64,000 bases of DNA from Burkholderia sp. MS389 (GTDB lineage Bacteria > Pseudomonadota > Gammaproteobacteria > Burkholderiales > Burkholderiaceae), in contig NZ_CP045996.1 in assembly GCF_016899425.1 (NCBI RefSeq), positions 620,001 to 684,000 of the forward strand. Reading direction: 5' to 3'. Position numbers and translations under genes: made by a program. Below, piece by piece: positions 1-64,000 of this stretch. The notes under the pieces are model-generated. The model made no database searches, had not been told where the DNA came from, and was given only the letters and a program-made list of their open reading frames with translations. The stretch's first letter is position 1, and each line of letters begins with the position of its first letter.

Positions 1-205
1 TCCGCTCGTCGCGCCGTTCGCGTTGCGCGCGGAAATAGTCGGCGGAACCGGCCATCACGTAGAACGAATGCGGCTCGGGCGTGTAGATCGCGAACAGCCC
101 GGTGAGATGCGCACCGAAGCGCCGGGCGAGACGCAACGCGAACTCGAGACGCGAATGCGCGCGGGTGCTCGTATCGAGGTGCACGACCATGCTTTTGTAG
201 CTCAT
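1..205 (-). CDS. Universal stress protein, UspA family (3' part outside window)
   Basis: This is the first 68 residues of a cytoplasmic universal stress protein; the rest runs off the left edge. The N-terminus has a beta strand with MVVHLD, then an alpha helix (LEFALRLARRFGAHLTGLFAIY). That is the first beta-alpha-beta unit of the Usp nucleotide-binding fold, and it is followed by a segment rich in aromatic and basic residues, as in tandem-domain Usp proteins. The ATG is at 203-205. The gene is divergent from the phasin gene, with an FNR/ANR-like box 68 bp before its start, which fits oxygen-limitation control. Family call is firm; whether it has one or two Usp domains cannot be seen. Confidence 0.8.
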   Translation of the reverse strand, partial: MSYKSMVVHLDTSTRAHSRLEFALRLARRFGAHLTGLFAIYTPEPHSFYVMAGSADYFRAQRERRDER

Positions 206-272
206 CGGAATCGCTCCATCGACGGGTGATCCGCCAGTGCAATCCAGTCTACGAAGCAGGGTTTCCACGCGG

Positions 273-286
273 TTGACTCAGATCAA
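273..286. promoter_or_regulatory. FNR/ANR-type box between usp and phasin genes
   Basis: The sequence TTGAC-N4-ATCAA differs at one base from the consensus TTGAT-N4-ATCAA of FNR/ANR/DNR regulators. It lies in the only divergent intergenic stretch of this block (206-393) and could serve either direction. Three related boxes occur in the next 13 kb. Confidence 0.65.
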
Positions 287-393
287 CGGGGGCCGTGCGC
301 GATACCCGCACAGTGAAGCGGTCGAGACGCCGAGGCCGGGCAGGCGGCGCGACGCGGATGCGAACCCATTGATCCGATCGAAAGGGGAAGCCG

Positions 394-930
394 ATGAGTA
401 GCGATGCTTTGACGACACCGAACGGCGCTTGGCGCGCGAGCTGCGATCTCGCGTTGCGCATGGTCGCGCTGAACCGCGACTGGCAACACGAATGGCATGC
501 GCTGGCAGGGCGGCGCATCGAGCGCGACCGCACCGCGGTGCGCCGCCTGCAGCAGGCGCTGGCCGCAACGAACGAGTGGACGGCCTTCGCCGAGGCCGGC
601 CGGCAGGTGACGAGCGACTACGCGATCGCGAGCGTCGAGATCTGGCAGGACGCCGCCGAGCTGTGCATGCGTGCGCAATTCGAGCATGCCAGTGCGTGGC
701 GTACCTGGTTGCGCGAATACGGCTCGGGCGCGCTGACGCGTTATCAGACCGACTGGTTGCCTGACCTCGAGCGACTCGCGGTGGTCAACGAAGCCAGCAT
801 GCCGTGGGCCGACTGGATGGCCGCGCTGGAGCGCGGGATCGAGGAAGCGGGCGGCGCGACGAACGGGGCGCTCGCGGCGCGCCGCCTGAACGGCATCGCA
901 GGCGAACGGGAGCACGATCATGTCCGCTAA
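394..930 (+). CDS. Phasin-family PHB granule-associated protein
   Basis: The 178-residue protein is mostly amphipathic helix without a signal peptide or membrane segment, and its length is typical of phasins (PhaP). Phasins coat poly-3-hydroxybutyrate granules in the cytoplasm and affect granule size and synthase activity. The middle part (about 45-130) has the regular Ala/Glu/Trp helix pattern seen in phasin_2-like proteins. The start at 394 is preceded by a good ribosome site (AAAGGGGAAG). The stop overlaps phaB by 11 bp and phaB overlaps phaC, so the three are translated as one operon; that context is the main support for the call. Confidence 0.75.
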   Translation: MSSDALTTPNGAWRASCDLALRMVALNRDWQHEWHALAGRRIERDRTAVRRLQQALAATNEWTAFAEAGRQVTSDYAIASVEIWQDAAELCMRAQFEHASAWRTWLREYGSGALTRYQTDWLPDLERLAVVNEASMPWADWMAALERGIEEAGGATNGALAARRLNGIAGEREHDHVR

Positions 931-1666
931 GCGCGTCGCGTTCGTCACCGGCGGGATGGGCGGGCTCGGCGCCGCGATCGGCCGTCGCCTGCACGACGCC
1001 GGCATGACGGTGGCGGTGTCGTACACGGAACACAACGACCACGTCGCGACGTGGCTCGCGCACGAGCGCGACGCGGGCCGCACGTTTCATGCGTTCGAAG
1101 TGGACGTGGCCGACTACGATTCGTGCCAGCACTGCGCGGCACGCGTGCTCGCCGAATTCGGGCGCGTCGATGTGCTCGTGAACAACGCCGGCATCACGCA
1201 CGACGCCACCTTCGTGAAGATGACGAAGAGCATGTGGGACGCGGTGCTGCGCACTAATCTCGACAGCATGTTCAACATGACGAAGCCGTTCGTGCCGGGC
1301 ATGATCGACGCCGGTTTCGGGCGGATCGTGAACATCGGCTCCGTCAACGGTTCGAGAGGCGCGTACGGGCAAGCCAACTACGCGGCCGCGAAGGCCGGCA
1401 TCCACGGCTTCACGAAAACGCTCGCGCTCGAACTCGCGCGGCATGGCGTGACGGTCAACACGGTGTCGCCCGGCTATCTGGCGACCGCGATGCTCGAGTC
1501 GGTGCCGAAGGCGGTGCTCGACGCGAAGATCCTGCCGCAGATTCCGGCCGGGCGGCTCGGCGACCCCGACGAGATCGCCGCGTTCGTCGCGCTCCTGTGC
1601 TCCGACGCCGGTGCGTTCGCCACCGGCGCGGAATTCGACGTCAACGGCGGAATGTACCTGCGATGA
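920..1666 (+). CDS. phaB: Acetoacetyl-CoA reductase (NADPH), SDR family
   Basis: PhaB reduces acetoacetyl-CoA to (R)-3-hydroxybutyryl-CoA, the monomer for PHB synthesis. The 248-residue protein has a classical short-chain dehydrogenase layout: a TGGMGGLG cofactor loop (10-17), NNAG (88-91), catalytic Ser141, and the YAAAK motif with Tyr154 and Lys158. PhaB-type features include ITHD after NNAG and the WDAVLRTNLDSMFNMT helix. The start overlaps the end of the phasin gene and the stop overlaps the phaC start (ATGA), so translation is probably coupled. No phaA thiolase is present here, so acetoacetyl-CoA must come from elsewhere in the genome. Confidence 0.9.
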   Translation: MSAKRVAFVTGGMGGLGAAIGRRLHDAGMTVAVSYTEHNDHVATWLAHERDAGRTFHAFEVDVADYDSCQHCAARVLAEFGRVDVLVNNAGITHDATFVKMTKSMWDAVLRTNLDSMFNMTKPFVPGMIDAGFGRIVNIGSVNGSRGAYGQANYAAAKAGIHGFTKTLALELARHGVTVNTVSPGYLATAMLESVPKAVLDAKILPQIPAGRLGDPDEIAAFVALLCSDAGAFATGAEFDVNGGMYLR

Positions 1667-3483
1667 ACGCGTCCGTGCTGCGCGCGGCGCTCGCGCCGGC
1701 ATCGCTGCCGACGCCGGGCGACGACGGGCATGCGCCGGCGGCGACGCGATGCGCGCCTTCCCCGATGAGCGCTGCCGAACAGTGGAACCGTGCCGCGCAC
1801 GCGAACGTGGCCGCGCTGACGTTCGGGCTGTCGCCGGTGTCGCTGGCGCTGGCGATGCTCGACTGGGGCGCGCATCTGGCGGTGGCGCCGGGCAAAGGCT
1901 TCGAGCTCGCCGCACAGGCGTGGTTGGGCGCCGTGGCGCCGACGGCAAGCGGGCGCGACGGCGAGGCCGACGATGCGGAGTCGAGCGGCCTGGCCGTGCA
2001 CGCCGGGGGCGCCGATCCGCGCTTCGCCGCGCCCGCATGGGGCGGCTGGCCGTTTCGCGCGTATCGAGACGGCTTCCTGTCGATCCAGCGCTGGTGGCGC
2101 GACGCGACCCGCGGTGTGCCGGGCGTCGAACGCCATCATGAGGAACTGGTCGGATTCGCCGCCCGCCAGTGGCTCGACGCCTGTTCGCCGGGCAATTTCC
2201 TGGCGACCAATCCGGTCGTGCTCGACGCGACGATGCGCAGCGGCGGCGCGAACCTCGCGGCGGGCTTGCGGCATTGGCTGGACGACGCGAACGCGTTCGT
2301 CGAGCGGGCGAGCGGCACGCAGGCCCACGATGCGCGCGCGTATCTGCCGGGTCGCGACGTGGCGATCACGCCCGGTCGCGTCGTTTGGCGCAACGCGCTG
2401 TGCGAGCTGCTGCAATACGCGCCGACGACGGCCCGCGTGGCGCGCGAGCCGATCCTGATCGTGCCGTCGTGGATCATGAAGTACTACATCCTCGATCTGC
2501 AGCCGCATAATTCGCTGATCCGCTTCCTGGTCGATGCGGGCTATACGGTGTTCACGGTGTCGTGGCGCAACCCGGGCGCGGAATCGCGCGACCTCGGGCT
2601 CGACGACTATCTGCGCGACGGCTGCATCGCGGCGCTCGACGCCGCGCGGTCGATCGGCGGCGAAGCGGTCCACGCGGTCGGCTATTGTCTGGGCGGCACG
2701 CTGCTGGCGATCGCCGCGGCGGCGCTGGCGCGCGACGGGCGGCAACACGAGGCGCTGCGCTCGGTCACGTTGCTCGCGGCCCAGACCGATTTCAGCGAAC
2801 CCGGCGAACTCGGCCTGTTCATCGATGCGAGCGAGCTGTCCGCGCTCGACGCGCTGATGTGGCGGCAAGGCTACCTGGACGGTGCGCAAATGTCCGCCGC
2901 GTTCGAACTGCTGAACGCGCGCGACCTGATCTGGTCGCGGATGATGAGCGAATACCTGCTCGGCACGCGCACGAAGCCCAACGACCTGATGTCGTGGAAT
3001 GCGGATACCACGCGCATGCCGTACCGCATGCATTCGGAATACCTGACGCGACTTTTTCTCGACAACGATCTGGCGGCCGGCCGCTACTGCGTCGACGGGC
3101 GGCCTGTCGCGCTGTCGGATATCGACGTGCCGACGTTCGTGGTCGGCACCGAGCGCGATCACGTGTCGCCCTGGCGGTCCGTCTACAAGCTCCATCTGCT
3201 CACGCACCATGCGCTGACCTTTGTGCTGACGTCGGGCGGGCACAACGCGGGCATCGTGTCCGAACCGGGCCATCCGGGACGCCACTATCGGTGCGCGACG
3301 CGCGAACCCGGGGTGGCTTACCGCAGCCCGCACGACTTCGTGCGCGATACGCCGGCGGTCGACGGATCGTGGTGGACAGGCTGGCGCGACTGGTTGCACG
3401 CGCGCTCGTCGGGCGACGTGCCGGCCCGTACGCCGCCCGACGGCTTCGCGGCGGCGCCCGGCGCCTACGTACTCGAAACGTGA
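1663..3483 (+). CDS. phaC: Class I poly(3-hydroxyalkanoate) synthase
   Basis: PhaC polymerises (R)-3-hydroxybutyryl-CoA into PHB at the granule surface. The protein has 606 residues, in the normal class I range. The alpha/beta-hydrolase core has the modified lipase box GYCLGG with nucleophile Cys342; Asp499 (in TERDHVSPW) and His527 (in SGGHNAG) complete the triad. The Asp-His spacing of 28 matches known PhaC enzymes. The N-terminal ~100 residues are variable, as usual. I chose the ATG at 1663, which overlaps the phaB stop by four bases, over an in-frame upstream start inside phaB. The clustering with FNR-like boxes suggests a synthase used under oxygen limitation, perhaps second to a housekeeping phaCAB locus. 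Confidence 0.93.
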   Translation: MNASVLRAALAPASLPTPGDDGHAPAATRCAPSPMSAAEQWNRAAHANVAALTFGLSPVSLALAMLDWGAHLAVAPGKGFELAAQAWLGAVAPTASGRDGEADDAESSGLAVHAGGADPRFAAPAWGGWPFRAYRDGFLSIQRWWRDATRGVPGVERHHEELVGFAARQWLDACSPGNFLATNPVVLDATMRSGGANLAAGLRHWLDDANAFVERASGTQAHDARAYLPGRDVAITPGRVVWRNALCELLQYAPTTARVAREPILIVPSWIMKYYILDLQPHNSLIRFLVDAGYTVFTVSWRNPGAESRDLGLDDYLRDGCIAALDAARSIGGEAVHAVGYCLGGTLLAIAAAALARDGRQHEALRSVTLLAAQTDFSEPGELGLFIDASELSALDALMWRQGYLDGAQMSAAFELLNARDLIWSRMMSEYLLGTRTKPNDLMSWNADTTRMPYRMHSEYLTRLFLDNDLAAGRYCVDGRPVALSDIDVPTFVVGTERDHVSPWRSVYKLHLLTHHALTFVLTSGGHNAGIVSEPGHPGRHYRCATREPGVAYRSPHDFVRDTPAVDGSWWTGWRDWLHARSSGDVPARTPPDGFAAAPGAYVLET

Positions 3484-3497
3484 ATGGAGAAACCACA

Positions 3498-4538
3498 ATG
3501 AAAGCACTCGTCTACCACGGGCCGGGGCGCAAGGCGCTCGAGGAACGGCCCAGGCCGGAACTGCAGTCGCCCACCGACGCGATCGTCCGCGTGACGCGCA
3601 CGACGATCTGCGGCACCGATCTGCATATCCTCAAGGGCGACGTACCGACCTGCGAACCGGGCCGCATTCTCGGCCACGAGGGCGTCGGCGTCGTCGAGCA
3701 GGTCGGCGCCGCGGTCGATTCGCTGAAGCCGGGCGATCGCATGCTCATTTCGTGCATCTCGTCGTGCGGCCGCTGCGAATACTGCCGCCGCGGCCTGTAT
3801 TCGCATTGCACGACCGGCGGCTGGATTCTCGGCAACCGGATCGACGGCACGCAGGCCGAGTACGTGCGTATCCCGCATGCGGCGACCAGCCTGTACCGGA
3901 TTCCGGGCGGCGCCGACGAGGACGCGCTCGTGATGCTGTCCGATATCCTGCCGACCGGGTTCGAATGCGGGGTATTGAACGGCAAGGTGCAGCCCGGGTG
4001 CTCGGTCGCGATCGTCGGCGCGGGGCCGATCGGGTTGGCCGCGTTGCTGACCGCGCAGTTCTACTCGCCCGCGCAGATCATCATGATCGACCCGGACAGC
4101 AACCGGCTCGAGATCGCGCGGCACTTCGGCGCGACCGACTGCATCGACGGCCGTGCCGGCGATCCGGTCGCGGAAGTGATGAAGCTGACCGACGGCATCG
4201 GCGTCGATTGCGCGATCGAGGCGGTCGGCATTCCGGCGACGTTCGAGATGTGCACGGCGCTCGTGGCGCCGGGCGGTGTCGTCGCGAACGTCGGCGTGCA
4301 TGGCGTGAAGGCCGACCTGCACCTCGAGAAGCTGTGGGATCGCAACATCTCGATCACGACGCGGCTCGTCGACACGGTCAGCACGCCGATGCTGCTGAAG
4401 ACCGTGCGCGCCGGGCGTCTCGATCCGACACGCCTGATCACGCACCGGTTTTCGCTCGACGACGTCGAGCGTGCGTACGACACGTTCGGTCGCGCGGCGC
4501 AGACCCATGCGCTGAAGGTCATCATCGAAGTCGGCTGA
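3498..4538 (+). CDS. Zinc-dependent alcohol dehydrogenase, MDR family
   Basis: This is a 346-residue medium-chain dehydrogenase. Catalytic zinc ligands are Cys38 (ICGTD), His60 and Glu61 (GHEGVG). The structural zinc site is Cys90, Cys93, Cys96 and Cys104. The Rossmann motif GAGPIG follows near residue 175. A Leu-His pair after ICGTD and the conserved spacing place it with secondary-alcohol, threonine or formaldehyde-type dehydrogenases; the exact substrate cannot be read. The start has an AATGGAGA ribosome site and lies 14 bp after phaC, so it probably belongs to the phasin-phaB-phaC transcript. In that setting it could reoxidise NADH by reducing short aldehydes or ketones when oxygen is low (inference). 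Confidence 0.85.
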   Translation: MKALVYHGPGRKALEERPRPELQSPTDAIVRVTRTTICGTDLHILKGDVPTCEPGRILGHEGVGVVEQVGAAVDSLKPGDRMLISCISSCGRCEYCRRGLYSHCTTGGWILGNRIDGTQAEYVRIPHAATSLYRIPGGADEDALVMLSDILPTGFECGVLNGKVQPGCSVAIVGAGPIGLAALLTAQFYSPAQIIMIDPDSNRLEIARHFGATDCIDGRAGDPVAEVMKLTDGIGVDCAIEAVGIPATFEMCTALVAPGGVVANVGVHGVKADLHLEKLWDRNISITTRLVDTVSTPMLLKTVRAGRLDPTRLITHRFSLDDVERAYDTFGRAAQTHALKVIIEVG

Positions 4539-4632
4539 CGGGCCGGTGGCGCGTGACGGAGGCCGGTACGCAACGTCGCCCGGTTCTTGCCGCGCCCGAC
4601 CGGTGTCTACCGGCGTTTCGGCGGCGCCGTAG

Positions 4633-6036
4633 TCAGGACGAAACGCCGGCCGGCTCGCGCGCATCGTCCGATTCGACTGCGTCGAGATCGACGGTCTGCG
4701 CGTAGGTCGGGACTTCGCACGGCCAGTGCAATCGCTCCGAAATGCGCCGCCGCAGTGCGTCCGCCGATGCAGGTTCGCCATGCGTGATGAAGGTCCGTGC
4801 GGGCGCGGGCTGCATCGTGCCGAGCCACCGGAGAATCTCCTCGTAGTCGGCATGCGCGGACAGCGCGGCGATCGACTCGACCTGCGCGCGCACGCGCACG
4901 TATTCGCCGTGAATCTTGACCGTCGGTTCGTGCGCGGCCAGCGCCGCGCCGCGTGTACCGGCCGCCTGATAGCCGACCAGCGCGATCGTGTTGCGCGCGT
5001 CGGGCGCGTAGCGGCTCAGGTGATGGAGCACGCGGCCACCCGTGGCCATGCCGCTGCCGGCGATGATGACCATCGGGCCGTGGTGTTCCGCAATCGCCTT
5101 CGACTGCTCGACCGACCGGATCATCGTCGCCGCGTGGCCGAGCGCGTTTGCTTCGGAAAGCGTCAGCCGGTGTTCGAGGATGTGGTGGCGATAGATGTCG
5201 GTCACGTCGGTCGCCATCGGGCTGTCGACGAACACGGGCACGCGCGCCATGCGGCCGGACGCCTTCAGCCGCGCGATGTAGTGCAGGATCTCCTGCGCGC
5301 GGCCGACGGTGAAGCAAGGCATCACGACAACCCCGCCGCGCGCGAAGGTCGTGTCGAACAGCGTGGCGAGCTCGTTCTCGGGATCCGAATCCGGATGCAG
5401 CCGATCGCCGTAGGTCGACTCGACGACGAGATAGTCGGCATGCGCCGGCGGCCGCGGCGGCTGCATGATCGGGTCGTGATAGCGGCCGAGGTCGCCCGAG
5501 AACGCGAGCACCTTGTGATCCCAGTGCATCACGACGCTCGCCGCGCCGAGGATGTGCCCGGCCGGCAGCAGGCGGAACGCGAGGCCATCGCCGAGCGCCG
5601 TGCATTCGTCGAAGGCGACGGGCTTCAGCAGCCGCAGCGCGCGCTGCGCATCGTCGAGCGTATAGAGCGGTTGCGCCGGATGATGCTTCGAGTAGCCGTG
5701 CCGGTTCGCGAAGTCGGCTTCTTCCTCCTGCAGCCGTGCGCTGTCGCGCAGCATGATGTCGCAGAGTTCGGCCGTGGCCGCCGTGCAGTACACCGGGCCG
5801 CGATAGCCTTCGCGCGCCAGCACCGGCAGATAGCCGGTATGGTCGAGATGCGCATGCGTGAGCACGACCGCGTCGAGCGAGTCGGGTGCGAGCGGCAGCG
5901 GGCTCCAGTTGCGCAAGCGCAGGTTTTTCGTGCCCTGGAACAGGCCGCAATCGATCAGCACGCGCCGGCCGCCTTGCTCGACCAGATACTTCGAGCCGGT
6001 CACGGTTTCGGTCGCACCGAGAAAAGTCAGTTTCAT
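4633..6036 (-). CDS. Metallo-beta-lactamase/beta-CASP ribonuclease-like protein
   Basis: The protein (467 residues) begins MKLTFLGATETVTGS, the hallmark of the archaeal/bacterial CPSF-like beta-CASP subfamily. The zinc motif HAHLDH is at 61-66. Later histidine and aspartate motifs (GHILGAAS, the FSGDLGRYHDP loop, HADYEE and a C-terminal THGE) complete the set, and a beta-CASP insert lies between about 200 and 390 (VDSPMA, SGMATGGR). Such proteins are RNA-processing nucleases in the cytoplasm. The start at 6036 is preferred over a codon 12 bp upstream because it begins the conserved strand. It is convergent with the alcohol dehydrogenase and has a weak FNR-like box 66 bp upstream. Confidence 0.87.
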   Translation of the reverse strand: MKLTFLGATETVTGSKYLVEQGGRRVLIDCGLFQGTKNLRLRNWSPLPLAPDSLDAVVLTHAHLDHTGYLPVLAREGYRGPVYCTAATAELCDIMLRDSARLQEEEADFANRHGYSKHHPAQPLYTLDDAQRALRLLKPVAFDECTALGDGLAFRLLPAGHILGAASVVMHWDHKVLAFSGDLGRYHDPIMQPPRPPAHADYLVVESTYGDRLHPDSDPENELATLFDTTFARGGVVVMPCFTVGRAQEILHYIARLKASGRMARVPVFVDSPMATDVTDIYRHHILEHRLTLSEANALGHAATMIRSVEQSKAIAEHHGPMVIIAGSGMATGGRVLHHLSRYAPDARNTIALVGYQAAGTRGAALAAHEPTVKIHGEYVRVRAQVESIAALSAHADYEEILRWLGTMQPAPARTFITHGEPASADALRRRISERLHWPCEVPTYAQTVDLDAVESDDAREPAGVSS

Positions 6037-6101
6037 CGCTCGTCTCACTGGAAGTCGAGGGGTTCAGTGCGTCGATTACATCGCGAAGCGGCGCGCGGCG
6101 A

Positions 6102-6115
6102 TTGACGGAAATCAG
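6102..6115. promoter_or_regulatory. Degenerate FNR/ANR-type box upstream of beta-CASP gene
   Basis: The sequence TTGAC-N4-ATCAG differs from the TTGAT-N4-ATCAA consensus at two positions. It sits 66 bp before the beta-CASP start on the minus strand, a spacing like that of the usp box. Alone it would be weak; it gains weight from the three better boxes nearby. Confidence 0.4.
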
Positions 6116-6165
6116 CGATTCCCGCATCAAGCATGATGTCGAATGCGGCGCGTCCGGCGGTTTCG

Positions 6166-6351
6166 CTAGCGCTCGCTCGGCGCGGGATCGAGCTGCGCGA
6201 CGAACGCGACGCCGCCCGACACCAGCGCGACGATCGCGTACGGCAGCACGTGCGCGTCGACCAGCATCGCGTGCACGACGCCCAGTAGCGACGCGAGCGC
6301 GACGAACACGCCCAGCGTGGCGAGCGTGGTCCGGTACGAATGGCGAATCAT
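6166..6351 (-). CDS. Small two-helix membrane protein, unknown function
   Basis: This short reading frame encodes 61 residues with two clear hydrophobic segments (about 9-31 and 36-53) joined by a loop containing Asp and His, and an acidic/basic tail. There is no recognisable domain. Evidence that it is real: a membrane-protein composition rather than the Arg-rich composition of shadow frames, a start preceded by GGGAGAAC, and a perfect FNR/ANR box (6458-6471) about 107 bp upstream on its coding strand. It lies 129 bp before the beta-CASP gene on the same strand and may be co-transcribed. Function unknown. Confidence 0.6.
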   Translation of the reverse strand: MIRHSYRTTLATLGVFVALASLLGVVHAMLVDAHVLPYAIVALVSGGVAFVAQLDPAPSER

Positions 6352-6457
6352 GACGTTCTCCCGTGGAGCGGCCGGTGTTCGTCCGCGTTGGCACGCAGCG
6401 GCAGTTTGCGATTTCGCAAGCTATGGCGTCATGATCGCGTACCGGCTTCCGGCGCGG

Positions 6458-6471
6458 TTGATCTGTATCAA
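6458..6471. promoter_or_regulatory. Perfect FNR/ANR box
   Basis: TTGAT-CTGT-ATCAA matches the FNR/ANR consensus at all ten defined positions. If centred at -41.5 on the minus strand, transcription would start near 6423 and run into the 61-residue membrane protein gene (start 6351) and then the beta-CASP gene. The only other neighbour is the 3' end of the efflux operon, so activation of that minus-strand unit is the obvious reading. Confidence 0.75.
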
Positions 6472-6521
6472 CCGGCGAATCCCGGCCTCGCGCGCAATCG
6501 GGCAATCAGGCAGTGGGGCGA

Positions 6522-7646
6522 TCAAGTCATCTGACCAATGGTCTTGCGGAATCGCATCAGCGACAGCAGGAACAGCGCGCCCCCGATCGCGAACAGCGCC
6601 GCGAACTGCGGCCACACCGCATCGAAGCCGGCGCCCCGGTACAGGATGCGTTGCGCGAGTTCGACGAAATGGGTGGTCGGCGCGGCGAGCATGATGTCCC
6701 GCACGGCCGGCGGCATGCTTTCGCGCGGCGTCAGTCCGCCCGACAGCAGTTGCAGCGGCAGCAGCACGAGCACGAGCAACATGCCGAACTGCGGCATGCT
6801 GCGCACGAGCGTCGCGAGAAAGATCCCCATCGACGTCGTGGCGAACAGGTGCAACGCCATCCCGGCCACGAACAGCGGGATGGAGCCGGGAATCGGCACG
6901 TGCAGCGCGCCGCCAACGACGCACGTCAGCGACGCGACGGCCGCCACCGTGACGACGAGCCCCATCGACCAGACCTTCGCGAGCATGATCTCCGCTGCGG
7001 TCACCGGCATCACGAGCAGATGCTCGATCGTGCCGTGTTCGCGCTCGCGAATCAGCGCGGCGCCGGTGAGGATCATCGACAGCATCGTCACGTTGTTGAT
7101 CAGTTCCATCAGCGCGCCGAACCAGACTTCGTCGAGATTCGGGTTGAAGCGCATCCGCAGCGCGAGATCGACCGGCGGTGGCGGCGTGCCGCGATAGCGC
7201 CGCACGAACGCGTCGATCTCGCCCGACACGATCTGCTGGATGTAGGTGCTGCCGGTGAAGGCTTGCGTCATGCGTGTCGCATCGACGTTGAGCTGGATCG
7301 TCGCATGACGGCCGGCCAGCACGTCGCGCTGGAAGTTCGGCGGAATGTCGAGCGAGAACGTGTAGTCGCCGTTGTCGAGCCCGCGATCGGCCGCGCCGGC
7401 GTCGACGACCGGGGGCGGCGCGAACTGCGGCGGAAAGAACGCCGCCGCGATCCGTGCCGACAGCGGCGACGCGTCTTCGTCGACGAGCGCGATCGGCACC
7501 TTGTGCAGCGTTTCGGGGCGTGCGGTCGCGGCGACGTAGATCGACGCGCTGAACGTATACACGATGAGCGCGAGCAGGATCGGGTCGCGGGCGAGGCTCC
7601 ACAGTTCCTTGATCCCGAGCCGGTAGATGGCGAGCACGCGCGACAT
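6522..7646 (-). CDS. ABC-2 type efflux permease, YhhJ-like
   Basis: The protein has 374 residues with one N-terminal transmembrane helix (about 22-42), a large extracytoplasmic domain (FSLDIPPNFQRDVLAG) and five or six C-terminal helices, the ABC2_membrane layout. The region EREHGTIEHLLVMPVTAAEIMLAK is the coupling segment typical of the family. It follows the RbbA-like gene after only 2 bp. In E. coli the equivalent order is yhiI-rbbA-yhhJ, so this is the YhhJ counterpart. It likely pairs with the permease half at the C-terminus of the RbbA-like protein to form the inner-membrane channel of an efflux pump of unknown substrate. Confidence 0.88.
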   Translation of the reverse strand: MSRVLAIYRLGIKELWSLARDPILLALIVYTFSASIYVAATARPETLHKVPIALVDEDASPLSARIAAAFFPPQFAPPPVVDAGAADRGLDNGDYTFSLDIPPNFQRDVLAGRHATIQLNVDATRMTQAFTGSTYIQQIVSGEIDAFVRRYRGTPPPPVDLALRMRFNPNLDEVWFGALMELINNVTMLSMILTGAALIREREHGTIEHLLVMPVTAAEIMLAKVWSMGLVVTVAAVASLTCVVGGALHVPIPGSIPLFVAGMALHLFATTSMGIFLATLVRSMPQFGMLLVLVLLPLQLLSGGLTPRESMPPAVRDIMLAAPTTHFVELAQRILYRGAGFDAVWPQFAALFAIGGALFLLSLMRFRKTIGQMT

Positions 7647-7648
7647 GG

Positions 7649-10453
7649 TCAGCGCTCCTGTTTGCGCAGCAGGACGCCGGTCGTCACCATGATGACCGGC
7701 ACGGCGGCGAGCAGCGGCCAGAACTGGGACGACAGGTCGGCGAGCCCGAGCGCCTTGTTGTAGACGCCGCGGCTGATCGCGAGCATGTAGGTGGCCGGAT
7801 AGATCGTACCGATCCACTTGCCGCTGCCTTCGAGCGACGACAGCGGCGTGAGCAGGCCCGAGAACTGCACGACGGGGATCAGCGTGCCGACGATCGTCAT
7901 GAAGATCGCGGCGATCTGGCTGCGCGTGAACGTCGACGCAAACAACCCGATGCCGGTGGCGACGACATTGAAGATCAGCACCGCGGCGGCCAGCGTCGCG
8001 AAGCTGCCCTTGATCCGCACGCCGAACACGACGTCGGCCAGCACGACCATCAGCAGGAAATTCAGCATGGCCAGCATCACGTACGGCGCCTGCTTGCCGA
8101 GCAGGAATTCGGCGCGGGTCACGGGCGTCACGTACAGGTTGACGATCGATCCGAGCTCGCGTTCCCGGACGACGGCGAGCGCCGTCAGCATCGCGGGCAG
8201 CATCAGCAGCAGCATCGGCATGATCGCGGGAATCATCGCGGGCAGGCTCTTGACGTCCGGGTTGTACCGATAGCGGATCGCGACGTCGACTGCCGGGACG
8301 AGCGACACGCCGAGCCGGCGCTTCGCCTGATCGCGCAGCCAGTTCTCGTGCATGCCGGCCACGTAGCCGCGAATCGTTTCCGCGCGCATCGGCATCGCGC
8401 CGTCGACCCACGCGCCGATCTCCACGTGCCGGCCGCGGGCGACGTCGCGTGCGAAGCCGGGCGGGATCTCGATCGCGAGCGACAGCTGGCCGTTGCGCAT
8501 GCGGCGATCGATATCGCGGTCATCGGCAAGCTGGGCGCGCGGCACGAAGTAGCGGGAGCCCGCGAGATGCTGCGCGTAGTCCTGGCTCAGCATCGATTGA
8601 TCGCGATCGAGCACGGCGAACGTCAGGTTGTCCACATCCAGACTGATGCCGATGCTGATCACGCACATCAACACGAGCGAACCGAACAGCGCCAGCGTCG
8701 CGCGCAGCGGGTCGCGGCGCAGCTCCAGCACTTCGCGCCACAGGTAGCTGCCGGCGCGCGCCGGGCTGAACCAGGCGGCGCCGCGGCCGGCGTCGCTCGC
8801 GTCGAGCGACGCGGCGAGCCAGCCGGCGCCAGGTGACGTGTCCGTCGGTGCGCTGTCGCCGCGTTGCGCGTCGGTCAGGTAGCCGATGAACGCGTCCTCG
8901 AGCGTGGCGGCGCCGCGCAGGCGAACCAGTTCGTCCGGCGCGGCGCTCGCCAGCACGCGGCCCGCATGCATCAGCGAGATGCGGTCGCAGCGGGCGGCCT
9001 CGTTCATGAAGTGCGTCGAAATGAAAATCGTGACGCGGTCGTTGCGCGCGAGCTCGATCATCAATCGCCAGAAGTCGTCGCGCGCAACCGGGTCCACGCC
9101 CGACGTCGGTTCGTCGAGGATCAGCAGTTCGGGCTTGTGCACCATCGCGACGGCAAGGGACAGCCGCTGCCGCATGCCGAGCGGCAGGCGTTCGGGCAGC
9201 GCATCGAGTACGTCCGCGAGACCGAAGCGCCCGACCATTTCGTCGATGCGCGCGGGCAGGTCTGGTTCCGGCACGCCGAACAGGCGCGCATGCAGCACGA
9301 GGTTCTGCCGGACGGTCAGTTCGCCGTACAGCGAAAACCCTTGCGACATGTAGCCGACGCGCCTGCGCGTATCGATGTCGTTCGCGGCGACCGGCCGGCC
9401 GAACAGCGTCGCCGTGCCTTCGGACGCGGCGAGCAGGCCCGTGAGCATCTTCATGGTCGTCGATTTGCCGCAGCCGTTGGAGCCGAGAAAGCCGAAGATT
9501 TCGCCGCGGCGGATCTTCAGGCTCACATGGTCGACCGCGACGAAATCGCCGAACCGCATCGTCAGGCCGTCGGCCTCGATCGCGTAGCCGTCGGTCGCGT
9601 CGGGCTGGAACGGCGTGATCCGGATCGGCTGGTGCCCGTGCCGGCGCGCTTCCGGCAGCAACGCGATGAACGCGGCTTCCAGCGTGTCGCAGCCGGTGCG
9701 GGCGAGCAGGTCGCCGGGGCTGCCCGTCGCGAGCACGCGGCCGGCGTCCATCGCGATCAGCCAGTCGAAACGCCGGGCCTCGTCCATGTACGCGGTCGCA
9801 ACGAGCACGCTCATCGCCGGACGCGCGGTGCGAATACGGTCGATCAGTTCCCAGAACTGGGCGCGCGACAGCGGATCCACGCCGGTCGTCGGTTCGTCCA
9901 GGATCAGCAGGTCGGGATCGTGGATCAATGCGCAGCACAGGCCGAGTTTCTGCTTCATCCCGCCGGACAGTTTGCCGGCGGGGCGGTCGAGAAACGCATG
10001 CAGCCCGGTGCTGTGCGTGAGCGCGTCGATGCGGCGGCGTCGCTCGGCCGCATCGTGGCCGAACAGTCGGGCGAAGAACTGCAGGTTTTCCTCGACCGAC
10101 AGCGTCGCGTACAGGTTCCGACCCAACCCTTGCGGCATGTAGGCGATGCGCCGGCATACGCGTGCGCGGTGGCCGCGCGACGACAGGTCGCCATCGAGCG
10201 CCCATACGCGGCCCAGCTGGATCGCCCGTGCGCCGGACACGAGCGCGAGCAGGCTCGACTTGCCGACGCCGTCCGGTCCGATCAGCCCGACCATGCGGCC
10301 GGCCGGGATATCGAGCGTCACGTCGTCGAGCGCGCAGGTATCGCCGTAGCGCAACGAGACGCCCGACAGCCGGGCGACCACGCCCGATTCAACGGATGCG
10401 GGCGGACCTTCGCCCGCACCGGCACCGCTAGCGACGGGCAACGTCGCGTTCAT
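7649..10453 (-). CDS. RbbA-like fused double ABC ATPase-permease
   Basis: The 934-residue protein has two ABC ATPase domains followed by an ABC-2 permease. Domain 1 (about 25-260) has Walker [10 protein letters not shown] (59-67), signature LSGGMKQ and Walker [11 protein letters not shown]. Domain 2 (about 285-510) has Walker [10 protein letters not shown], a degenerate signature (LPLGMRQ) and [10 protein letters not shown]. The last ~370 residues hold an N-terminal membrane helix, an external domain and a helical bundle, similar to the next gene's product. This order and size match E. coli RbbA/YhiH, described as a ribosome-associated ATPase; here the neighbours (HlyD, outer membrane factor, YhhJ) argue for export. 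Its ATG overlaps the HlyD stop. Confidence 0.9.
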
Positions 10454-11523
10454 TGCGGCACCTTGATCGCGAGGCGCGCCGGCCAGCCCGCGTTCGGATC
10501 GGTCTTCAGCCACGCGACACCCGGCAGGCCGGTCTTGACGAGCTTCAGATGGCGCTGCAGCAGATCGCGGTCGATGCGCGCCTTGACCCGAAACATCAGT
10601 TTCTGCCGTTCGGTGGCCGTCTCGACCGTTTTCGGCGTGAATTGCGCCGTGCTCGACACGTAGGACACGCGTGCCGGAATCACGTATTCCGGCGCCGCAT
10701 CGAGCACGATCCGCACGTCGGCGCCGAGCGGGACTCTGCCGACAACCGTTTCGGGCAGGAAGAACGTCATGTAGACGTCGGACAGATCGACGACATTGAG
10801 CACCTTGCCGCCTGCCGGCAGGACTTCGCCCGATTCGGCGATGCGATACTGGACCCGCCCGTCGCGCGGCGACGTCAGCTCGCTGTCCGAGATATCGGCC
10901 TGCACGCGCGCGACGGTCGCTTGCGCGGCCGTCACCGCCGAGCGGGCGGCGACGAGCTGGGCCCGGGTGGCGTCGATTCCGGCCTGCGCGGCTTCGACCT
11001 GGGCGCGCGCGGCGTTCACGGTCGCCCGCAGGCTGCCGGCGCGCGCGCGGTCGTCGTCGAGTTCCTGCAGCGACGACGCGCCGTCCCGCGACAGCGTTTC
11101 GGAGCGCGCCAGCCGGCGCGTGGCCGCGTCGAGCTCGCTTTCCCGCTGCACGACGAGCGCGGCCGCCGCGGCCTTGTCGCTGCGACGCTGGGCCACCTGC
11201 GCGTCGATGCTCGCCGCGGTGTTCACCGCCTGTTGTTCCCGGGCCTGCGCCTCGTCGAGCTGCGCCCGCAGGACGACGACGTCCATGCGGGCGAGCGGCT
11301 GACCGGCACTCACGAAATCGCCTTCGTCGACGAGCATGGCGGTGACGCGCCCCGGCAGCTTGGTCGCGACGTCGATCTCGGTCGCCTCGATGCGGCCGTT
11401 GCCGCTGACGAGCCCGGCGTCCGTCTGTGCGTCGCGCCAGCGCGTCCAGCCGTAGTAAAGGAGGCCGATCGCGAGCACGGCCGCACCGGCGCCGATCAGA
11501 ACAGGGCGCTTGATGGTCTTCAT
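10450..11523 (-). CDS. HlyD-family periplasmic adaptor (membrane fusion protein), YhiI-like
   Basis: The 357-residue protein has a single membrane anchor (about 7-24), a biotinyl-lipoyl half motif ([24 protein letters not shown]), a long alpha-helical coiled-coil hairpin (about 85-210, many Ala/Gln/Arg heptads), the second lipoyl half and a beta-barrel domain. Membrane fusion proteins bridge an inner-membrane transporter and an outer-membrane channel. The gene overlaps both neighbours by ATGA/TGA junctions: the outer membrane factor upstream and the ABC protein downstream. It is therefore the adaptor of this tripartite pump. Substrate unknown. Confidence 0.92.
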
Positions 11524-13028
11524 GGTCTGGAACCCGAATCGATGGAAAGGTGGTTCGATGCCGCGGCGGCGCGGTCGGTATCGGTGGTCCCGCCGCCGAG
11601 CGCGCCGTACAGCGCGACGCGGCTCGATAGCAGCGCACGACGCGTCATCACCCATTGCTGCTCGGCGTTCATCAGGTCCCGTTGTGCATCGAGCACTTCC
11701 AGGAAGCGGGTGGCGCCGCTGTCGTAGCGCAGTTTCGCCAGACGTGCGCGCTCGGCCTGGGACGCGAGCGTCGCCCGTTCGATGGCAACCTGGTCGGCGA
11801 GCCAGTAGCGTGCGGCAAGTGCATCGGACACGTCGCGAAACGCGCGCTGCATGGTCTTCTCGTACTGGGCGAGCGCCTCGTCGCGCTGGGCGTGCGCGAG
11901 GGCGAGATTCGACCGATTGCGGCCGCCGTCGACGAGCGGCAGCGTGACGTTCGGAATCACCGACCACACGCCCGTTCCGGACGACAGCAGGTCGCGCAGT
12001 GCGGTGCTCCCCGAACCGATCGCGCTCGTCAATGCGATACGCGGGAAAAACGCCGCGCGCGCCGCGCCGATGTTCGCGCGCGTGGCCTGCAGTTCGTGCT
12101 CGGCCGCGATTACGTCCGGACGCCGCGCGAGCGGCGACGACGGCAGGCCCGGCGCGAGCGACGGCATCACGGCGCCGTCGTCGAGCGTCAGCGGCGCGTC
12201 GGCCAGCGCCGGCGTCGCACCGACGAGCAATGCCAGCGCATCGGCCGCCGATGCACGCGCCTGCTGCAACTGGATGCCAAGCGACTCGGCCTGCTGCAGC
12301 AGAATCTCCGATTGCGTCAGGTCCAGCCGCGAGATCGCGCCGGCCGCGTGACGCAGCCGGAAAATCCGTAGCGATTCGCGTCGCGTGTCGATCGTCGCGC
12401 GCGTCAGCGCGATCCGTTCATCGATCTCGCACAGGGTCAGATAGGCGTCCGCCACGCCGGTGATCACGCTCAGCGTCACCGCTTGCCGGGCCGCATCGCT
12501 CGCGAGATAGCGCTGCAGCGCCGACGCTTTCAGGTTGCGCACGCGGCCCCAGAAATCGATCTCCCATTGCGTCTCCGCCAGCTGGACCTGGTAGACCTGG
12601 CCGATGACCGGCGTCGGCGTCAGGAAGCCGCCCGGTGTGCGAAACCGCGCGTAGGCCGCGCCGGCGCCGATCGTCGGCCACTGATCCGCGCTGCGGATGC
12701 CATAGACGGCGCGCGCCTGTTCGACGCGTGCAACCGCTGCGCGCAGATCCCGGTTGTTGGCGAGCGCCTGCTCGATCAACGCACGCAGACGTCCGTCGAC
12801 GAAGTAGTCTTGCCAGGCGGGCGGCGCCTGCGCAATGGCGGCGCTGCGGGCGGCAGGATCGGGGAACGCGGCGGGGATCGGCGCGGCGGGACGTTCGTCG
12901 GGTGGCGCGAGCGACAGGCATCCCGACAGCAGGCCCGCACAGGCTGCCAGCGCAACGAGACGAACGCGCCGCGCGGCGGCAGGCTGAAACAGCGGCGGAA
13001 GCGCGACGGCGCGCATGGGGTTCCTCAT
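11520..13028 (-). CDS. Outer membrane efflux lipoprotein, NodT/TolC family
   Basis: The protein has 502 residues and starts with a lipoprotein signal peptide ending LLSGC, so the Cys is predicted to be acylated. Two outer-membrane-efflux repeats follow: long helices rich in Ala/Gln/Arg (about 75-260 and 290-470), and the family sequence LLGRRPDV-like motif appears as [30 protein letters not shown]. This is the TolC-like channel of the pump. It is the first gene of a four-gene operon in which each gene overlaps or nearly touches the next. A FNR-like box lies about 85 bp upstream. A second ATG 12 bp downstream (MRAV) is possible. Confidence 0.92.
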
Positions 13029-13112
13029 CGGCTACACGAACACGGGATGGCGCCGCGCTCGTGGCGACGCCGCTTCGGGTTCACTTATATCCGACGATTG
13101 CCGCGCGCCCCC

Positions 13113-13126
13113 TTGATCTGAATCAC
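13113..13126. promoter_or_regulatory. FNR/ANR-type box upstream of the efflux operon
   Basis: TTGAT-CTGA-ATCAC has one mismatch to the consensus (last base). It lies 85-98 bp upstream of the outer membrane factor start on the minus strand; a -41.5 location would put the start of transcription near 13,078. Beyond it, galM begins at 13,252 and ends toward it, so the box can only serve the efflux operon. Confidence 0.6.
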
Positions 13127-13251
13127 TGCGGCGGGAATGCGGGTCGAGGGCGGCCTCGGTTGACAGGCAGCGGTAATTCGCGTCAGTCGATGTTCCGCTT
13201 ACGGTCGACGCCGGCGCGGCTCGCGTGCCGGCGATGCCTCACGCCCGCACG

Positions 13252-14340
13252 CTATGCGTGAACCGCGACCCGATACCGCGTGGTCTGCCGATAGACGTCG
13301 CCCGGACGAACGATCACGTCGTCGCGCAGGCCGTCCATGTTGACCTGGTCCGGAAACCCGCCCGCCTCGACGCACAGCGCCGCGTGCTGCACGCAGCGCG
13401 TGCCGCCGCTCACGCGCAGGCCGTCGAGATAGTTGCCCGTATAGAGCTGCAGCCCGCGCTGATCGGTCGACACCATCAACTCGCGGCCGCTTTCCGGATC
13501 GTAGATCCGCGCGACGGGCCGGACCTCGCGCGCGCCGTTGCCGACGACGTAGCAGTGATCGAAACCGCGCGCCCGCGCCAGTTGCGCATGCGGCCAGTCG
13601 AGGCGCGCGCCGATCGGCGCGCTGTGCCGGAAATCGAACGCCGTGCCCGTCACGTCGGCCGTGCCGGTCGGGATCAGCGCGTCGTCCACTTCGAGGAACG
13701 CGTCGGCGTCGATGTGCAGCAGATGGCCGCGCACGTCGCTGCCCGCGCGCCCGTTCAGGTTGAAGTAGCTGTGGTTCGTCAGGTTCAGCGGCGTCGGCGC
13801 ATCGGTCCACCCCGAATAGTAGATCGTCAGCGTGCCGTCGTCGTCGAGCGTGTAGCGCACCTGCACGCTCACGTTGCCGGGGAATCCCGCATCGCCTTCC
13901 GGCGAATCGAGCCGCAGCGTCAGCCCGCCGCTGTCGTCGACCACGTCCCACCGTGCGCGATGAAAGCCGTTCGCGCCGCCGTGCAGCAGGTTGCCGTTCT
14001 CGTTGCGGTCGAGCAGGTAGTCGACGCCGTCGAGCGTGAAGCGCGCGCCGGCGATCCGGTTCGCCCAGCGGCCGACCGTCGCGCCGAGATAGGCGCCGGA
14101 TTCGAGGTACTCGGCCGGCGTGTCGTGCGCGAGCACGATATCGGCCAGGCGCCCCGTGCGGTCGGGCGCGAGCCACGACACGACGGTCGCGCCGAGATCG
14201 CTGACGACGACGCGCATCCCGTGCGCGTTGCGCAGCGTGTAGCGCCGCACGGGCTCGCCGTCGGGCAACGCGCCCCACGGCTCGGCCAGCACGCGTGCCA
14301 CGCCGGGTGTCAGAGGTGAGGAATCGGTATCGATGTGCAT
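13252..14340 (-). CDS. galM: Aldose 1-epimerase (sugar mutarotase)
   Basis: This enzyme interconverts alpha and beta anomers of aldoses in the cytoplasm. The 362-residue protein is full length for the GalM family. It has the early substrate arginine region (GRWANRIAGARF), the HGG motif, catalytic His in LTNHSYFNLNG and the catalytic Glu in CVEAGGFPDQVN near the C-terminus. It lies 27 bp downstream of xylR on the same strand and is probably co-transcribed with it. Next to the xylose operon, it most likely speeds anomerisation of xylose for XylA, which acts on the alpha-pyranose; that role is inferred. Confidence 0.92.
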   Translation of the reverse strand: MHIDTDSSPLTPGVARVLAEPWGALPDGEPVRRYTLRNAHGMRVVVSDLGATVVSWLAPDRTGRLADIVLAHDTPAEYLESGAYLGATVGRWANRIAGARFTLDGVDYLLDRNENGNLLHGGANGFHRARWDVVDDSGGLTLRLDSPEGDAGFPGNVSVQVRYTLDDDGTLTIYYSGWTDAPTPLNLTNHSYFNLNGRAGSDVRGHLLHIDADAFLEVDDALIPTGTADVTGTAFDFRHSAPIGARLDWPHAQLARARGFDHCYVVGNGAREVRPVARIYDPESGRELMVSTDQRGLQLYTGNYLDGLRVSGGTRCVQHAALCVEAGGFPDQVNMDGLRDDVIVRPGDVYRQTTRYRVAVHA

Positions 14341-14367
14341 GAGTGGATGTCGAATGGGCGGCGGGCG

Positions 14368-15561
14368 TCAGTTCGTGGCGGCCGCGCGTTCCTGATATTC
14401 GCGCGGCGTGCAGCCGAGTTCGCGCCGGAACACCGCGTACATGTATTGAAGCGACGTGAACCCGCAACGGATCGCGACTTCGGCGCTCGACGCCTGCCGG
14501 CTGGCGAGCAGCGCCTGCGCGGCCTCGAGTTTGTGACGCAGGATCTCCTGGTGCACGGTGCGCTGCAGTTCGCGCCGGAAATGCTCCTCGAGCAGCGAAC
14601 GCGACACGCCGACATAGTCGGCGACCTGTTCGGTCTTGATCCCCTGGCACGCGTACTGGCGGATGAAATGCCGGGCGCGCATCACGTGCGGGCTCGCCAG
14701 CGGCTGGTGGCGCGTCGATTCGAGCACGTTGATGCCGACCGGCGGCACGAGAATGCGCTGCCCGGGAAAGCGCGCGCCGCGCAGCATCCGGTGCAGCAGG
14801 TGCGCGGCGGTGCGGCCCATTTCCTCGGTGCCCTGGATCACCGACGACAGCGGAATGCGCGTCAGCGTGCGCGTGAGCGGATCGTTGTCGATGCCGATGA
14901 TCGCGACCTGTTCCGGCACCGCGATGCCGGCGATCAGGCACGCCTGCAGCAGATGCCGCGCGCGCGCATCGGTCACCGCGATCACGCCGACCGGCTTCGG
15001 CAGCGCATGCAGCCAGTCGATCAATTGCTCGATCGCGTGATTCCAGCCCGACGCGCTGGTCGACAGCCCACGATAGATCGGCGCGTCGAGCCCGTCCGCG
15101 CGCGCGAGCCGGTCGAACGCCAGCTCGCGCTGCTGCGCCCAGCGGTTTTCCTGCGCGACCGGCAGGCTGTACATCGCGAAATGCGCGAGGCCGGCCCCGA
15201 TCAGGTGCGTATAGGCGAGCGACACGAGCTTCGGGTTGTCCGTCGCAATATATGGGACATCGTCCGGGTACTGCGCCGGGTCCTCGTACGACGATCCGAT
15301 CGCGACGATCGGCAGCGGCGAACCGGCGAGCGCGTCGGCGACGGCCGGGTCGTCGAAGTCCGCGATGATGCCGTCGCCGTCGAAACGCTCGATTCCGGTG
15401 AGCCGGCAGCGGAAATCGTCTTCGAGGAACAGGTCCCACACGACGCGCGTCGTGTGCAGGTACTGGCCGATGCCGCTGATGATCTCGCGGTCGTAGACCT
15501 TGTTCGCGTTGAACAGCAGCGCGATGCGGTGCGGTGTCTGGGCGGATGGGGCGCGTGTCAT
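14368..15561 (-). CDS. xylR: Xylose operon activator, AraC-type with LacI-like sensor domain
   Basis: The 397-residue protein has an N-terminal periplasmic-binding-protein-like ligand domain (about 10-285; [45 protein letters not shown]). An AraC HTH domain follows (about 295-395) with the second-helix signature [26 protein letters not shown]. This is the architecture of E. coli XylR, which binds D-xylose and activates xylA and xylF promoters. It is divergent from xylA, with 263 bp between them, and upstream of galM in the same direction. The start at 15,561 gives the conserved N-terminus. Confidence 0.93.
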
Positions 15562-15707
15562 CTCGGTGTCGGGTGAGCGCGTCGGGGCGCCGTGCCGTTG
15601 TCTCCGGGGCGCGCTCGACGGCGGCGCGCGGTTGTCTGGTGTACGGCGATTGTAGGACGGAACGCAGGCCGCACGCGTACGACTGGCAAGAAACATCAAG
15701 CGCGCTG

Positions 15708-15722
15708 CGCAATTTCGCAATT
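15708..15722. promoter_or_regulatory. Direct repeat in the xylR-xylA intergenic region (candidate XylR site)
   Basis: CGCAATT is repeated with one base between copies in the divergent 15,562-15,824 region, about 100 bp before xylA. AraC-type regulators bind direct repeats, and AT-rich CAATT/GAAA elements occur in the E. coli XylR site. A GAAA lies just upstream, near 15,690. This is only a candidate. Confidence 0.3.
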
Positions 15723-15824
15723 GCCGGCCGGCAGGCGCGGGGGCACGATCCAGCCAACCGAATTCGGCCGCGTGCGTCGCCGCGACGCGCGTTGCGCTGC
15801 AACAAGAACCTGCACGGAGACGCC

Positions 15825-17147
15825 ATGTCGTATTTCGAACACATTCCCGCCATTCGCTACGAAGGCCCGCAGTCGGACAATCCGCTTGCGTATCACCATT
15901 ACGACCCCGAGAAGCGCGTGCTCGGCAAGACGCTTGCCGAGCATCTGCGGATCGCGGTCTGCTATTGGCACACGTTCGTGTGGCCGGGCAACGACATCTT
16001 CGGGCAGGCCGCATTCCAGCGGCCGTGGCACCAGCCCGGCGACGCGCTCGAACGCGCGCGAATGAAGGCCGATGCCGCATTCGAATTCTTCACGAAGCTC
16101 GGCACGCCGTTCTACACGTTCCATGACACCGACGTCGCACCGGAAGGCGACAGCCTGCGCGAATACGCGGGCAATTTCGCGCGGATGGTCGACTATCTCG
16201 GCGAGCGCCAGCAGGCGAGCGGCGTGCGGCTCCTGTGGGGTACCGCGAACCTGTTCTCGCACCCGCGCTTCGCGGCCGGCGCCGCGACGAACCCGAACCC
16301 CGACGTGTTCGCCTGGGCCGCGACCCAGGTGTGCCATGCGCTCGACGCGACCCACCGGCTCGGCGGCGAAAACTACGTGCTGTGGGGCGGACGCGAAGGC
16401 TACGAGACGCTGCTCAATACCGACCTGAAGCGCGAGCGCGACCAGTTCGCCCGCTTCCTGTCGATGGTCGTCGAGCACAAGCACCGGATCGGCTTCAAGG
16501 GCGCGCTGCTGATCGAGCCGAAGCCGCAGGAGCCGACCAAGCACCAGTACGACTACGACGTCGCGACCGTGCACGGCTTTCTCGTGCAGTACGGGCTGCA
16601 GGACGAGATCCGCGTGAACATCGAGGCGAACCACGCGACGCTCGCCGGCCATTCGTTCCATCACGAGATCGCGAACGCGTTCGCGCTCGGCGTGTTCGGC
16701 AGCGTCGACGCGAACCGCGGCGATCCGCAGAACGGCTGGGACACCGACCAGTTCCCGAACAGCGTCGAGGAGCTGACGCTCGCGTTCTACGAGATCCTGC
16801 GCCACGGCGGCTTCACGACCGGCGGGATGAACTTCGACGCGAAGGTGCGTCGCCAGAGCATCGATCCGGAAGACCTGTTCTACGGCCACGTCGGCGCGAT
16901 CGACGTGCTCGCGCTCGCGCTCGAACGCGCGGCGGTGCTGGTCGAGAACGACCGGCTCGACGCGCTGCGCCGGCAGCGTTATGCGCAGTGGGACGATGAA
17001 TTCGGCCGCAAGATCCTGTCGGGTGGCTACACGCTGGAGTCGCTGGCGGCCGATGCGCTCGCGCGCGGTGTGGACCCGCGGCATGCGAGCGGCGCGCAGG
17101 AGCGGCTGGAGAACATCGTGAACCAGGCGATCTACGGGCTGCGCTGA
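15825..17147 (+). CDS. xylA: Xylose isomerase
   Basis: XylA converts D-xylose to D-xylulose with two divalent metals. The product has 440 residues, like E. coli XylA, and starts [15 protein letters not shown]. The catalytic pair His100 and Asp103 lies in [12 protein letters not shown]. The metal-ligand and substrate motifs ([69 protein letters not shown]) are all intact. The ribosome site is CACGGAGA. It is the first gene of xylA-xylB-xylF-xylG-xylH, with xylB four bases after its stop. Confidence 0.97.
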
Positions 17148-17151
17148 CGCC

Positions 17152-18630
17152 ATGTACATCGGACTCGATCTCGGCACGTCGGGCATGAAGGCGGTGCTGC
17201 TCGACCGTGACGGCGCGGTGCGCGCGAGCGCGAGCCGTCCGCTCACCGTGAGCCGGCCGCAGCCGCGCTGGTCCGAGCAGGCGCCGCGCGACTGGTGGGA
17301 GGCCGCCTGCGACGCGCTCGCCGCACTCGTGGCGGAGGCGCGTACGGCCGGCATCGATCCGCGCGACATCGACGCGCTCGGGTTGACCGGCCAGATGCAC
17401 GGCGCGACGCTGCTCGATGCGCACGGCGACGTGCTGCGCCCCGCGATTTTGTGGAACGACGGCCGGGCCGACGCGGAGTGCGACGAACTCGAACGGCTCG
17501 CGCCCGCGCTGCGCACGGTGGCCGGCAACATCGCGATGCCGGGCTTCACCGCGCCGAAGCTGCTGTGGGTGCGGCGTCACGAGCCCGACGTGTTCGCGCG
17601 CATCGCCTACGTGCTGCTGCCGAAGGATTATCTGCGCTACCGGCTGACCGGCGCGTTCGCGACCGATTCGTCGGATGCCGCCGGCACGCTGTGGCTCGAC
17701 GTCGCGAAGCGCGATTACGACGACACGCTGCTCGCCGCCTGCGGGCTGTCGCGCACGCAGATGCCGGCCGTCTTCGAGGGCAACCAAATCACCGGCACGC
17801 TGCTGCCGGCCGTCGCACGGGCGCTGGGCCTGCGCGAGATTCCGGTGGTGGCGGGCGGCGGCGACAACGCGGCCGGCGCGGTGGGCGTCGGGATCGTGCG
17901 GCCCGGCGATGCGCTGCTGTCGCTCGGCACGTCGGGCGTGTATTTCGCGGTGTCGGACGGGTTTCGCGCGAATCCGGAATCGGCGGTGCACAGCTTCTGT
18001 CATGCGCTGCCCGATACGTGGCACCTGATGTCCGTGATGCTGAACGCGGCCGGCTGCATCGACTTCACCGCGCAACTGGCCGGCTACGACGGCGTCGCGG
18101 CGCTGCTCGACGATGCCGAGACGAACGCCCGCGCGAGCCGCCCGTGGTTCCTGCCGTACCTGAGCGGCGAGCGTACGCCGCACAACGACGTGAACGCGAA
18201 GGGCGTGTTCTACGGGCTCACGCCCGACACGCGCCGTACCGATCTCGCGAACGCGACGCTCGAAGGCGTCGGCTTCGCGCTGCTCGACGGCATCGACGCG
18301 CTGCATGCGGCCGGGCTCGCCCCCGACAGCATCACCGTGATCGGCGGCGGCTCGCGCAGCGCGTACTGGACGCAGATGCTCGCCGACCTGAGCGGCCGCG
18401 CGCTGACGCTGCGCGAAGGCGGCGAAGTGGGGCCGGCGCTCGGCGCCGCGCGCCTCGCGCACCTCGCGGTCGAACCGCGTGCGCGGCTCGACGACGTGTG
18501 CCCGCAACCGCCCGTCGTCGCGGTGCGCGAGCCCGATCCCGAGCGGCACGCGTGGTATCGCGACGTGCGCCGGCCGACGTTTCGCGCGCTGTATCGGGCG
18601 CTCGAACCGGTGTTTGCGACGGGCGCTTGA
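17152..18630 (+). CDS. xylB: Xylulokinase
   Basis: XylB phosphorylates D-xylulose to xylulose 5-phosphate, which enters the pentose phosphate pathway. The 492-residue FGGY-family kinase starts MYIGLDLGTSGMKAVLLD, the N-terminal phosphate loop. It has the substrate motif GLTGQMHGATLLD, the catalytic Asp in WNDGRAD, and the C-terminal ATP motif GGGSRSAYWTQMLADLSG. It follows xylA by four bases, so the two are translationally linked. Confidence 0.96.
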   Translation: MYIGLDLGTSGMKAVLLDRDGAVRASASRPLTVSRPQPRWSEQAPRDWWEAACDALAALVAEARTAGIDPRDIDALGLTGQMHGATLLDAHGDVLRPAILWNDGRADAECDELERLAPALRTVAGNIAMPGFTAPKLLWVRRHEPDVFARIAYVLLPKDYLRYRLTGAFATDSSDAAGTLWLDVAKRDYDDTLLAACGLSRTQMPAVFEGNQITGTLLPAVARALGLREIPVVAGGGDNAAGAVGVGIVRPGDALLSLGTSGVYFAVSDGFRANPESAVHSFCHALPDTWHLMSVMLNAAGCIDFTAQLAGYDGVAALLDDAETNARASRPWFLPYLSGERTPHNDVNAKGVFYGLTPDTRRTDLANATLEGVGFALLDGIDALHAAGLAPDSITVIGGGSRSAYWTQMLADLSGRALTLREGGEVGPALGAARLAHLAVEPRARLDDVCPQPPVVAVREPDPERHAWYRDVRRPTFRALYRALEPVFATGA

Positions 18631-18717
18631 CACGCACGTTGCAGTGAATCGATGCGGGCGGTGCAATCCGGCGGCCGCCCGCGGTTCGTGAGTGGTTCCA
18701 TAACAAGGAGTGGAGAC

Positions 18718-19746
18718 ATGAAATCCGTGACGCGTCGTACCGTATTGAGTTCGCTTGCCGGCGCCGCCGCGCTGGCGATCCTCGCACTGGGCTCGCCGCT
18801 CGCCCATGCGAGCAAGGACAAGCCCGAGATCGGTTTCTGCATCGACGACCTGCGCGTCGAGCGCTGGTCGCGCGATCGCGACTATTTCGTTGCAGCCGCA
18901 ACCAAACTCGGCGCGAAGGTGTCGGTGCAGTCGGCCGACGCAAGCGAGGCGCGGCAGATTTCGCAGATCGAGAACCTGATCTCGCGCGGCGTCGACGTGA
19001 TCGTCATCGTGCCGTTCAACTCGAAGACGCTCGGCAACGTCGTCGCCGAAGCGCGCAAGGCCGGCATCAAGGTCGTGTCGTACGACCGCCTGATTCTCGA
19101 CGCGGACGTCGACGCGTATATCTCGTTCGACAACGAGAAGGTCGGCGAGCTGCAGGCGCAGGGCGTGTTCGACGCGAAGCCGAAGGGCAACTACTTCCTG
19201 TTGGGCGGCGCGCCGACCGACAACAACGCGAAGATGCTGCGCGAAGGACAACTGAAGGTGCTGAAGCCCGCGATCGACCGCGGCGACATCAAGGTCGTCG
19301 GCCAGCAGTGGGTGCCCGAATGGAGCGCGTCGACCGCGCTGCGGATCGTCGAGGACGCGCTGACCGCGAACAATAACAAGATCGACGCGATCGTCGCGTC
19401 GAACGACGGCACGGCCGGCGGCGCGATTCAGGCGCTCGCCGCGCAGCATCTGGCCGGCAAGGTGCCGGTGTCCGGGCAGGATGCGGATCTGGCCGCGGTC
19501 AAGCGGGTGATCGCCGGCACGCAGACGATGACCGTCTACAAGCCGCTGAAGCTGATCGCGAGCGAAGCCGCGAAGCTGGCGGTCGATCTCGCGAAGGGCA
19601 CGAAGCCTGCGTTCAACGCGCAGTACGACAACGGCAAGAAGAAGGTCGACACGGTGCTGCTGCAGCCGACGCTGCTGACCAAGCGCAACGTCGACGTCGT
19701 CGTGAAGGACGGCTTCTATACCCAGGCCCAGCTGGCGAGCCAGTAA
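18718..19746 (+). CDS. xylF: D-xylose ABC transporter, periplasmic binding protein
   Basis: The 342-residue product has an N-terminal export signal with a twin arginine ([13 protein letters not shown]) ending near ALA-HAS, followed by the XylF signature [29 protein letters not shown]. Motifs of the sugar-binding type-1 fold ([61 protein letters not shown]) closely follow E. coli XylF. It is secreted to the periplasm and delivers xylose to XylGH. A good ribosome site (AAGGAGTGGAG) precedes the ATG. The RR sequence could mean Tat rather than Sec export; the Lys/Arg pattern is not a strict SRRxFLK. Confidence 0.95.
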
Positions 19747-19766
19747 GCGTACGACGGACGCGACGC

Positions 19767-19789
19767 GCGGCCGCCGCGACGGCGGCCGC
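19767..19789 (+). promoter_or_regulatory. GC-rich stem-loop between xylF and xylG
   Basis: GCGGCCGCC and GGCGGCCGC form a perfect 9-bp stem with a 5-base loop, 20 bp after the xylF stop and 21 bp before xylG. There is no T-run. Such hairpins after binding-protein genes commonly protect the upstream mRNA so that the binding protein is made in excess over the membrane components; a partial terminator is the alternative. Confidence 0.6.
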
Positions 19790-19810
19790 TTACTGCGAGG
19801 CAATGAACGA

Positions 19811-21370
19811 ATGACGGAACCCTTGCTGACGATGCGTAGCATCGTCAAGGCATTCGACGGCGTGAAGGCGCTCGACGGTATCGACCTGACCGTGCGCCCC
19901 GGCGAATGCGTCGGGCTGTGCGGCGAGAACGGCGCCGGCAAGTCGACGCTGATGAAGGTGCTGTCGGGCGTGTACCCGCACGGCACGTGGGACGGCGAGA
20001 TCCGCTGGGAAGGCGCGCCGCTCGTGGCGTCCGGCGTGCGCGACACCGAGCGCGCGGGCATCGCGATCATCCATCAGGAACTGATGCTCGTGCCCGAACT
20101 GTCGGTGGCCGAGAACATCTTCCTCGGCAACGAGATCACGCTGCCGGGCGGGCGCATGCACTTCGCGGCGATGGTCCAGCGCGCGGAGGAACTGCTGCAG
20201 GAATTACGGATCGACTCGATCAACGTCGCGCAGCCGGTGATGAACTACGGCGGCGGCCACCAGCAGCTGATCGAGATCGCGAAGGCGCTGAACAAGCGCG
20301 CGAAGCTGTTGATCCTCGACGAACCGTCGTCGTCGCTGAGCGCGTCGGAAACGCGGATCCTGCTCGACATCGTGCGCGACCTGAAGCGGCGCGGCGTGGC
20401 GTGCGTGTACATCTCGCACAAGCTCGACGAGGTGGCGGCCGTGTGCGACACGGTCACCGTGATCCGCGACGGCCGCCATGTCGCGACCGAGCCGATGGCC
20501 GCGTTGACCACCGACCGGATCATCGCGATGATGGTCGGCCGCGAGATCCGCGACCTGTATCCGCGCGAGCCGCACGAGATCGGCGACGTCGTGCTCGACG
20601 TACGCCACGTGACGTGCCGCGACGTGACGAACGCGCGCCGCAAGCGCGTGGACGACGTGTCGTTCAGCGTGCGACGCGGCGAGATCGTCGGCGTGGCCGG
20701 GCTCGTCGGCGCGGGGCGCACCGAGTTGATGCAGGCGATCTTCGGCGCGTATCCGGGCGCGTGCACGGCGACCGTGACGATGAACGGCCGGCCGCTGTCG
20801 ATCCGCTCGCCGGCCGACGCGATCCGCGCCGGCATCGCGATGGTGCCCGAGGACCGCAAGCGCCACGGCATCGTGCCGCAGCTCGGCGTCGGCCACAACA
20901 TCACGCTCGCGGTGCTGCAGCGCTTCGCGGCGCGCGGGCGGATCGACGCGGCCGCCGAGCTCGACGCGATCCGCACCGAGATGCAGCGGCTGTCGGTGCG
21001 CGCCGCCCACCCGTTCCTGTCGATCGCGAGCCTGTCGGGCGGCAACCAGCAGAAGGCGGTGCTCGCGAAGATGCTGCTGACCGAGCCGCAGGTGCTGATC
21101 CTCGACGAACCGACGCGCGGCGTCGACGTGGGCGCAAAGGCCGAGATCTACCGGCTGATCTTCGCGCTGGCCAAGCGCGGCGTCGCGCTGATCGTCGTGT
21201 CGTCGGAACTGCCGGAAGTGCTCGGCCTCGCCGATCGCGTGCTGGTGATCGGCGAGGGCGAATTGCGCGGCGATTTCGTCAACCAGGGCCTCACGCAGGA
21301 ACAGATTCTCGGCGCCGCGCTGAAGCCCGCGCGGCTGCCGGCCGAACCCACCGCAGCGAGTGCGACATGA
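19811..21370 (+). CDS. xylG: D-xylose ABC transporter, ATP-binding protein
   Basis: The 519-residue protein is a tandem ABC ATPase of the monosaccharide (CUT2) type. The first half has Walker [10 protein letters not shown], signature region [15 protein letters not shown] and [11 protein letters not shown]. The second half has the degenerate Walker [10 protein letters not shown], signature [13 protein letters not shown] and [14 protein letters not shown]. It energises xylose uptake from the cytoplasmic face. It lies 64 bp after xylF and its stop overlaps the xylH start (ATGA). Confidence 0.95.
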
Positions 21371-22566
21371 ATTCCGAACTTTCTTCCTCGACCCCGGCGA
21401 CGCCGGATGCAGATGCCGGCCGCGCGCCGCGGCTGCCATTGCGCCACGTCTTCACGCGCTACAAGGTGCTCGCGCTGCTGTTCGCGGTCGTCGCGATCTG
21501 GGCGTTCTTCTCGGTGCTGACGGACGGCGCGTTCGTCACGCCGCGCAACGTATCGAACCTGCTGCGGCAGATGTCGATCACCGGCATGCTCGCGTGCGGG
21601 ATGGTGTTCGTCATCATCGCGGGCGAGATCGACCTGTCGGTCGGCTCGCTGCTCGGGCTGCTCGGCGGCGTCGCCGCGATCCTCGACGTCAACCGCCACT
21701 GGCCGGTTGCGGCGACGGTCCCGGCCGTGCTCGCGCTCGGCGTGCTGATCGGACTCTTCAACGGCTGGTGGTCGACCTATCGGCGCGTGCCGTCGTTCAT
21801 CGTCGGGCTCGGCGGGATGCTCGCGTTTCGGGGCATCCTGCTCGGCGTGACGGGCGGCTCGACGATCGCGCCCGTGTCGGACGGCTTCGTGTTCATCGGG
21901 CAGGGTTATCTGCCGCGTCTCGCCGGGGACGGCCTCGCGGTGCTGCTGTTCGTGGTCGCGACGCTGCTGGTGGTGCGGCAGCGCGGCACGCGGCGGCGCT
22001 ACCGGCTCTCGGTCGCGCCGTTGTGGCAGGACGTCGCGAAGATCGTCGGCGCGGGCGCCGTGCTGTTCGCGTTCGTCGCGACGCTCGACCGTTACGGCGG
22101 CATTCCGGTGCCCGTGCTGCTGCTGCTCGTGCTGCTCGGCGTGTTCTCGTGGATCGCGACGCAGACCGTGTTCGGCCGGCGCATCTATGCGGTGGGGTCG
22201 AACCTGGAGGCGACGCGGCTGTCGGGCGTGGACACCGATCGCGTGAAGCTCGTGATCTTCGCGCTGATGGGGCTGATGTGCGCGTTCGCCGGCCTCGTCA
22301 ACACGGCGCGGCTCGCGGCCGGGTCGCCGTCGGCCGGCTCGATGGGCGAACTCGATGCGATCGCTGCGTGCTTCATCGGCGGCACGTCGATGCGCGGCGG
22401 GTCGGGCACCGTCTACGGCGCGCTGATCGGCGCGCTCGTGATGGCGAGCCTCGACAACGGGATGTCAATGCTCGACGTCGACGCGTACTGGCAGATGATC
22501 GTCAAGGGCGCGGTGCTGGTGCTGGCGGTGTGGATCGACGTGGTGTCGCGGTCGAACCGGCGCTGA
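21367..22566 (+). CDS. xylH: D-xylose ABC transporter, permease
   Basis: The 399-residue inner-membrane protein has about ten hydrophobic segments and CUT2 permease motifs: [71 protein letters not shown] and [36 protein letters not shown]. The length is close to E. coli XylH (393). The start overlaps the xylG stop. This completes the transporter encoded by xylFGH. Confidence 0.95.
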
Positions 22567-22613
22567 CGTGCGGGTCGGCGCCGGTCGGTCGCGAGTCGAC
22601 GAAGAGGACGACC

Positions 22614-22938
22614 ATGGAACGAAACACGATGCGCGCGGCGGATGTTTCCGTGCGGGTGGCCGGACCGTTCGCGATGCCGGATGCCGGATGCCGGTTCCGT
22701 GCTGGGCCTGGATGACCCGCGCGACCGGCAGGTGATCGCGGATGCACTGCGCGCGCTGCTGCGCGAGCGTTCCGAAGCGCTCGCGTTCGCGATGCGCATG
22801 GCTGACCAGTGCGGCCGGCCCCGGCCCGATGCAGCCGATTTCGCGCTGACCGACATCATTCGGCTGGCACGCATCGTCGAGCGAGTCGAGCGGGACGGTG
22901 CGTCGCAGCGCGCTGCCGTTGCCGCGGACGCGCGTTGA
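22614..22938 (+). pseudogene. Small helical protein gene, apparently frameshifted by a 7-bp tandem repeat
   Basis: A start at 22,614 with a good ribosome site (GAAGAGGA) opens a frame (MERNTMRAADVSVRVAGPFA) that runs into three tandem copies of ATGCCGG and stops at 22,715. The downstream coding-like segment (85 residues from 22,681, MPDAGSVLGLDDPRDRQ to the stop at 22,938) is in the +1 frame. With two repeat copies the two parts would form one 105-residue protein. That protein is helical, charged and cytoplasmic, with no domain I recognise. Either the gene is broken in this strain, or it switches by repeat slippage, or translation restarts at one of the ATGs inside the repeat. Confidence 0.5.
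22674..22694. repeat. Three perfect tandem copies of a 7-bp unit
   Basis: ATGCCGG occurs three times head to tail. Because seven is not a multiple of three, each gain or loss shifts the reading frame of the small gene that contains it. Each copy also carries an ATG. Confidence 0.85.
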
Positions 22939-23345
22939 AAGGCGAGGCGGCTCCGACGCGCGGGCCGCGGACCGAATGCGCCGCGCATGCCGCGCGGTCG
23001 ACGCTCAACGCGGCGAATCGAATCGCACGCCGATCAGCGGACGACGATTCCCCGAATCGCGGGCTGACGCGGCCGTTTCCTTACAACGCGTAATTGACCC
23101 GCCCGATCCCGACGCGCACCATGCGCGGTTGCCGCCGCTTCCCGCCACTGTCATCGTTTGCGTTCAGGATCGCATGACGTGTGGCGGCCGGAGCCGGTGC
23201 AGGCGAAGCGGGGCGCTTCCGCAGATGCCTGACCAACCGCCGTCTGCTTCGCCGTGCCGGGACTTCCGGCGACAGCGGCACACTTTCGACGAAGTTCGAA
23301 CCCAGGGCCGCGCGCGGGCGCGGCCGCAACGACCAAGGGAGACGC
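22939..23345. other. Intergenic region, no gene seen
   Basis: This 407-bp stretch follows the small frameshifted gene and precedes the Tat-exported lyase. Base composition is like the coding DNA around it, apart from a slightly AT-richer spot near 23,080-23,095 (TTACAACGCGTAATTGACC) that could hold a promoter. I see no stem-loop with a T-run and no coding frame with a convincing start. Confidence 0.5.
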
Positions 23346-25568
23346 ATGAGCGGCAAGGACTGGACGAAGGACAACGCGATGCGCGAAGCGGTCGCGCATC
23401 GCACGGGCGACGCTTCGCAACCCGAATGGATGTCGGACGACGCGATGTCGCGGCGCACGTTTCTCCACAGTCTGGGCGCATGGGCGATGCTCGCCTGCGG
23501 CGGGACGTTCGGCGGTGCGAGCGCCGCATTCGCCGCGGTATCGCAGGGCTCGACGGCGGCCTTCGTCCATCCGGGCCTGCTGCATACGCAGGCGGATTTC
23601 GATCGCGTCGCGCAAAAGGTGATGACGCACGCGCAGCCGTGGTTCGACGGCTGGTCGGTGCTGATCGCGAACGGCCACGCGAGCCAGTCGTGGCAGCCGC
23701 GGCCGCAGGTCGAGATCGATCGCGGCGGCAGCGGGCCGCAGAACTACGGAATCCTGTACAACGACGTCGCCGCCGCCTATGCGTGCGCGCTGCGCTGGAA
23801 GGTGACCGGCGACAAGCTGTATGCGGACACGGCCGTGCGGATCATGAACGCATGGGCGGCGACGCTGAAGCGCCTGGGCGGCGATTCGAACGTCGACCTC
23901 GCGGCCGGCCTGTACGGCTACGAGTTCGCGAATGCCGGCGAGATCATGCGCGGCTATCCGGGCTGGGCGGCCGCGGATTTCGCCGCGTTCCAGCGGATGA
24001 TGCGCACCGTGTTCTACCCGATCAACACCGATTTCCTGCATCGTCACAACAATACCGAGATCACGCACTACTGGGCGAACTGGGACCTGTGCAATATCGC
24101 GTCGATCCTCGCGATCGGCGTGCTGTGCGACGACCGCGCGCTGTTCGACGAGGCGATCGACTATTTCCGCGCGGGGCCCGGCAACGGCGCGATACCGCAG
24201 GCGGTGTATTACCTGCATCCGGGCCATCTCGGCCAGTGGCAGGAGAGCGGCCGCGACCAGGGGCACAACACGCTCGGCATCGCGCTGGCCGGCGCGATCT
24301 GCGAGATGGCGTGGAATCAGGGCGTCGATCTGTACGGGTACGACAACAACCGTTTTCTTGCCGGCGCCGAATACGTCGCGAAAGCCAATTTGCGCCAATC
24401 GCCCGACGGCCCGTTCTTCGACGTGCCGTACGTCACCTACTCGAACGTGAACGTCACGCAAACGCAGTTCGCGACCGGCGGCCAGGGCGGGGTCCGGCCG
24501 TGCTGGGCGCTCGTGTACAACCACTACGTGAACCGCAAGGGGCTCGCGGCGCCGTGGTCGAAGCGCTTCGCGCTCGCCGCACAGCCCGAGGGTGGCGGCG
24601 GCAACTACGGGCCGAACAGCGGCGGCTACGATCAGCTCGGCTACGGCACGCTGATGTATACGCGCGATCCGGCCGGCCCGGCGCCCGCACCGAGCGGGCT
24701 CACCGCGCACGCGAGCGCCGGGCGCGCGGTGCTGTCGTGGTGGGGTGTCGCGAACGGCACGCACTATACGGTGAAGCGCGGCGCGGCGTCGGGCGGCCCG
24801 TACGCGACCGTCGCGACCGGCATCGTCGATCCGCTGACGTGGACGGACAGCCCGGCCGCGGGCACCTGGTATTACGTTGTGAGCGCAACCACGCCGACCG
24901 GCGAAACGCAGCATTCCGCGGAGGCGCGCGTGGTGACCGGCCAGCAGCTGCAGATCTGGCTGCCGTTCGACGAATCGCGCGGCGTCACCGCCGCCGATCG
25001 CAGCGGCAACGGGCACCCCGGTACGCTGGTCGGCGGGGCGGCGTTCGCGCCGGGGCGCAGCGGCAATGCGCTGTCGCTCGACGGTGCGGGCAGCTACGTC
25101 GCGCTTGCGGCGGGCGTGCTCGCCGACGTGTCGGATTTCACGGTCGCGGCATGGGTGTGCGCGCGCACCGTGCGGAAGTGGTCGCGGGTGTTCGACTTCG
25201 GCTCCGGTGTCGGGCGCTACATGATGCTCACGCCGCTCGCCGACACCGGCGCGCTGCGCTTCGCGATCACGGTCAACGGGGCGCACGGCGAGCGGCGTAT
25301 CGATGCGAAAGCGCCGCTGCGAGCCGCGCAGTGGACGCACGTGGCCGTCACGCTGGCGGGGACGACGGCCACGCTCTACGTCGACGGCGCAGCAGTCGGT
25401 AGCGCGGCCGACGCGTTTCTCGCGCCGTGGCGGCTCGCTCCGACCGCGAACAACTGGATCGGGCGGTCGCAGTTCGCGGCCGATCCGGCCTTCGACGGCT
25501 TGGTGAGCGATTTCCGCGTGTACCACGGTGCGCTGACGGCGGGGCAAGTCGCCGCGCTTGCGCGGTAG
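23346..25568 (+). CDS. Tat-exported alginate-lyase-like protein with Fn3 and LamG-like domains
   Basis: The 740-residue protein carries a twin-arginine signal (SRRTFLHSLG at 35-44, hydrophobic core to about 62, AFAA cleavage), so it is exported folded. Residues ~70-430 resemble the alginate lyase (PL5-like, alpha/alpha toroid) domain: the ESGRDQGHNTLGIALAGAICEMAWNQG segment and YDNNRFLAGAEYVAKANL are characteristic. Then come a fibronectin-III-like domain (about 440-535) and a C-terminal concanavalin/LamG-like fold (about 545-740; WLPFDESRGVTAADRSGNGHPGTL, WTHVAVTLAGTTATLYVDGAAVG). It probably binds and cleaves a uronic-acid polysaccharide outside the cell. Substrate is unknown; no polysaccharide operon is adjacent. 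Confidence 0.8.
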   Translation: MSGKDWTKDNAMREAVAHRTGDASQPEWMSDDAMSRRTFLHSLGAWAMLACGGTFGGASAAFAAVSQGSTAAFVHPGLLHTQADFDRVAQKVMTHAQPWFDGWSVLIANGHASQSWQPRPQVEIDRGGSGPQNYGILYNDVAAAYACALRWKVTGDKLYADTAVRIMNAWAATLKRLGGDSNVDLAAGLYGYEFANAGEIMRGYPGWAAADFAAFQRMMRTVFYPINTDFLHRHNNTEITHYWANWDLCNIASILAIGVLCDDRALFDEAIDYFRAGPGNGAIPQAVYYLHPGHLGQWQESGRDQGHNTLGIALAGAICEMAWNQGVDLYGYDNNRFLAGAEYVAKANLRQSPDGPFFDVPYVTYSNVNVTQTQFATGGQGGVRPCWALVYNHYVNRKGLAAPWSKRFALAAQPEGGGGNYGPNSGGYDQLGYGTLMYTRDPAGPAPAPSGLTAHASAGRAVLSWWGVANGTHYTVKRGAASGGPYATVATGIVDPLTWTDSPAAGTWYYVVSATTPTGETQHSAEARVVTGQQLQIWLPFDESRGVTAADRSGNGHPGTLVGGAAFAPGRSGNALSLDGAGSYVALAAGVLADVSDFTVAAWVCARTVRKWSRVFDFGSGVGRYMMLTPLADTGALRFAITVNGAHGERRIDAKAPLRAAQWTHVAVTLAGTTATLYVDGAAVGSAADAFLAPWRLAPTANNWIGRSQFAADPAFDGLVSDFRVYHGALTAGQVAALAR

Positions 25569-25939
25569 GGGCGCGCCGCACGCCAAGAGGGGTCGAGACG
25601 CCCGACGCCGGATTTCCGGCGGCGGGCGTTTTCGATTCCCGTTCGATTTTCCGGGCAGGTACCTTCAAGCCTGAGTACGGTCGGCGCAACGGCGCGGGCT
25701 CGGCGAAGGCGGTGATTGCGGACACGTATGTCGATGGCGGCAAGGCGGCCCAGGCGCGTGCGATCGGCGGGATTTGTCGCCGATACCGAAATGCAAGTGG
25801 CGAGCGTGACGGCACTGGCGCGCGCCGTTGCCGTTCCGATCCGATCGGGCCAGCAGTCGGCGCAATGCATGCCGGTCGTGACCGCTTCGCATGACATGCA
25901 ATACGCTATTCTGTCGTCCTCAACCGCCAGCCCGATCCG
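25569..25939. other. Intergenic region with terminator, then probable promoter of the two-component operon
   Basis: The first 65 bp hold the terminator listed separately. The remaining 300 bp up to the histidine kinase start contain no convincing gene. An AT-richer segment at about 25,890-25,920 (ACATGCAATACGCTATTCTGTC) is the likeliest promoter. Confidence 0.45.
25599..25634 (+). terminator. Rho-independent terminator after the lyase gene
   Basis: Thirteen-base arms (CGCCCGACGCCGG / CCGGCGGCGGGCG, one mismatch) surround a short ATTT loop, and TTTTCGATT follows. It starts 31 bp after the lyase stop. Confidence 0.75.
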
Positions 25940-27411
25940 ATGAAGCGTCCGTCGTTTTCCACCCAACTCGTCATGCTCTGGGCACTCGTCGCGTCGCTGT
26001 GCGCGACGCTGGTCGCGGTCGTCTGGGTTACGGCGACTTCCGCCGAGAGTCAGCAGGTGGCCAGCGCGAAGGCCGCCGGCGCGTCGGCCTGCGAAGCGGT
26101 CGCGTCGCGTTACGGCGCGTCTTCCGCGTCGGCGGGCGCCGGGCCCGCCCCGGACCTGATGCACGCGATCCTCGACATCGTGCTGTCCCGCGCGCCGGAC
26201 ATGGAGGGCGGGTTCTGGATGCCCGACGCCGCCCCGGCGGCGAGCGGCTTTCTCGCGTATTCCTTTCCGACTTATCAGGGCAGCGGCGTCAAACACGACG
26301 TTCCGGAAGCGGAAACGCCGCTGATCCTCCGCACGCTGCGCGCCGCGGCCGCGACGCATGCCGCGACGGCGAACGTCGTCGAAGGCGCGCAGGATGCGGT
26401 GATCGCGGCGGCCTGTCCGGTACGCGGCGGATCGGGGCTGTACGTGTGGATGCTGACGCGTGCGCGCCCGCCGCTGGGCCGGCACGGGGAATTGCTGGCC
26501 ACGGGCCTCGCGGCCGTGCTCGCGGTGATTCTGGCGATCGCGGCGGCGCTGGCCGTGGCGCTGCGCCGATGGAAGCGCAATCTCGCGCGGATCGAGAGCG
26601 GGCTCGGGCCCGACGGTCGCGAGCATCAGCTGCCGTACGTCGGCGAACCCGATCTCGACCGCGTCATCGATGCGTTCAACGAGCGGGCGCGGCGCGCCGA
26701 CCTGCTGCAACAGCAGGCCGACGAACTGCGCACGCGCCTCGCGCAGGCCGAGCGCTTCGGCATGCTGGGGAAGCTTGCCGCACAGGTCGCGCACGAGATT
26801 CGCAATCCGATGGGCGCGATGCGGCTGAAGGCGGAAAACGCACTGGCCGGCGATGGCCGACGGCAGCAGGACGCGTTGCGCGTGATCCTCGCGCAGATCG
26901 AGCGCATCGATGCGCAATTGTCGAGCCTGCTCGCGCTGACGCAGCCGGTGCGCCCGCATGCGACACGGGTCGACGTCGACGCGTGGCTCGCGCAGGTCGT
27001 CGATGCGCACCGCGAGCTCGCGCAGCGGCAAGCGATCGACCTGACGCTATCGCTCGCGGGGCAGGGCGAGCGGCTCGCTTGGCCGTCGGATCGTCCCGCC
27101 TTCGATCCCGACCAGATGCGGCGGGCGCTCGACAATCTGCTGCTCAACGCGCTGCACCACGCGGGCGACGGCGGCGCGGTCACGCTCGCCGCCGAGCGGC
27201 GCGCGTTCGCCGGGCGCGACTGGCTGTGCATCACCGTGTCGGACAGCGGCCCCGGCGTGCCGGCCGCGCAGCGCGAGCGGATTTTCGAGCCGTTCGTGAC
27301 GGGCCGCGCGGATGGCACGGGCCTCGGCCTCGCCGTCGTCCGCGAAGTGGCGGCGGCGCATGGCGGGCACGCGCGCCTCGACGGGGGCGCCGCATTCGTG
27401 ATTGAAATTCC

Positions 27412-27430
<19 letters not shown>
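25940..27430 (+). CDS. Membrane sensor histidine kinase (NtrB/AtoS-like)
   Basis: The 496-residue protein has a transmembrane helix at about 11-33, a periplasmic domain (about 34-180), a second helix (about 183-205), a HAMP-like linker and a kinase core. The phospho-acceptor is His285 in AAQVAHEIRNPMGAMRLKAE. The ATPase domain has N box DNLLLNALHHAGDG, G1 VSDSGPGVP, the F box IFEPFVTGRADGTGLGLA and the G2 loop. It overlaps the response regulator gene by 19 bp, so the pair is translationally coupled. The periplasmic sensor is not a domain I recognise; the signal is unknown. Confidence 0.92.
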
Positions 27431-28788
<1,358 letters not shown>

Positions 28789-28804
28789 TCGCGCCGTTTC
28801 GACC

Positions 28805-28819
28805 GTCGGGAATGCCGAC
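28805..28819. promoter_or_regulatory. Upstream activator site 1 for the sigma-54 regulator
   Basis: GTCGG-N5-CCGAC is an inverted repeat whose 15-bp core matches the second site at 13 of 15 positions. It is centred 32 bp (three helical turns) from that site, on the same DNA face. Confidence 0.7.
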
Positions 28820-28831
28820 ATCCGGTGAAGC

Positions 28832-28856
28832 GACGTGTCGGGAAATCCGACACGTC
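28832..28856. promoter_or_regulatory. Upstream activator site 2, perfect 10-bp inverted repeat
   Basis: GACGTGTCGG and CCGACACGTC are perfect complements separated by 5 bases. The centre is about 73 bp upstream of the -12 element, a normal place for an NtrC-type enhancer site. Confidence 0.8.
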
Positions 28857-28903
28857 AGACGTGCTTCGCGATTCGGCGCACGGCCACACAGTGCTTCTCA
28901 GGC

Positions 28904-28919
28904 TGGCACGGGTATTGCG
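28904..28919 (+). promoter_or_regulatory. Sigma-54 (RpoN) promoter, -24/-12
   Basis: TGGCACG-GGTA-TTGCG matches the RpoN consensus TGGCACG-N4-TTGC at every defined base with exact spacing. Transcription would start near 28,930, just before the first repeat-protein gene (start 28,957). Confidence 0.92.
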
Positions 28920-28956
28920 GATATCGATGCATCGCAACCCGTCGCCGGAGCCCGTC

Positions 28957-29733
28957 ATGAAGTCGTACCTGCCTGTCGTTCGATCGCGGTCGCGGCGCCG
29001 TGCCGCCGTTCACCGGTCGTATCGCATGCTCTGCGCTGCCGCACTCGTTGCCGTCGCAACAGTCAGCCTGGCGCAGGTGCCGCCGGCGCCGCGTGCGGAA
29101 GACCCGGCCGGCGCCATGCCGCCGCCTGCTCCTCCTCGGCCTCGTGCGCTTGTGCCTGCCGCGCCCGGAAACGACGCCGCGTCGGATGCGCTGGTTTCCG
29201 GCACGCTGTCGCGGCTGACGATCAATCCGGAAGGCGCCGTCGACGGCTTCGTGCTGACCGACGGCACGCTCGTCCGCCTGCCGCCGCATCTCGGTTCGCA
29301 ATTGACGGCGCTCGTGCGGTCGGGCCAGCGTGTCACGATAGCCGGCGAACGACACGTCGACGATGAAATCCGCGCACGCGTCGTCCGCAACGACGGCACC
29401 GGCGCGTCGCTGTCCGATCAGCCGCCCGCGCCCGTCGCACCCGTGCCGCCGATGCTGCGCGGCGTCAATCTCGCCCGCCTGAGCGTGTCCGGCGTCGTGC
29501 GCCGCGTGACGCACGCGCCGCGCGGCGAGCCGGACGGCGTGATGCTCGACAGCGGGACGATCGTCAAGCTGACCGTTCCGGCCGCGCAGCAATTCGGCGC
29601 GCTGCTCGTTCCCGGCGAGCGCGTGGCCGCGGTCGGTTACGGCACGCGCAATGCGTACGGCGAAGCGTTGCAGGCGACGGCGTTCGGCGCGCCGGGCCAT
29701 GTCGTGAACCTCTACGACGATGTCGCGCGCTGA
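28957..29733 (+). CDS. Secreted two-repeat protein of unknown function, sigma-54 controlled
   Basis: From the ATG at 28,957 (GGAG six bases upstream) the protein has 258 residues. The N-terminus is a signal peptide with a basic head (RSRSRRRAAVHR), hydrophobic core (LCAAALVAVATVSLA) and a likely cut after AQ; a Pro-rich linker follows. Two copies of an unrecognised unit come next: SGTLSRLTINPEGAVDGF...RLPPHLGSQL...VRSGQRVTIAGE, and SGVVRRVTHAPRGEPDGV...VPAAQQFGALLVPGERVAAVGY. The unit looks all-beta, possibly OB-like: strand, glycine turn, 'DG-hydrophobic-LxDG' hairpin, 'LPPH' segment, then 'G-x-x-V-x-x-x-G'. The next gene has two more copies. A second ATG 30 bp upstream is less well supported. 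Confidence 0.8.
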   Translation: MKSYLPVVRSRSRRRAAVHRSYRMLCAAALVAVATVSLAQVPPAPRAEDPAGAMPPPAPPRPRALVPAAPGNDAASDALVSGTLSRLTINPEGAVDGFVLTDGTLVRLPPHLGSQLTALVRSGQRVTIAGERHVDDEIRARVVRNDGTGASLSDQPPAPVAPVPPMLRGVNLARLSVSGVVRRVTHAPRGEPDGVMLDSGTIVKLTVPAAQQFGALLVPGERVAAVGYGTRNAYGEALQATAFGAPGHVVNLYDDVAR

Positions 29734-29775
29734 TCGCGCGACGCTATTCCCCCATCCATCGAAAGGAGTCCTGTC

Positions 29776-30321
29776 ATGCACTGGATCGATCCCGCGTGCC
29801 TGCCCGAAACGCGCGGCCGCGTCACGCAGTTCCTGCTCAATCCGCACGGAGAAATCGACGGCCTGATCCTGAACGGCGACCTCCAGGTGCACGTACCACC
29901 GCATCTGGGCCGCGAACTGGTGCGTCATGTCGCGGTCGGCGACCGCATCCGCGTGCGGGGCGTCAAGCCGCGTCGCGCGGCGATGATCGCGGCCGTGCAA
30001 CTGACCGGTCGCGGCGGCATCGACATCATCGACGCCGGGCCGGAGCACGCCGTCCCGAAGCCGCCGCGACCGCCTCGACAGCCGATGGAATCGAGCGGCG
30101 AAGTCGCGTTCGGGCTGCATGGCCCGAAAGGCGAGTTGAACGGTGCGTTGCTGACGAGCGGCGTCGCGCTGCGGGTGCCGCCGCATGCGGCTGAAGCCCT
30201 GCGCGACTATCTGCTTCCCGGCGTCCATGTGCAGGCGTGGGGCCACGGCGTCGTCACGCCGCACGGCACGACGCTCGACGTGAGCGAGATCGCCGAGCTC
30301 GTCGATGCGGATGCCGAATGA
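29776..30321 (+). CDS. Two-repeat protein of unknown function, partner of the preceding gene
   Basis: The 181-residue protein lacks a signal peptide and so appears cytoplasmic. It contains two copies of the same unit as the preceding gene product: RGRVTQFLLNPHGEIDGLIL...VPPHLGRELVRHVAVGDRIRVRG (about 9-60), and SGEVAFGLHGPKGELNGALL...VPPHAAEALRDYLLPGVHVQAWGHGVVTPHG (about 103-165). A Pro-rich hinge lies between them. It has a strong ribosome site (AAAGGAG), starts 42 bp after the previous stop, and is followed 21 bp later by an MFS gene. I recognise no named domain; binding of a small ligand, nucleic acid or metal by an OB-like fold is only a guess. Confidence 0.8.
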   Translation: MHWIDPACLPETRGRVTQFLLNPHGEIDGLILNGDLQVHVPPHLGRELVRHVAVGDRIRVRGVKPRRAAMIAAVQLTGRGGIDIIDAGPEHAVPKPPRPPRQPMESSGEVAFGLHGPKGELNGALLTSGVALRVPPHAAEALRDYLLPGVHVQAWGHGVVTPHGTTLDVSEIAELVDADAE

Positions 30322-30342
30322 TCGTGTGACGGTGAGACGCCC

Positions 30343-31608
30343 ATGAGACCGGCACGCGCGCTCGAGGCGCTCAACTTCTTCCTGGCCGACGTGCAGGCCG
30401 GCATCGGCCCGTTCATCGGCGTCATCCTGCTGTCGCGCGGCTGGGGCGCCGATGCGATCGGCTCGGTGATGACGCTGGCCGGGCTCGCCGCGATGGCCGC
30501 GACGCCGTTGGCCGGCGCGCTCGTCGATGCGGTGCGCGCGAAGCGGGCGCTGATCGTCGTGGCGACCGCGGCGACGGCGCTTGCGTCGCTGGCGATGCTG
30601 TTCGTCCACAGCTATCCGGCGGTGGCGGCGTCGCAGATCCTCGCGGCGGTCAGCGGCGCGGTGCTGGCGCCGGCCGCCGCGGGCGTGACGCTCGGCATCG
30701 TGCGCCGGCAGGGTTTCGACCGGCAGTTCGGGCGCAACCAGATGGCGAACCACGCCGGCAACGTCGCCGGGGCGGCGCTCGCCGGGTGGCTCGGCTGGCA
30801 TGTCGGGTTCGATGCGGTGTTCGCGCTCGTCGGCGTGTTTACGGTCCTCGCGATCGTGAGCACGTTGGCGATTCCCAGGTACGCGATCGATCATGCGTCC
30901 GCACGTGGCCTCGATCCTGCCGGTGCTGCGCCGGCAACGGACGCGACGCATCCCGATGCGTTCGACGCGGCGTCGACGTCGCGCGTCGGCGGCCTGCGCA
31001 CGCTCGCCGAGAACCGGCCGCTGGTGCTGCTCGGCGCGTCGCTCGCGCTGTTTCATCTCGGCAACGCCGCGATGCTGCCGCTCTACGGGATGGGCGTCGT
31101 CGTCACGCATCGCAGCAACGCGAGCGCGTTCACCGCGCAGACGATCGTCATCGCGCAGTGCGTGATGATTGCGGCGGCGTGGCTCGCGCCCCGGCTGATC
31201 CGCGCGCACGGTTACTGGCGGGTGCTGCTGTGCTCGTATCTCGTGCTGCCGGTGCGCGGGCTGGTCGCCGCGACGTGGATGAGCGAAGCGGGCGTGTGGC
31301 CGGTGCAGGTGCTCGACGGTATCGGCGCCGGTCTGCAAAGCGTGGTCGTGCCCGCGCTCGTGGTGCGCCTGCTGCATGGCTCCGGCCGCGTGAACGCCGG
31401 GCAGGGCGCCGTCGCGACCGCGCAGGGCATCGGCGCGGCGCTCAGCCCGGTGCTGGGCGTCATGCTCGCGCAGCACTTCGGCTATCCGGCCGCGTTCGTC
31501 GTGCTGGGCGCCGTGTCGACGGGCTCGCTCGCGCTGTGGCTCGGCCATGCGCGATCGCTGAGCAGCGCGTGCGGCAAGCCCGCCGATTTATCGGCGACAT
31601 CGTCGTGA
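30343..31608 (+). CDS. MFS transporter
   Basis: The 421-residue inner-membrane protein has about twelve hydrophobic segments with a central loop (about 185-215) between the halves. The cytoplasmic A-motif region after helix 2 reads ATPLAGALVDAVRAKRAL, a looser form of GxLaDrxGrr. Helix 5 carries NHAGNVAGAALAGWLGW. No signature gives a substrate. It is the third gene after the sigma-54 promoter, 21 bp behind the second repeat protein, and thus probably exports or imports the compound the system handles. Confidence 0.85.
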   Translation: MRPARALEALNFFLADVQAGIGPFIGVILLSRGWGADAIGSVMTLAGLAAMAATPLAGALVDAVRAKRALIVVATAATALASLAMLFVHSYPAVAASQILAAVSGAVLAPAAAGVTLGIVRRQGFDRQFGRNQMANHAGNVAGAALAGWLGWHVGFDAVFALVGVFTVLAIVSTLAIPRYAIDHASARGLDPAGAAPATDATHPDAFDAASTSRVGGLRTLAENRPLVLLGASLALFHLGNAAMLPLYGMGVVVTHRSNASAFTAQTIVIAQCVMIAAAWLAPRLIRAHGYWRVLLCSYLVLPVRGLVAATWMSEAGVWPVQVLDGIGAGLQSVVVPALVVRLLHGSGRVNAGQGAVATAQGIGAALSPVLGVMLAQHFGYPAAFVVLGAVSTGSLALWLGHARSLSSACGKPADLSATSS

Positions 31609-31645
31609 CAGCGATGTCGATTCCCCTGCCTCCGTCCACTTGCCC

Positions 31646-32899
31646 ATGAATCCTGTTTCGCTTGCCTGGCTGATTTCCGCGCTCGCCACCGCGGGCGTCA
31701 TCACGCGCCCGTTCGGCTGGCCCGAGGCCACGTGGGCCGTGAGCGGCGCGCTGCTGCTGGTCGGGTTGAACCTGTTGCCCGTCGCGCAGGCGCTGGACGC
31801 CGTCGCGAAAGGCGGCGACGTGTACCTGTTCTTGACGGGCATGATGCTGCTGTCCGAGGCGGCCCGTCGCGAGGGGCTGTTCGACTGGGTCGCGACGCAC
31901 GTCGTCAATCTCGCACAGGGATCGCCGCGGCGGTTGTTCGCGCTGATCTACGCGGTCGGTGTCGTCACCACGGTGTTCCTGTCGAACGATGCGACCGCCG
32001 TCGTGCTGACGCCCGCGGTCCTGGCCGCCGCGCGCCGCGCGAAGGCCGATCCGATGCCGCTGCTGTACAGCTGTGCGCTCGTCGCCAATGCCGCGAGTTT
32101 CGTGTTGCCGATTTCGAATCCCGCGAACCTGGTGCTGTACGGCGCGCACATGCCGGCCCTCGGCGTCTGGCTCGCGCACTTCGCGGCGCCGTCCGTCGCG
32201 TCGATCGCGTGCACGTTCGTCATGCTGCGGATCGTGCAGCGACGTGCGCTTTCCGGCCGTTGTGAGTCCGCGCTGCCGGTGCAGCCGCTGACCGGCGGCG
32301 GCCGCATCGCGCTGGCAGGCATCGCCGCAACGGCCGTCGCGCTGATGGCGGTATCGATCGCCGATCGCCCGCTCGGGTTGCCGACCACGCTGGCGGGTGT
32401 CGTCACGGTCGCGTGCGTGGTGATGCGGGATCGCGCGGCGGGCGTGCCGATCGTTCGCGCGATTTCATGGAGCGTGTTGCCGCTCGTCGCGGGGCTGTTC
32501 GTCGTCGTCGAGACGCTCGACCGGACCGGCGCGGTGCGCGCGCTGGCGGGGCTGCTACACACGCTCATGCAAAGCGGCGAGCATGTCGCGGCGGCCGTAG
32601 CCGGCGTCGCGGTCGCGCTGGTGTCGAACGGGGTCAACAATCTGCCCGCCGGGCTGATCGCGAGTTCGACGATCCACGTCGCGCACAGCCCGCGAACGGT
32701 GGTCGATGCAATGCTGATCGGCGTGGATCTCGGCCCGAACCTGTCGATCACCGGATCGCTCGCGACGATTCTGTGGCTGACGGCGATCCGGCGCGAAGGG
32801 CTGCAGGTCGGTTTCCGCGCATTCCTCGCGGTCGGCGCGTGCGTGATGCCGCCGGCGTTGCTGCTCGCGCTGGGCGCGCGGTTCGTGGTCGGCGGCTGA
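31646..32899 (+). CDS. ArsB/NhaD-like ion permease (SLC13/IT superfamily)
   Basis: The 417-residue membrane protein has ten or more hydrophobic segments. Ion-transporter superfamily motifs are present in each half: GVVTTVFLSNDATAVVLTPAVLA with FVLPISNPANLVLYG, and later VSNGVNNLPAGLIASSTI with LGPNLSITGSLATILWL. The paired SNDATA and SNGVNNLPA sequences are those of ArsB-type arsenite permeases. There is no arsR, arsA or arsC here, so arsenite is not assured; another oxyanion or a dicarboxylate is possible. It starts 37 bp after the MFS stop and is the fourth gene of the sigma-54 operon. The ATG at 31,646 is used; a TTG lies 6 bp upstream. Confidence 0.83.
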   Translation: MNPVSLAWLISALATAGVITRPFGWPEATWAVSGALLLVGLNLLPVAQALDAVAKGGDVYLFLTGMMLLSEAARREGLFDWVATHVVNLAQGSPRRLFALIYAVGVVTTVFLSNDATAVVLTPAVLAAARRAKADPMPLLYSCALVANAASFVLPISNPANLVLYGAHMPALGVWLAHFAAPSVASIACTFVMLRIVQRRALSGRCESALPVQPLTGGGRIALAGIAATAVALMAVSIADRPLGLPTTLAGVVTVACVVMRDRAAGVPIVRAISWSVLPLVAGLFVVVETLDRTGAVRALAGLLHTLMQSGEHVAAAVAGVAVALVSNGVNNLPAGLIASSTIHVAHSPRTVVDAMLIGVDLGPNLSITGSLATILWLTAIRREGLQVGFRAFLAVGACVMPPALLLALGARFVVGG

Positions 32900-32935
32900 C
32901 GCGCGATGCGCGTCGCGTCAACCGTCCGGGCCGGC

Positions 32936-35041
32936 TTAGAACGAGTAAGCGAGCGACGCGAACAGGCTGCGCGGCGCGCCCGGCGCGACCCACAGGCTGT
33001 TGTACGAGCTGACGTAGGTGGTGCGATTGAACAGGTTGTTCAGCACGACCGACGCGCGCAGGTGCTTGTTGACCTGAACGTAGCCGTTGAGCTGCACGGT
33101 CGCGTAGGCCGGCAGCTCGAAGCCGTCCTGCGTGTTGGCCGTGTTGCCGGCGCGGCGCCCGACGTAGATCACGCCGGCGCCGGCGCCGGCCTTGTCCGCG
33201 AACGGCAGGGTCGTCTCGTACATCAGCAGCGCGCTGCCGCTCAGACGCGGCACGTCGACGAGGCGTGAGCCGGGCGCCAGCACGGTGTCGCGCGTGACCT
33301 CGGCGTCGACGTACGCGAAATTGGCGATGCCGCGCAGGCCGTGGCCGAGATCGCCGCTCCATTCGAATTCGACGCCGCGGCTGCGTACTTCGCCGGCCGC
33401 GCGCGAGAAGCCGGCGTTCGCCGGATCGGCGGTGAGCACGTTGCGCTTGGTCACGTAGAACGCGGAGACGGTCGTGAGCGAGCGCGCGCCCGCCCATTTC
33501 GCGCCGGCTTCGTAGCCGTGGCCCTTTTCGGGATCGAACGCGTTGCCGCCGACGTCGGCGCCGTTGTTCGGCCGGAACGAATACGCGGTGTTCGCATAGA
33601 ACGACCACGCGGGGCTCATTTCATACACGACGCCGATACGCGGGCTCACCGCGGTCTGCAACTGGCTCGTCGTCACGCCCTTCAGGCGGTTGTCGATCGA
33701 CTGGTGGAAGCGATCCCAGCGCAGCCCGGCCAGGATCTTCCAGTGCGGCCCGAACGCGAGCGTGTCCTGCGCGTAGACGCCTTGTCCGTTATCGCGTTCG
33801 AGCAGGTTGGTCGCGGTGCGCGGCGTCGGCGCGGGCTGGCCGTACACCGGATCGAAGATGTCGATCGCATACGGCGCCGCGGCGCTCGGGGTGGAGCGCG
33901 CGACGAACTGGTCGTAGTTGAAGCGATACGCATCGACACCCATCACGAGCGTATGGCCGATACCGCCCGTGCGGAACGAGCCGGTGGTTTCGACGCGGCC
34001 CTGCAGGTCGTTCGAATGAAACGCGACTTGCCGGTAGCGGCGCCACAGCGTGCGGCCGTCCGGCTGCAATGCGAATGCCTCGGACGAGCGCCCCGACAGG
34101 TCGGTGTTGCGTTGCGCGACGCCCGCATTGACCGACCAGCTGGAATCGATGCGATGCTCGAGCGTGAACTGGTGGCCCGTGTTGCGCACGTCGTAGTCGC
34201 CGTCGCGCGGCTCGCCGAGAAAGCGCGACGTGGGGATCACGCCAAGCTGGCCGTTGACCGCCAGCACGCCGCGATCGAGCGGCGCGCGCTGACGCGCGCT
34301 CTCGAATTCGTAGTGCAGCGTCGTGTCCGCGCCGATGTCCCACGTGAACGACGGCGAGAACAGGTAGCGTTTGCTCGACACCGTGTCGCGAAAGCTGCCG
34401 TTGTTTTCGTTCATCGCGACGAAGCGGTACGCGAGCGATTTCGTGACGGGGCCGGTCGAATCGAGGGTCTGGCGCAGTGCGCCGTAGCTGCCGGCCGATA
34501 CGCCGATGGTGTTCGCGCGTGCAAACTGCGGCTGCTTCGTCGTATAGCTGATGATCCCGCCCGGATCGCCGCGGCCATACAGCGCGGATGCCGGCCCCTT
34601 GAGCACTTCCATGCGCTCGAGGTTGACGGTGTCGCGCGGCACGCTCATCCCGCGATTCCACGAAAAGCCGTTGACCAGGTAGTCGGTGCCGGACGTGTTG
34701 CCGTCGCCGGCGAAGCCGCGCACCGCGTAGTTGTCCCACAGGCCGCCGAAGTTGTTCTGGCGCGAGACGCCCGCGACCCAGTCGTAAAGATCGTCGCCGC
34801 GCGTGGCGGCCACGGTCTGGATCAGCTTCGTGTCGACGCTGCTGACCGCGAACGGAATCTCCATCACGTCGGCCTCGCTGCGCGTCGCGCTCGTCGATTC
34901 GCGCGTGCGGAACGGCGCCGTCGCGCGTTGCGCGGAGATTTCGATGGTGGGCAGCGACGTTTCCTGCGCGTCGGCGGCGCCCATGCCGGTCGTGCCGACG
35001 ACGATGGCCATCGGCGCGGCCGCCCAGTTCCTCCTGCTCAT
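32936..35041 (-). CDS. TonB-dependent siderophore receptor
   Basis: The 701-residue protein has a signal peptide (cut near ADA-QET), a plug domain (about 45-165) and a 22-strand barrel ending in Phe (SLFASLAYSF), the outer-membrane insertion signal. Family motifs include IPFAVSSVDTKLIQ, NFGGLWDNYAVRGF, MEVLKGPASALYGRGDPGGIISYTTKQP and the C-terminal FNRTTYVSSYNSLWVAPGAPRSL. It takes up a ferric siderophore using TonB energy. No FecR-type signalling extension is present, since the mature protein starts directly at the plug. Start 35,041 is preceded by AGGAGAGGT. A Fur-like box lies about 95-115 bp upstream. Siderophore identity cannot be read. Confidence 0.93.
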   Translation of the reverse strand: MSRRNWAAAPMAIVVGTTGMGAADAQETSLPTIEISAQRATAPFRTRESTSATRSEADVMEIPFAVSSVDTKLIQTVAATRGDDLYDWVAGVSRQNNFGGLWDNYAVRGFAGDGNTSGTDYLVNGFSWNRGMSVPRDTVNLERMEVLKGPASALYGRGDPGGIISYTTKQPQFARANTIGVSAGSYGALRQTLDSTGPVTKSLAYRFVAMNENNGSFRDTVSSKRYLFSPSFTWDIGADTTLHYEFESARQRAPLDRGVLAVNGQLGVIPTSRFLGEPRDGDYDVRNTGHQFTLEHRIDSSWSVNAGVAQRNTDLSGRSSEAFALQPDGRTLWRRYRQVAFHSNDLQGRVETTGSFRTGGIGHTLVMGVDAYRFNYDQFVARSTPSAAAPYAIDIFDPVYGQPAPTPRTATNLLERDNGQGVYAQDTLAFGPHWKILAGLRWDRFHQSIDNRLKGVTTSQLQTAVSPRIGVVYEMSPAWSFYANTAYSFRPNNGADVGGNAFDPEKGHGYEAGAKWAGARSLTTVSAFYVTKRNVLTADPANAGFSRAAGEVRSRGVEFEWSGDLGHGLRGIANFAYVDAEVTRDTVLAPGSRLVDVPRLSGSALLMYETTLPFADKAGAGAGVIYVGRRAGNTANTQDGFELPAYATVQLNGYVQVNKHLRASVVLNNLFNRTTYVSSYNSLWVAPGAPRSLFASLAYSF

Positions 35042-35134
35042 ACCTCTCCTTTTCGTGTCGTTCGCGTTCGGGCACGGCGGGCGGCCTTGCGCCGACATCT
35101 GTGTTCCAAACAGTACATTTGCGCGGCAATTTAA

Positions 35135-35155
35135 TGCAAATGAGAGGCATTTGCA
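35135..35155. promoter_or_regulatory. Fur-like box upstream of the siderophore receptor
   Basis: TGCAAATG-N5-CATTTGCA is a perfect 8-bp inverted repeat. It agrees with the betaproteobacterial Fur pattern GCAAATGA-N3-TCATTTGC except in the centre. It lies 94 bp before the receptor start on the minus strand, in a position suited to iron-dependent repression. Confidence 0.7.
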
Positions 35156-35371
35156 ATCGTAATTTTGAGAATGGATGCGAGAAGGGAAACGGTGCGCGTC
35201 GCGGACGCGGTCGATCGGGCGTAGCGGTTTCGTGAAATTCCGAATGGTGGGAAATGTGTCGTGTCGTGGTGGCGATCGTATATCGCCTCAACATCTGCAA
35301 TATGGGAAATTGGCAAGAAATATCGGGTAAACGTGGACCTTGGTGAAGTCATGGAATGTGAATTGGGTTGT

Positions 35372-35401
35372 TTGACAAATCCCGTAATTCGGGATTAAAG
35401 T
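35372..35401 (+). promoter_or_regulatory. Sigma-70 promoter with palindromic operator in the spacer
   Basis: A consensus -35 (TTGACA, 35,372-35,377) and a -10-like TAAAGT (35,396-35,401) are 18 bp apart. The spacer is almost entirely filled by the inverted repeat AATCCCG-N5-CGGGATT (35,378-35,396). A protein bound there would block RNA polymerase. The same palindrome recurs at 55,117. Confidence 0.75.
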
Positions 35402-35435
35402 AAAAACACTTCAGCCAAACCCGTCGAGCAGCCGC

Positions 35436-37016
35436 ATGAACATCCCACAGTTGGACAGCGATACCGAAGCAAGAAGCGGGGCGAGCGTCGTGCTCGCCAC
35501 TGCGCGAGACGCGGGCGTCGACGTCTGTTTCGCCAATCCCGGCACGACCGAGATGCCGTTCGTCGGTGCGCTCGACACCGTGGCCGGCGTGCGGTCGATC
35601 CTCGGGCTGTTCGAGGGCGTGTGCACGGGCGCGGCCGACGGCTATGGCCGCATGACCGGCAAGCCCGCGATGACGCTGCTGCATCTCGGGCCCGGCCACG
35701 CGAACGGCATTGCCAACCTGCACAACGCGCGCCGCGCCCGCACGCCGATCCTGAACATCGTCGGCGATCACACGCGCGCGCATCTGAAGTACGACGCACC
35801 GCTCACGTCCGACATCGAATCGCTCGCCCGTCCGGTGTCGGTGTGGTATCGCAGTGTGGCGCGCGACACGGATCTCGCGACGGATACGGCCGATGCGATT
35901 TCGGCCGCGATGGGCACGCCGCGCGGCGTCGCGACCCTCGTGCTGCCCGTCGATCTCCAGTCGGCCAGCGTGCGCGGCGCGGCGTGGCCCGCCGTCGTAC
36001 GCCCGGCCGCGGTGTCGTTCGACGCCGCGCGGGTCGAACAGGTGGCCGATCTGCTGCTCGGCGGTCATCGCGCCGTCCTGCTGATGGGCGCCCGCGCGCT
36101 GTCGGCGCGCGGGCAGCGGGCGGCGGCACGCATCGCGGCGGCCACCGGCGCGACCTGTTTCAGCGAAACCTTTCCTGCGCGGGCGGAGCGCGGCGGCGGC
36201 TTGCCGGACATCGACCGCCTGCCTTATTTCCCCGAGCCGGCGCTCGCGGCGCTGGCCGGCCGGCGCGTGGTGCTGGCCGGCGCGCTCGCGCCCGTCACCT
36301 ACTTCGGCTACGACGGCATTCCGGGCGAACTTGCGCGGCCCGAGGACATCGTGACGCTGGCAACACCGGGCGATGCGGCGGACGACGCGCTGGAGGCGCT
36401 GGCCGATCGCATCGGTGCGGCGGCGAATGACGATGGCGTGCACGTCGAGCGCTGGCGCGTGGAGGACGGCCCGCTCACGCCGCAGGCCGTCGGCCGCGTG
36501 CTCGCGAATGCGCTGCCCGACGACGCGATCGTGTCGATCGAAGGCGGTACGTGCGGCTACCCGTTCGTGACCGCATCGGCGCGCGCACGTCGTCACACCA
36601 TTTTGACGAACACCGGCGGCGCGATCGGCCAGGGCCTGCCGGTGGCGCTCGGCGCCGCCGTCGCGTGCCCGGACCGCCGCGTGTTCGCGCTGCAGTCCGA
36701 CGGCAGCGCGCAATACACGATCCAGTCGCTGTGGACGATGGCGCGCGAGCGTTTGCCGATCGTGATGCTGATCGCATCGAACCGGCGCTACGGCATCCTG
36801 CAGACCGAACTCGCGCGCAGCGGCCTGCCGGCCGACACGCCGCACGCGAGCCGCCTGACGCAACTGGACGATCCGCCGATCGACTGGATCGCGCTGTCGC
36901 GCGGCTACGGCGTGCCGGCCGAACGCGTGGGCACGACGGAAGCGCTGGTGCAAGCGCTCGACAACGCGCTCGCGCATACCGACGGGCCGACGCTCATCGA
37001 AATGCAGTTGTCCTGA
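35436..37016 (+). CDS. Thiamine diphosphate-dependent enzyme, acetolactate synthase/benzoylformate decarboxylase superfamily
   Basis: The 526-residue protein has the three-domain ThDP layout. The Pyr domain has catalytic Glu60 in GLFEGVCTGAADGYGRMTGKPA. A central domain (about 185-330) follows, then the PP domain with GGAIGQGLPVALGAAVACPDRRVFALQSDGSAQYTIQSLWTMARERLPIVMLIASN; the Mg/ThDP motif is SDG...N instead of GDG...N. No FAD-binding signature or regulatory partner suggests housekeeping acetolactate synthesis. It is the first gene of a nine-gene catabolic operon, so decarboxylation or carboligation of a 2-oxo acid, or cleavage of a C-C bond, is likelier. Substrate unknown. Confidence 0.85.
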   Translation: MNIPQLDSDTEARSGASVVLATARDAGVDVCFANPGTTEMPFVGALDTVAGVRSILGLFEGVCTGAADGYGRMTGKPAMTLLHLGPGHANGIANLHNARRARTPILNIVGDHTRAHLKYDAPLTSDIESLARPVSVWYRSVARDTDLATDTADAISAAMGTPRGVATLVLPVDLQSASVRGAAWPAVVRPAAVSFDAARVEQVADLLLGGHRAVLLMGARALSARGQRAAARIAAATGATCFSETFPARAERGGGLPDIDRLPYFPEPALAALAGRRVVLAGALAPVTYFGYDGIPGELARPEDIVTLATPGDAADDALEALADRIGAAANDDGVHVERWRVEDGPLTPQAVGRVLANALPDDAIVSIEGGTCGYPFVTASARARRHTILTNTGGAIGQGLPVALGAAVACPDRRVFALQSDGSAQYTIQSLWTMARERLPIVMLIASNRRYGILQTELARSGLPADTPHASRLTQLDDPPIDWIALSRGYGVPAERVGTTEALVQALDNALAHTDGPTLIEMQLS

Positions 37017-37065
37017 TCGCACAACGCGCTTCTTTCCTTAATCCCGACTCTCACCTTTCATCGAC

Positions 37066-37878
37066 ATGGATCTGCAACTGCACGGAAAAGCCGCGTTCAT
37101 CACCGGCGGCAGCATGGGCATCGGCAAGGCGGTCGCGCTCGAACTGGCGCGCGAAGGCGTCAACGTCGCGATCGCCGCGCGACGCATCGAACACCTCGAA
37201 GCGGCGGCCGCCGAGATTCGCACGACGCTCGCGCCGCTCGGCGACGCGGCCGGCGCGATCCTGCCCGTCACGGTGGACACAACGGACATGGCGTCGATCG
37301 AAGCGGCGATGGCCGCGTGCGTCGAGCGCTTCGGCCGGCTCGACATCCTGCTGAACGGCGCCGCGCATCCGGGCGGGCTCGTGCGCGCCGAACTCGAACA
37401 CGCTGACCCGGAGGGACTGCTGCAGGATATCGACATCAAGGTGGTCGGCTACCTGCGCTGCGCGAAGGCGGCCGCACCGTACATGCGGGCCAACGGCTTC
37501 GGCCGGATCGTCAACATCGGCGGCCTGACGGGCCGCGGCAGCAAGCAGCTGTCCGGCATGCGCAACGTGGCGATCGTGCACCTGACCAAGACGCTGTCCG
37601 ACCAGCTCGGCCCGTTCGGCATCACGGTCAACACGATTCATCCGGGCGTCGTCGAGACGCCGCACATCCACGAGCTCTACGAGAAGGAAGCGCAGAAGCA
37701 GGGGCTCACGGCCGCGGAAGTCGAGGCCAACTACGTGAAGGTCACGCCGATCCGCCGCGTGCTGCAGCCGGAAGAAATGGGGTGGATCGTCGCGTTTCTC
37801 GCGTCGCCGAAGTCCGGCTCGATCACCGGCGAGTCGATCGGCTGCGACGGCGGGCTCACGCGCGGCATTTTTCTCTGA
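37066..37878 (+). CDS. SDR-family protein lacking the catalytic Ser-Tyr-Lys
   Basis: The 270-residue Rossmann protein has an intact cofactor loop TGGSMGIG (13-20) and the usual SDR strand order, ending in ITGESIGCDGG. The catalytic residues are missing. The Ser strand reads IVNIGGLTGRG where IVNISS is normal. Where YxxxK should stand, the sequence is SGMRN, followed by the normal VAIVHLTKTL helix, so Tyr is Ser and Lys is Asn. NNAG is changed to NGAA. It probably binds NAD(P) but may use other chemistry, such as C-C bond hydrolysis, dehydration or isomerisation, or serve as a partner. It starts 49 bp after the ThDP gene without a clear ribosome site. Confidence 0.82.
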   Translation: MDLQLHGKAAFITGGSMGIGKAVALELAREGVNVAIAARRIEHLEAAAAEIRTTLAPLGDAAGAILPVTVDTTDMASIEAAMAACVERFGRLDILLNGAAHPGGLVRAELEHADPEGLLQDIDIKVVGYLRCAKAAAPYMRANGFGRIVNIGGLTGRGSKQLSGMRNVAIVHLTKTLSDQLGPFGITVNTIHPGVVETPHIHELYEKEAQKQGLTAAEVEANYVKVTPIRRVLQPEEMGWIVAFLASPKSGSITGESIGCDGGLTRGIFL

Positions 37879-37893
37879 CACAAGGAGCACTTC

Positions 37894-38931
37894 ATGACCG
37901 CAACCGTACTGGTCGCCACCGCCGGGCAAGGCATCCTGCGCTCGAACGACGACGGCGAGACCTGGCATCGCCTCGGGCTTGCCGAGCCGATCGAGTTCGA
38001 CGGCATCGTGCGCGCGCTCGCGGTGTGCCCGGCGACGCCGTCGCGCGTCTATGCCGGCGCCGATTCGGGGCTGTGCATCAGCGACGATGGCGGCGCGCAC
38101 TGGCTCCGGCCCGAGAACCTGCTGAACGGGCAGACGGTCTGGTCGATCGCGATCGATCCGGCCAACCCGGCCGTGCTCTATGCGGGCACCGGCGCGCCGT
38201 CGCGCGCCGCGCTTTACAAGTCGAGCGACGCGGGCGCAACTTGGGCGCGAACGGCGCCCGAGTTTCCGGAGTTTTGCGCGGGCGTCAATCGTCCGCGGCT
38301 GCTGACGATCTGCGTGGACCCGGAAGACAGCCGCAACGTCTGGTACGGCGTGGAGGAGGGCGGCGCGTGGCGCAGCCGCGATGCCGGTGCGAGCTGGACG
38401 CGCGTGGACGGCCCCGGCACCGCGATCCGCAACAGCGACATTCATGCGATCGCCGTCGTGCCCGCCGCGCAAGGCCGGCCGAAGACCACGGTGCTGCTGA
38501 CGGTCAACGCGGTGTACGTGAGCGAGGACGACGGCGTGACGTGGGACGGCAAGCTGTCGCGCGACCGCTTCGACGGGCTGTACTACACGCGCACCGTCGT
38601 GCAACTGCCGGAGCCGGAAGGCGACCTGCTGATGGCGGTCGGCGACGGCACGCCGGGCAGCCGCAGCCGCATCTACCGCTCGACCGATCGCGGCCACGCG
38701 TGGCACGAGACGGATCTGCACACGCCGCCGAACTCCACGTTCTGGGCGTTCGGCGTGCATGCGGCCCGGCCGGCGCTCGTGTATGCGGGCACCAAGTACG
38801 GGCACCTGTTCCGCTCGCGCGACGGCGGCCGGAACTGGACCAAGGAATGGCGCGATTTCAGCGAGATCACGGCGGTGGCATGGACGCCGTTCGAGGCGCC
38901 GCTGGCCGCCCACGCGCAGTCGACCCACTGA
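37894..38931 (+). CDS. Cytoplasmic seven-bladed Asp-box (BNR) beta-propeller protein
   Basis: The 345-residue protein has no signal peptide. It contains seven Asp boxes of the form S-x-D-x-G-x-x-W spaced about 45-55 residues apart: SNDDGETW, SDDGGAHW, SSDAGATW, SRDAGASW, SEDDGVTW, STDRGHAW and SRDGGRNW. This predicts a seven-bladed propeller as in sialidase-like, VPS10 or photosystem-assembly proteins. The sialidase RIP motif and catalytic Glu/Tyr are not evident, so glycoside hydrolysis is unlikely. Its tight position in a catabolic operon (15 bp after the SDR gene, 12 bp before the VOC gene, ribosome site AAGGAG) suggests a soluble enzyme such as a lactonase, or a binding role. Confidence 0.8.
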   Translation: MTATVLVATAGQGILRSNDDGETWHRLGLAEPIEFDGIVRALAVCPATPSRVYAGADSGLCISDDGGAHWLRPENLLNGQTVWSIAIDPANPAVLYAGTGAPSRAALYKSSDAGATWARTAPEFPEFCAGVNRPRLLTICVDPEDSRNVWYGVEEGGAWRSRDAGASWTRVDGPGTAIRNSDIHAIAVVPAAQGRPKTTVLLTVNAVYVSEDDGVTWDGKLSRDRFDGLYYTRTVVQLPEPEGDLLMAVGDGTPGSRSRIYRSTDRGHAWHETDLHTPPNSTFWAFGVHAARPALVYAGTKYGHLFRSRDGGRNWTKEWRDFSEITAVAWTPFEAPLAAHAQSTH

Positions 38932-38943
38932 GCGGAGCGAACG

Positions 38944-39459
38944 ATGACACCGTCCGATATCCGCCAACGCGCCGAGCGTGCGAACGCGAGCGGCCTGCCG
39001 CTGCCGACGCCGCGCGTGCAACGCACCCACCTGTCGCTGTTCGTGCGCGATCCCGTTCGCTCGAGCACCTGGTATGCCGAGGTGCTCGGCATGACGGAAA
39101 CCGCGCGCGGCGAGCAGTGGGTGTTCATGTCGTTCGGCCAGAAGCACCACGACATCGCGCTGATTCGCGCGGCATCCGATGCGGAACTCGGCACGATCGG
39201 CCTGCAGCATTACGGCCTCGAAATCGCGGGCGGGCTGACCGAATTGCGCCGTCTGTACGGGATGCTGATTCGCCGCGACGTGCCGATCGTCAAGATCACC
39301 GATCACAAGGTCGGGATCGGCGTGTATTTCACGGACCCGGACGGCAACCGGCTCGAATTCTTCTGCGAAATGGTCACGGACGACGAAGAGGGCAAGCGCG
39401 TGCTGCATCGATACAACGCGCCGAGCGATCCCGTCCAGCTCCAACCGCTGTTCGACTGA
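38944..39459 (+). CDS. VOC (glyoxalase/extradiol dioxygenase fold) protein
   Basis: The 171-residue protein is one vicinal-oxygen-chelate unit pair. A strand with a His ligand (RTHLSLFVRDPVRSSTWYAEVLGM), a second with His (LQHYGLEIAG) and a third with Glu (GVYFTDPDGNRLEFFCEM) make the two-His-one-Glu metal site. The ending GNRLEFF is typical of catechol 2,3-dioxygenase-like members. At this size it is more like the small single-unit VOC enzymes than a full extradiol dioxygenase. It is followed by a DUF1185 protein. With an FAD hydroxylase downstream, a ring-cleavage or epimerase role is possible. Confidence 0.82.
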   Translation: MTPSDIRQRAERANASGLPLPTPRVQRTHLSLFVRDPVRSSTWYAEVLGMTETARGEQWVFMSFGQKHHDIALIRAASDAELGTIGLQHYGLEIAGGLTELRRLYGMLIRRDVPIVKITDHKVGIGVYFTDPDGNRLEFFCEMVTDDEEGKRVLHRYNAPSDPVQLQPLFD

Positions 39460-39507
39460 CGCACCGCCTTTCCATCCGCATCATCGACGTTTTATATAGG
39501 AATGCAA

Positions 39508-40113
39508 ATGAGCAAGATCGCCAATTTCGAAGGCTTTCATATCCGCAAGTGGTACACGCAGATCGAGGATTCGCTCGCGAACGAAACCGGCCAGCTCGCG
39601 GACGGCGAGCCGTTGCGCAAGATCGTGATCGCTGCGGCCGTTCACAACCCGTACGCAGGGCGATTCAGCGAAAACCTCGACGATCTCGTGCGTCCGTCGC
39701 CCGCGCTCGGCAAGGAGTTTGCGCGACGCATCGAGTCGCTCGCCGGCGGCCGCGCGATCGAGAGCTACGGCAAGGCGTGCCTGGTCGGTTCGGCCGGCGA
39801 ATACGAACACGGCAACGCGTTCCTCACGTCGATCTTCGCGGAGCCGATCCGCGCGGCGCTGGGCGGCGGCAAATCGTGGGTGCCGTCGAGCGGCAAGCGC
39901 GGCCCGATCAATACGGTGATCGACGTGCCGCTCGCGCACAAGGATGCGCTCTACGTGCGCTCGCACTACGACACGGTGACGTGCCTGTTTCCCGATGCGC
40001 CGAACGACGACGAAGTGCTGGTGATCTTCGCGTTCGCGACACGCGGCCGGCTGCATGCGCGGCTCGGTGGGCTGAAGGCGAGCGAGATCGTCGGTCGCGA
40101 CGGTCTGGTCTGA
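39508..40113 (+). CDS. DUF1185 / 'amino acid synthesis' family protein
   Basis: The 201-residue cytoplasmic protein has the features of the DUF1185 family: an early KIVIAAAVHNPYAGRF segment, EFARRIESLAGG, ESYGKACLVGSAGEYEHGNAFLT, and WVPSSGKRGPINTVIDVPLAHKDALYVRSHYDTVT. The family has no firmly known reaction and is often found beside amidase-, decarboxylase- and flavin-enzyme genes in proteobacterial catabolic operons. I chose the ATG at 39,508, seven bases after the AGG, over one two codons earlier. The related gene order makes a tautomerase or hydrolase function on the pathway intermediate conceivable, but nothing in the sequence proves it. Confidence 0.8.
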   Translation: MSKIANFEGFHIRKWYTQIEDSLANETGQLADGEPLRKIVIAAAVHNPYAGRFSENLDDLVRPSPALGKEFARRIESLAGGRAIESYGKACLVGSAGEYEHGNAFLTSIFAEPIRAALGGGKSWVPSSGKRGPINTVIDVPLAHKDALYVRSHYDTVTCLFPDAPNDDEVLVIFAFATRGRLHARLGGLKASEIVGRDGLV

Positions 40114-40140
40114 GCGCGCATGTCGGGCGAGGAGCAGATG

Positions 40141-41064
40141 ATGAACACGGCGTCCGTCAACGATGGATGGATAGACAACGATGGACTGCGGCTGCACTAC
40201 GTGAGCTGGGGGCGCGACGATGCGCCGACCGTGGTGATGCTGCACGGCCTGCGCAGTTACGCGCATACCTGGGCGCCCGTCGCCGCTGCGCTGGCCGACC
40301 GCTACCGGGTCGTCGCGCTTGATCAGCGCGGGCGCGGGCTGAGCGATTGGGATCCGCGGCGCGACTACTACGCGGCGGCCTACGTGCGCGATCTCGACGC
40401 ATTGGTGCGCGCGCTCGGCCTGCGACGATTCGTGCTGGTCGGGCACTCGATGGGCGGCGCCAATGCATTCGTCTACGCGGCGGCGCAGCCGGAACGGCAC
40501 GCCGAAAGGCACGCCGAACGGCACGCCGAACGGCTCGCGGGCCTCGTGATCGAGGACATGGGCCCCGGCGCGTCGGCCGGCTCGCCGGGTTCCGAGCGCA
40601 TCAAGCGCGAGCTGCAGGAAACGCCGGACGCGTTCGCGTCGTGGGACGACGCACGCGCGTTCTGGCGGCGCCAGCGGCCGAACATCGCGGAATCCGCGCT
40701 CGATTCGCGCATCGCACATTCGCTGAAAGAAGGCGAGCCGGGCCGGATCGTCTGGCGGCACGACGCGCAAGGAATTGCGGCCGCACGGCTGGCGGCGACG
40801 CCGGAGCAGCTCGTCCATCTGTGGCCGTTGATCCTCAACCTGCACGTGCCCACGTTGCTGGTGCGCGGCGGCGACTCGGATTTCCTGTCCGCGGACGTGG
40901 CGGCCGAAATGGCGGCCGCCAATGCGGAAATCGAGCGGATCGACATTCCCGGCGCGACGCATTACGTGCACGACGATCAACCCGATGCGTTCAATCGCGC
41001 GTTGCGGTCGTGGCTCGATCGTCTCGAGGATCCTGCATGGCGCAGCGGAGGCGTGGGCGAATGA
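40141..41064 (+). CDS. Alpha/beta hydrolase
   Basis: The 307-residue hydrolase has the oxyanion segment VVMLHGLRSYAHTW, nucleophile elbow GHSMGG (Ser), acid Asp in VRGGDSDFLSAD and catalytic His in PGATHYVHDDQP. This is the fold of C-C bond hydrolases (MhpC/BphD), esterases and lactonases. A four-unit ERHA repeat (nucleotides 40,492-40,535) lies just after the nucleophile helix. The start is taken at 40,141, six bases after GAGGAG; ATGs at 40,138 and 40,120 are alternatives. The stop overlaps the start of the FAD hydroxylase gene, so coupled translation and consecutive pathway steps are likely. Confidence 0.87.
   Translation: MNTASVNDGWIDNDGLRLHYVSWGRDDAPTVVMLHGLRSYAHTWAPVAAALADRYRVVALDQRGRGLSDWDPRRDYYAAAYVRDLDALVRALGLRRFVLVGHSMGGANAFVYAAAQPERHAERHAERHAERLAGLVIEDMGPGASAGSPGSERIKRELQETPDAFASWDDARAFWRRQRPNIAESALDSRIAHSLKEGEPGRIVWRHDAQGIAAARLAATPEQLVHLWPLILNLHVPTLLVRGGDSDFLSADVAAEMAAANAEIERIDIPGATHYVHDDQPDAFNRALRSWLDRLEDPAWRSGGVGE
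40492..40535. repeat. 12-bp tandem repeat inside the hydrolase gene
   Basis: Nearly four copies of GAACGGCACGCC (one with A for C, the last diverged) encode E-R-H-A repeats. The unit keeps the frame, so copy number may vary between strains without breaking the gene. Confidence 0.8.
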
Positions 41065-42692
41065 AAGCGAACAACCGGAACCGGACGTCGGTCGCGATCG
41101 TCGGCGCGGGGCCGAACGGCGTCGCGATGGCGAATCTGCTGGGCCTTTACGGCGTCGCGACGGTGCTTATCGAGAAGGCGGCGGACGTCGTCGATTTTCC
41201 GCGCGCGGTCGGCATCGACGACGAAGCATTGCGGATGTTCCAGACCGCGAGGCTCGCCGACGAATTGAGCCGCGACATCATCCAGAACGTGCCGTTGCGC
41301 ATGTTCAAGGCGAACGGCGAATGCTTTGCCGACATCCGCCCGTCGATACGCGAATTCGGCTGGTGGCGGCGCAACATCTTCATGCAGCAACTGGCCGAAC
41401 ACACGCTGCGCGCGGGGCTGGCGCGCTATCCGCACGTAGCGCTGCGGACCGGCGAGGAAGTGGTCGGCGTCGAACAGGACGACCGATGCGTCACGTTGCA
41501 GGTGCGCGCCGCCGACGGCAGGCAGTATGCGCTCGACGCCGACTACGTGGTGGCGGCCGACGGCGGACGCAGCCCGATGCGCGACTGGCTCGGCATCAAG
41601 CTGGCCGGCACGACGCATCCGATCAAATGGGTCGTGGTCGACGTGAAGAATGCCGGGCTCGACCAGCCGTGCACGGCGCTGAACTGCGACCCGCGCCGCC
41701 CGAACGTGTGCATCTATCTGCCGTTCAATTTCCGGCGCTGGGAGTTTCTCGTATTCCCGCACGAGGACGCAGAGGCGATCGCGCGGCCGGAATCGATCCG
41801 TGCGCTGATCGCGCCGTACGTCGACGACGTCGATCGTATCGAGATCGTGCGCGCGCGGACCTATACGCACCATTCTCGCGTGGCCGAGCGTTTCGTGGCG
41901 GGCCGCGTGGCGCTCGTCGGCGATGCTGCCCACCTGAGCCCGCCGTGGATCGGCCAGGGCCTGAACGCCGGCCTGCGCGACGTCGGCAATCTCGCGTGGA
42001 AACTCGCAGGCGTCGTGAACGGCACGCTGGATCCCGGCGTGATCGCTACCTACGAATCGGAACGCCGCGACCACGCGAAGGCGATGATCGATCTCGCGGA
42101 CACGTTCGGTGCGATGCTGATGCCGACCAACCGGGTCGTCGCGTTTCTGCGCGACCGGTTCCTCGGGCTCGCGCGGTATGCGCCGGGCCTGAAGGACTAC
42201 GTGCTGCAGATGCGTTTCAAGCCGATGCCGAGCTATACGCGCGGCGTCGTGCTGCCGGGCGCGCCGGGCGACGCGGCGGGCAGGATGATCGCGCAGCCCG
42301 ACGTCGAAACGGCCGACGGCGTGCGCCGCAAGCTCGACGACGTGCTCGGCCCATGGTTTTCGATCGTCGGCTGGCAATGCGATCCGCAGGCGTGCCTGAG
42401 CGACGACGATCGCGCGTACTGGACGGCGCTGGGCGCGACCTTCGTTCAGGTCAACCGCTCGCGCAGCGGGACGGGCCGCGCGCGGCGCGTGACGAGCGCC
42501 CACGGCAGCGTGTGCGTCGAGGACGTCGACAACGCGCTGGCGGCATGGTTCGACCGGCATCGCGGCCCGCTCGTGGTCGTGCGCCCCGACCGCTACGTGG
42601 CCGCGCAGACGGACGCCGCCGGCATCGCAGGCGTGACCGCGGCGTTCCAGGCGTTTGCGCCGCGACAACGGGAGACCGCGGATGTTTGTTGA
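41061..42692 (+). CDS. FAD-dependent aromatic hydroxylase (MhpA-like)
   Basis: The 543-residue flavoprotein has the dinucleotide motif VAIVGAGPNGVAMANLLGLYG near the N-terminus, the DG motif (VVAADGGRSPMRDWLGI) and the GD motif ALVGDAAHLSPPWIGQGLNAGLRDVGNLAWKL. The length and the extended C-terminal thioredoxin-like region fit the 3-(3-hydroxyphenyl)propionate 2-hydroxylase/phenol hydroxylase group. It would use NAD(P)H and O2 to hydroxylate an aromatic or activated ring. It overlaps the hydrolase upstream (ATGA) and the NIPSNAP gene downstream (11 bp). Closeness to MhpA is by motif and size only; the real substrate is open. Confidence 0.87.
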   Translation: MKANNRNRTSVAIVGAGPNGVAMANLLGLYGVATVLIEKAADVVDFPRAVGIDDEALRMFQTARLADELSRDIIQNVPLRMFKANGECFADIRPSIREFGWWRRNIFMQQLAEHTLRAGLARYPHVALRTGEEVVGVEQDDRCVTLQVRAADGRQYALDADYVVAADGGRSPMRDWLGIKLAGTTHPIKWVVVDVKNAGLDQPCTALNCDPRRPNVCIYLPFNFRRWEFLVFPHEDAEAIARPESIRALIAPYVDDVDRIEIVRARTYTHHSRVAERFVAGRVALVGDAAHLSPPWIGQGLNAGLRDVGNLAWKLAGVVNGTLDPGVIATYESERRDHAKAMIDLADTFGAMLMPTNRVVAFLRDRFLGLARYAPGLKDYVLQMRFKPMPSYTRGVVLPGAPGDAAGRMIAQPDVETADGVRRKLDDVLGPWFSIVGWQCDPQACLSDDDRAYWTALGATFVQVNRSRSGTGRARRVTSAHGSVCVEDVDNALAAWFDRHRGPLVVVRPDRYVAAQTDAAGIAGVTAAFQAFAPRQRETADVC

Positions 42693-43014
42693 GCAACGCA
42701 CGTACACGCTGGTGCCGGGCGGCGTCGCCGAGTATCTGCGGCTCTATGCGGAGTGCGGCCGCGCGCCGCAGGAGCACGCGCTCGGCACGATGGTCGGCTG
42801 TTTCGCGACGGAAGTCGGACCGCTGAATCAGCTCGTCTATCTGTGGGCGTTCGATTCGCTGGACGATCGGGCGCGGCGTCGTGCCGTGCTGATGGCCGAT
42901 CCCGACTTCAGGACGTTTCGCGGCAAGGTCCGGCATCTGCTCGTCCGGCAGGAAAACCAGATTCTCCGACAGGAAATCGGCGGTCTGCTGCGTGCACCGC
43001 CATCGGCCGCGTGA
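42682..43014 (+). CDS. NIPSNAP-family small protein
   Basis: The 110-residue protein starts MFVEQRTYTLVPGGVAEYLRLY and contains LGTMVGCFATEVGPLNQLVYLWAFDSLDDRARRRAVLMADPDF. This is the ferredoxin-like alpha+beta barrel of the NIPSNAP family, typically a dimer. Members often sit in aromatic or isoprenoid catabolic operons with no defined reaction. It overlaps the FAD hydroxylase stop by 11 bp and lies 54 bp before the aldehyde dehydrogenase. The ribosome site is GGGAG. Confidence 0.88.
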   Translation: MFVEQRTYTLVPGGVAEYLRLYAECGRAPQEHALGTMVGCFATEVGPLNQLVYLWAFDSLDDRARRRAVLMADPDFRTFRGKVRHLLVRQENQILRQEIGGLLRAPPSAA

Positions 43015-43068
43015 TGCGCGTTCGTTGCATGTCCGGCCCATCGTACAGTCTCTACCGAGGTATCCGTC

Positions 43069-44550
43069 TTGATCCCGTTTACGCCGCTGACTTCCCGCAT
43101 GACGCCTGATGCGCAACGCGATTACGCGTCGCTCCATCTGTATATCGACGGCCGGTTCCTTCAGGCCGATGGCCGGCGCACGCAGCCCGTTCTCGATCCG
43201 GGAACCGGCAGCGTGCTCGGCGACTTGCCGCATGCGACGCCGGACGATATCGACGCCGCGGTGCGCGCCGCGCATCGTGCGTTCGCGACGTGGCGCCGCG
43301 AGTCGCCGCTCGCGCGCTCGGACATCCTGCGCCGCGCAGCTGCGCTGGTGCGCGAGCGGGCACCAGCGATCGGCCGCCACATCACGATGGACCAGGGCAA
43401 GCCGCTTCGCGAGGCGATTGCCGAGGTCGTGTCGTCGGCCGAGCAGCTCGAATGGCATGCGGAGGAGGGGCGTCGCACCTATGGCCGCGTCGTGCCGTCG
43501 CGCTCGCCGGACGTCGCGCAGACGGTGCTGCGCGAACCGATCGGCGTGTGCGCGGCGTTCTCGCCGTGGAATTTTCCGTTCAGCCAGGCGATGCACAAGA
43601 TCGCGGCCGCGCTTGCGTCGGGCTGCACGCTGGTGCTGAAAGGGCCGGAGGAATCGCCGAGCGCGATCGTCGCGCTCGCGCGGATCTTTCACGACGCCGG
43701 CTTGCCCGCGGGCTGCCTGAACATCGTGTGGGGCGTGCCGGCCGACGTGTCGAGGCAGCTGATCGAGTCGCCGCTCGTGCGCAAGATCTCGTTCACGGGT
43801 TCGGTGCCGGTCGGCAAGCAACTGGCGGCGCTCGCCGCGTCGCACATGAAGCGCATGACCATGGAGCTGGGCGGGCATGCGCCGGTGCTGGTCTGTGCGG
43901 ACGCCGATATCGACCGCGCCGCGACGATGCTGGCCGCGTACAAGTTTCGCAATGCCGGGCAGGTTTGCGTGTCGCCGACGCGGTTCTTCGTGCAGCGTGC
44001 GGTGTTCGACCGGTTCGTCGGCGCGTATCTGGAAGCGGTCGGCAAGATTCGCGTCGGCTACGGGTTGGAAGAGGCGACCACGATGGGGCCGCTTGCGCAT
44101 GCGCGACGCGTATCCGAGATCGACGCGTTCGTTGCCGACGCAAAGACGAAAGGGGCGAAGATCGCATGCGGCGGGACGCGCGTGGCCGGACCAGGGCACT
44201 ACTTCGCGCCGACGGTCGTACTGGGACCGGCGCGCGACACGCGGCTGATGAACGAAGAGCCGTTCGGCCCGATCGTCGGGATCGTGCCGTTCGACGCGCT
44301 CGACGATGCGCTCGACGAAGCGAACCGCTTGCCGTTCGGCCTTGCGTCGTACGCGTTCACGACGTCGGCGCGCGATGCGCACCGGATCGGCCGCGCGCTC
44401 GAAGCCGGCATGGTCAACATCAATCACTTCGGGATGGGGCCGGCGGAGATTCCGTTCGGCGGCGTGAAGGACAGCGGTTTCGGCAGCGAGGGCGGAATGG
44501 AGACGTTCGACGGTTATCTGGTCACCAAATTCATCACGCAGATGAACTGA
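43069..44550 (+). CDS. NAD(P)-dependent aldehyde dehydrogenase (succinate-semialdehyde type)
   Basis: The protein is 493 residues from a TTG start at 43,069, which has GAGG eight bases upstream; the ATG at 43,099 would give 483 residues but lacks a ribosome site. Family motifs are [25 protein letters not shown], catalytic Glu in [11 protein letters not shown], catalytic Cys in [12 protein letters not shown], and [13 protein letters not shown]. The closing [15 protein letters not shown] is typical of semialdehyde dehydrogenases. It oxidises an aldehyde intermediate of the pathway to an acid and is the last gene of the operon. The IclR gene faces it on the other strand. Confidence 0.9.
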
Positions 44551-44592
44551 CCGGATGTCGGTCGACGGTCGCGCGCGACGACGGTCGCATGC

Positions 44593-45321
44593 TCAGGTCG
44601 CGTCGCCGATCTGTGCGGTGGCGTCGATCAGCAGCTTGCCGAGCACGTGCTCGTCGAACAGCGCGAAGTGTTCGGCGCGAAAGACCAGCGACAGGCTGCT
44701 GTTGACCTCGCCGCTGCTGGCCGTGCGAATCGGCGCGGCGATGCCGACGAACCCTTCATCGAGTTCGCCGCGCGAGATCCAGTAGCCCGCGTCGACGATC
44801 TGCTGGCACGCGCGCCAGAACTGCGTCCAGTCGCTCGCGAACTCGCCGAGCTCGGCGTTGTGGCGTTCGTGCAGGCGCTTCAGCCGCGCGCGCGACATCG
44901 CGGCGACGATCACTTTCGACGACGCGCCCTGGAACAGCGGCATGATGCGGCCGCGGCCGAAACCGAGTTGCAGGTTCTCGGCGCCGGTTTCGTGCATCAC
45001 GTTGATGATCTGTTCGTCGAACAGCGTCGACACGAGCGCATCGCCGCCGGTGACCTGAACCAGCTTCTGGATCACGGGCTTCGCGGCGGTGAGCGTCGGG
45101 TCCGACTGCCGCATGTTGTAGTCGAGATGGATGATGCGCGGGCCCAGCGTATAGCGGCCGTTGGTGCCGACGAGCAGGCCGACGGATGCCAGTTCCTTCA
45201 CGTAGCGATAGCACGTGGTGCGCGAAAAGCCCATGTGTTCGGCGATTTCCTCGGCGGTCATCGACGTCGCCGACGAAGAGAAGACGTCGAGGATGGACAG
45301 CATTTTGGTGAGGCTCGACAT
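44593..45321 (-). CDS. IclR-family transcriptional regulator
   Basis: The 242-residue protein has an N-terminal winged helix (about 5-65: KMLSILDVFSSS, TAEEIAEHMGFSRTTCYRYVKELASVGLL) and a C-terminal effector domain (about 80-240) with ISRGELDEGFVGIAAPI and VFRAEHFALFDEHVLGKLLIDATAQI. IclR proteins bind palindromes as dimers or tetramers and respond to small acids or aromatics. Its location at the end of the ThDP-to-aldehyde-dehydrogenase operon makes it the leading candidate for binding the AATCCCG-N5-CGGGATT palindromes at 35,378 and 55,117. It is divergent from a porin gene. Confidence 0.92.
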   Translation of the reverse strand: MSSLTKMLSILDVFSSSATSMTAEEIAEHMGFSRTTCYRYVKELASVGLLVGTNGRYTLGPRIIHLDYNMRQSDPTLTAAKPVIQKLVQVTGGDALVSTLFDEQIINVMHETGAENLQLGFGRGRIMPLFQGASSKVIVAAMSRARLKRLHERHNAELGEFASDWTQFWRACQQIVDAGYWISRGELDEGFVGIAAPIRTASSGEVNSSLSLVFRAEHFALFDEHVLGKLLIDATAQIGDAT

Positions 45322-45633
45322 GACGTAATCCGGGATCAGACGGCTTGCGGCTAGGGAACGTGAAGGGCGAATGCGGTTTCGGGTTGCCGCGCTGCGGCAC
45401 GAAATGCAGCGCGGCGGGCGACAGGCCGTAGTCTAACTTAAGTCGTGCGGGCGGCAACCGGAACCGCGTCGACGCATGCGTGGAAGCGAGCCAATCGTAT
45501 CGAGTTGGATCGTTTTTCAGAAGATTGATATGGATTCCTATTTTAGACAATGAAATCGCACTGGATCGATGTTGCTGCCGCGCCGGCCGGTTCACGCGTG
45601 CATCGTCCGGGAAAATTCGATGAGGAGAAGCAG
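45322..45633. other. Divergent intergenic region between IclR gene and porin gene
   Basis: The 312-bp stretch has an AT-rich core at about 45,490-45,560 (ATATGGATTCCTATTTTAGACAATG) that must contain promoters for one or both genes. I find no clear inverted repeat like the 35,378/55,117 operator; a CGGGAT half-like sequence lies at 45,330-45,336 but has no partner. Confidence 0.5.
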
Positions 45634-46689
45634 ATGAAACGGTGGTTCCGGATGGTGGCATGGTGCGGCTGCGGTGCCGTCGCACCGGCGTTCGCGCAAT
45701 CGAGCGTGACGCTCTACGGTTCGCTGGACACGGGCGTGACCTATACGAACGACGTGGCGTCCGCCCCGCGCGGCGGACGTCAGATCGCGTTGCAGGCCGG
45801 CGTGTCGCGCAACGACGTGTGGGGCGTGACGGGCAGGGAGGATCTCGGCGGCGCCGACTATGCGGTCTTCCGGCTCGAAAGCCAGTTCCAGACGTCCGAC
45901 GGTGCGCTGACCGTACCCGGCTCCGCATTCAGTTCGCAAGCATACGTCGGGCTCGGCGGCGACTGGGGGACCGTGACGCTCGGGCGCCAGTTCGATTTCG
46001 TCGGCGATCTCATGCCGGCTTTTGCAACCGGTGCGAACACGCCGGCCGGCCTGCTCGCGTGGGGCTTGCCCGCGAACGCGTCGGCGGGCGGCGCGCTCGA
46101 CAACCGCGTATGGGGCGTCCAGGTGAACAATGCGGTGAAGTACGTGAGCCCGACATTCGGCGGATTGTCGTTCGGCGGCCTATGGGGATTCGGCAACGTG
46201 CCCGGCACGGTCGCGCGCAGCAGCGTGCAAAGCGCGATGCTGTCGTACACGCAAGGTGCGTTCGGCGCCGCGCTCGCTTATTTCGGCCAGCATGACGTCA
46301 CTGCCGGTGGCAATCTGCGCAATGTCTCGGGCGGCGCAGGCTACAACGTCGGGCCGTTTCGTGTCTTCGGCATGGTGTCGGACGTGCGGATCAGCGCTGC
46401 CGCGCCGCTGCGGGCCACCACCTATGACGCCGGGCTGACCTATGCGGTCACGCCGGCGTTGCAACTGGGCGGCGGCTTCCAGTACCAGCAGCGCGGCGGC
46501 GACATCGGCTCGGCCAACCAGATCACGTTGAGCGCCGACTATTCGCTGTCGAAGCGGTCCGGCCTTTACGCGGTATTCGCACGCGGGCACGACAGTGCGT
46601 ATGGCGCGCAGGTCGAGGCGGCGCTCGGCGGGGCGGCGTCCGGTTCGACGCAGACCGCGGTTCGGCTCGGCCTGCGGCATCAGTTCTGA
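45634..46689 (+). CDS. Outer membrane porin, Burkholderia type (OmpC-like)
   Basis: The 351-residue protein has a signal peptide cut after AFAQ, then SSVTLYGSLDTGVTYTND, the start of a 16-strand gram-negative porin (Porin_4). Conserved pieces include GGADYAVFRLESQFQ, QAYVGLGGDWGTVTLGRQFDF, NNAVKYVSPTFGGLSFGG and the terminal RLGLRHQF with C-terminal Phe. It forms a trimeric diffusion channel in the outer membrane. The ribosome site is GAGGAGAAG. Located next to the IclR regulator of the catabolic operon, it may let the substrate through the outer membrane (inference). Confidence 0.93.
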   Translation: MKRWFRMVAWCGCGAVAPAFAQSSVTLYGSLDTGVTYTNDVASAPRGGRQIALQAGVSRNDVWGVTGREDLGGADYAVFRLESQFQTSDGALTVPGSAFSSQAYVGLGGDWGTVTLGRQFDFVGDLMPAFATGANTPAGLLAWGLPANASAGGALDNRVWGVQVNNAVKYVSPTFGGLSFGGLWGFGNVPGTVARSSVQSAMLSYTQGAFGAALAYFGQHDVTAGGNLRNVSGGAGYNVGPFRVFGMVSDVRISAAAPLRATTYDAGLTYAVTPALQLGGGFQYQQRGGDIGSANQITLSADYSLSKRSGLYAVFARGHDSAYGAQVEAALGGAASGSTQTAVRLGLRHQF

Positions 46690-46699
46690 CGATGCGCGA

Positions 46700-46742
46700 G
46701 AAACACGGGCTGCCGCGTCCGTCGCGCGAGAGCCCGTGTTTC
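46700..46742. terminator. Bidirectional terminator between convergent porin genes
   Basis: GAAACACGGGCT and AGCCCGTGTTTC are perfect 12-bp complements with a 19-base loop. The A/T-rich outer ends serve both directions. It fills the 63-bp gap between the two porin stops. Confidence 0.75.
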
Positions 46743-46752
46743 CTCACCCGGT

Positions 46753-47901
46753 TCAGAACCGATGCATCATCCCGACGCGCAACGCCAGCTGGTTGCGGCC
46801 CGACGACTGTCCGGCCGTGCCCAGCACGTGCGCGTAGTCGAAGTCGGTGCCGGTATGGCCGGTTGCATGCTGGTACGCGCCCTGGATGTAAGTCGAGGTC
46901 CGCTTGCTCAGATCGTAGTCGAGCATCATCGACATCTGATGCCAGCTCGGCGACGCATCGCCTGCCGTCGTCGCGACATGCGCATGCGTGTAGGCATAGG
47001 CGGCGCCGAGCCAGAGATCCGGCCGGAAGAAATACTGGCCGTTGACCTCGAAGTTGTCGAACTTCCACGCGTGCTGCGAGCCTGCGGCCGGCTGGTTCGC
47101 GAAGTACAGATTCGACTCGGGGTTGGTCACGTCGACGTGCGAATACGCGGCGGACAGCGTCAGCGTGTCGCTGAACTTGTACGACATGCCGGCATCGATG
47201 TTCTGCTGCGAGCGGCCGCTGAAGACCGTATCGTCGCTCGACAACGCACCGCCCGCGGTCGCGCCACCGTTGTTGGCCTTCAGGTACGCGACGGCGGCGG
47301 AGAACGCGCCCGCCTGGTACTGCACGGCGGCGCTATAGACGCGGTTCCGTGCGAAGCCCCCCGCCTGATTCGCGAGCCCGTAGAGTACTTCGCCCTTGAA
47401 GCCGGCGTAGGAGGGCGACACGTACTTGACGCTGTTCTGGATGCGGTAGTCCCAGTCGGCGTTGTCGTTGTCGTACGGGTGCGCGCCGAAGTCGCCGAGC
47501 CAGTTGCCGGTGGCCGTGAACGGGCTCCACATGTCGAGCGTGGGGTCGTACTGGCGGCCGAACGTGAGCGTGCCGAACCGGTCGGAATCGAGGCCAACGT
47601 AGGCTTGCCTGCCGAACATCCGCGACGTCACGCCGAGCGCGCCGGTGCTCGCGTTGAAGCCGTTCTCGAGCTGGAACAGCGCTCTGAGCCCGCCGCCGAG
47701 ATCCTCGGTGCCTTTCAGCCCCCAGTTGCTGCCGACGGTATCGCCGCTGACCATCTGGTAAGCGTTGCTGCCGCCCGCGTTGCTCGTGAAATTGACGCCT
47801 TCGTCGATCAGGCCGTACAGCGTCACGGTGCTTTGCGCATGGGCCGTCAGGCCGAATCCCATCGCGCTCGCGGCCGATACGGCCGCCATCATCTTCTTCA
47901 T
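46753..47901 (-). CDS. Outer membrane porin, Burkholderia type
   Basis: The 382-residue porin has a signal peptide (MKKMMAAVSAASAMGFGLTAHAQ) and starts STVTLYGLIDEGVNFTSNAGG. It has the VSGDTVGSNWGLKGTEDLGGGLRALFQLENGFNASTG-like L1-L2 region, MFGRQAYVGLDSDRFGTLTFGRQYDPT, and ends RVGMMHRF with a terminal Phe. It is a 16-strand general porin, distinct in sequence from the convergent one. A GGAG ribosome site precedes the start. The substrate is not evident. Confidence 0.94.
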   Translation of the reverse strand: MKKMMAAVSAASAMGFGLTAHAQSTVTLYGLIDEGVNFTSNAGGSNAYQMVSGDTVGSNWGLKGTEDLGGGLRALFQLENGFNASTGALGVTSRMFGRQAYVGLDSDRFGTLTFGRQYDPTLDMWSPFTATGNWLGDFGAHPYDNDNADWDYRIQNSVKYVSPSYAGFKGEVLYGLANQAGGFARNRVYSAAVQYQAGAFSAAVAYLKANNGGATAGGALSSDDTVFSGRSQQNIDAGMSYKFSDTLTLSAAYSHVDVTNPESNLYFANQPAAGSQHAWKFDNFEVNGQYFFRPDLWLGAAYAYTHAHVATTAGDASPSWHQMSMMLDYDLSKRTSTYIQGAYQHATGHTGTDFDYAHVLGTAGQSSGRNQLALRVGMMHRF

Positions 47902-48096
47902 CGTCGATCTCCAGGTGTGGACGGCCCACGCGGCGCGGTGCGGTTTCCGACGGCATACGTCAGCACCGGACGCGTGTAGCGGGTCCGCTTGTCGTTAGTA
48001 AAACGAAATATTAAATTTGAAGAAAAGAGACCCGCCGCGATCGGGCGGACCGAATACGGAACCTCGCCGGGCGCGCGGTTCCGCGTGGCGGCGGCG

Positions 48097-48660
48097 TTAC
48101 AGCATCCGCCGCAGCACGTCGTTTTCCGGGTTGCGGTCGAAGAACCGGTGTTTCAGCGCGCCAAGCACATGCAGTACGATGAGCGCGAGCAACGTATAGG
48201 CGAGCGTTTTGTGCAGCCATTGAAACGCCTCGAACCAATGGTCGTTCTTCGGCAGCAACTCGGGTACGCGGAAAAAGAAGAACGGCACGCCGTCGCTCTG
48301 CGTATACGTGCTGGACATCGAATAGCCCATCAGCGGCACGATGATCGCGAGCCCATACAGCAGGTAATGGCCGATCTTCGCGAGCGTGCGATCGAGCGTC
48401 GGCAGCGTGGAAGGCAGCGGCGGCAACGGCTTCATCGAGCGAATCGCCAGTTGCGTGACGACCACCAGCAGCGTGAGCACGCCGAACTCCTTGTGCGTCG
48501 GGTAATACCAGTCGAACTTGGCCGGCAGGTTGTCGTCGAGCCGGACCATCGTCCAGCCGGTCCACAGCTGCGCGCCGATCAGGATCGCCCTGACCCAGTG
48601 CAGCAGCCGAAGCGCGAGCGGGTATTTCTCCGCGGGGAATGCGATGGCCTGGTTTTCCAT
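48097..48660 (-). CDS. Cytochrome b561
   Basis: The 187-residue membrane protein has four transmembrane helices (about 14-34, 57-77, 97-117, 148-170). Haem-ligand histidines occur in LRLLHWVRA (helix 1) and in KIGHYLLYG and WLHKTLAYTLLALIVLHVLGALKHRFF (helices 3 and 4). The family passes electrons from quinol to periplasmic acceptors or superoxide. It is transcribed alone or with nothing close: 150 bp separate it from the aminotransferase upstream. Confidence 0.92.
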   Translation of the reverse strand: MENQAIAFPAEKYPLALRLLHWVRAILIGAQLWTGWTMVRLDDNLPAKFDWYYPTHKEFGVLTLLVVVTQLAIRSMKPLPPLPSTLPTLDRTLAKIGHYLLYGLAIIVPLMGYSMSSTYTQSDGVPFFFFRVPELLPKNDHWFEAFQWLHKTLAYTLLALIVLHVLGALKHRFFDRNPENDVLRRML

Positions 48661-48810
48661 TTGATTTGTCTTCCTTTTAAACGAAACGGGGCACGCGGGA
48701 TGCCGATCGTCGACTTCGGCGCCCCGCGGCGATCTTCGTCGAACCGAGGCCGGATGGCGATGCGCACGAGCCTTCGACGAAAGGCCCGTGCGCCGGGCCG
48801 GTTCGCGCGG

Positions 48811-50175
48811 TCAGGCGATCGCGCGCGAATCCGCGCAGCACTCCTGCAGCGCCTCGCGCAGCGTCACGGCCATGAAGTCGGCTTCGCCTGGCTGCAGCGT
48901 CAGCGGCGGCGACATCACCACCTTGTTCGCGATCGCCCGCACCAGCACGCCGCGCCGGCGCGCGGCATCGGCCACGCGGGCGGCGAACCCCTTGCCCGGA
49001 TCGAGCGGCGTGCGGCTGGCCTTGTCGGTCACCAGGTCGAGCGCCAGCATCAGTCCCTTGCCGCGGACGTCGCCGACGGTCTCGAAGTCGGCCTTCAGCG
49101 GCAGCAATTGCTCGAGCAGGCGCTGGCCGACCCGTGCCGCATTGCCCGGCAGATCCTCGGCCTCGACGATGTCGAGCACCGCGAGCGACGCGGCGCACGC
49201 GAGCGGATGCCCGCTGTACGTATAGCCGTGCATGACCACGTGCGAGAAGCCCGCGCCATGTTCGATCGCGTCGGCGATGCGCCCGTTGTACAGCGTCGCG
49301 CCGAGCGGCACGTAGCCGGCGGAAATGCCCTTGGCGACGCACAGGATGTCGGCGGCGACGCCCCAGCCGCGGCTGCCGAGCAGGCTGCCGGTGCGGCCGA
49401 AGCCGGTGACCACCTCGTCCGCGATCAGCAGGATGCCGTTACGGTCGCACACGGCCCGCACGCGCGCCCAGTAATCGGCCGGCGGGACGATCAGGCCGCC
49501 GGCGCCCTGCACCGGTTCGGCGACGAACGCGGCGATGGTCTGCGGGCCGTGGAACGCGATCGTTTCCTCGAGCTGCCGGATGCAGTGCTCGACGAGTTGT
49601 TGCGGATCGTCGCAATTCCACGGATTGCGATAGAGCCAGGGCGTGTCGAGCAGCACGCAGCCGGGCAGCAGCGGGCCATGATTGTAATGGTAGACGCCGT
49701 TGCCGCCGATCGACGTGCCGCCCATGTGCACGCCGTGATAGCCGTTGCGCAGCGACAGGAATTTCGTGCGCGACGGCTCGCCCGCGGCGACCCAGTACTG
49801 GCGCGCCATCTTGAGCGCGGTCTCGATCGCGTCGGAGCCGCCGCTGCCGAACATCACCCGCTGCATGTCTTCCTGCGCGAACATCGCGCACAGGCGGTCG
49901 GCCAGATCGTAGACGCGCGGATGGGCGACGCCGTCGAAGGTCTGGTAGTACGACAGCGCGTCCATCTGCCGCGCGATCGCGCTTTTCACTTCCGGCCGGT
50001 TGTGGCCGACGTTGACGTTCCACAGTCCGCCGACGCCGTCGAGCATGCGGTGGCCGTCGACGTCGTACACGTAGTTGCCGTCGCCGCGCTCGATGATCAC
50101 GGTGGGAGTCGTATGCCCGGCGGCCGCCGAGCTCATCGGGTGCCAGAATCGTTTTTGACGCTTTTGATAGTCCAT
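48811..50175 (-). CDS. Class III PLP aminotransferase (omega-amino acid/diamine type)
   Basis: The 454-residue enzyme belongs to fold-type I class III. It has FGSGGSDAIETALKMARQYW for phosphate binding, SLRNGYHGVHMGGTSIGG, the class III signature LIADEVVTGFGRTGS, and the PLP lysine in CVAKGISAGYVPLGA. The N-terminus (RFWHPMSS) resembles omega-amino-acid:pyruvate and putrescine/diamine aminotransferases. It would convert an omega-amino group to an aldehyde. It lies 63 bp downstream of the aldehyde dehydrogenase on the same strand, whose enzyme would oxidise that aldehyde. Confidence 0.9.
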   Translation of the reverse strand: MDYQKRQKRFWHPMSSAAAGHTTPTVIIERGDGNYVYDVDGHRMLDGVGGLWNVNVGHNRPEVKSAIARQMDALSYYQTFDGVAHPRVYDLADRLCAMFAQEDMQRVMFGSGGSDAIETALKMARQYWVAAGEPSRTKFLSLRNGYHGVHMGGTSIGGNGVYHYNHGPLLPGCVLLDTPWLYRNPWNCDDPQQLVEHCIRQLEETIAFHGPQTIAAFVAEPVQGAGGLIVPPADYWARVRAVCDRNGILLIADEVVTGFGRTGSLLGSRGWGVAADILCVAKGISAGYVPLGATLYNGRIADAIEHGAGFSHVVMHGYTYSGHPLACAASLAVLDIVEAEDLPGNAARVGQRLLEQLLPLKADFETVGDVRGKGLMLALDLVTDKASRTPLDPGKGFAARVADAARRRGVLVRAIANKVVMSPPLTLQPGEADFMAVTLREALQECCADSRAIA

Positions 50176-50238
50176 GGTGTCTCTCGTCTCTCTTGCGAAG
50201 TACTTGAACAGGGTTGGGGCGCGGTGTGCGCCGTCGGG

Positions 50239-51684
50239 TCACAGGGCTGCGGTGACGATCTTTTCCTCGAGATACGAATCGAGCGCGGCCTTCGACAGGT
50301 CGCGCCCGATCCCGCTTTGCTTGGTGCCGCCCCACGGCAGGCGCGCGTCGATCGGGCTCCACGCATTGATCGCGACCGCGCCGACGTCGAGCCGCTCGGC
50401 GACGCGGTGCGCGGTGCCGACGTCCTGCGTCCACACCGAAGCGGAGAGACCGAACGGCGTGTCGTTGGCGATGCGGACGGCGTCGTCCTCGGTCTCGAAC
50501 GGCATCACCATGCCGACCGGGCCGAACACCTCGTCGCGGGCGATCCGCATGCCCGGATGAACGCCGCCCAGAATCGTCGGGCGCATGAAGCAGCCGCGCG
50601 GCGGCACCTGTTCGTCGCCGGCGAGCATCACCGCGCCTTCGGCGAGCGCGCCGTCGACGAGCGCGCGTACCCGCGCGAGGTGGCGCGGGTTGATCAGCGC
50701 ACCCATCTGTACGCCGGGCTCCGACGGCGGACCGACGCGCATCGCGCGAGCTGCGTCGGCAAGCCGTTCTTCGAGCGCCTGCGCGATCGAGCGATGTGCG
50801 AGCACGCGCGAGCCGGCCGCGCACGTCTGCCCCTGGTTCGCGAACATGCCGGCCATCAGCGACGGAATCGCCCGGTCGAGATCGGCATCCGCAAACACGA
50901 TCTGCGCGGCCTTGCCGCCGAGTTCGAGCGTGACGCGCTTGAAGGTCTTCGCTGCCACGCCCGCGATCGTGCGGCCGACTTCGGTGCTGCCGGTGAAACT
51001 GATCTTGTTCACGAGCGGGTGCGCGACCAGCGCGGCGCCGACTTCCGCGCCGACGCCGTGGACGATGTTGACGACCCCGGCGGGCAGGCCGGCTTCGCAG
51101 ACGAGTTCGCCGAGCCGGGCGACGGCCAGCGGCGTGTCCTCCGACGGCTTGATGACCACCGGACAGCCGGCCGCGAGCGCCGGCGCGAGCTTCCACACCG
51201 CGATCATCAACGGCGCGTTCCACGGGATGATCTGACCGGCGACGCCCACCGGCGCGCGCCGCGTGTAGCTGAGCGTCGGGCGGCCCATGAAGCCGTCGGT
51301 CGGAATCGTGCGGCCCTCGAGCTTGTCGGCCCAGCCGGCGAAATAGCGCAGCGTGTCGATGCACATCGGCAGGTCCATCATCCGCATCTCGGCAAGCGGG
51401 CGCCCTTGTTCGACGGCCAGGCATTCCGCCAGTGCGTCACGGTCGCGCTCGACCAGGTCCGCGAGCCGAAGCAGCCAGCGCGCGCGGGCCGAGCCGCCCG
51501 CGCGGGCCCACGCGTCGCCGTGCAGCGCGGCGTGCGCGGCACGCACCGCGCGATCGACGTCTTCGGCGGTCGATGCGGGCACGGCGGCCACGTAGTCGCC
51601 GGTCGCCGGCGCCAGCTTTTCGAAGGTACGGCCGGCCGCTGCGTCGCAATGCCTGCCGTCGATCAGATTCTGAATTTTCATCAT
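50239..51684 (-). CDS. NAD(P)-dependent aldehyde dehydrogenase
   Basis: The 481-residue enzyme has the motif set IIPWNAPLMIAVWKLAPALAAG, ISFTGSTEVGRTIAG, catalytic Glu in LELGGKAAQIVF, catalytic Cys in NQGQTCAAGSRVL, and the C-terminal PWGGTKQSGIGRDLSKAALDSYLEEK. It fits broad betaine/gamma-aminobutyraldehyde-type dehydrogenases. It precedes the aminotransferase gene and follows an amino acid/amine permease, forming a transport-transamination-oxidation set. Two adjacent ATGs (51,684 and 51,681) are possible starts. Confidence 0.9.
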   Translation of the reverse strand: MMKIQNLIDGRHCDAAAGRTFEKLAPATGDYVAAVPASTAEDVDRAVRAAHAALHGDAWARAGGSARARWLLRLADLVERDRDALAECLAVEQGRPLAEMRMMDLPMCIDTLRYFAGWADKLEGRTIPTDGFMGRPTLSYTRRAPVGVAGQIIPWNAPLMIAVWKLAPALAAGCPVVIKPSEDTPLAVARLGELVCEAGLPAGVVNIVHGVGAEVGAALVAHPLVNKISFTGSTEVGRTIAGVAAKTFKRVTLELGGKAAQIVFADADLDRAIPSLMAGMFANQGQTCAAGSRVLAHRSIAQALEERLADAARAMRVGPPSEPGVQMGALINPRHLARVRALVDGALAEGAVMLAGDEQVPPRGCFMRPTILGGVHPGMRIARDEVFGPVGMVMPFETEDDAVRIANDTPFGLSASVWTQDVGTAHRVAERLDVGAVAINAWSPIDARLPWGGTKQSGIGRDLSKAALDSYLEEKIVTAAL

Positions 51685-51945
51685 GGTGTTCCGTGTTTCC
51701 CAGGGGCGAATCGTCGGGCCGAACGGGTGAGGGCGATGACAACGGCCACCGTCAGGCTTCGACGTCGCATTCACTGTATGTCGATGAAAACGCGCGCCTT
51801 GTCCGCTATCGGCAATCGTTGCGGCGCGATCGGGATAGGGAATACCCGTGCCGGCGCGACGCATCGCGCGTCACGTTGGCAGCGGGGAATGCTCGGGGAG
51901 TGAACAACGAGACGACGGTGCGGCGCGGCACCGTCCGGTCGGCGG

Positions 51946-53385
51946 CTACTGGGCGGCGCGCCCGAGTTCGCGATACAGGTCCGGGTCGCTGCGCTTCAAC
52001 CGCAGCGCGGCGCGGATGCCGAGCGCACCGACGGCGACGAGGAAATACGGAAACATCGCGACGAAGGTCGAATCCGATCCGCTCAGCACGGACAGGTTGC
52101 GCACAACGAGCACGAGGCACGCACCGAGCGCGATCACGCTGACGAGCGGCGCGATCAGGCGGTGCACGACGCCGGCGTCGCGGTGATCGCGCGCGAAGAA
52201 CGCGATCACCGACGCCGCCACCAGGATCTGCACCGCGATGATGCCGATCGTGGCCAGCGCGCTCATCCACGAGAACACGACCGCGAACGGATCGAGGCGG
52301 AACGCGGCCGACCCGGCGATGGCCGCGAGCGCGATCAGCGTCTGCACCTTGCCGGCGACGTCCGGGCAACGATGCACCGGGCACGTATGGCCGAGCTTGC
52401 GCCACAGCACGCGTTCGCGGCCCATCGCGTAGAAATAGCGCGTGATCGTGTTGTGGAACGACAGGATGGCCGCGAACAGGCTCGTGACGAGCAGCACGTT
52501 CATCGCGTCCGTCGCGATGCTGCCGAGCAGCCGGCCGCTGACGGCAAACCACAGATTGGCCGGATCGCGCGCGGCCTGCGCGGCGATCGCGCGCTCGCCC
52601 CACGCCTCGACGATCGCCCACGACGACAGCGCGTAGAACGCCATGATGAGGATCACGGCGAGGTAGGTGGCGCGCGGAATCGTGCGCTTCGGGTCGCGCG
52701 CCTCCTCGGAGAAGATCGCGGTCGCCTCGAAGCCCATGTACGAGCCGAGCACGAACACGAGCGCGGTGCCGAGCCCGGGCGCGAACACCATCGCGGGGCT
52801 GAACGGTTTCGCGCTGAAGCCGCCGGCACTCGCGCCGTGCACGACGATCGCGAGATCGAGCAGCATCACGATCGCGATTTCGCCGATCATCAGCATGCCG
52901 AGCAGCCGGCCGCTGAACTCGATGCGCCGCGCGCCGCAGAAGTGGACCGCGACGACGCACGCGAGCGCGAACGCCCACCACGGCACGTCGACGCCGTAGT
53001 GCCGCTGGATGCTGTCGTTCAGAAAGAAGCCGAACATGCAGTAGATCGCGATCTGCACCGCGTTGTACGCGACGATCGCGACGAACGCGCCGCCCACGCC
53101 GGCGGGGCGTCCGAGCCCGTTCGCGATGTACGCGTAGAACGCGCCCGCATTGGAGATGTGCCGGCTCATCGCCGCATAGCCGATGCTGAAGATCAGGTAC
53201 ATGACGCCGGCCAGCACGAATACGCCGGGCACGCCGGGGCCGTTGCCGAGCGAGAATGCCGCGGGCGTCGCGCCGACCATCGCGGTGAGCGGCGCGGCCG
53301 CGGCGACGACGAAGAAGACGATGTGGGAGAGTCCGACGGCGTTCTTGCTGAGCCCCGCTTCGGACCGGGGTGACGATTCGTTCAT
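51946..53385 (-). CDS. APC-family amino acid/amine permease
   Basis: The 479-residue protein has about twelve transmembrane helices and APC-superfamily traits: an early ALSHIVFFVVAAAAPLTAMVGATP-like helix 1, SRHISNAGAFYAYIANGLGRPAG after helix 2, VLGSYMGFEATAIFSEEARDPKRTIPRATYLAV in helix 6-7, and FAAILSFHNTITRYFYAMGRERVLWRKLG. These match the eukaryotic-like amino acid/polyamine-cation branch. It probably imports the amine used by the downstream aldehyde dehydrogenase and aminotransferase. A 261-bp gap to the aldehyde dehydrogenase leaves room for a separate promoter. Confidence 0.9.
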   Translation of the reverse strand: MNESSPRSEAGLSKNAVGLSHIVFFVVAAAAPLTAMVGATPAAFSLGNGPGVPGVFVLAGVMYLIFSIGYAAMSRHISNAGAFYAYIANGLGRPAGVGGAFVAIVAYNAVQIAIYCMFGFFLNDSIQRHYGVDVPWWAFALACVVAVHFCGARRIEFSGRLLGMLMIGEIAIVMLLDLAIVVHGASAGGFSAKPFSPAMVFAPGLGTALVFVLGSYMGFEATAIFSEEARDPKRTIPRATYLAVILIMAFYALSSWAIVEAWGERAIAAQAARDPANLWFAVSGRLLGSIATDAMNVLLVTSLFAAILSFHNTITRYFYAMGRERVLWRKLGHTCPVHRCPDVAGKVQTLIALAAIAGSAAFRLDPFAVVFSWMSALATIGIIAVQILVAASVIAFFARDHRDAGVVHRLIAPLVSVIALGACLVLVVRNLSVLSGSDSTFVAMFPYFLVAVGALGIRAALRLKRSDPDLYRELGRAAQ

Positions 53386-53673
53386 GATGGGTCCCGCTGG
53401 CCGGCTCGTCCGTCAGGAGTCGACACCGGCATGCCTGATCGATATCCCCGTGCCGCGCGCCGATCCTGACGTGCCGGCAATCGATGCCGACCTCCGCCGA
53501 CGACACAGGTATGCGCTTGGACGGCCGCTCGATGCGGTGCAGCGCATCGAGCAGGGCCGACGACAAAATTTACGGTGCCGAAAAAACGGGCGTTGTCCGT
53601 AATCGGCAATCCGCATGGGCGGGGGCGGCAGGGGATTACCCGGATGCGACGCCGCCATGCGTCTGTCGCGGGC

Positions 53674-54618
53674 TCAGCTCAGGCGCGGCGTGTGCGACGG
53701 CAGTTCGTGGAAATGCTGCTGGTAGTACGCGGAGAAGCGTCCGAAGTGGCAAAAGCCGAATTGCGCCGCCGCGTCGCCGATCCGCATCGTGTCGGGCGTC
53801 GTCATCAGGAAGCGGCGCACGGCGTTCAGCCGGATCGAGCGGAGATAGGCGGTCGGCGTGGTGCCGACCACGTTCTGAAAGCTGTATTGCAGCGTGCGGC
53901 GGCTGATCCGCAGGTGATGACAGAGATCGATGACCGTCGGTACGTCGTCGGATTCCAGCGCGATTTCCTGGCTGCGCCGCACGATGTAGCTTTGCGTCGA
54001 GGCCGACGGCAGCGCACCGGCATCCGGGTCGTCGGGCTGCACGAGGTCGAGCAGGATGCCGACCAGACTGTGCGCGAGCACGCGTTCGTCGAACGCATCG
54101 CGCGCGGTGAGCGAACCGCTGTCGAGCGCCTGGCCGAGCACGCGTTCGAGGCCGTCCAGCGCGTTGCGGTAGCGCGCGGGCGAGATCGGCAGCACCGGCT
54201 GCTTCAGGAAACGTGCGGGCAGGTTCGCGAGTTCGTCCACCTCGCGATCGGCTGCGAGCGTGCGGTCGATCGTGAACGCGAGCACCTCGGTGTCGCACGG
54301 CAGGTGTGCGACGAATTCCTCGCCGCCGCGCAGCGTCAGCAGGCTCGGCCGCTCGACGGTGCGCCCCTGGACCACGGGCGCGACCGCACTGGCGATCGGC
54401 AGCGCGAAGCAGAGCCGGTCGCGCGGCGCGAGGCCGTGCTGCATCACGCGCTGGTTGATGCGTTCGCGAAAGACGTGAAAACGCTGGCCGGCGACCTGGC
54501 GCAGCGTGGTCGTCGCGGTGCCCGGACTGATCTGGTCGTAGTGCTGCGACCAGTTCACGATCGCCTGGGAATGGAGGAACACATCCGAGAAGCACAGTGT
54601 TTCAGCGCGCAGGTTCAT
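53674..54618 (-). CDS. AraC-family transcriptional regulator
   Basis: The 314-residue protein has an N-terminal sensor region (about 1-200) and a C-terminal double HTH domain (about 205-310) with VIDLCHHLRISRRTLQYSFQNVVGTTPTAYLRSIRLNAVRRFL and IGDAAAQFGFCHFGRFSAYYQQHFHELPSHT. The layout fits AraC_binding_2-type activators such as EutR-like proteins. It lies upstream of the permease, aldehyde dehydrogenase and aminotransferase genes on the same strand and is their likely activator. Start 54,618 has no better alternative, though an in-frame codon 84 bp upstream exists. Confidence 0.88.
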   Translation of the reverse strand: MNLRAETLCFSDVFLHSQAIVNWSQHYDQISPGTATTTLRQVAGQRFHVFRERINQRVMQHGLAPRDRLCFALPIASAVAPVVQGRTVERPSLLTLRGGEEFVAHLPCDTEVLAFTIDRTLAADREVDELANLPARFLKQPVLPISPARYRNALDGLERVLGQALDSGSLTARDAFDERVLAHSLVGILLDLVQPDDPDAGALPSASTQSYIVRRSQEIALESDDVPTVIDLCHHLRISRRTLQYSFQNVVGTTPTAYLRSIRLNAVRRFLMTTPDTMRIGDAAAQFGFCHFGRFSAYYQQHFHELPSHTPRLS

Positions 54619-55199
54619 GGCGTGGCGAATGCATCCCGTTTCAAATTCGATGCCGGCCGAAGCCGGCTCATGCTGCCGGCGCGGGCAGCGCGATCGCGCC
54701 ATGCGCGCGCCGCCCGGATGGCTTTCCGAACGCGCGGTGCGACGCGGTCAGTCCCGCCGACGATCATATCCAGAAAAAAACACCGCGTGACGCGATCGAA
54801 AAGTCTGGTGGCGTTTGTCGAGCGAGCGGCCCGCGGAAGGCGGCGGCGCATAGCCAAACCGAAAGAAATTCGGGGGTGCCGGACGATATCGACTGACGAA
54901 TGTCATTGGCAACTATATTTTTCAAAATCTCATTATAGGGGATTAAATTTATTTTTGCGGTGGGGTTTGCACATGGCGTCATGCGCTGCCGAGTAACGGG
55001 GGCTTCATGGTCAACACGATCGCGCGCCATCGGTATTTTTTTACAAAACTGTCGAATGCCGATTCACGTCATGGCCCAGGGCACGCACGACGCCTCCTCT
55101 CGTGTTAACTACCGATAAATCCCGAAATACGGGATTTGTATAATTACCCCGCAACGCCTCGCCTGTTCGTGACGCCTGTCCACATACCGGGAGCGGTCC
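54619..55199. other. 581-bp divergent intergenic region, AT-rich, with operator
   Basis: The region separates the AraC gene (minus) from the MFS gene (plus). It is AT-rich at 54,900-54,960 and 55,020-55,145. It contains the palindrome and -10 listed separately, and a TATAAT on the minus strand at 54,932-54,937 that may serve the AraC gene. No convincing small gene is seen; frames in the 54,780-55,030 part lack ribosome sites. Confidence 0.6.
55117..55144 (+). promoter_or_regulatory. Operator palindrome abutting a consensus -10, MFS promoter
   Basis: AAATCCCG-N5-CGGGATTT (55,117-55,137) is a perfect 8-bp inverted repeat. A consensus TATAAT (55,139-55,144) starts one base later. The palindrome therefore covers the -35 to -10 spacer, as in the ThDP-operon promoter at 35,372, whose operator has the same 7-bp arms and the same 5-bp spacing. 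Confidence 0.78.
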
Positions 55200-56528
55200 A
55201 TGTCCGAGTCACCCCCTGCCTTGTTGTATCGCCGGATCGCGCTGCGCGTGATTCCGTTTCTGTTCGTCTGCTACGTCGTCAACTTCATCGATCGCGTCAA
55301 CATCGGGTTCGCCAAGCTGCAGTTCCTGCAGGACCTCGGCTTGAGCGAAGCCGTATTCGGCTCCGCGACGGCCATCTTCTTCATCAGTTACGCCGCGTTC
55401 GAGGTGCCGAGCAACCTGCTGCTGGCGCGCATCGGCGCGAGCCGCACGCTGATGCGGATCATGGCGCTGTGGGGCCTGTGCACGGTCGCGCAGATGTTCG
55501 TGACCGGCAGCGTGTCGCTGTACGTGGTGCGGTTTCTGCTCGGCGCCGCCGAGGCCGGCTTCTTTCCGGGCCTGATCCTGTACCTGTCGTACTGGTTTCC
55601 GGATAGGGTGCGCGCCCGCGTCAACAGCGTGCTGCTGCTCGCCGTTCCGGTCGCGGGGATGATCGGCGGACCGCTGTCCGGCTGGATCATGGCGCACCTG
55701 CAGGACACGATGGGGTTGCGCGGATGGCAGTGGCTGTTCCTGATCGAGGGATTGCCGGCCATTGCGCTCGGGCTGGTTGCGCCGCTGATGCTGAGCGACC
55801 GGCCGGAACGGGCGGCATGGCTGTCGCCAGCGGACCGGCAGGCGCTGTTGCGCGATCTGGACGCGGAGCGGGCGTCGGCCGTGGTCGGCCATGACCGAAC
55901 GGGCGTGCTCGACATCGTTCGCCACGCGCGCGTGCTGGGGCTGGCGGCGATCTATTTCTGCGTCTACGTCGGGATGGGGACGGTGACGTTCTGGTCGCCC
56001 ACGGTGCTGAAGGCGGCCGGGGTCGCGAGCGTTACCGGAATCGGTTGGTTGTCCGGATTGATTTCCGTGTTCACGATGATCGGCAACGTGGCGATCGCAT
56101 GGAGTTCCGACCGATACGGCGAGCGCCGCTGGCATACGGTGGCTTGCATGCTCGTCACCGCGTGCAGTCTGCTGCTCCTGCGCTTCTCGGTCGGCCATGT
56201 AGGAGTCACCGTCGCGTTGCTGGCGATCGCGCAGCTGTGCGCGTTCACCGTGCCGATCGTGTTCTGGACGATTCCGGCTGCCCAGCTGACCGGCCGCGCG
56301 GCGGCAGCCGGCATCGCGGTGATCAGCATGCTGGGTTCGCTCGGCGGCGCGTTCAGTTCGTGGCTGGTCGGCATCCTGTTCGCACGTACCGGCGCGCCGT
56401 ATGCCGGGTTCGCGGTGGTCGCGGGGCTGCTGGTGGTCGGCGCGGTGCTGGTGACGAGCCTGGTGCCGCGCACGCTGCCGTCGCGCCGCACGACGAGCGA
56501 ACGGGCCGCGTGGCAGGGCGTCGAATAG
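55200..56528 (+). CDS. MFS anion:cation symporter family (ACS) carrier
   Basis: The 442-residue carrier has twelve predicted helices. ACS-family traits include RIALRVIPFLFVCYVVNFIDRVNIGFAKLQFLQDLGLSEAVFG at the start, SYAAFEVPSNLLLARIGASRTL, RFLLGAAEAGFFPGLILYLSYWFPDRVRARVNS and a WLFLIEGLPAIALG helix 6. The family imports organic acids such as hydroxyphenylacetate, phthalate, tartrate or glucarate. The operator it shares with the 35-44.5 kb operon implies that it imports that pathway's substrate, which is then probably an acid. It is monocistronic; the GntR gene converges on it. Confidence 0.92.
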   Translation: MSESPPALLYRRIALRVIPFLFVCYVVNFIDRVNIGFAKLQFLQDLGLSEAVFGSATAIFFISYAAFEVPSNLLLARIGASRTLMRIMALWGLCTVAQMFVTGSVSLYVVRFLLGAAEAGFFPGLILYLSYWFPDRVRARVNSVLLLAVPVAGMIGGPLSGWIMAHLQDTMGLRGWQWLFLIEGLPAIALGLVAPLMLSDRPERAAWLSPADRQALLRDLDAERASAVVGHDRTGVLDIVRHARVLGLAAIYFCVYVGMGTVTFWSPTVLKAAGVASVTGIGWLSGLISVFTMIGNVAIAWSSDRYGERRWHTVACMLVTACSLLLLRFSVGHVGVTVALLAIAQLCAFTVPIVFWTIPAAQLTGRAAAAGIAVISMLGSLGGAFSSWLVGILFARTGAPYAGFAVVAGLLVVGAVLVTSLVPRTLPSRRTTSERAAWQGVE

Positions 56529-56567
56529 CGCGTTGCCGCGCCCTCGCCGACGCGCGCCGGCGCCCGC

Positions 56568-57269
56568 TCAATCCGGATCGGCTTTCAGCCCACCCTCGAT
56601 CCACCGCGCTTCCGACGCGCGAAGGTGCGCGCGAATGGCCGTCTGGGCCGCGATCGGATCGCCGGCCTGCAACGCGACGAGCACGTCCTCGTGCTCGCGC
56701 ACGGCGGCCGTCCACGTCTGCGGATTCTCCGCATGGCCGCACATCGCGGTCGCGATCGGGTCGTGGCGGCTGTCGAACAGCTCGCCGACGAAGCGGGTGA
56801 GCACCGAATTGCCGGCGGCTTCCGCGATCAGCATGTGGAACTGCCGGTCGGCTTCGACCGGGGATTTGCCGGCCTCCGCGAGCCGCTTCATGCGCTGCAC
56901 CGTGCGGCGCAGGCGCTCGAGCATCGCGGCCGTCATCCGCGCGGCGGCCAGCGCGGCGACGCTGCCCTCGACGGCCGCGCGCGCCTGCATCAATTCCGAC
57001 GGACTGTCGCCGAGCGTGGCCATCGGGCCGACCGCGTCGGCCGCCGTGTCGCGCACATACACGCCGGAGCCCATCCGGATCTCGATCTGCCCGCCGATTT
57101 CCAGCGCGATCAGCGCTTCGCGCAGCGACGGGCGCGATACGCCGAGCGTCAGCGCCAGCTCCCGCTCCGGCGGCAGCCGCTCGCCGATCGCGAATTCGCC
57201 CTGGCGAATCAACGCGACGATCTGGGCCGCGACCGATTGGTAAAGCCGCTTGGGTTCTGTCGATTTCAT
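56568..57269 (-). CDS. GntR-family regulator, FadR subfamily
   Basis: The 233-residue protein has an N-terminal winged helix (about 5-75: LYQSVAAQIVALIRQGEFAIGERLPPERELALTLGVSRPSLREALIALEIGGQIEIRMGSGVYV) and an all-helical FCD domain (about 95-225). The FCD domain has the metal-binding pattern EADRQFHMLIAEAAGN and a late REHEDVLVALQAGD. Such regulators repress sugar-acid or organic-acid genes until the pathway intermediate binds. It is divergent from the fucose-type operon. Two matching 18-bp sites in between are its probable operators. I chose start 57,269. Confidence 0.93.
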   Translation of the reverse strand: MKSTEPKRLYQSVAAQIVALIRQGEFAIGERLPPERELALTLGVSRPSLREALIALEIGGQIEIRMGSGVYVRDTAADAVGPMATLGDSPSELMQARAAVEGSVAALAAARMTAAMLERLRRTVQRMKRLAEAGKSPVEADRQFHMLIAEAAGNSVLTRFVGELFDSRHDPIATAMCGHAENPQTWTAAVREHEDVLVALQAGDPIAAQTAIRAHLRASEARWIEGGLKADPD

Positions 57270-57408
57270 ACGAGTGATAGGGATCAATGCGCTTTCGGCG
57301 CAAGCGCGTGTCGCGGAGTCTATCACGCCTACCGCTTTGCCCCGTGTGGCAGCGGGATCATCCGGATGTCGGGGTTTTCACTATTGGTAAGATCGGATGA
57401 GGATAGAT

Positions 57409-57426
57409 AAATTGGCTTGACCAAAT
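57409..57426. promoter_or_regulatory. Candidate GntR operator 1
   Basis: AAATTGG-N2-TGACCAAAT is an imperfect palindrome (TTGG...CCAA) of the TGGTNNNACCA style bound by FadR-type proteins. It matches site 2 at 15 of 18 positions. Confidence 0.6.
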
Positions 57427-57451
57427 TCGGTTTGATTGCTGTAATTCATCC

Positions 57452-57469
57452 AAATTGGACTGACCAGAT
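57452..57469. promoter_or_regulatory. Candidate GntR operator 2
   Basis: AAATTGG-N2-TGACCAGAT repeats site 1 at a centre distance of 43 bp, about four helical turns. It lies 34 bp before the ABC ATPase start, where binding would block transcription or elongation. Confidence 0.6.
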
Positions 57470-57502
57470 AGTGCCGCGGTCGATCCACCCCAAGGAGACG
57501 CA

Positions 57503-59047
57503 ATGGCAATGCCTCGCAATCTGCCCGGTCAGGCCGCGCACGACGAAGCGGACCGGGAGATCCTGCGCCTGGACGGGATTCGCAAGCGCTTCCCGGGCGT
57601 CCTCGCGCTCGACGGGATTCGCCTCGACCTGCGCCGCGGCGAGGTGCATGCGGTGTGCGGCGAGAACGGCGCGGGCAAATCCACGCTGATGAAGATCATC
57701 AGCGGCCAGTACCTGCCCGACGACGGCGTCGTTCACTATCGCGGCGCGCCGGTGCGATTTCGTTCGGCTTCCGAAGCGCAGGCGGCCGGCATCTCGATCA
57801 TTCACCAGGAACTCAATCTCGTCCCGCACCTGAGCGTGGCGGAGAACCTGTTCCTCGCACGCGAGCCGCGGCGCGGGCCGTTCGTCGATACGAAACGGAT
57901 GAACGCGGATGCGACGCGCTGCATCGCGCGCATCGGGCTGAACGTGGCCCCGACGACGAAGGTCGGCGTGCTGTCCATCGCGCAGCAGCAGATGGTCGAG
58001 ATCGCGAAGGCGCTGTCGCACGATGCGCGCGTGCTGATCATGGACGAGCCCACGTCGTCGCTGACGGAAGCGGAGACGGTGCAGCTGTTTCGGATCATCG
58101 AGGAACTGCGCGCCGACGGCGTGGCGATTCTGTATATCTCGCACCGGCTCGACGAAATGGCGCAGATCGTCGATCGCGTGACGGTGCTGCGCGACGGGCG
58201 TCACATCTCGACGGACGATTTCGCCGACGTGAGCATCGACGACATCGTCGCGCGCATGGTCGGACGTACGCTCGACGACGCGTATCCGTCGCGGCAATCG
58301 GTGCCGACGGACGACGTGCTGCTCGACGTGCGCGACCTGCGCCGCGACGGCGTGTTCGGGCCGGTGTCGTTCGCGCTGCGCCGCGGCGAGATCCTCGGTT
58401 TCGCGGGATTGATGGGCGCCGGGCGCACCGAGATCGCCCGCGCGATCTTCGGCGCGGATCGCATTGACGGCGGCACGATCGCGCTGCACGGCCGGCCCGT
58501 GACGATCCGCTCGCCGCGCGAGGCGATCCGGCACGGCATCGCGTATCTGTCGGAGGACCGCAAGAAGGAGGGGCTCGCGCTGCCGATGCCCGTCGCGGCG
58601 AACCTCACGCTCGCGAACGTGCGCGGCATCACGTCACGCTTCGGATTCCTGCGCTTCGAAGACGAGCTCGACGTCGCGCGCCGCTACGTGCAGGACCTCG
58701 CGATTCGCACGCCGTCGGTGCACCAGCGCGTGCGCAACCTGTCCGGCGGCAACCAGCAGAAGGTCGTCATCGGCAAATGGCTGTACCGCGGCTCGAAGAT
58801 CCTGTTCTTCGACGAGCCGACGCGCGGCATCGACGTCGGCGCGAAATTCGCGATCTACGGGTTGATGGACCGGCTCGCCGCTGACGGCGTCGGCGTGGTG
58901 CTGATCAGTTCGGAATTGCCCGAACTGCTTGGCATGACCGACCGGATCGCCGTGTTTCACGAAGGTCGATTGACCGCGTTGCTCGACACTCAACACACCA
59001 GTCAGGAGGAGATCATGCACTACGCGTCGGGGCGTTCCCATGCTTGA
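57503..59047 (+). CDS. Sugar ABC transporter ATP-binding protein (CUT2, RbsA-like)
   Basis: The 514-residue tandem ATPase has Walker [10 protein letters not shown] and LIMDEPTSSL in the first half, and degenerate Walker A GLMGAGRTE, signature [14 protein letters not shown] and ILFFDEPTRGIDVG in the second. The first-half signature is LSIAQQQMVEIAKAL. It powers uptake of a monosaccharide with the permease and binding protein that follow. The gene order ATPase-permease-binding protein differs from the xyl cluster. The ribosome site is AAGGAGA. The stop overlaps the permease start by 8 bp. Confidence 0.94.
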   Translation: MAMPRNLPGQAAHDEADREILRLDGIRKRFPGVLALDGIRLDLRRGEVHAVCGENGAGKSTLMKIISGQYLPDDGVVHYRGAPVRFRSASEAQAAGISIIHQELNLVPHLSVAENLFLAREPRRGPFVDTKRMNADATRCIARIGLNVAPTTKVGVLSIAQQQMVEIAKALSHDARVLIMDEPTSSLTEAETVQLFRIIEELRADGVAILYISHRLDEMAQIVDRVTVLRDGRHISTDDFADVSIDDIVARMVGRTLDDAYPSRQSVPTDDVLLDVRDLRRDGVFGPVSFALRRGEILGFAGLMGAGRTEIARAIFGADRIDGGTIALHGRPVTIRSPREAIRHGIAYLSEDRKKEGLALPMPVAANLTLANVRGITSRFGFLRFEDELDVARRYVQDLAIRTPSVHQRVRNLSGGNQQKVVIGKWLYRGSKILFFDEPTRGIDVGAKFAIYGLMDRLAADGVGVVLISSELPELLGMTDRIAVFHEGRLTALLDTQHTSQEEIMHYASGRSHA

Positions 59048-60071
59048 AATGACATCCGATCGAAGCCAGGCCGACGAACGGGCGGCGCGACAGCGGCGGC
59101 GCGACCTGATCCAGAAGTTCGCGGCGCTGGGCAGTCTCGTCGTGCTCGTGTTCGCGTTCTCGATATCGAGCGCGGCGTTCTTCTCGGTCGACAACCTGAT
59201 GACGGTCGGCCTGCAGGTCACGTCGATCGCCTATCTGGGCGTGGCCGCCACCTGCGTGATCATCACCGGCGGCATCGACCTGTCGGTCGGCTCGGTGCTC
59301 GCGCTGGCCGGCGTGTGCGCGGCGCTGCTCGTCAAGGCCGGCGTGCCGGTGCCCGCCGCGATGGCGGCCGGCATCCTGGTCGGCGCGCTGTGCGGGCTCG
59401 TCAACGGCATCTGCGTGACGCAGATGGGCCTGCCGCCGTTCATCGCGACGCTCGGCATGATGCTCGTCGCGCGCGGCATCGCGCTGCAGATCACCGGCGC
59501 GCGGCCGGTCTCGGATCTCGGCGACGCGTTCGGCGCGCTCGGCAACGGCGCGCTGCTGCGGATCTCGCACATCGGCGCGGACGGGTTCCCCGACACGACC
59601 TTTCCCGGCATCCCGTATCCGGTCGTGATCATGGTCGTGCTGTTCGTCGTGGTGTCCGTGCTGCTGTCGAGAACGTCGCTCGGCCGGCATATCTACGCGG
59701 TCGGGTCGAACGCGGAAGCCGCGCGGCTGTCGGGCGTGAACGTGCAGGGCGTGAAGCTGTTCACCTACGTGCTGTCCGGCGCACTCGCGGGCGTGACCGG
59801 CTGCGTGCTGATGTCGCGGCTCGTCACCGGGCAGCCGAACGAAGGCGTGATGTACGAGCTCGACGCGATCGCCAGTTCGGTCATCGGCGGCACGTCGCTG
59901 ATGGGCGGCGTCGGCACGATTTCCGGCACGGCGATCGGCGCGTTCGTGATCGGCGTGCTGCGCAACGGCCTGAACATGAACGGCGTGTCGAGCTTCATCC
60001 AGCAGATCATCATCGGCGTCGTGATCCTCGGCACGGTGTGGATCGACCAGTTGCGCAATCGCCGGCCCTGA
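59040..60071 (+). CDS. Sugar ABC transporter permease (CUT2, RbsC-like)
   Basis: The 343-residue permease has eight to ten membrane helices with family motifs CVIITGGIDLSVGSVLALAGV, GLPPFIATLGMMLVARGIALQITG, RHIYAVGSNAEAARLSGVNVQGVK and IASSVIGGTSLMGGVGTISGTAIGAFVIGVLRNGLNM. It overlaps the ATPase gene by 8 bp. It forms the membrane channel of the sugar importer. Confidence 0.94.
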   Translation: MLEMTSDRSQADERAARQRRRDLIQKFAALGSLVVLVFAFSISSAAFFSVDNLMTVGLQVTSIAYLGVAATCVIITGGIDLSVGSVLALAGVCAALLVKAGVPVPAAMAAGILVGALCGLVNGICVTQMGLPPFIATLGMMLVARGIALQITGARPVSDLGDAFGALGNGALLRISHIGADGFPDTTFPGIPYPVVIMVVLFVVVSVLLSRTSLGRHIYAVGSNAEAARLSGVNVQGVKLFTYVLSGALAGVTGCVLMSRLVTGQPNEGVMYELDAIASSVIGGTSLMGGVGTISGTAIGAFVIGVLRNGLNMNGVSSFIQQIIIGVVILGTVWIDQLRNRRP

Positions 60072-60113
60072 CCGGCAGCAAGCAGTCCCTACCAACGAGA
60101 AGCGGAGCGAGAC

Positions 60114-61061
60114 ATGAACAAATCCATCCTGCTGGCGGCATCGGCGTGCGTATTCGCGGTATGCAGCAGCGGCGCGCATGCGGCGGGCGGCGAGATCGCG
60201 GTGATCGTCAAGACGGTCAATTCGAACTACTGGCAGAACGTGCAGAAGGGCGCGAAGGCGGCGCTCGACGGCGCCAAGGGCTACACGATGACGTTCCAGG
60301 GCCCGGCGGCCGAGTCCGATATCAGCGGGCAGGTCAACATGGTCGACAACGCGGTCACGCGTCACGTGGCGGGCATCGTGCTCGCGCCGTCCGATCCCGA
60401 TGCGCTCGTGCCCGCGATCAAGAAGGCGTGGGAAGCGCACATTCCCGTCGTGCTGATCGACTCGGCGATCGCGGACGCCGGCAAGCCGTACTACCAGGCG
60501 TTCCTGTCGACCGACAACGAAAAGGCGGGCGCGCTGTGCGCGAAGGCGCTGATCGACCGCATCGGGCAGTCCGGCAAGATCGCGATCATGTCGTACGTGC
60601 CGGGCGCGGGGTCCGAGGTCAGCCGCGTCGGCGGGTTCCGCAAGTACCTCGAGAGCCATTCGAAGCTGCAGGTCGTAGGCCCCTACTACTCGCAATCGCA
60701 AATGGCGACCGCGCTGAACCAGACGACCGACGTGCTGTCGGCGAACCCGGACCTGAAGGGCATCTTCGGCGCGAACGAGCCGACCGCGGTCGGCATGGGC
60801 CGGGCGCTGAAGCAGTCCGGCAAGGCGGGCAAGGTGGTGGCGATCGGCTTCGACGGCAACGAGGACTTGCAGGGCTTCGTGCGCGACGGCACCGTGCAGG
60901 CGATCGCCGTGCAGGGCTCGTGGCAGATGGGGAACCAGGGCGTGCGTACCGCGCTCGACGTGATCGAGCGCAAGCCCGCGCCGAAGCTGATCGATACCGG
61001 CGTCGTGATGGTCGACAAGCAGAATCTCGATTCGCAAGCCGCGAAGAACGTCCTGTACTGA
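60114..61061 (+). CDS. Sugar ABC transporter periplasmic binding protein (RbsB-like)
   Basis: The 315-residue protein has a signal peptide cut after AHA-AGG, then the type-1 binding-protein fold starting EIAVIVKTVNSNYWQNVQKGAKAA. It has VAGIVLAPSDPDALVPAIKKAWEAHIPVVLIDS, QAFLSTDNEKAGALCAKALI and AIGFDGNEDLQGFVRDGTVQAIAVQGSWQMG, as in ribose/allose/fucose-type binders. It captures the sugar in the periplasm. It lies 42 bp after the permease gene with a GGAG ribosome site. Confidence 0.94.
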   Translation: MNKSILLAASACVFAVCSSGAHAAGGEIAVIVKTVNSNYWQNVQKGAKAALDGAKGYTMTFQGPAAESDISGQVNMVDNAVTRHVAGIVLAPSDPDALVPAIKKAWEAHIPVVLIDSAIADAGKPYYQAFLSTDNEKAGALCAKALIDRIGQSGKIAIMSYVPGAGSEVSRVGGFRKYLESHSKLQVVGPYYSQSQMATALNQTTDVLSANPDLKGIFGANEPTAVGMGRALKQSGKAGKVVAIGFDGNEDLQGFVRDGTVQAIAVQGSWQMGNQGVRTALDVIERKPAPKLIDTGVVMVDKQNLDSQAAKNVLY

Positions 61062-61090
61062 TCCCTTTACCCCGCATCCAGTCACGCCTC

Positions 61091-62107
61091 ATGAACGCAA
61101 ACGATACGCGCACCTTGCCGCGCAGCGGGCTGACGGTGTCCGCGCTCGGCCTCGGCTGCTCGCAGCTCGGCGGCCTTTATCGGCCAATGTCGGCCGCCGA
61201 TGCCGCCGCGCTCGTCGACGCCGCGTGGGCGGCCGGCCTGCGCTATTTCGACACCGCGCCGTATTACGGCTACACGCTGTCCGAGCGGCGCGTGGGGGCC
61301 GGCCTCGCCCCGCGCGAGCGCCGCGCGTTCACGCTCAGCACGAAGGTCGGGCGGCTGATGCGCGCCGACGCCAGCGTGCAGCCGGGCGACGACGGCTGGG
61401 CCGAGCCGCTGCCGTTCCGGCCGGTCTACGACTACAGCTACGACGGGATCATGCGCTCGCACGACGACAGCCGGCAGCGGCTCGGGCTCGCGCGCGTCGA
61501 CATGCTGTACGTGCACGACATCGGCGCGATGACGCACGGCGATCGTCACGCGCACTACTGGGAACAGTTGACGCGTGGCGGCGGGTTTCGCGCGCTCGAC
61601 GCGCTGCGCGCGGGCGGCGAGATCGGCGCGTTCGGTCTCGGCGTGAACGAATGGGAAGTCGCGGCCGACGCGCGGAACGAAGCGGAACTCGATGCGGTGC
61701 TGCTGGCCGGCCGCTATACGCTGCTCGAACAGACGGCGCTCGAACCGCTGCTCGACGCGTGCGCGCGTGACGGGACGGCGATCGTGATCGGCGGCGTGTT
61801 CAATTCCGGCCTGCTCGCCGGCAACGGCAAGTTCAACTATGCGGACGCGAGCGCCGACGTGATCGACAAGGCCACGCGGCTCGGCGCGCTGTGCAACCGC
61901 TTCGACGTGCCGCTTCCCGCCGCTGCGTTGCAATTTCCGTTCGGCCATCCGGCCGTCGTGTCGTGCGTGGTCGGCGCGCGCAGCGTGGCCCAGTTGAAGC
62001 AGAACATCGACTGGTTCGAGCGCCCCGCGCCGGCCGAGCTGTGGGATGCGCTGCGCGACGAAGGTCTGATCGATGCGCACGCGCCGGTGCCGGGAGCACG
62101 CGCATGA
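61091..62107 (+). CDS. Aldo/keto reductase, L-fucose (D-threo-aldose 1-) dehydrogenase type
   Basis: The 338-residue TIM-barrel enzyme has the start LGLGCSQLGGLYRPM, the catalytic Tyr region AAWAAGLRYFDTAPYYGYTLSERRVG (Asp and Tyr), STKVGRL (Lys), DMLYVHDIG (His) and a late PAAALQFPFGHPAVVSCVVGARSVAQLKQN cofactor segment. These are shared with D-threo-aldose 1-dehydrogenases, which oxidise L-fucose, D-arabinose or L-galactose at C1 to the lactone. The next gene overlaps it and encodes a fuconolactonase-like enzyme, which supports this reading over a generic reductase. Confidence 0.87.
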   Translation: MNANDTRTLPRSGLTVSALGLGCSQLGGLYRPMSAADAAALVDAAWAAGLRYFDTAPYYGYTLSERRVGAGLAPRERRAFTLSTKVGRLMRADASVQPGDDGWAEPLPFRPVYDYSYDGIMRSHDDSRQRLGLARVDMLYVHDIGAMTHGDRHAHYWEQLTRGGGFRALDALRAGGEIGAFGLGVNEWEVAADARNEAELDAVLLAGRYTLLEQTALEPLLDACARDGTAIVIGGVFNSGLLAGNGKFNYADASADVIDKATRLGALCNRFDVPLPAAALQFPFGHPAVVSCVVGARSVAQLKQNIDWFERPAPAELWDALRDEGLIDAHAPVPGARA

Positions 62108-62979
62108 CTGCACGGATCGACGCCCATCAGCATTACTGGCGCATCGGTGCGCGAGCCGGTTGCTGGCCGCCGGCCGAACTCGATGCGATTCACCGGGACT
62201 TCGGCCCGGCCGATCTCGCGCCGCTGCTCGACGCGGCGCGCATCGATACCACCGTCCTCGTGCAGTCGCTGCCGAGCGAAGCCGATACGCGCTTTCTGCT
62301 CGATCTCGCGGCTGAAACGCCGCGCGTCGGCGCGGTGGTCGGCTGGGTCGACCTGAAGGCCGACGACGCACCGGCGCGAATCGCGGCGTTTGCATCCGCG
62401 CCGAAGGCGCGCGGCTTGCGACCGATGCTGCAGGATCTGCCGGACGACGCGTGGATCGACGATCCGCGGCTGGATCGCGCGGTCGCCGCGATGCGCAAGC
62501 ATGCGCTGGGTTTCGATGCGCTGGTGATGCCGCGTCATCTCGATGCGCTGCATGCGTTCGCGCGACGCCATCCGGATCTGCCGATCGTGATCGACCACGG
62601 CGCGAAGCCGTTCATCGAGCGCGGCGAATTGCAGCCGTGGCTGTCGGCGATGAGCCGGCTCGCGCGCCTGCCGAACCTTCACTGCAAGCTGTCCGGCCTC
62701 TGGACCGAAGCGGGGCCGTCGGCCGGCCCGGATGCGGTGCGCGCGCGCACGCGGCCGTATGTCGATGCGCTGGCCGATCTGTTCGGGCCGACGCGCCTGA
62801 TGTGGGGCAGCGACTGGCCGGTGCTGCGGCTCGCGTCGGCATGCGGCGGATACGGCGAATGGCTGGCCGCGTGCGAGGACGATTGCGCGCGGTTGCTCGG
62901 CGCCACGGCGCTGGACGGCCTCTTCGGCGGCAACGCGCGCCGCTTCTACCGGATCGACACCGCACGCCACGACGAATGA
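62104..62979 (+). CDS. Amidohydrolase-superfamily lactonase, L-fuconolactonase-like
   Basis: The 291-residue TIM-barrel hydrolase begins MTARIDAHQHYWRIG, the HxH-type metal motif of the COG3618 group. It continues with GVDLKAD-like VGWVDLKADD, LRPMLQDLPDDAW, PIVIDHGAKPFI and ends with the metal-binding Asp in MWGSDWPVLRLA. Characterised members open L-fuconolactone, L-rhamnonolactone or related sugar lactones. Its ATG overlaps the dehydrogenase stop, so the two steps (sugar to lactone to acid) are coupled. The acid would then go to a dehydratase not seen in this window. Confidence 0.88.
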   Translation: MTARIDAHQHYWRIGARAGCWPPAELDAIHRDFGPADLAPLLDAARIDTTVLVQSLPSEADTRFLLDLAAETPRVGAVVGWVDLKADDAPARIAAFASAPKARGLRPMLQDLPDDAWIDDPRLDRAVAAMRKHALGFDALVMPRHLDALHAFARRHPDLPIVIDHGAKPFIERGELQPWLSAMSRLARLPNLHCKLSGLWTEAGPSAGPDAVRARTRPYVDALADLFGPTRLMWGSDWPVLRLASACGGYGEWLAACEDDCARLLGATALDGLFGGNARRFYRIDTARHDE

Positions 62980-63001
62980 ACCAGAACGAAAGGAACCCGA
63001 C

Positions 63002-64000
63002 ATGCTCAGCGTGATTTGCGAATCCCCCGGCGTGCTGCGCGTGCAGCATCGCGAACCGCCCGTGCGCGGCAGCGGCGAAGTGTTGTTGCGCGTGCAACGG
63101 GTCGGCATCTGCGGCACCGACCTGCACATCTTTACCGGCAACCAGCCGTACCTCGACTATCCGCGCGTGATGGGCCACGAGCTTTCGGCGGTCGTCGTCG
63201 ACGCGGAGCCGGCGTCGGGGCTCGGCGCCGGCGATGCGGTATACGTGATGCCGTATCTGTCGTGCGGACACTGCGTCGCATGCCGTCACGGCAACACGAA
63301 CTGTTGCGTGAACATCAAGGTGCTCGGCGTGCATCGCGACGGGGCGTTGGCCGAATACCTGAGCGTGCCCGCGCAGTTCGTCCACAAGGCCGACGGCATT
63401 TCGCTCGACCAGGCGGCGATGCTGGAATTTCTCGCGATCGGCGCGCATGCGGTGCGGCGCGCGGACGTCCGTGCCGGGCAGCGCGCGCTGGTCGTCGGCG
63501 CCGGGCCGATCGGCATGGCCGCGATGATCTTCGCGAAGCTGCGCGGCGCTGACGTCACGTGCCTCGACACGCGGGCCGACCGGCTCGCGTTTTGCCGCCA
63601 GCATCTGGCGGTCGATGCGGCGGTTGAGGTGGGGGAAGGCGACGCGGCGCGTCTCGCCGCGCTGACGAACGGCGAGTATTTCGATGCGGTGTTCGACGCG
63701 ACCGGCAACCTCGATGCGATGAATCGCGGTTTCGAATTCGTCGCGCATGGCGGCAAATACACGTTGATCTCGATCGTGCGCGGGCACGTCGCGTTTTCGG
63801 ATCCCGAATTCCACAAACGGGAAACGACGCTGCTCGCGAGCCGCAACGCGACGGCCGAGGATTTCGCGACGGTGCTCGACGCGATGCGGGCAGGGAGGAT
63901 TCCCGACCGCGCGCTGAACACGCACCGCATGCGGCTCGACGAGGTGCCGGACGCGCTGCCGCGTCTGCTGGATGCAGGGCAGACCGTCGTGAAGGCGCTC
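63002..64000 (+). CDS. Zinc-dependent MDR dehydrogenase, sugar acid/polyol type (3' end outside window)
   Basis: The visible 333 residues have catalytic zinc ligands Cys in VGICGTDLHIFTGNQ and His-Glu in VMGHELSAVV. The structural Cys cluster is SCGHCVACRHGNTNCC. The Rossmann motif VVGAGPIGMAAMIFAKLRGADV and FDATGNLDAMNRGFEFVAHGGKYTLISI follow. It resembles L-galactonate/threonine/sorbitol-type dehydrogenases and would oxidise a hydroxyl of a sugar acid in the same pathway. It starts 22 bp after the lactonase (AAAGGAACC ribosome site) and continues past the right edge, only a few residues from a normal end. Confidence 0.88.
   Translation, partial: MLSVICESPGVLRVQHREPPVRGSGEVLLRVQRVGICGTDLHIFTGNQPYLDYPRVMGHELSAVVVDAEPASGLGAGDAVYVMPYLSCGHCVACRHGNTNCCVNIKVLGVHRDGALAEYLSVPAQFVHKADGISLDQAAMLEFLAIGAHAVRRADVRAGQRALVVGAGPIGMAAMIFAKLRGADVTCLDTRADRLAFCRQHLAVDAAVEVGEGDAARLAALTNGEYFDAVFDATGNLDAMNRGFEFVAHGGKYTLISIVRGHVAFSDPEFHKRETTLLASRNATAEDFATVLDAMRAGRIPDRALNTHRMRLDEVPDALPRLLDAGQTVVKAL

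Follow-up and report, generated by a model that had tools for sequence, protein, structure and literature searches.

Kinases paired with NtrC-type regulators are known from two described systems that resemble the locus analyzed here. QseEF/GlrKR comprises a kinase and an NtrC-type regulator, with TGTC...GACA sites located before a sigma-54 promoter; the GlrR site is TGTC-N10-GACA, and the reported GlrR targets are glmY and rpoE. Additionally, E. coli QseEF has a periplasmic partner protein, QseG (PMC6075780). In the ZraSR-ZraP zinc and envelope-stress system, a sigma-54 two-component pair controls an adjacent exported protein. The other products of the locus have relatives in the ArsB arsenite permeases and in proteins with OB-type repeats, including the OB-fold families DUF5666 and PF01336 and periplasmic OB proteins such as SipA.

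The present locus lies in a 64-kb window, which is the whole stretch of DNA that was analyzed. Whereas the pair shares its general plan with QseEF/GlrKR, the sites possess a spacer of 9 and not 10, the predicted targets are transporters instead of glmY and rpoE, and no QseG-like gene was seen beside the module. With the NCBIfam models, the regulator scored 332.3 bits as GlrR/QseF compared to a curated cut-off of 763 bits, and 397.8 bits as the NtrC equivalog (nitrogen regulation) compared to 558.6 bits. The ZraS and ZraR models match the pair, but at 132.5 and 353.1 these scores fall below the curated cut-offs of 479 and 760. Moreover, the protein of the module that is predicted to be exported is a tandem OB fold, unlike ZraP, and transporters sit within the operon. 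The permease belongs to the same superfamily as the ArsB arsenite permeases, but is under the NCBIfam cut-offs, and no ars genes were annotated in the neighborhoods examined. The module differs from DUF5666, PF01336 and SipA proteins in having two barrels per protein and in the juxtaposition of exported and cytoplasmic homologs. No description of a module with tandem-OB proteins and a sigma-54 pair was found in the open-access papers searched. The main text of a P. phymatum RpoN study (PMC5979394) never mentions arsenic, MFS, major facilitator or metallophosphoesterase, and the portion of a B. cenocepacia transcriptome report consulted (PMC3244429) contains nothing that we could attribute to the operon.

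Organization of the locus

The initial annotation had proposed a signal-responsive envelope or transport module with its own sigma-54 control parts, and the sequence supports a transport operon with a sigma-54-type control region. In the window, the six genes and the control region are contiguous on the + strand in the order kinase, regulator, two palindromes, -24/-12 promoter and four-gene operon (Table 1), with the end of the regulator gene at the position given previously. The domains of the regulator, namely a receiver, a sigma-54 AAA+ domain with a GAFTGA loop and a Fis-type helix-turn-helix, are those of an NtrC-type enhancer-binding protein. The sensor domain of the kinase looks Cache-like with two invariant cysteines, which suggest a disulfide or thiol-dependent sensor. 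The ArsB-like reading frame opens at a TTG at 31640, but the ATG at 31646 is the likelier start. Searches of Rfam at gathering thresholds across positions 25000-33500 returned no match.

Table 1. Positions of genes and predicted control elements in the window.
Feature	Position	Strand	Characteristics
Sensor histidine kinase	25940..27430	+	Two membrane helices flanking Cache-like periplasmic domain; HisKA; HATPase_c
NtrC-type response regulator	27412..28788	+	Pfam Response_reg, Sigma54_activat (3.9e-70), HTH_8; GAFTGA read in translation
Distal enhancer palindrome (predicted) CGTCGGGAATGCCGACA	28804..28820	+	Kept in relatives
Proximal enhancer palindrome (predicted) TGTCGGGAAATCCGACA	28836..28852	+	68 bp from -24 element; kept in relatives
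Sigma-54-type -24/-12 promoter (predicted) TGGCACGGGTATTGC	28904..28918	+	Core identical across 13 Burkholderia sequences (9/9 columns)
OB1	28957..29733	+	Signal peptide by eye; Pro-rich linker; two OB-type repeats; predicted exported
OB2	29776..30321	+	Tandem OB-fold protein; no export signal by eye
MFS transporter	30343..31608	+	Pfam MFS_1 (4e-31)
ArsB/CitMHS-type permease	31646..32899	+	Pfam CitMHS (4e-40), ArsB (5.3e-23)

Both palindromes have the form YGTC-N9-GACR, with a spacer of 9 in each case. The copies are 32 bp apart, the inner one 68 bp upstream of the promoter, and their 15-bp cores are identical at 13 of 15 positions, as had been reported for the paired inverted repeats. The promoter TGGCACGGGTATTGC, previously called full-consensus, agrees with the -24/-12 consensus at the core, but the next base is G and not A or T. 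The window holds only these two palindromes at one mismatch or fewer; as two or more were found in 4 of 100 shuffled sequences, the palindromes alone are just mildly unusual. Nor does the promoter core count as evidence by itself: TGGCACGN4TTGC occurs exactly 12 times in the genome, which is not unusual compared to 8 occurrences of the reversed control. The combination of sites and promoter, and its conservation, is beyond chance because a one-site-plus-promoter pattern produced 48 matches in 45 of 299 Burkholderiaceae genomes, whereas the reversed pattern produced none.

Conservation of the control region

Loci were assembled by OB2 homology. Six that repeated genomes already included (L063-L068) were dropped to leave 47, among which L044 and L057 are two strains of one species, B. 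stagnalis, and 40 of the 47 have kinase, regulator and OB2. Each of these 40 loci was searched across its whole length, allowing 18-36 bp between the sites and 64-74 bp between the inner one and the -24 element. Both sites and the promoter were present in 36 loci, and the full promoter pattern was absent in 4. The kinase, regulator, predicted sites, predicted promoter and OB2 form one conserved unit shared by many related soil bacteria, in line with the single system envisaged in the initial annotation, which would have been refuted had relatives with the genes lost the repeats and promoter. Both are conserved, and the proposal was not refuted on this count. As judged from the sequence, the locus has the -24/-12 element and the conserved upstream enhancer sites by which a sigma-54 promoter is recognized.

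Conservation was also counted independently of the motifs, for which the region upstream of the operon was cut without motif reference from the window and from 12 relatives in Burkholderia (L048-L059). Invariant columns in the 13 sequences numbered 19 of 24 in the half-sites and 9 of 9 in the promoter, compared to 8 of 82 among the other columns from site 1 to the -12 element (Fisher p = 1e-14, which is a guide only as neither the columns nor the related sequences are independent). This count includes L053, which the motif-cut pattern did not match, and supersedes a partly circular version with nine motif-cut sequences that gave 22/24, 9/9 and 20/82, respectively.

Module genes lay beside the pattern in 19 of 20 fetched regions, which is not an unbiased rate: the regions were hand-picked from the 48 matches, and coding-looking matches (G245, G186, G158 and G227) were among those left out. 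The neighbors of the sole miss, L144, are presumably glnK/amtB. Three loci on uncut contigs (L072, L074 and L078) carry OB2 only, with neither kinase nor regulator, and lack the promoter pattern. Locus L090 has OB1 and OB2, and a site precedes a -24/-12 element there by 91 bp, but the stretch examined contains neither kinase nor regulator. The distant relatives L156-L158 showed no match to the site and promoter pattern.

Tandem OB-fold proteins

The first two products of the operon had been viewed as proteins of a new repeat type. Instead, they are tandem OB folds that weakly match the Pfam OB (PF01336) and DUF5666 models, with the window copies below cut-off or unmatched. The fold is supported by a structural match, the barrels being SSB/PriB-like. 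Within the OB1 alignment, 24 of 36 members matched DUF5666 weakly (E up to 0.5, best 1.4e-4), whereas the window OB1 had no Pfam match, DUF5666 included. The OB2 profile against solved chains by sequence yielded nothing better than E 0.23. The OB1 and OB2 proteins of one relative align with 34% identity (E 5e-27). OB1 is predicted to be exported and OB2 to be cytoplasmic. Low-GC OB homologs at L159 and L160 are without a kinase-regulator module in the stretch examined and were excluded from further analysis.

Transporter genes as targets

The MFS gene is present in 39 of the 40 loci. The ArsB-like gene is present in 25 and missing in 15, some of which are truncated where the contig or locus stops, and OB1 is absent in 5 that keep the rest of the module; thus, neither the ArsB-like gene nor OB1 is indispensable. 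The contiguity of all targets noted initially holds in the window, but not in relatives. A separate promoter copy precedes the MFS gene in L062, L087, L095 and L137, as well as in L138 with one site by the pattern, and in L087, L095 and L137 the promoter-bearing MFS gene is divergent from the kinase. The same promoter occurs in L140 before a separate phosphoesterase-ArsB-DMT operon, with no kinase or regulator in the stretch examined, and in L132 before a run comprising an OB1 fragment and phosphoesterase, MFS, ArsB and DMT genes. As relatives carry these separate copies before MFS or phosphoesterase-ArsB genes, the transporters are likely to be true targets of the switch. Their functions fall outside the NtrC-type regulons known to us, in agreement with the initial annotation. 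The orphan regulator gains a predicted operator and regulon, which allow reporter screens for its signal and for the substrate.

Sets of two or three genes out of MFS, ArsB-like, phosphoesterase and DMT also co-occur in other bacteria away from the kinase-regulator pair, up to Bacteroidota. None of the companions was annotated alongside the homologous permeases of Xanthomonas sacchari and Ensifer adhaerens.

Proposed function and alternatives

The best reading of the locus is a mobile module that would handle a small, probably anionic, compound, the substrate and the roles of the OB proteins being inferred. We consider it reasonably probable that the locus is a self-regulated sigma-54 module for sensing and export. 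The Cache-like periplasmic domain of the kinase would detect a small compound or a redox change and, as expected from the families concerned, phosphoryl transfer to the regulator would lead to assembly of the AAA+ domain. Two regulator dimers are predicted, with strong evidence from the sequence, to occupy the two palindromes on the same face of the DNA, and the regulator hexamer would open the RpoN promoter downstream. OB1, OB2, the MFS carrier and the ArsB-like permease would be made together, as the separate promoter copies in relatives suggest. Both transporters may expel a small, probably anionic or thiol-reactive, compound from the cytoplasm, and exported OB1 and cytoplasmic OB2 could be binding, buffering or sensor-coupling partners on either side of the inner membrane. 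Export instead of uptake is favored because YdcZ is labeled a putative exporter in Pfam, the nearest solved structure to the MFS protein by sequence is NorA (E 9e-4), and that to the permease is the arsenical pump membrane protein 10tp (E 1.7e-24); the proposed direction and substrate both depend on distantly related proteins.

In Pfam, CitMHS outscores ArsB for the permease, which would also fit carboxylate uptake. Furthermore, an 80% identical permease on the B. cenocepacia plasmid NZ_CP091015 lies amid genes annotated for succinate-semialdehyde dehydrogenase, an aspartoacylase-like protein and a cupin, neighbors that fit catabolism. Uptake of an organic anion, in which the sensor, like those of CitA/DcuS-type systems, would detect a carboxylate that the permease and MFS carrier import for growth, is unlikely although it merits some weight. 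No catabolic enzyme family occupies a fixed place beside the module among the layouts listed, as judged by crude gene finding. A phosphoesterase gene and one for a putative exporter of the YdcZ type do recur, each in 6 of 47 loci. The similarity of the MFS protein to NorA also argues against import, which moreover leaves the two OB-fold partners unexplained. It is highly improbable that the locus is a genuine operon for resistance to arsenic or a metalloid, switched by a two-component pair, despite the arsenical pump being the nearest solved structure to the permease, the annotation of the permease as an arsenic transporter in records, and a Pfam ArsB (PF02040) score of 82.5 that exceeds the cut-off of 22.2. 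The NCBIfam ArsB models gave scores of only 151.9 against 457 and 129 against 415, and neither arsR nor arsC was annotated near homologous permeases in ten neighborhoods outside the full module, where plasmid gene tables are incomplete. In addition, the genome has a separate Acr3 on another contig, with reading frames that we take to be arsR, arsC and arsH. The earlier hint of metal or oxyanion handling retains the Pfam match, but is weakened by the NCBIfam scores and by Acr3, and permeases of this group may be mislabeled when annotated as arsenic transporters.

It is doubtful that the locus is an envelope-stress module with OB1 as main product, acting in the periplasm as a stress protein comparable to Vibrio SipA, which has an OB fold, or to enteric ZraP, and with the transporters as accessories. 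The OB genes come straight after the promoter in most layouts, and OB1 appears by eye to be exported with a Pro-rich linker. Reported precedents are two-component control of a periplasmic protein and the periplasmic peptide-binding stress protein SipA, both in Vibrio (PMC5636140, PMC6370654), and ZraSR as a sigma-54 envelope-stress pair (PMC4987338). However, the loci without OB1 keep the rest of the module, the MFS gene is almost always retained, and Methylocystis has a kinase-regulator-MFS-anion transporter-DMT arrangement with no OB gene annotated between.

Spacing of the enhancer sites

Fifty-one distinct promoters were collected with a pattern that fixed the palindrome spacer at 9. The inner site was 68 bp (27 promoters), 69 bp (18) or 70 bp (6) from the -24 element, and the sites were separated by 22 bp (39), 23 bp (2), 31 bp (1) or 32 bp (9). 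Thus, there are two spacing classes, 22/23 bp in 41 promoters and 31/32 bp in 10, that differ by approximately one helical turn. The class switches once on the regulator tree, on one branch, and none of 500 shuffles was as low. The 22-to-32-bp change at a nearly fixed promoter distance of 68-70 bp is a natural experiment on the pairing of enhancer-binding proteins on DNA. A more elaborate and rather speculative version of the export proposal is a mobile system, switched by its own sigma-54 pair, with homologous tandem-OB proteins at either face of the inner membrane. These proteins would pass a small compound, phosphorylated or anionic, on to the MFS carrier and to the permease, a member of the ion-transporter superfamily, and the enhancer sites would record a single insertion during evolution of roughly one turn of DNA. 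If the insertion reading is true, nature has supplied in these loci a test of how helical phasing affects hexamer assembly. Loci L060 and L061 each have one site with a spacer of 10, and geometry is looser among distant relatives, the sites of L155 being 80 and 101 bp from the -24 element.

Organization of the locus

The genome that carries the window comprises 7.75 Mb in three contigs, and the window covers positions 620001-684000 of one of them. The nearest relatives of this genome place it in Burkholderia. All features named in the initial annotation were located where it had placed them when the sequence was re-read, with Pfam matches for kinase and regulator.

Genes and control elements of the module in the window
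Feature	Coordinates	Strand	Basis or content
Kinase gene	25940-27430	+	HisKA/HATPase domains (Pfam)
NtrC-type regulator gene	27412-28788	+	Receiver, AAA+, Fis HTH (Pfam)
Distal palindrome	28804-28820	+	32 bp from proximal palindrome
Proximal palindrome	28836-28852	+	Sequence
-24/-12 promoter	28904-28918	+	Sequence
Four-gene operon after promoter	ends 32899	+	OB1, OB2, MFS, ArsB-like

The MFS product matched the MFS_1 domain and the permease matched CitMHS/ArsB domains in Pfam. OB1, a tandem-OB protein with a signal peptide read by eye, elicited no Pfam match; OB2, a tandem-OB protein with no export signal apparent by eye, showed a weak OB-fold match. When the final C of the -12 element is numbered -12, as is conventional, the predicted transcription start is close to 28930 and the centres of the sites fall at about -86 and -118. 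As this predicted start falls beyond the in-frame ATG at 28927, OB1 probably opens at 28957 instead. Alginate-lyase and concanavalin-like (Laminin_G_3) domains are encoded upstream of the kinase gene at 23388-25565 (Pfam). A convergent TonB-dependent receptor, followed by a thiamine-pyrophosphate enzyme and a short-chain dehydrogenase, occupies 32936-37878.

Distribution and gene content

Among 65 Burkholderia genomes, 16 encode OB2 homologues, the host genome being one of these, and 33 named OB2 loci were distributed among Burkholderia, Caballeronia, Paraburkholderia, Robbsia, Trinickia, Noviherbaspirillum and Bradyrhizobium. Gene content was counted in 47 loci selected by OB2 homology. Kinase and regulator genes accompany OB2 in 40 of these, among which MFS (39/40), OB1 (35/40) and ArsB-like (25/40) genes also were found. 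All 15 Burkholderia relatives possess the kinase, regulator, OB2 and MFS genes, with OB1 in 12 and the ArsB-like gene in 13. The kinase-regulator-OB-MFS set also was found in three relatives from another family of the same order. In B. barranii the kinase and regulator genes are accompanied by genes for two hypothetical proteins, an MFS protein and an anion transporter; the paired sites there are separated by 22 bp and lie at a distance of 69 bp to the promoter. Methylocystis has a kinase-regulator-MFS-anion transporter-DMT arrangement without annotated OB genes.

Two genomes from the same phylum, both low in GC and 2 Mb in size, encode an OB1-like protein (L159, reverse-complement positions 6297-7061; L160). 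In L159 its gene is just upstream of genes read as F0 ATP synthase subunits; no kinase-regulator pair was found in either stretch. Three Caballeronia-like loci have a gene for a predicted serine hydrolase of beta-lactamase fold after the module (L133 by PF00144; L077 and L079 by similarity and reading), and a short CHASE3 protein adjoins it in L081 (Pfam), L039 and L167 (as annotated) and L132 (by reading).

Conservation of the sites and promoter

The palindromes alone are unconvincing, as 4 of 100 shuffles yielded two, and so is the promoter core alone, which occurs in 12 copies in the genome versus 8 for reversed controls. It is the comparison across relatives that shows more than chance. 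A pattern of one site plus promoter produced 48 matches in 45 of 299 Burkholderiaceae genomes and the reversed-control pattern produced none in the same set; module genes were present at 19 of 20 match regions picked by hand. Within 13 Burkholderia upstream stretches that were delimited without any motif, invariant columns comprised 19 of 24 in the half-sites, 9 of 9 in the promoter and 8 of 82 elsewhere.

Two sites and a promoter in the searched geometry were detected at 36 of the 40 loci that have kinase, regulator and OB2. Of the four exceptions, L053 has one site by pattern; L070 and L082 place the distal site 90-91 bp away from the promoter and have a proximal site that does not fit the pattern; and L080 has both sites with a promoter outside the pattern. 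No two-site promoter of this type was found in the uncut loci L072, L074 and L078, which have OB2 without kinase and regulator. At a fourth such locus, L090, both OB1 and OB2 are retained along with a single site that precedes a promoter by 91 bp.

Spacing of the sites

Across 51 distinct promoters, the inner site was 68 bp (27), 69 bp (18) or 70 bp (6) from the -24 element when 64-74 bp was allowed, and the sites were separated by 22 or 23 bp (41) or 31 or 32 bp (10) when 18-36 bp was allowed. The regulator tree has 65 rows, 15 of which belong to neither spacing class. The 13 rows with 31/32-bp spacing, all in Burkholderia, form one side of one branch whose support (94/99) is just under the tool's star. 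Spacing class changes once on the tree, a count as low as which arose in 0 of 500 shuffles, and both Bradyrhizobium rows have 22-bp spacing. The simplest history would be a single insertion of approximately one DNA turn between the sites in the 31/32-bp lineage, with the promoter side unchanged. The two sites are 72% identical as reverse complements versus 57% directly in the 22-bp type, and 77% versus 82%, respectively, in the 32-bp type.

The sites are 21-22 bp apart in three other Burkholderia genomes (L060-L062), the regulators of which nest among Caballeronia- and Paraburkholderia-type regulators. Thus, there are two module lineages within the genus, possibly owing to transfer. The layout is looser in more distant relatives: the L155 sites are 80 and 101 bp from -24, and L156-L158 did not match the pattern.

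Relation to known systems and proposed working

Sigma-54 two-component pairs that adjoin their targets are an already known kind of system. The site resembles that of GlrR/QseF, TGTC-N10-GACA in two reports (PMC4987338, PMC8745638), but has a spacer one base shorter, and the module regulator scored below the GlrR/QseF equivalog cut-offs. No account of the operator, regulon or OB pairing was found in text searches of open-access papers.

In the proposed scheme, a signal would reach the Cache-like domain of the kinase and be relayed by phosphotransfer to the regulator, two dimers of which would occupy the phased sites and open the RpoN promoter. The OB pair and transporters would be produced jointly and a small compound exported. 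The architecture of the switch is very probably as read; export is somewhat favored over uptake. Exported OB1 could bind the exported compound or couple to the sensor, analogous to the coupling of QseG to QseE noted in PMC6075780.

Transporter genes as probable targets

The MFS gene of L087, L095 and L137 is oriented divergently to the kinase gene and has its own two-site promoter; a second two-site promoter precedes MFS in L062, and one site does so in L138. The promoter in L140 precedes phosphoesterase, ArsB-like and YdcZ-type genes. This stretch includes no kinase or regulator, both of which are at the other locus of that genome, L139. In Caballeronia, Paraburkholderia and Robbsia, metallophosphoesterase and YdcZ-type genes (Pfam) are part of the operon or diverge from it. 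In Sphingomonas, Novosphingobium, Acetobacter, Aureimonas, Rhizobium, Shinella and Spirosoma, two or three of the MFS, ArsB-like, phosphoesterase and YdcZ-type (DMT) genes cluster with no kinase-regulator pair. None of these companion genes is annotated beside the permease in Xanthomonas, Ensifer or a B. cenocepacia plasmid.

The plasmid permease (NZ_CP091015.1; L043, 4869-6068) is 80% identical to the ArsB-like protein of the window over 85% of the latter. It sits in a run annotated as dehydrogenases, an aspartoacylase family member and a cupin, a setting that points to an organic acid as the substrate of this particular copy. In L158, from the same order, a frame read as an anion permease lies between the regulator and OB1 (about 6900-8640), and -24/-12-like elements are readable by eye before both the permease and OB1.
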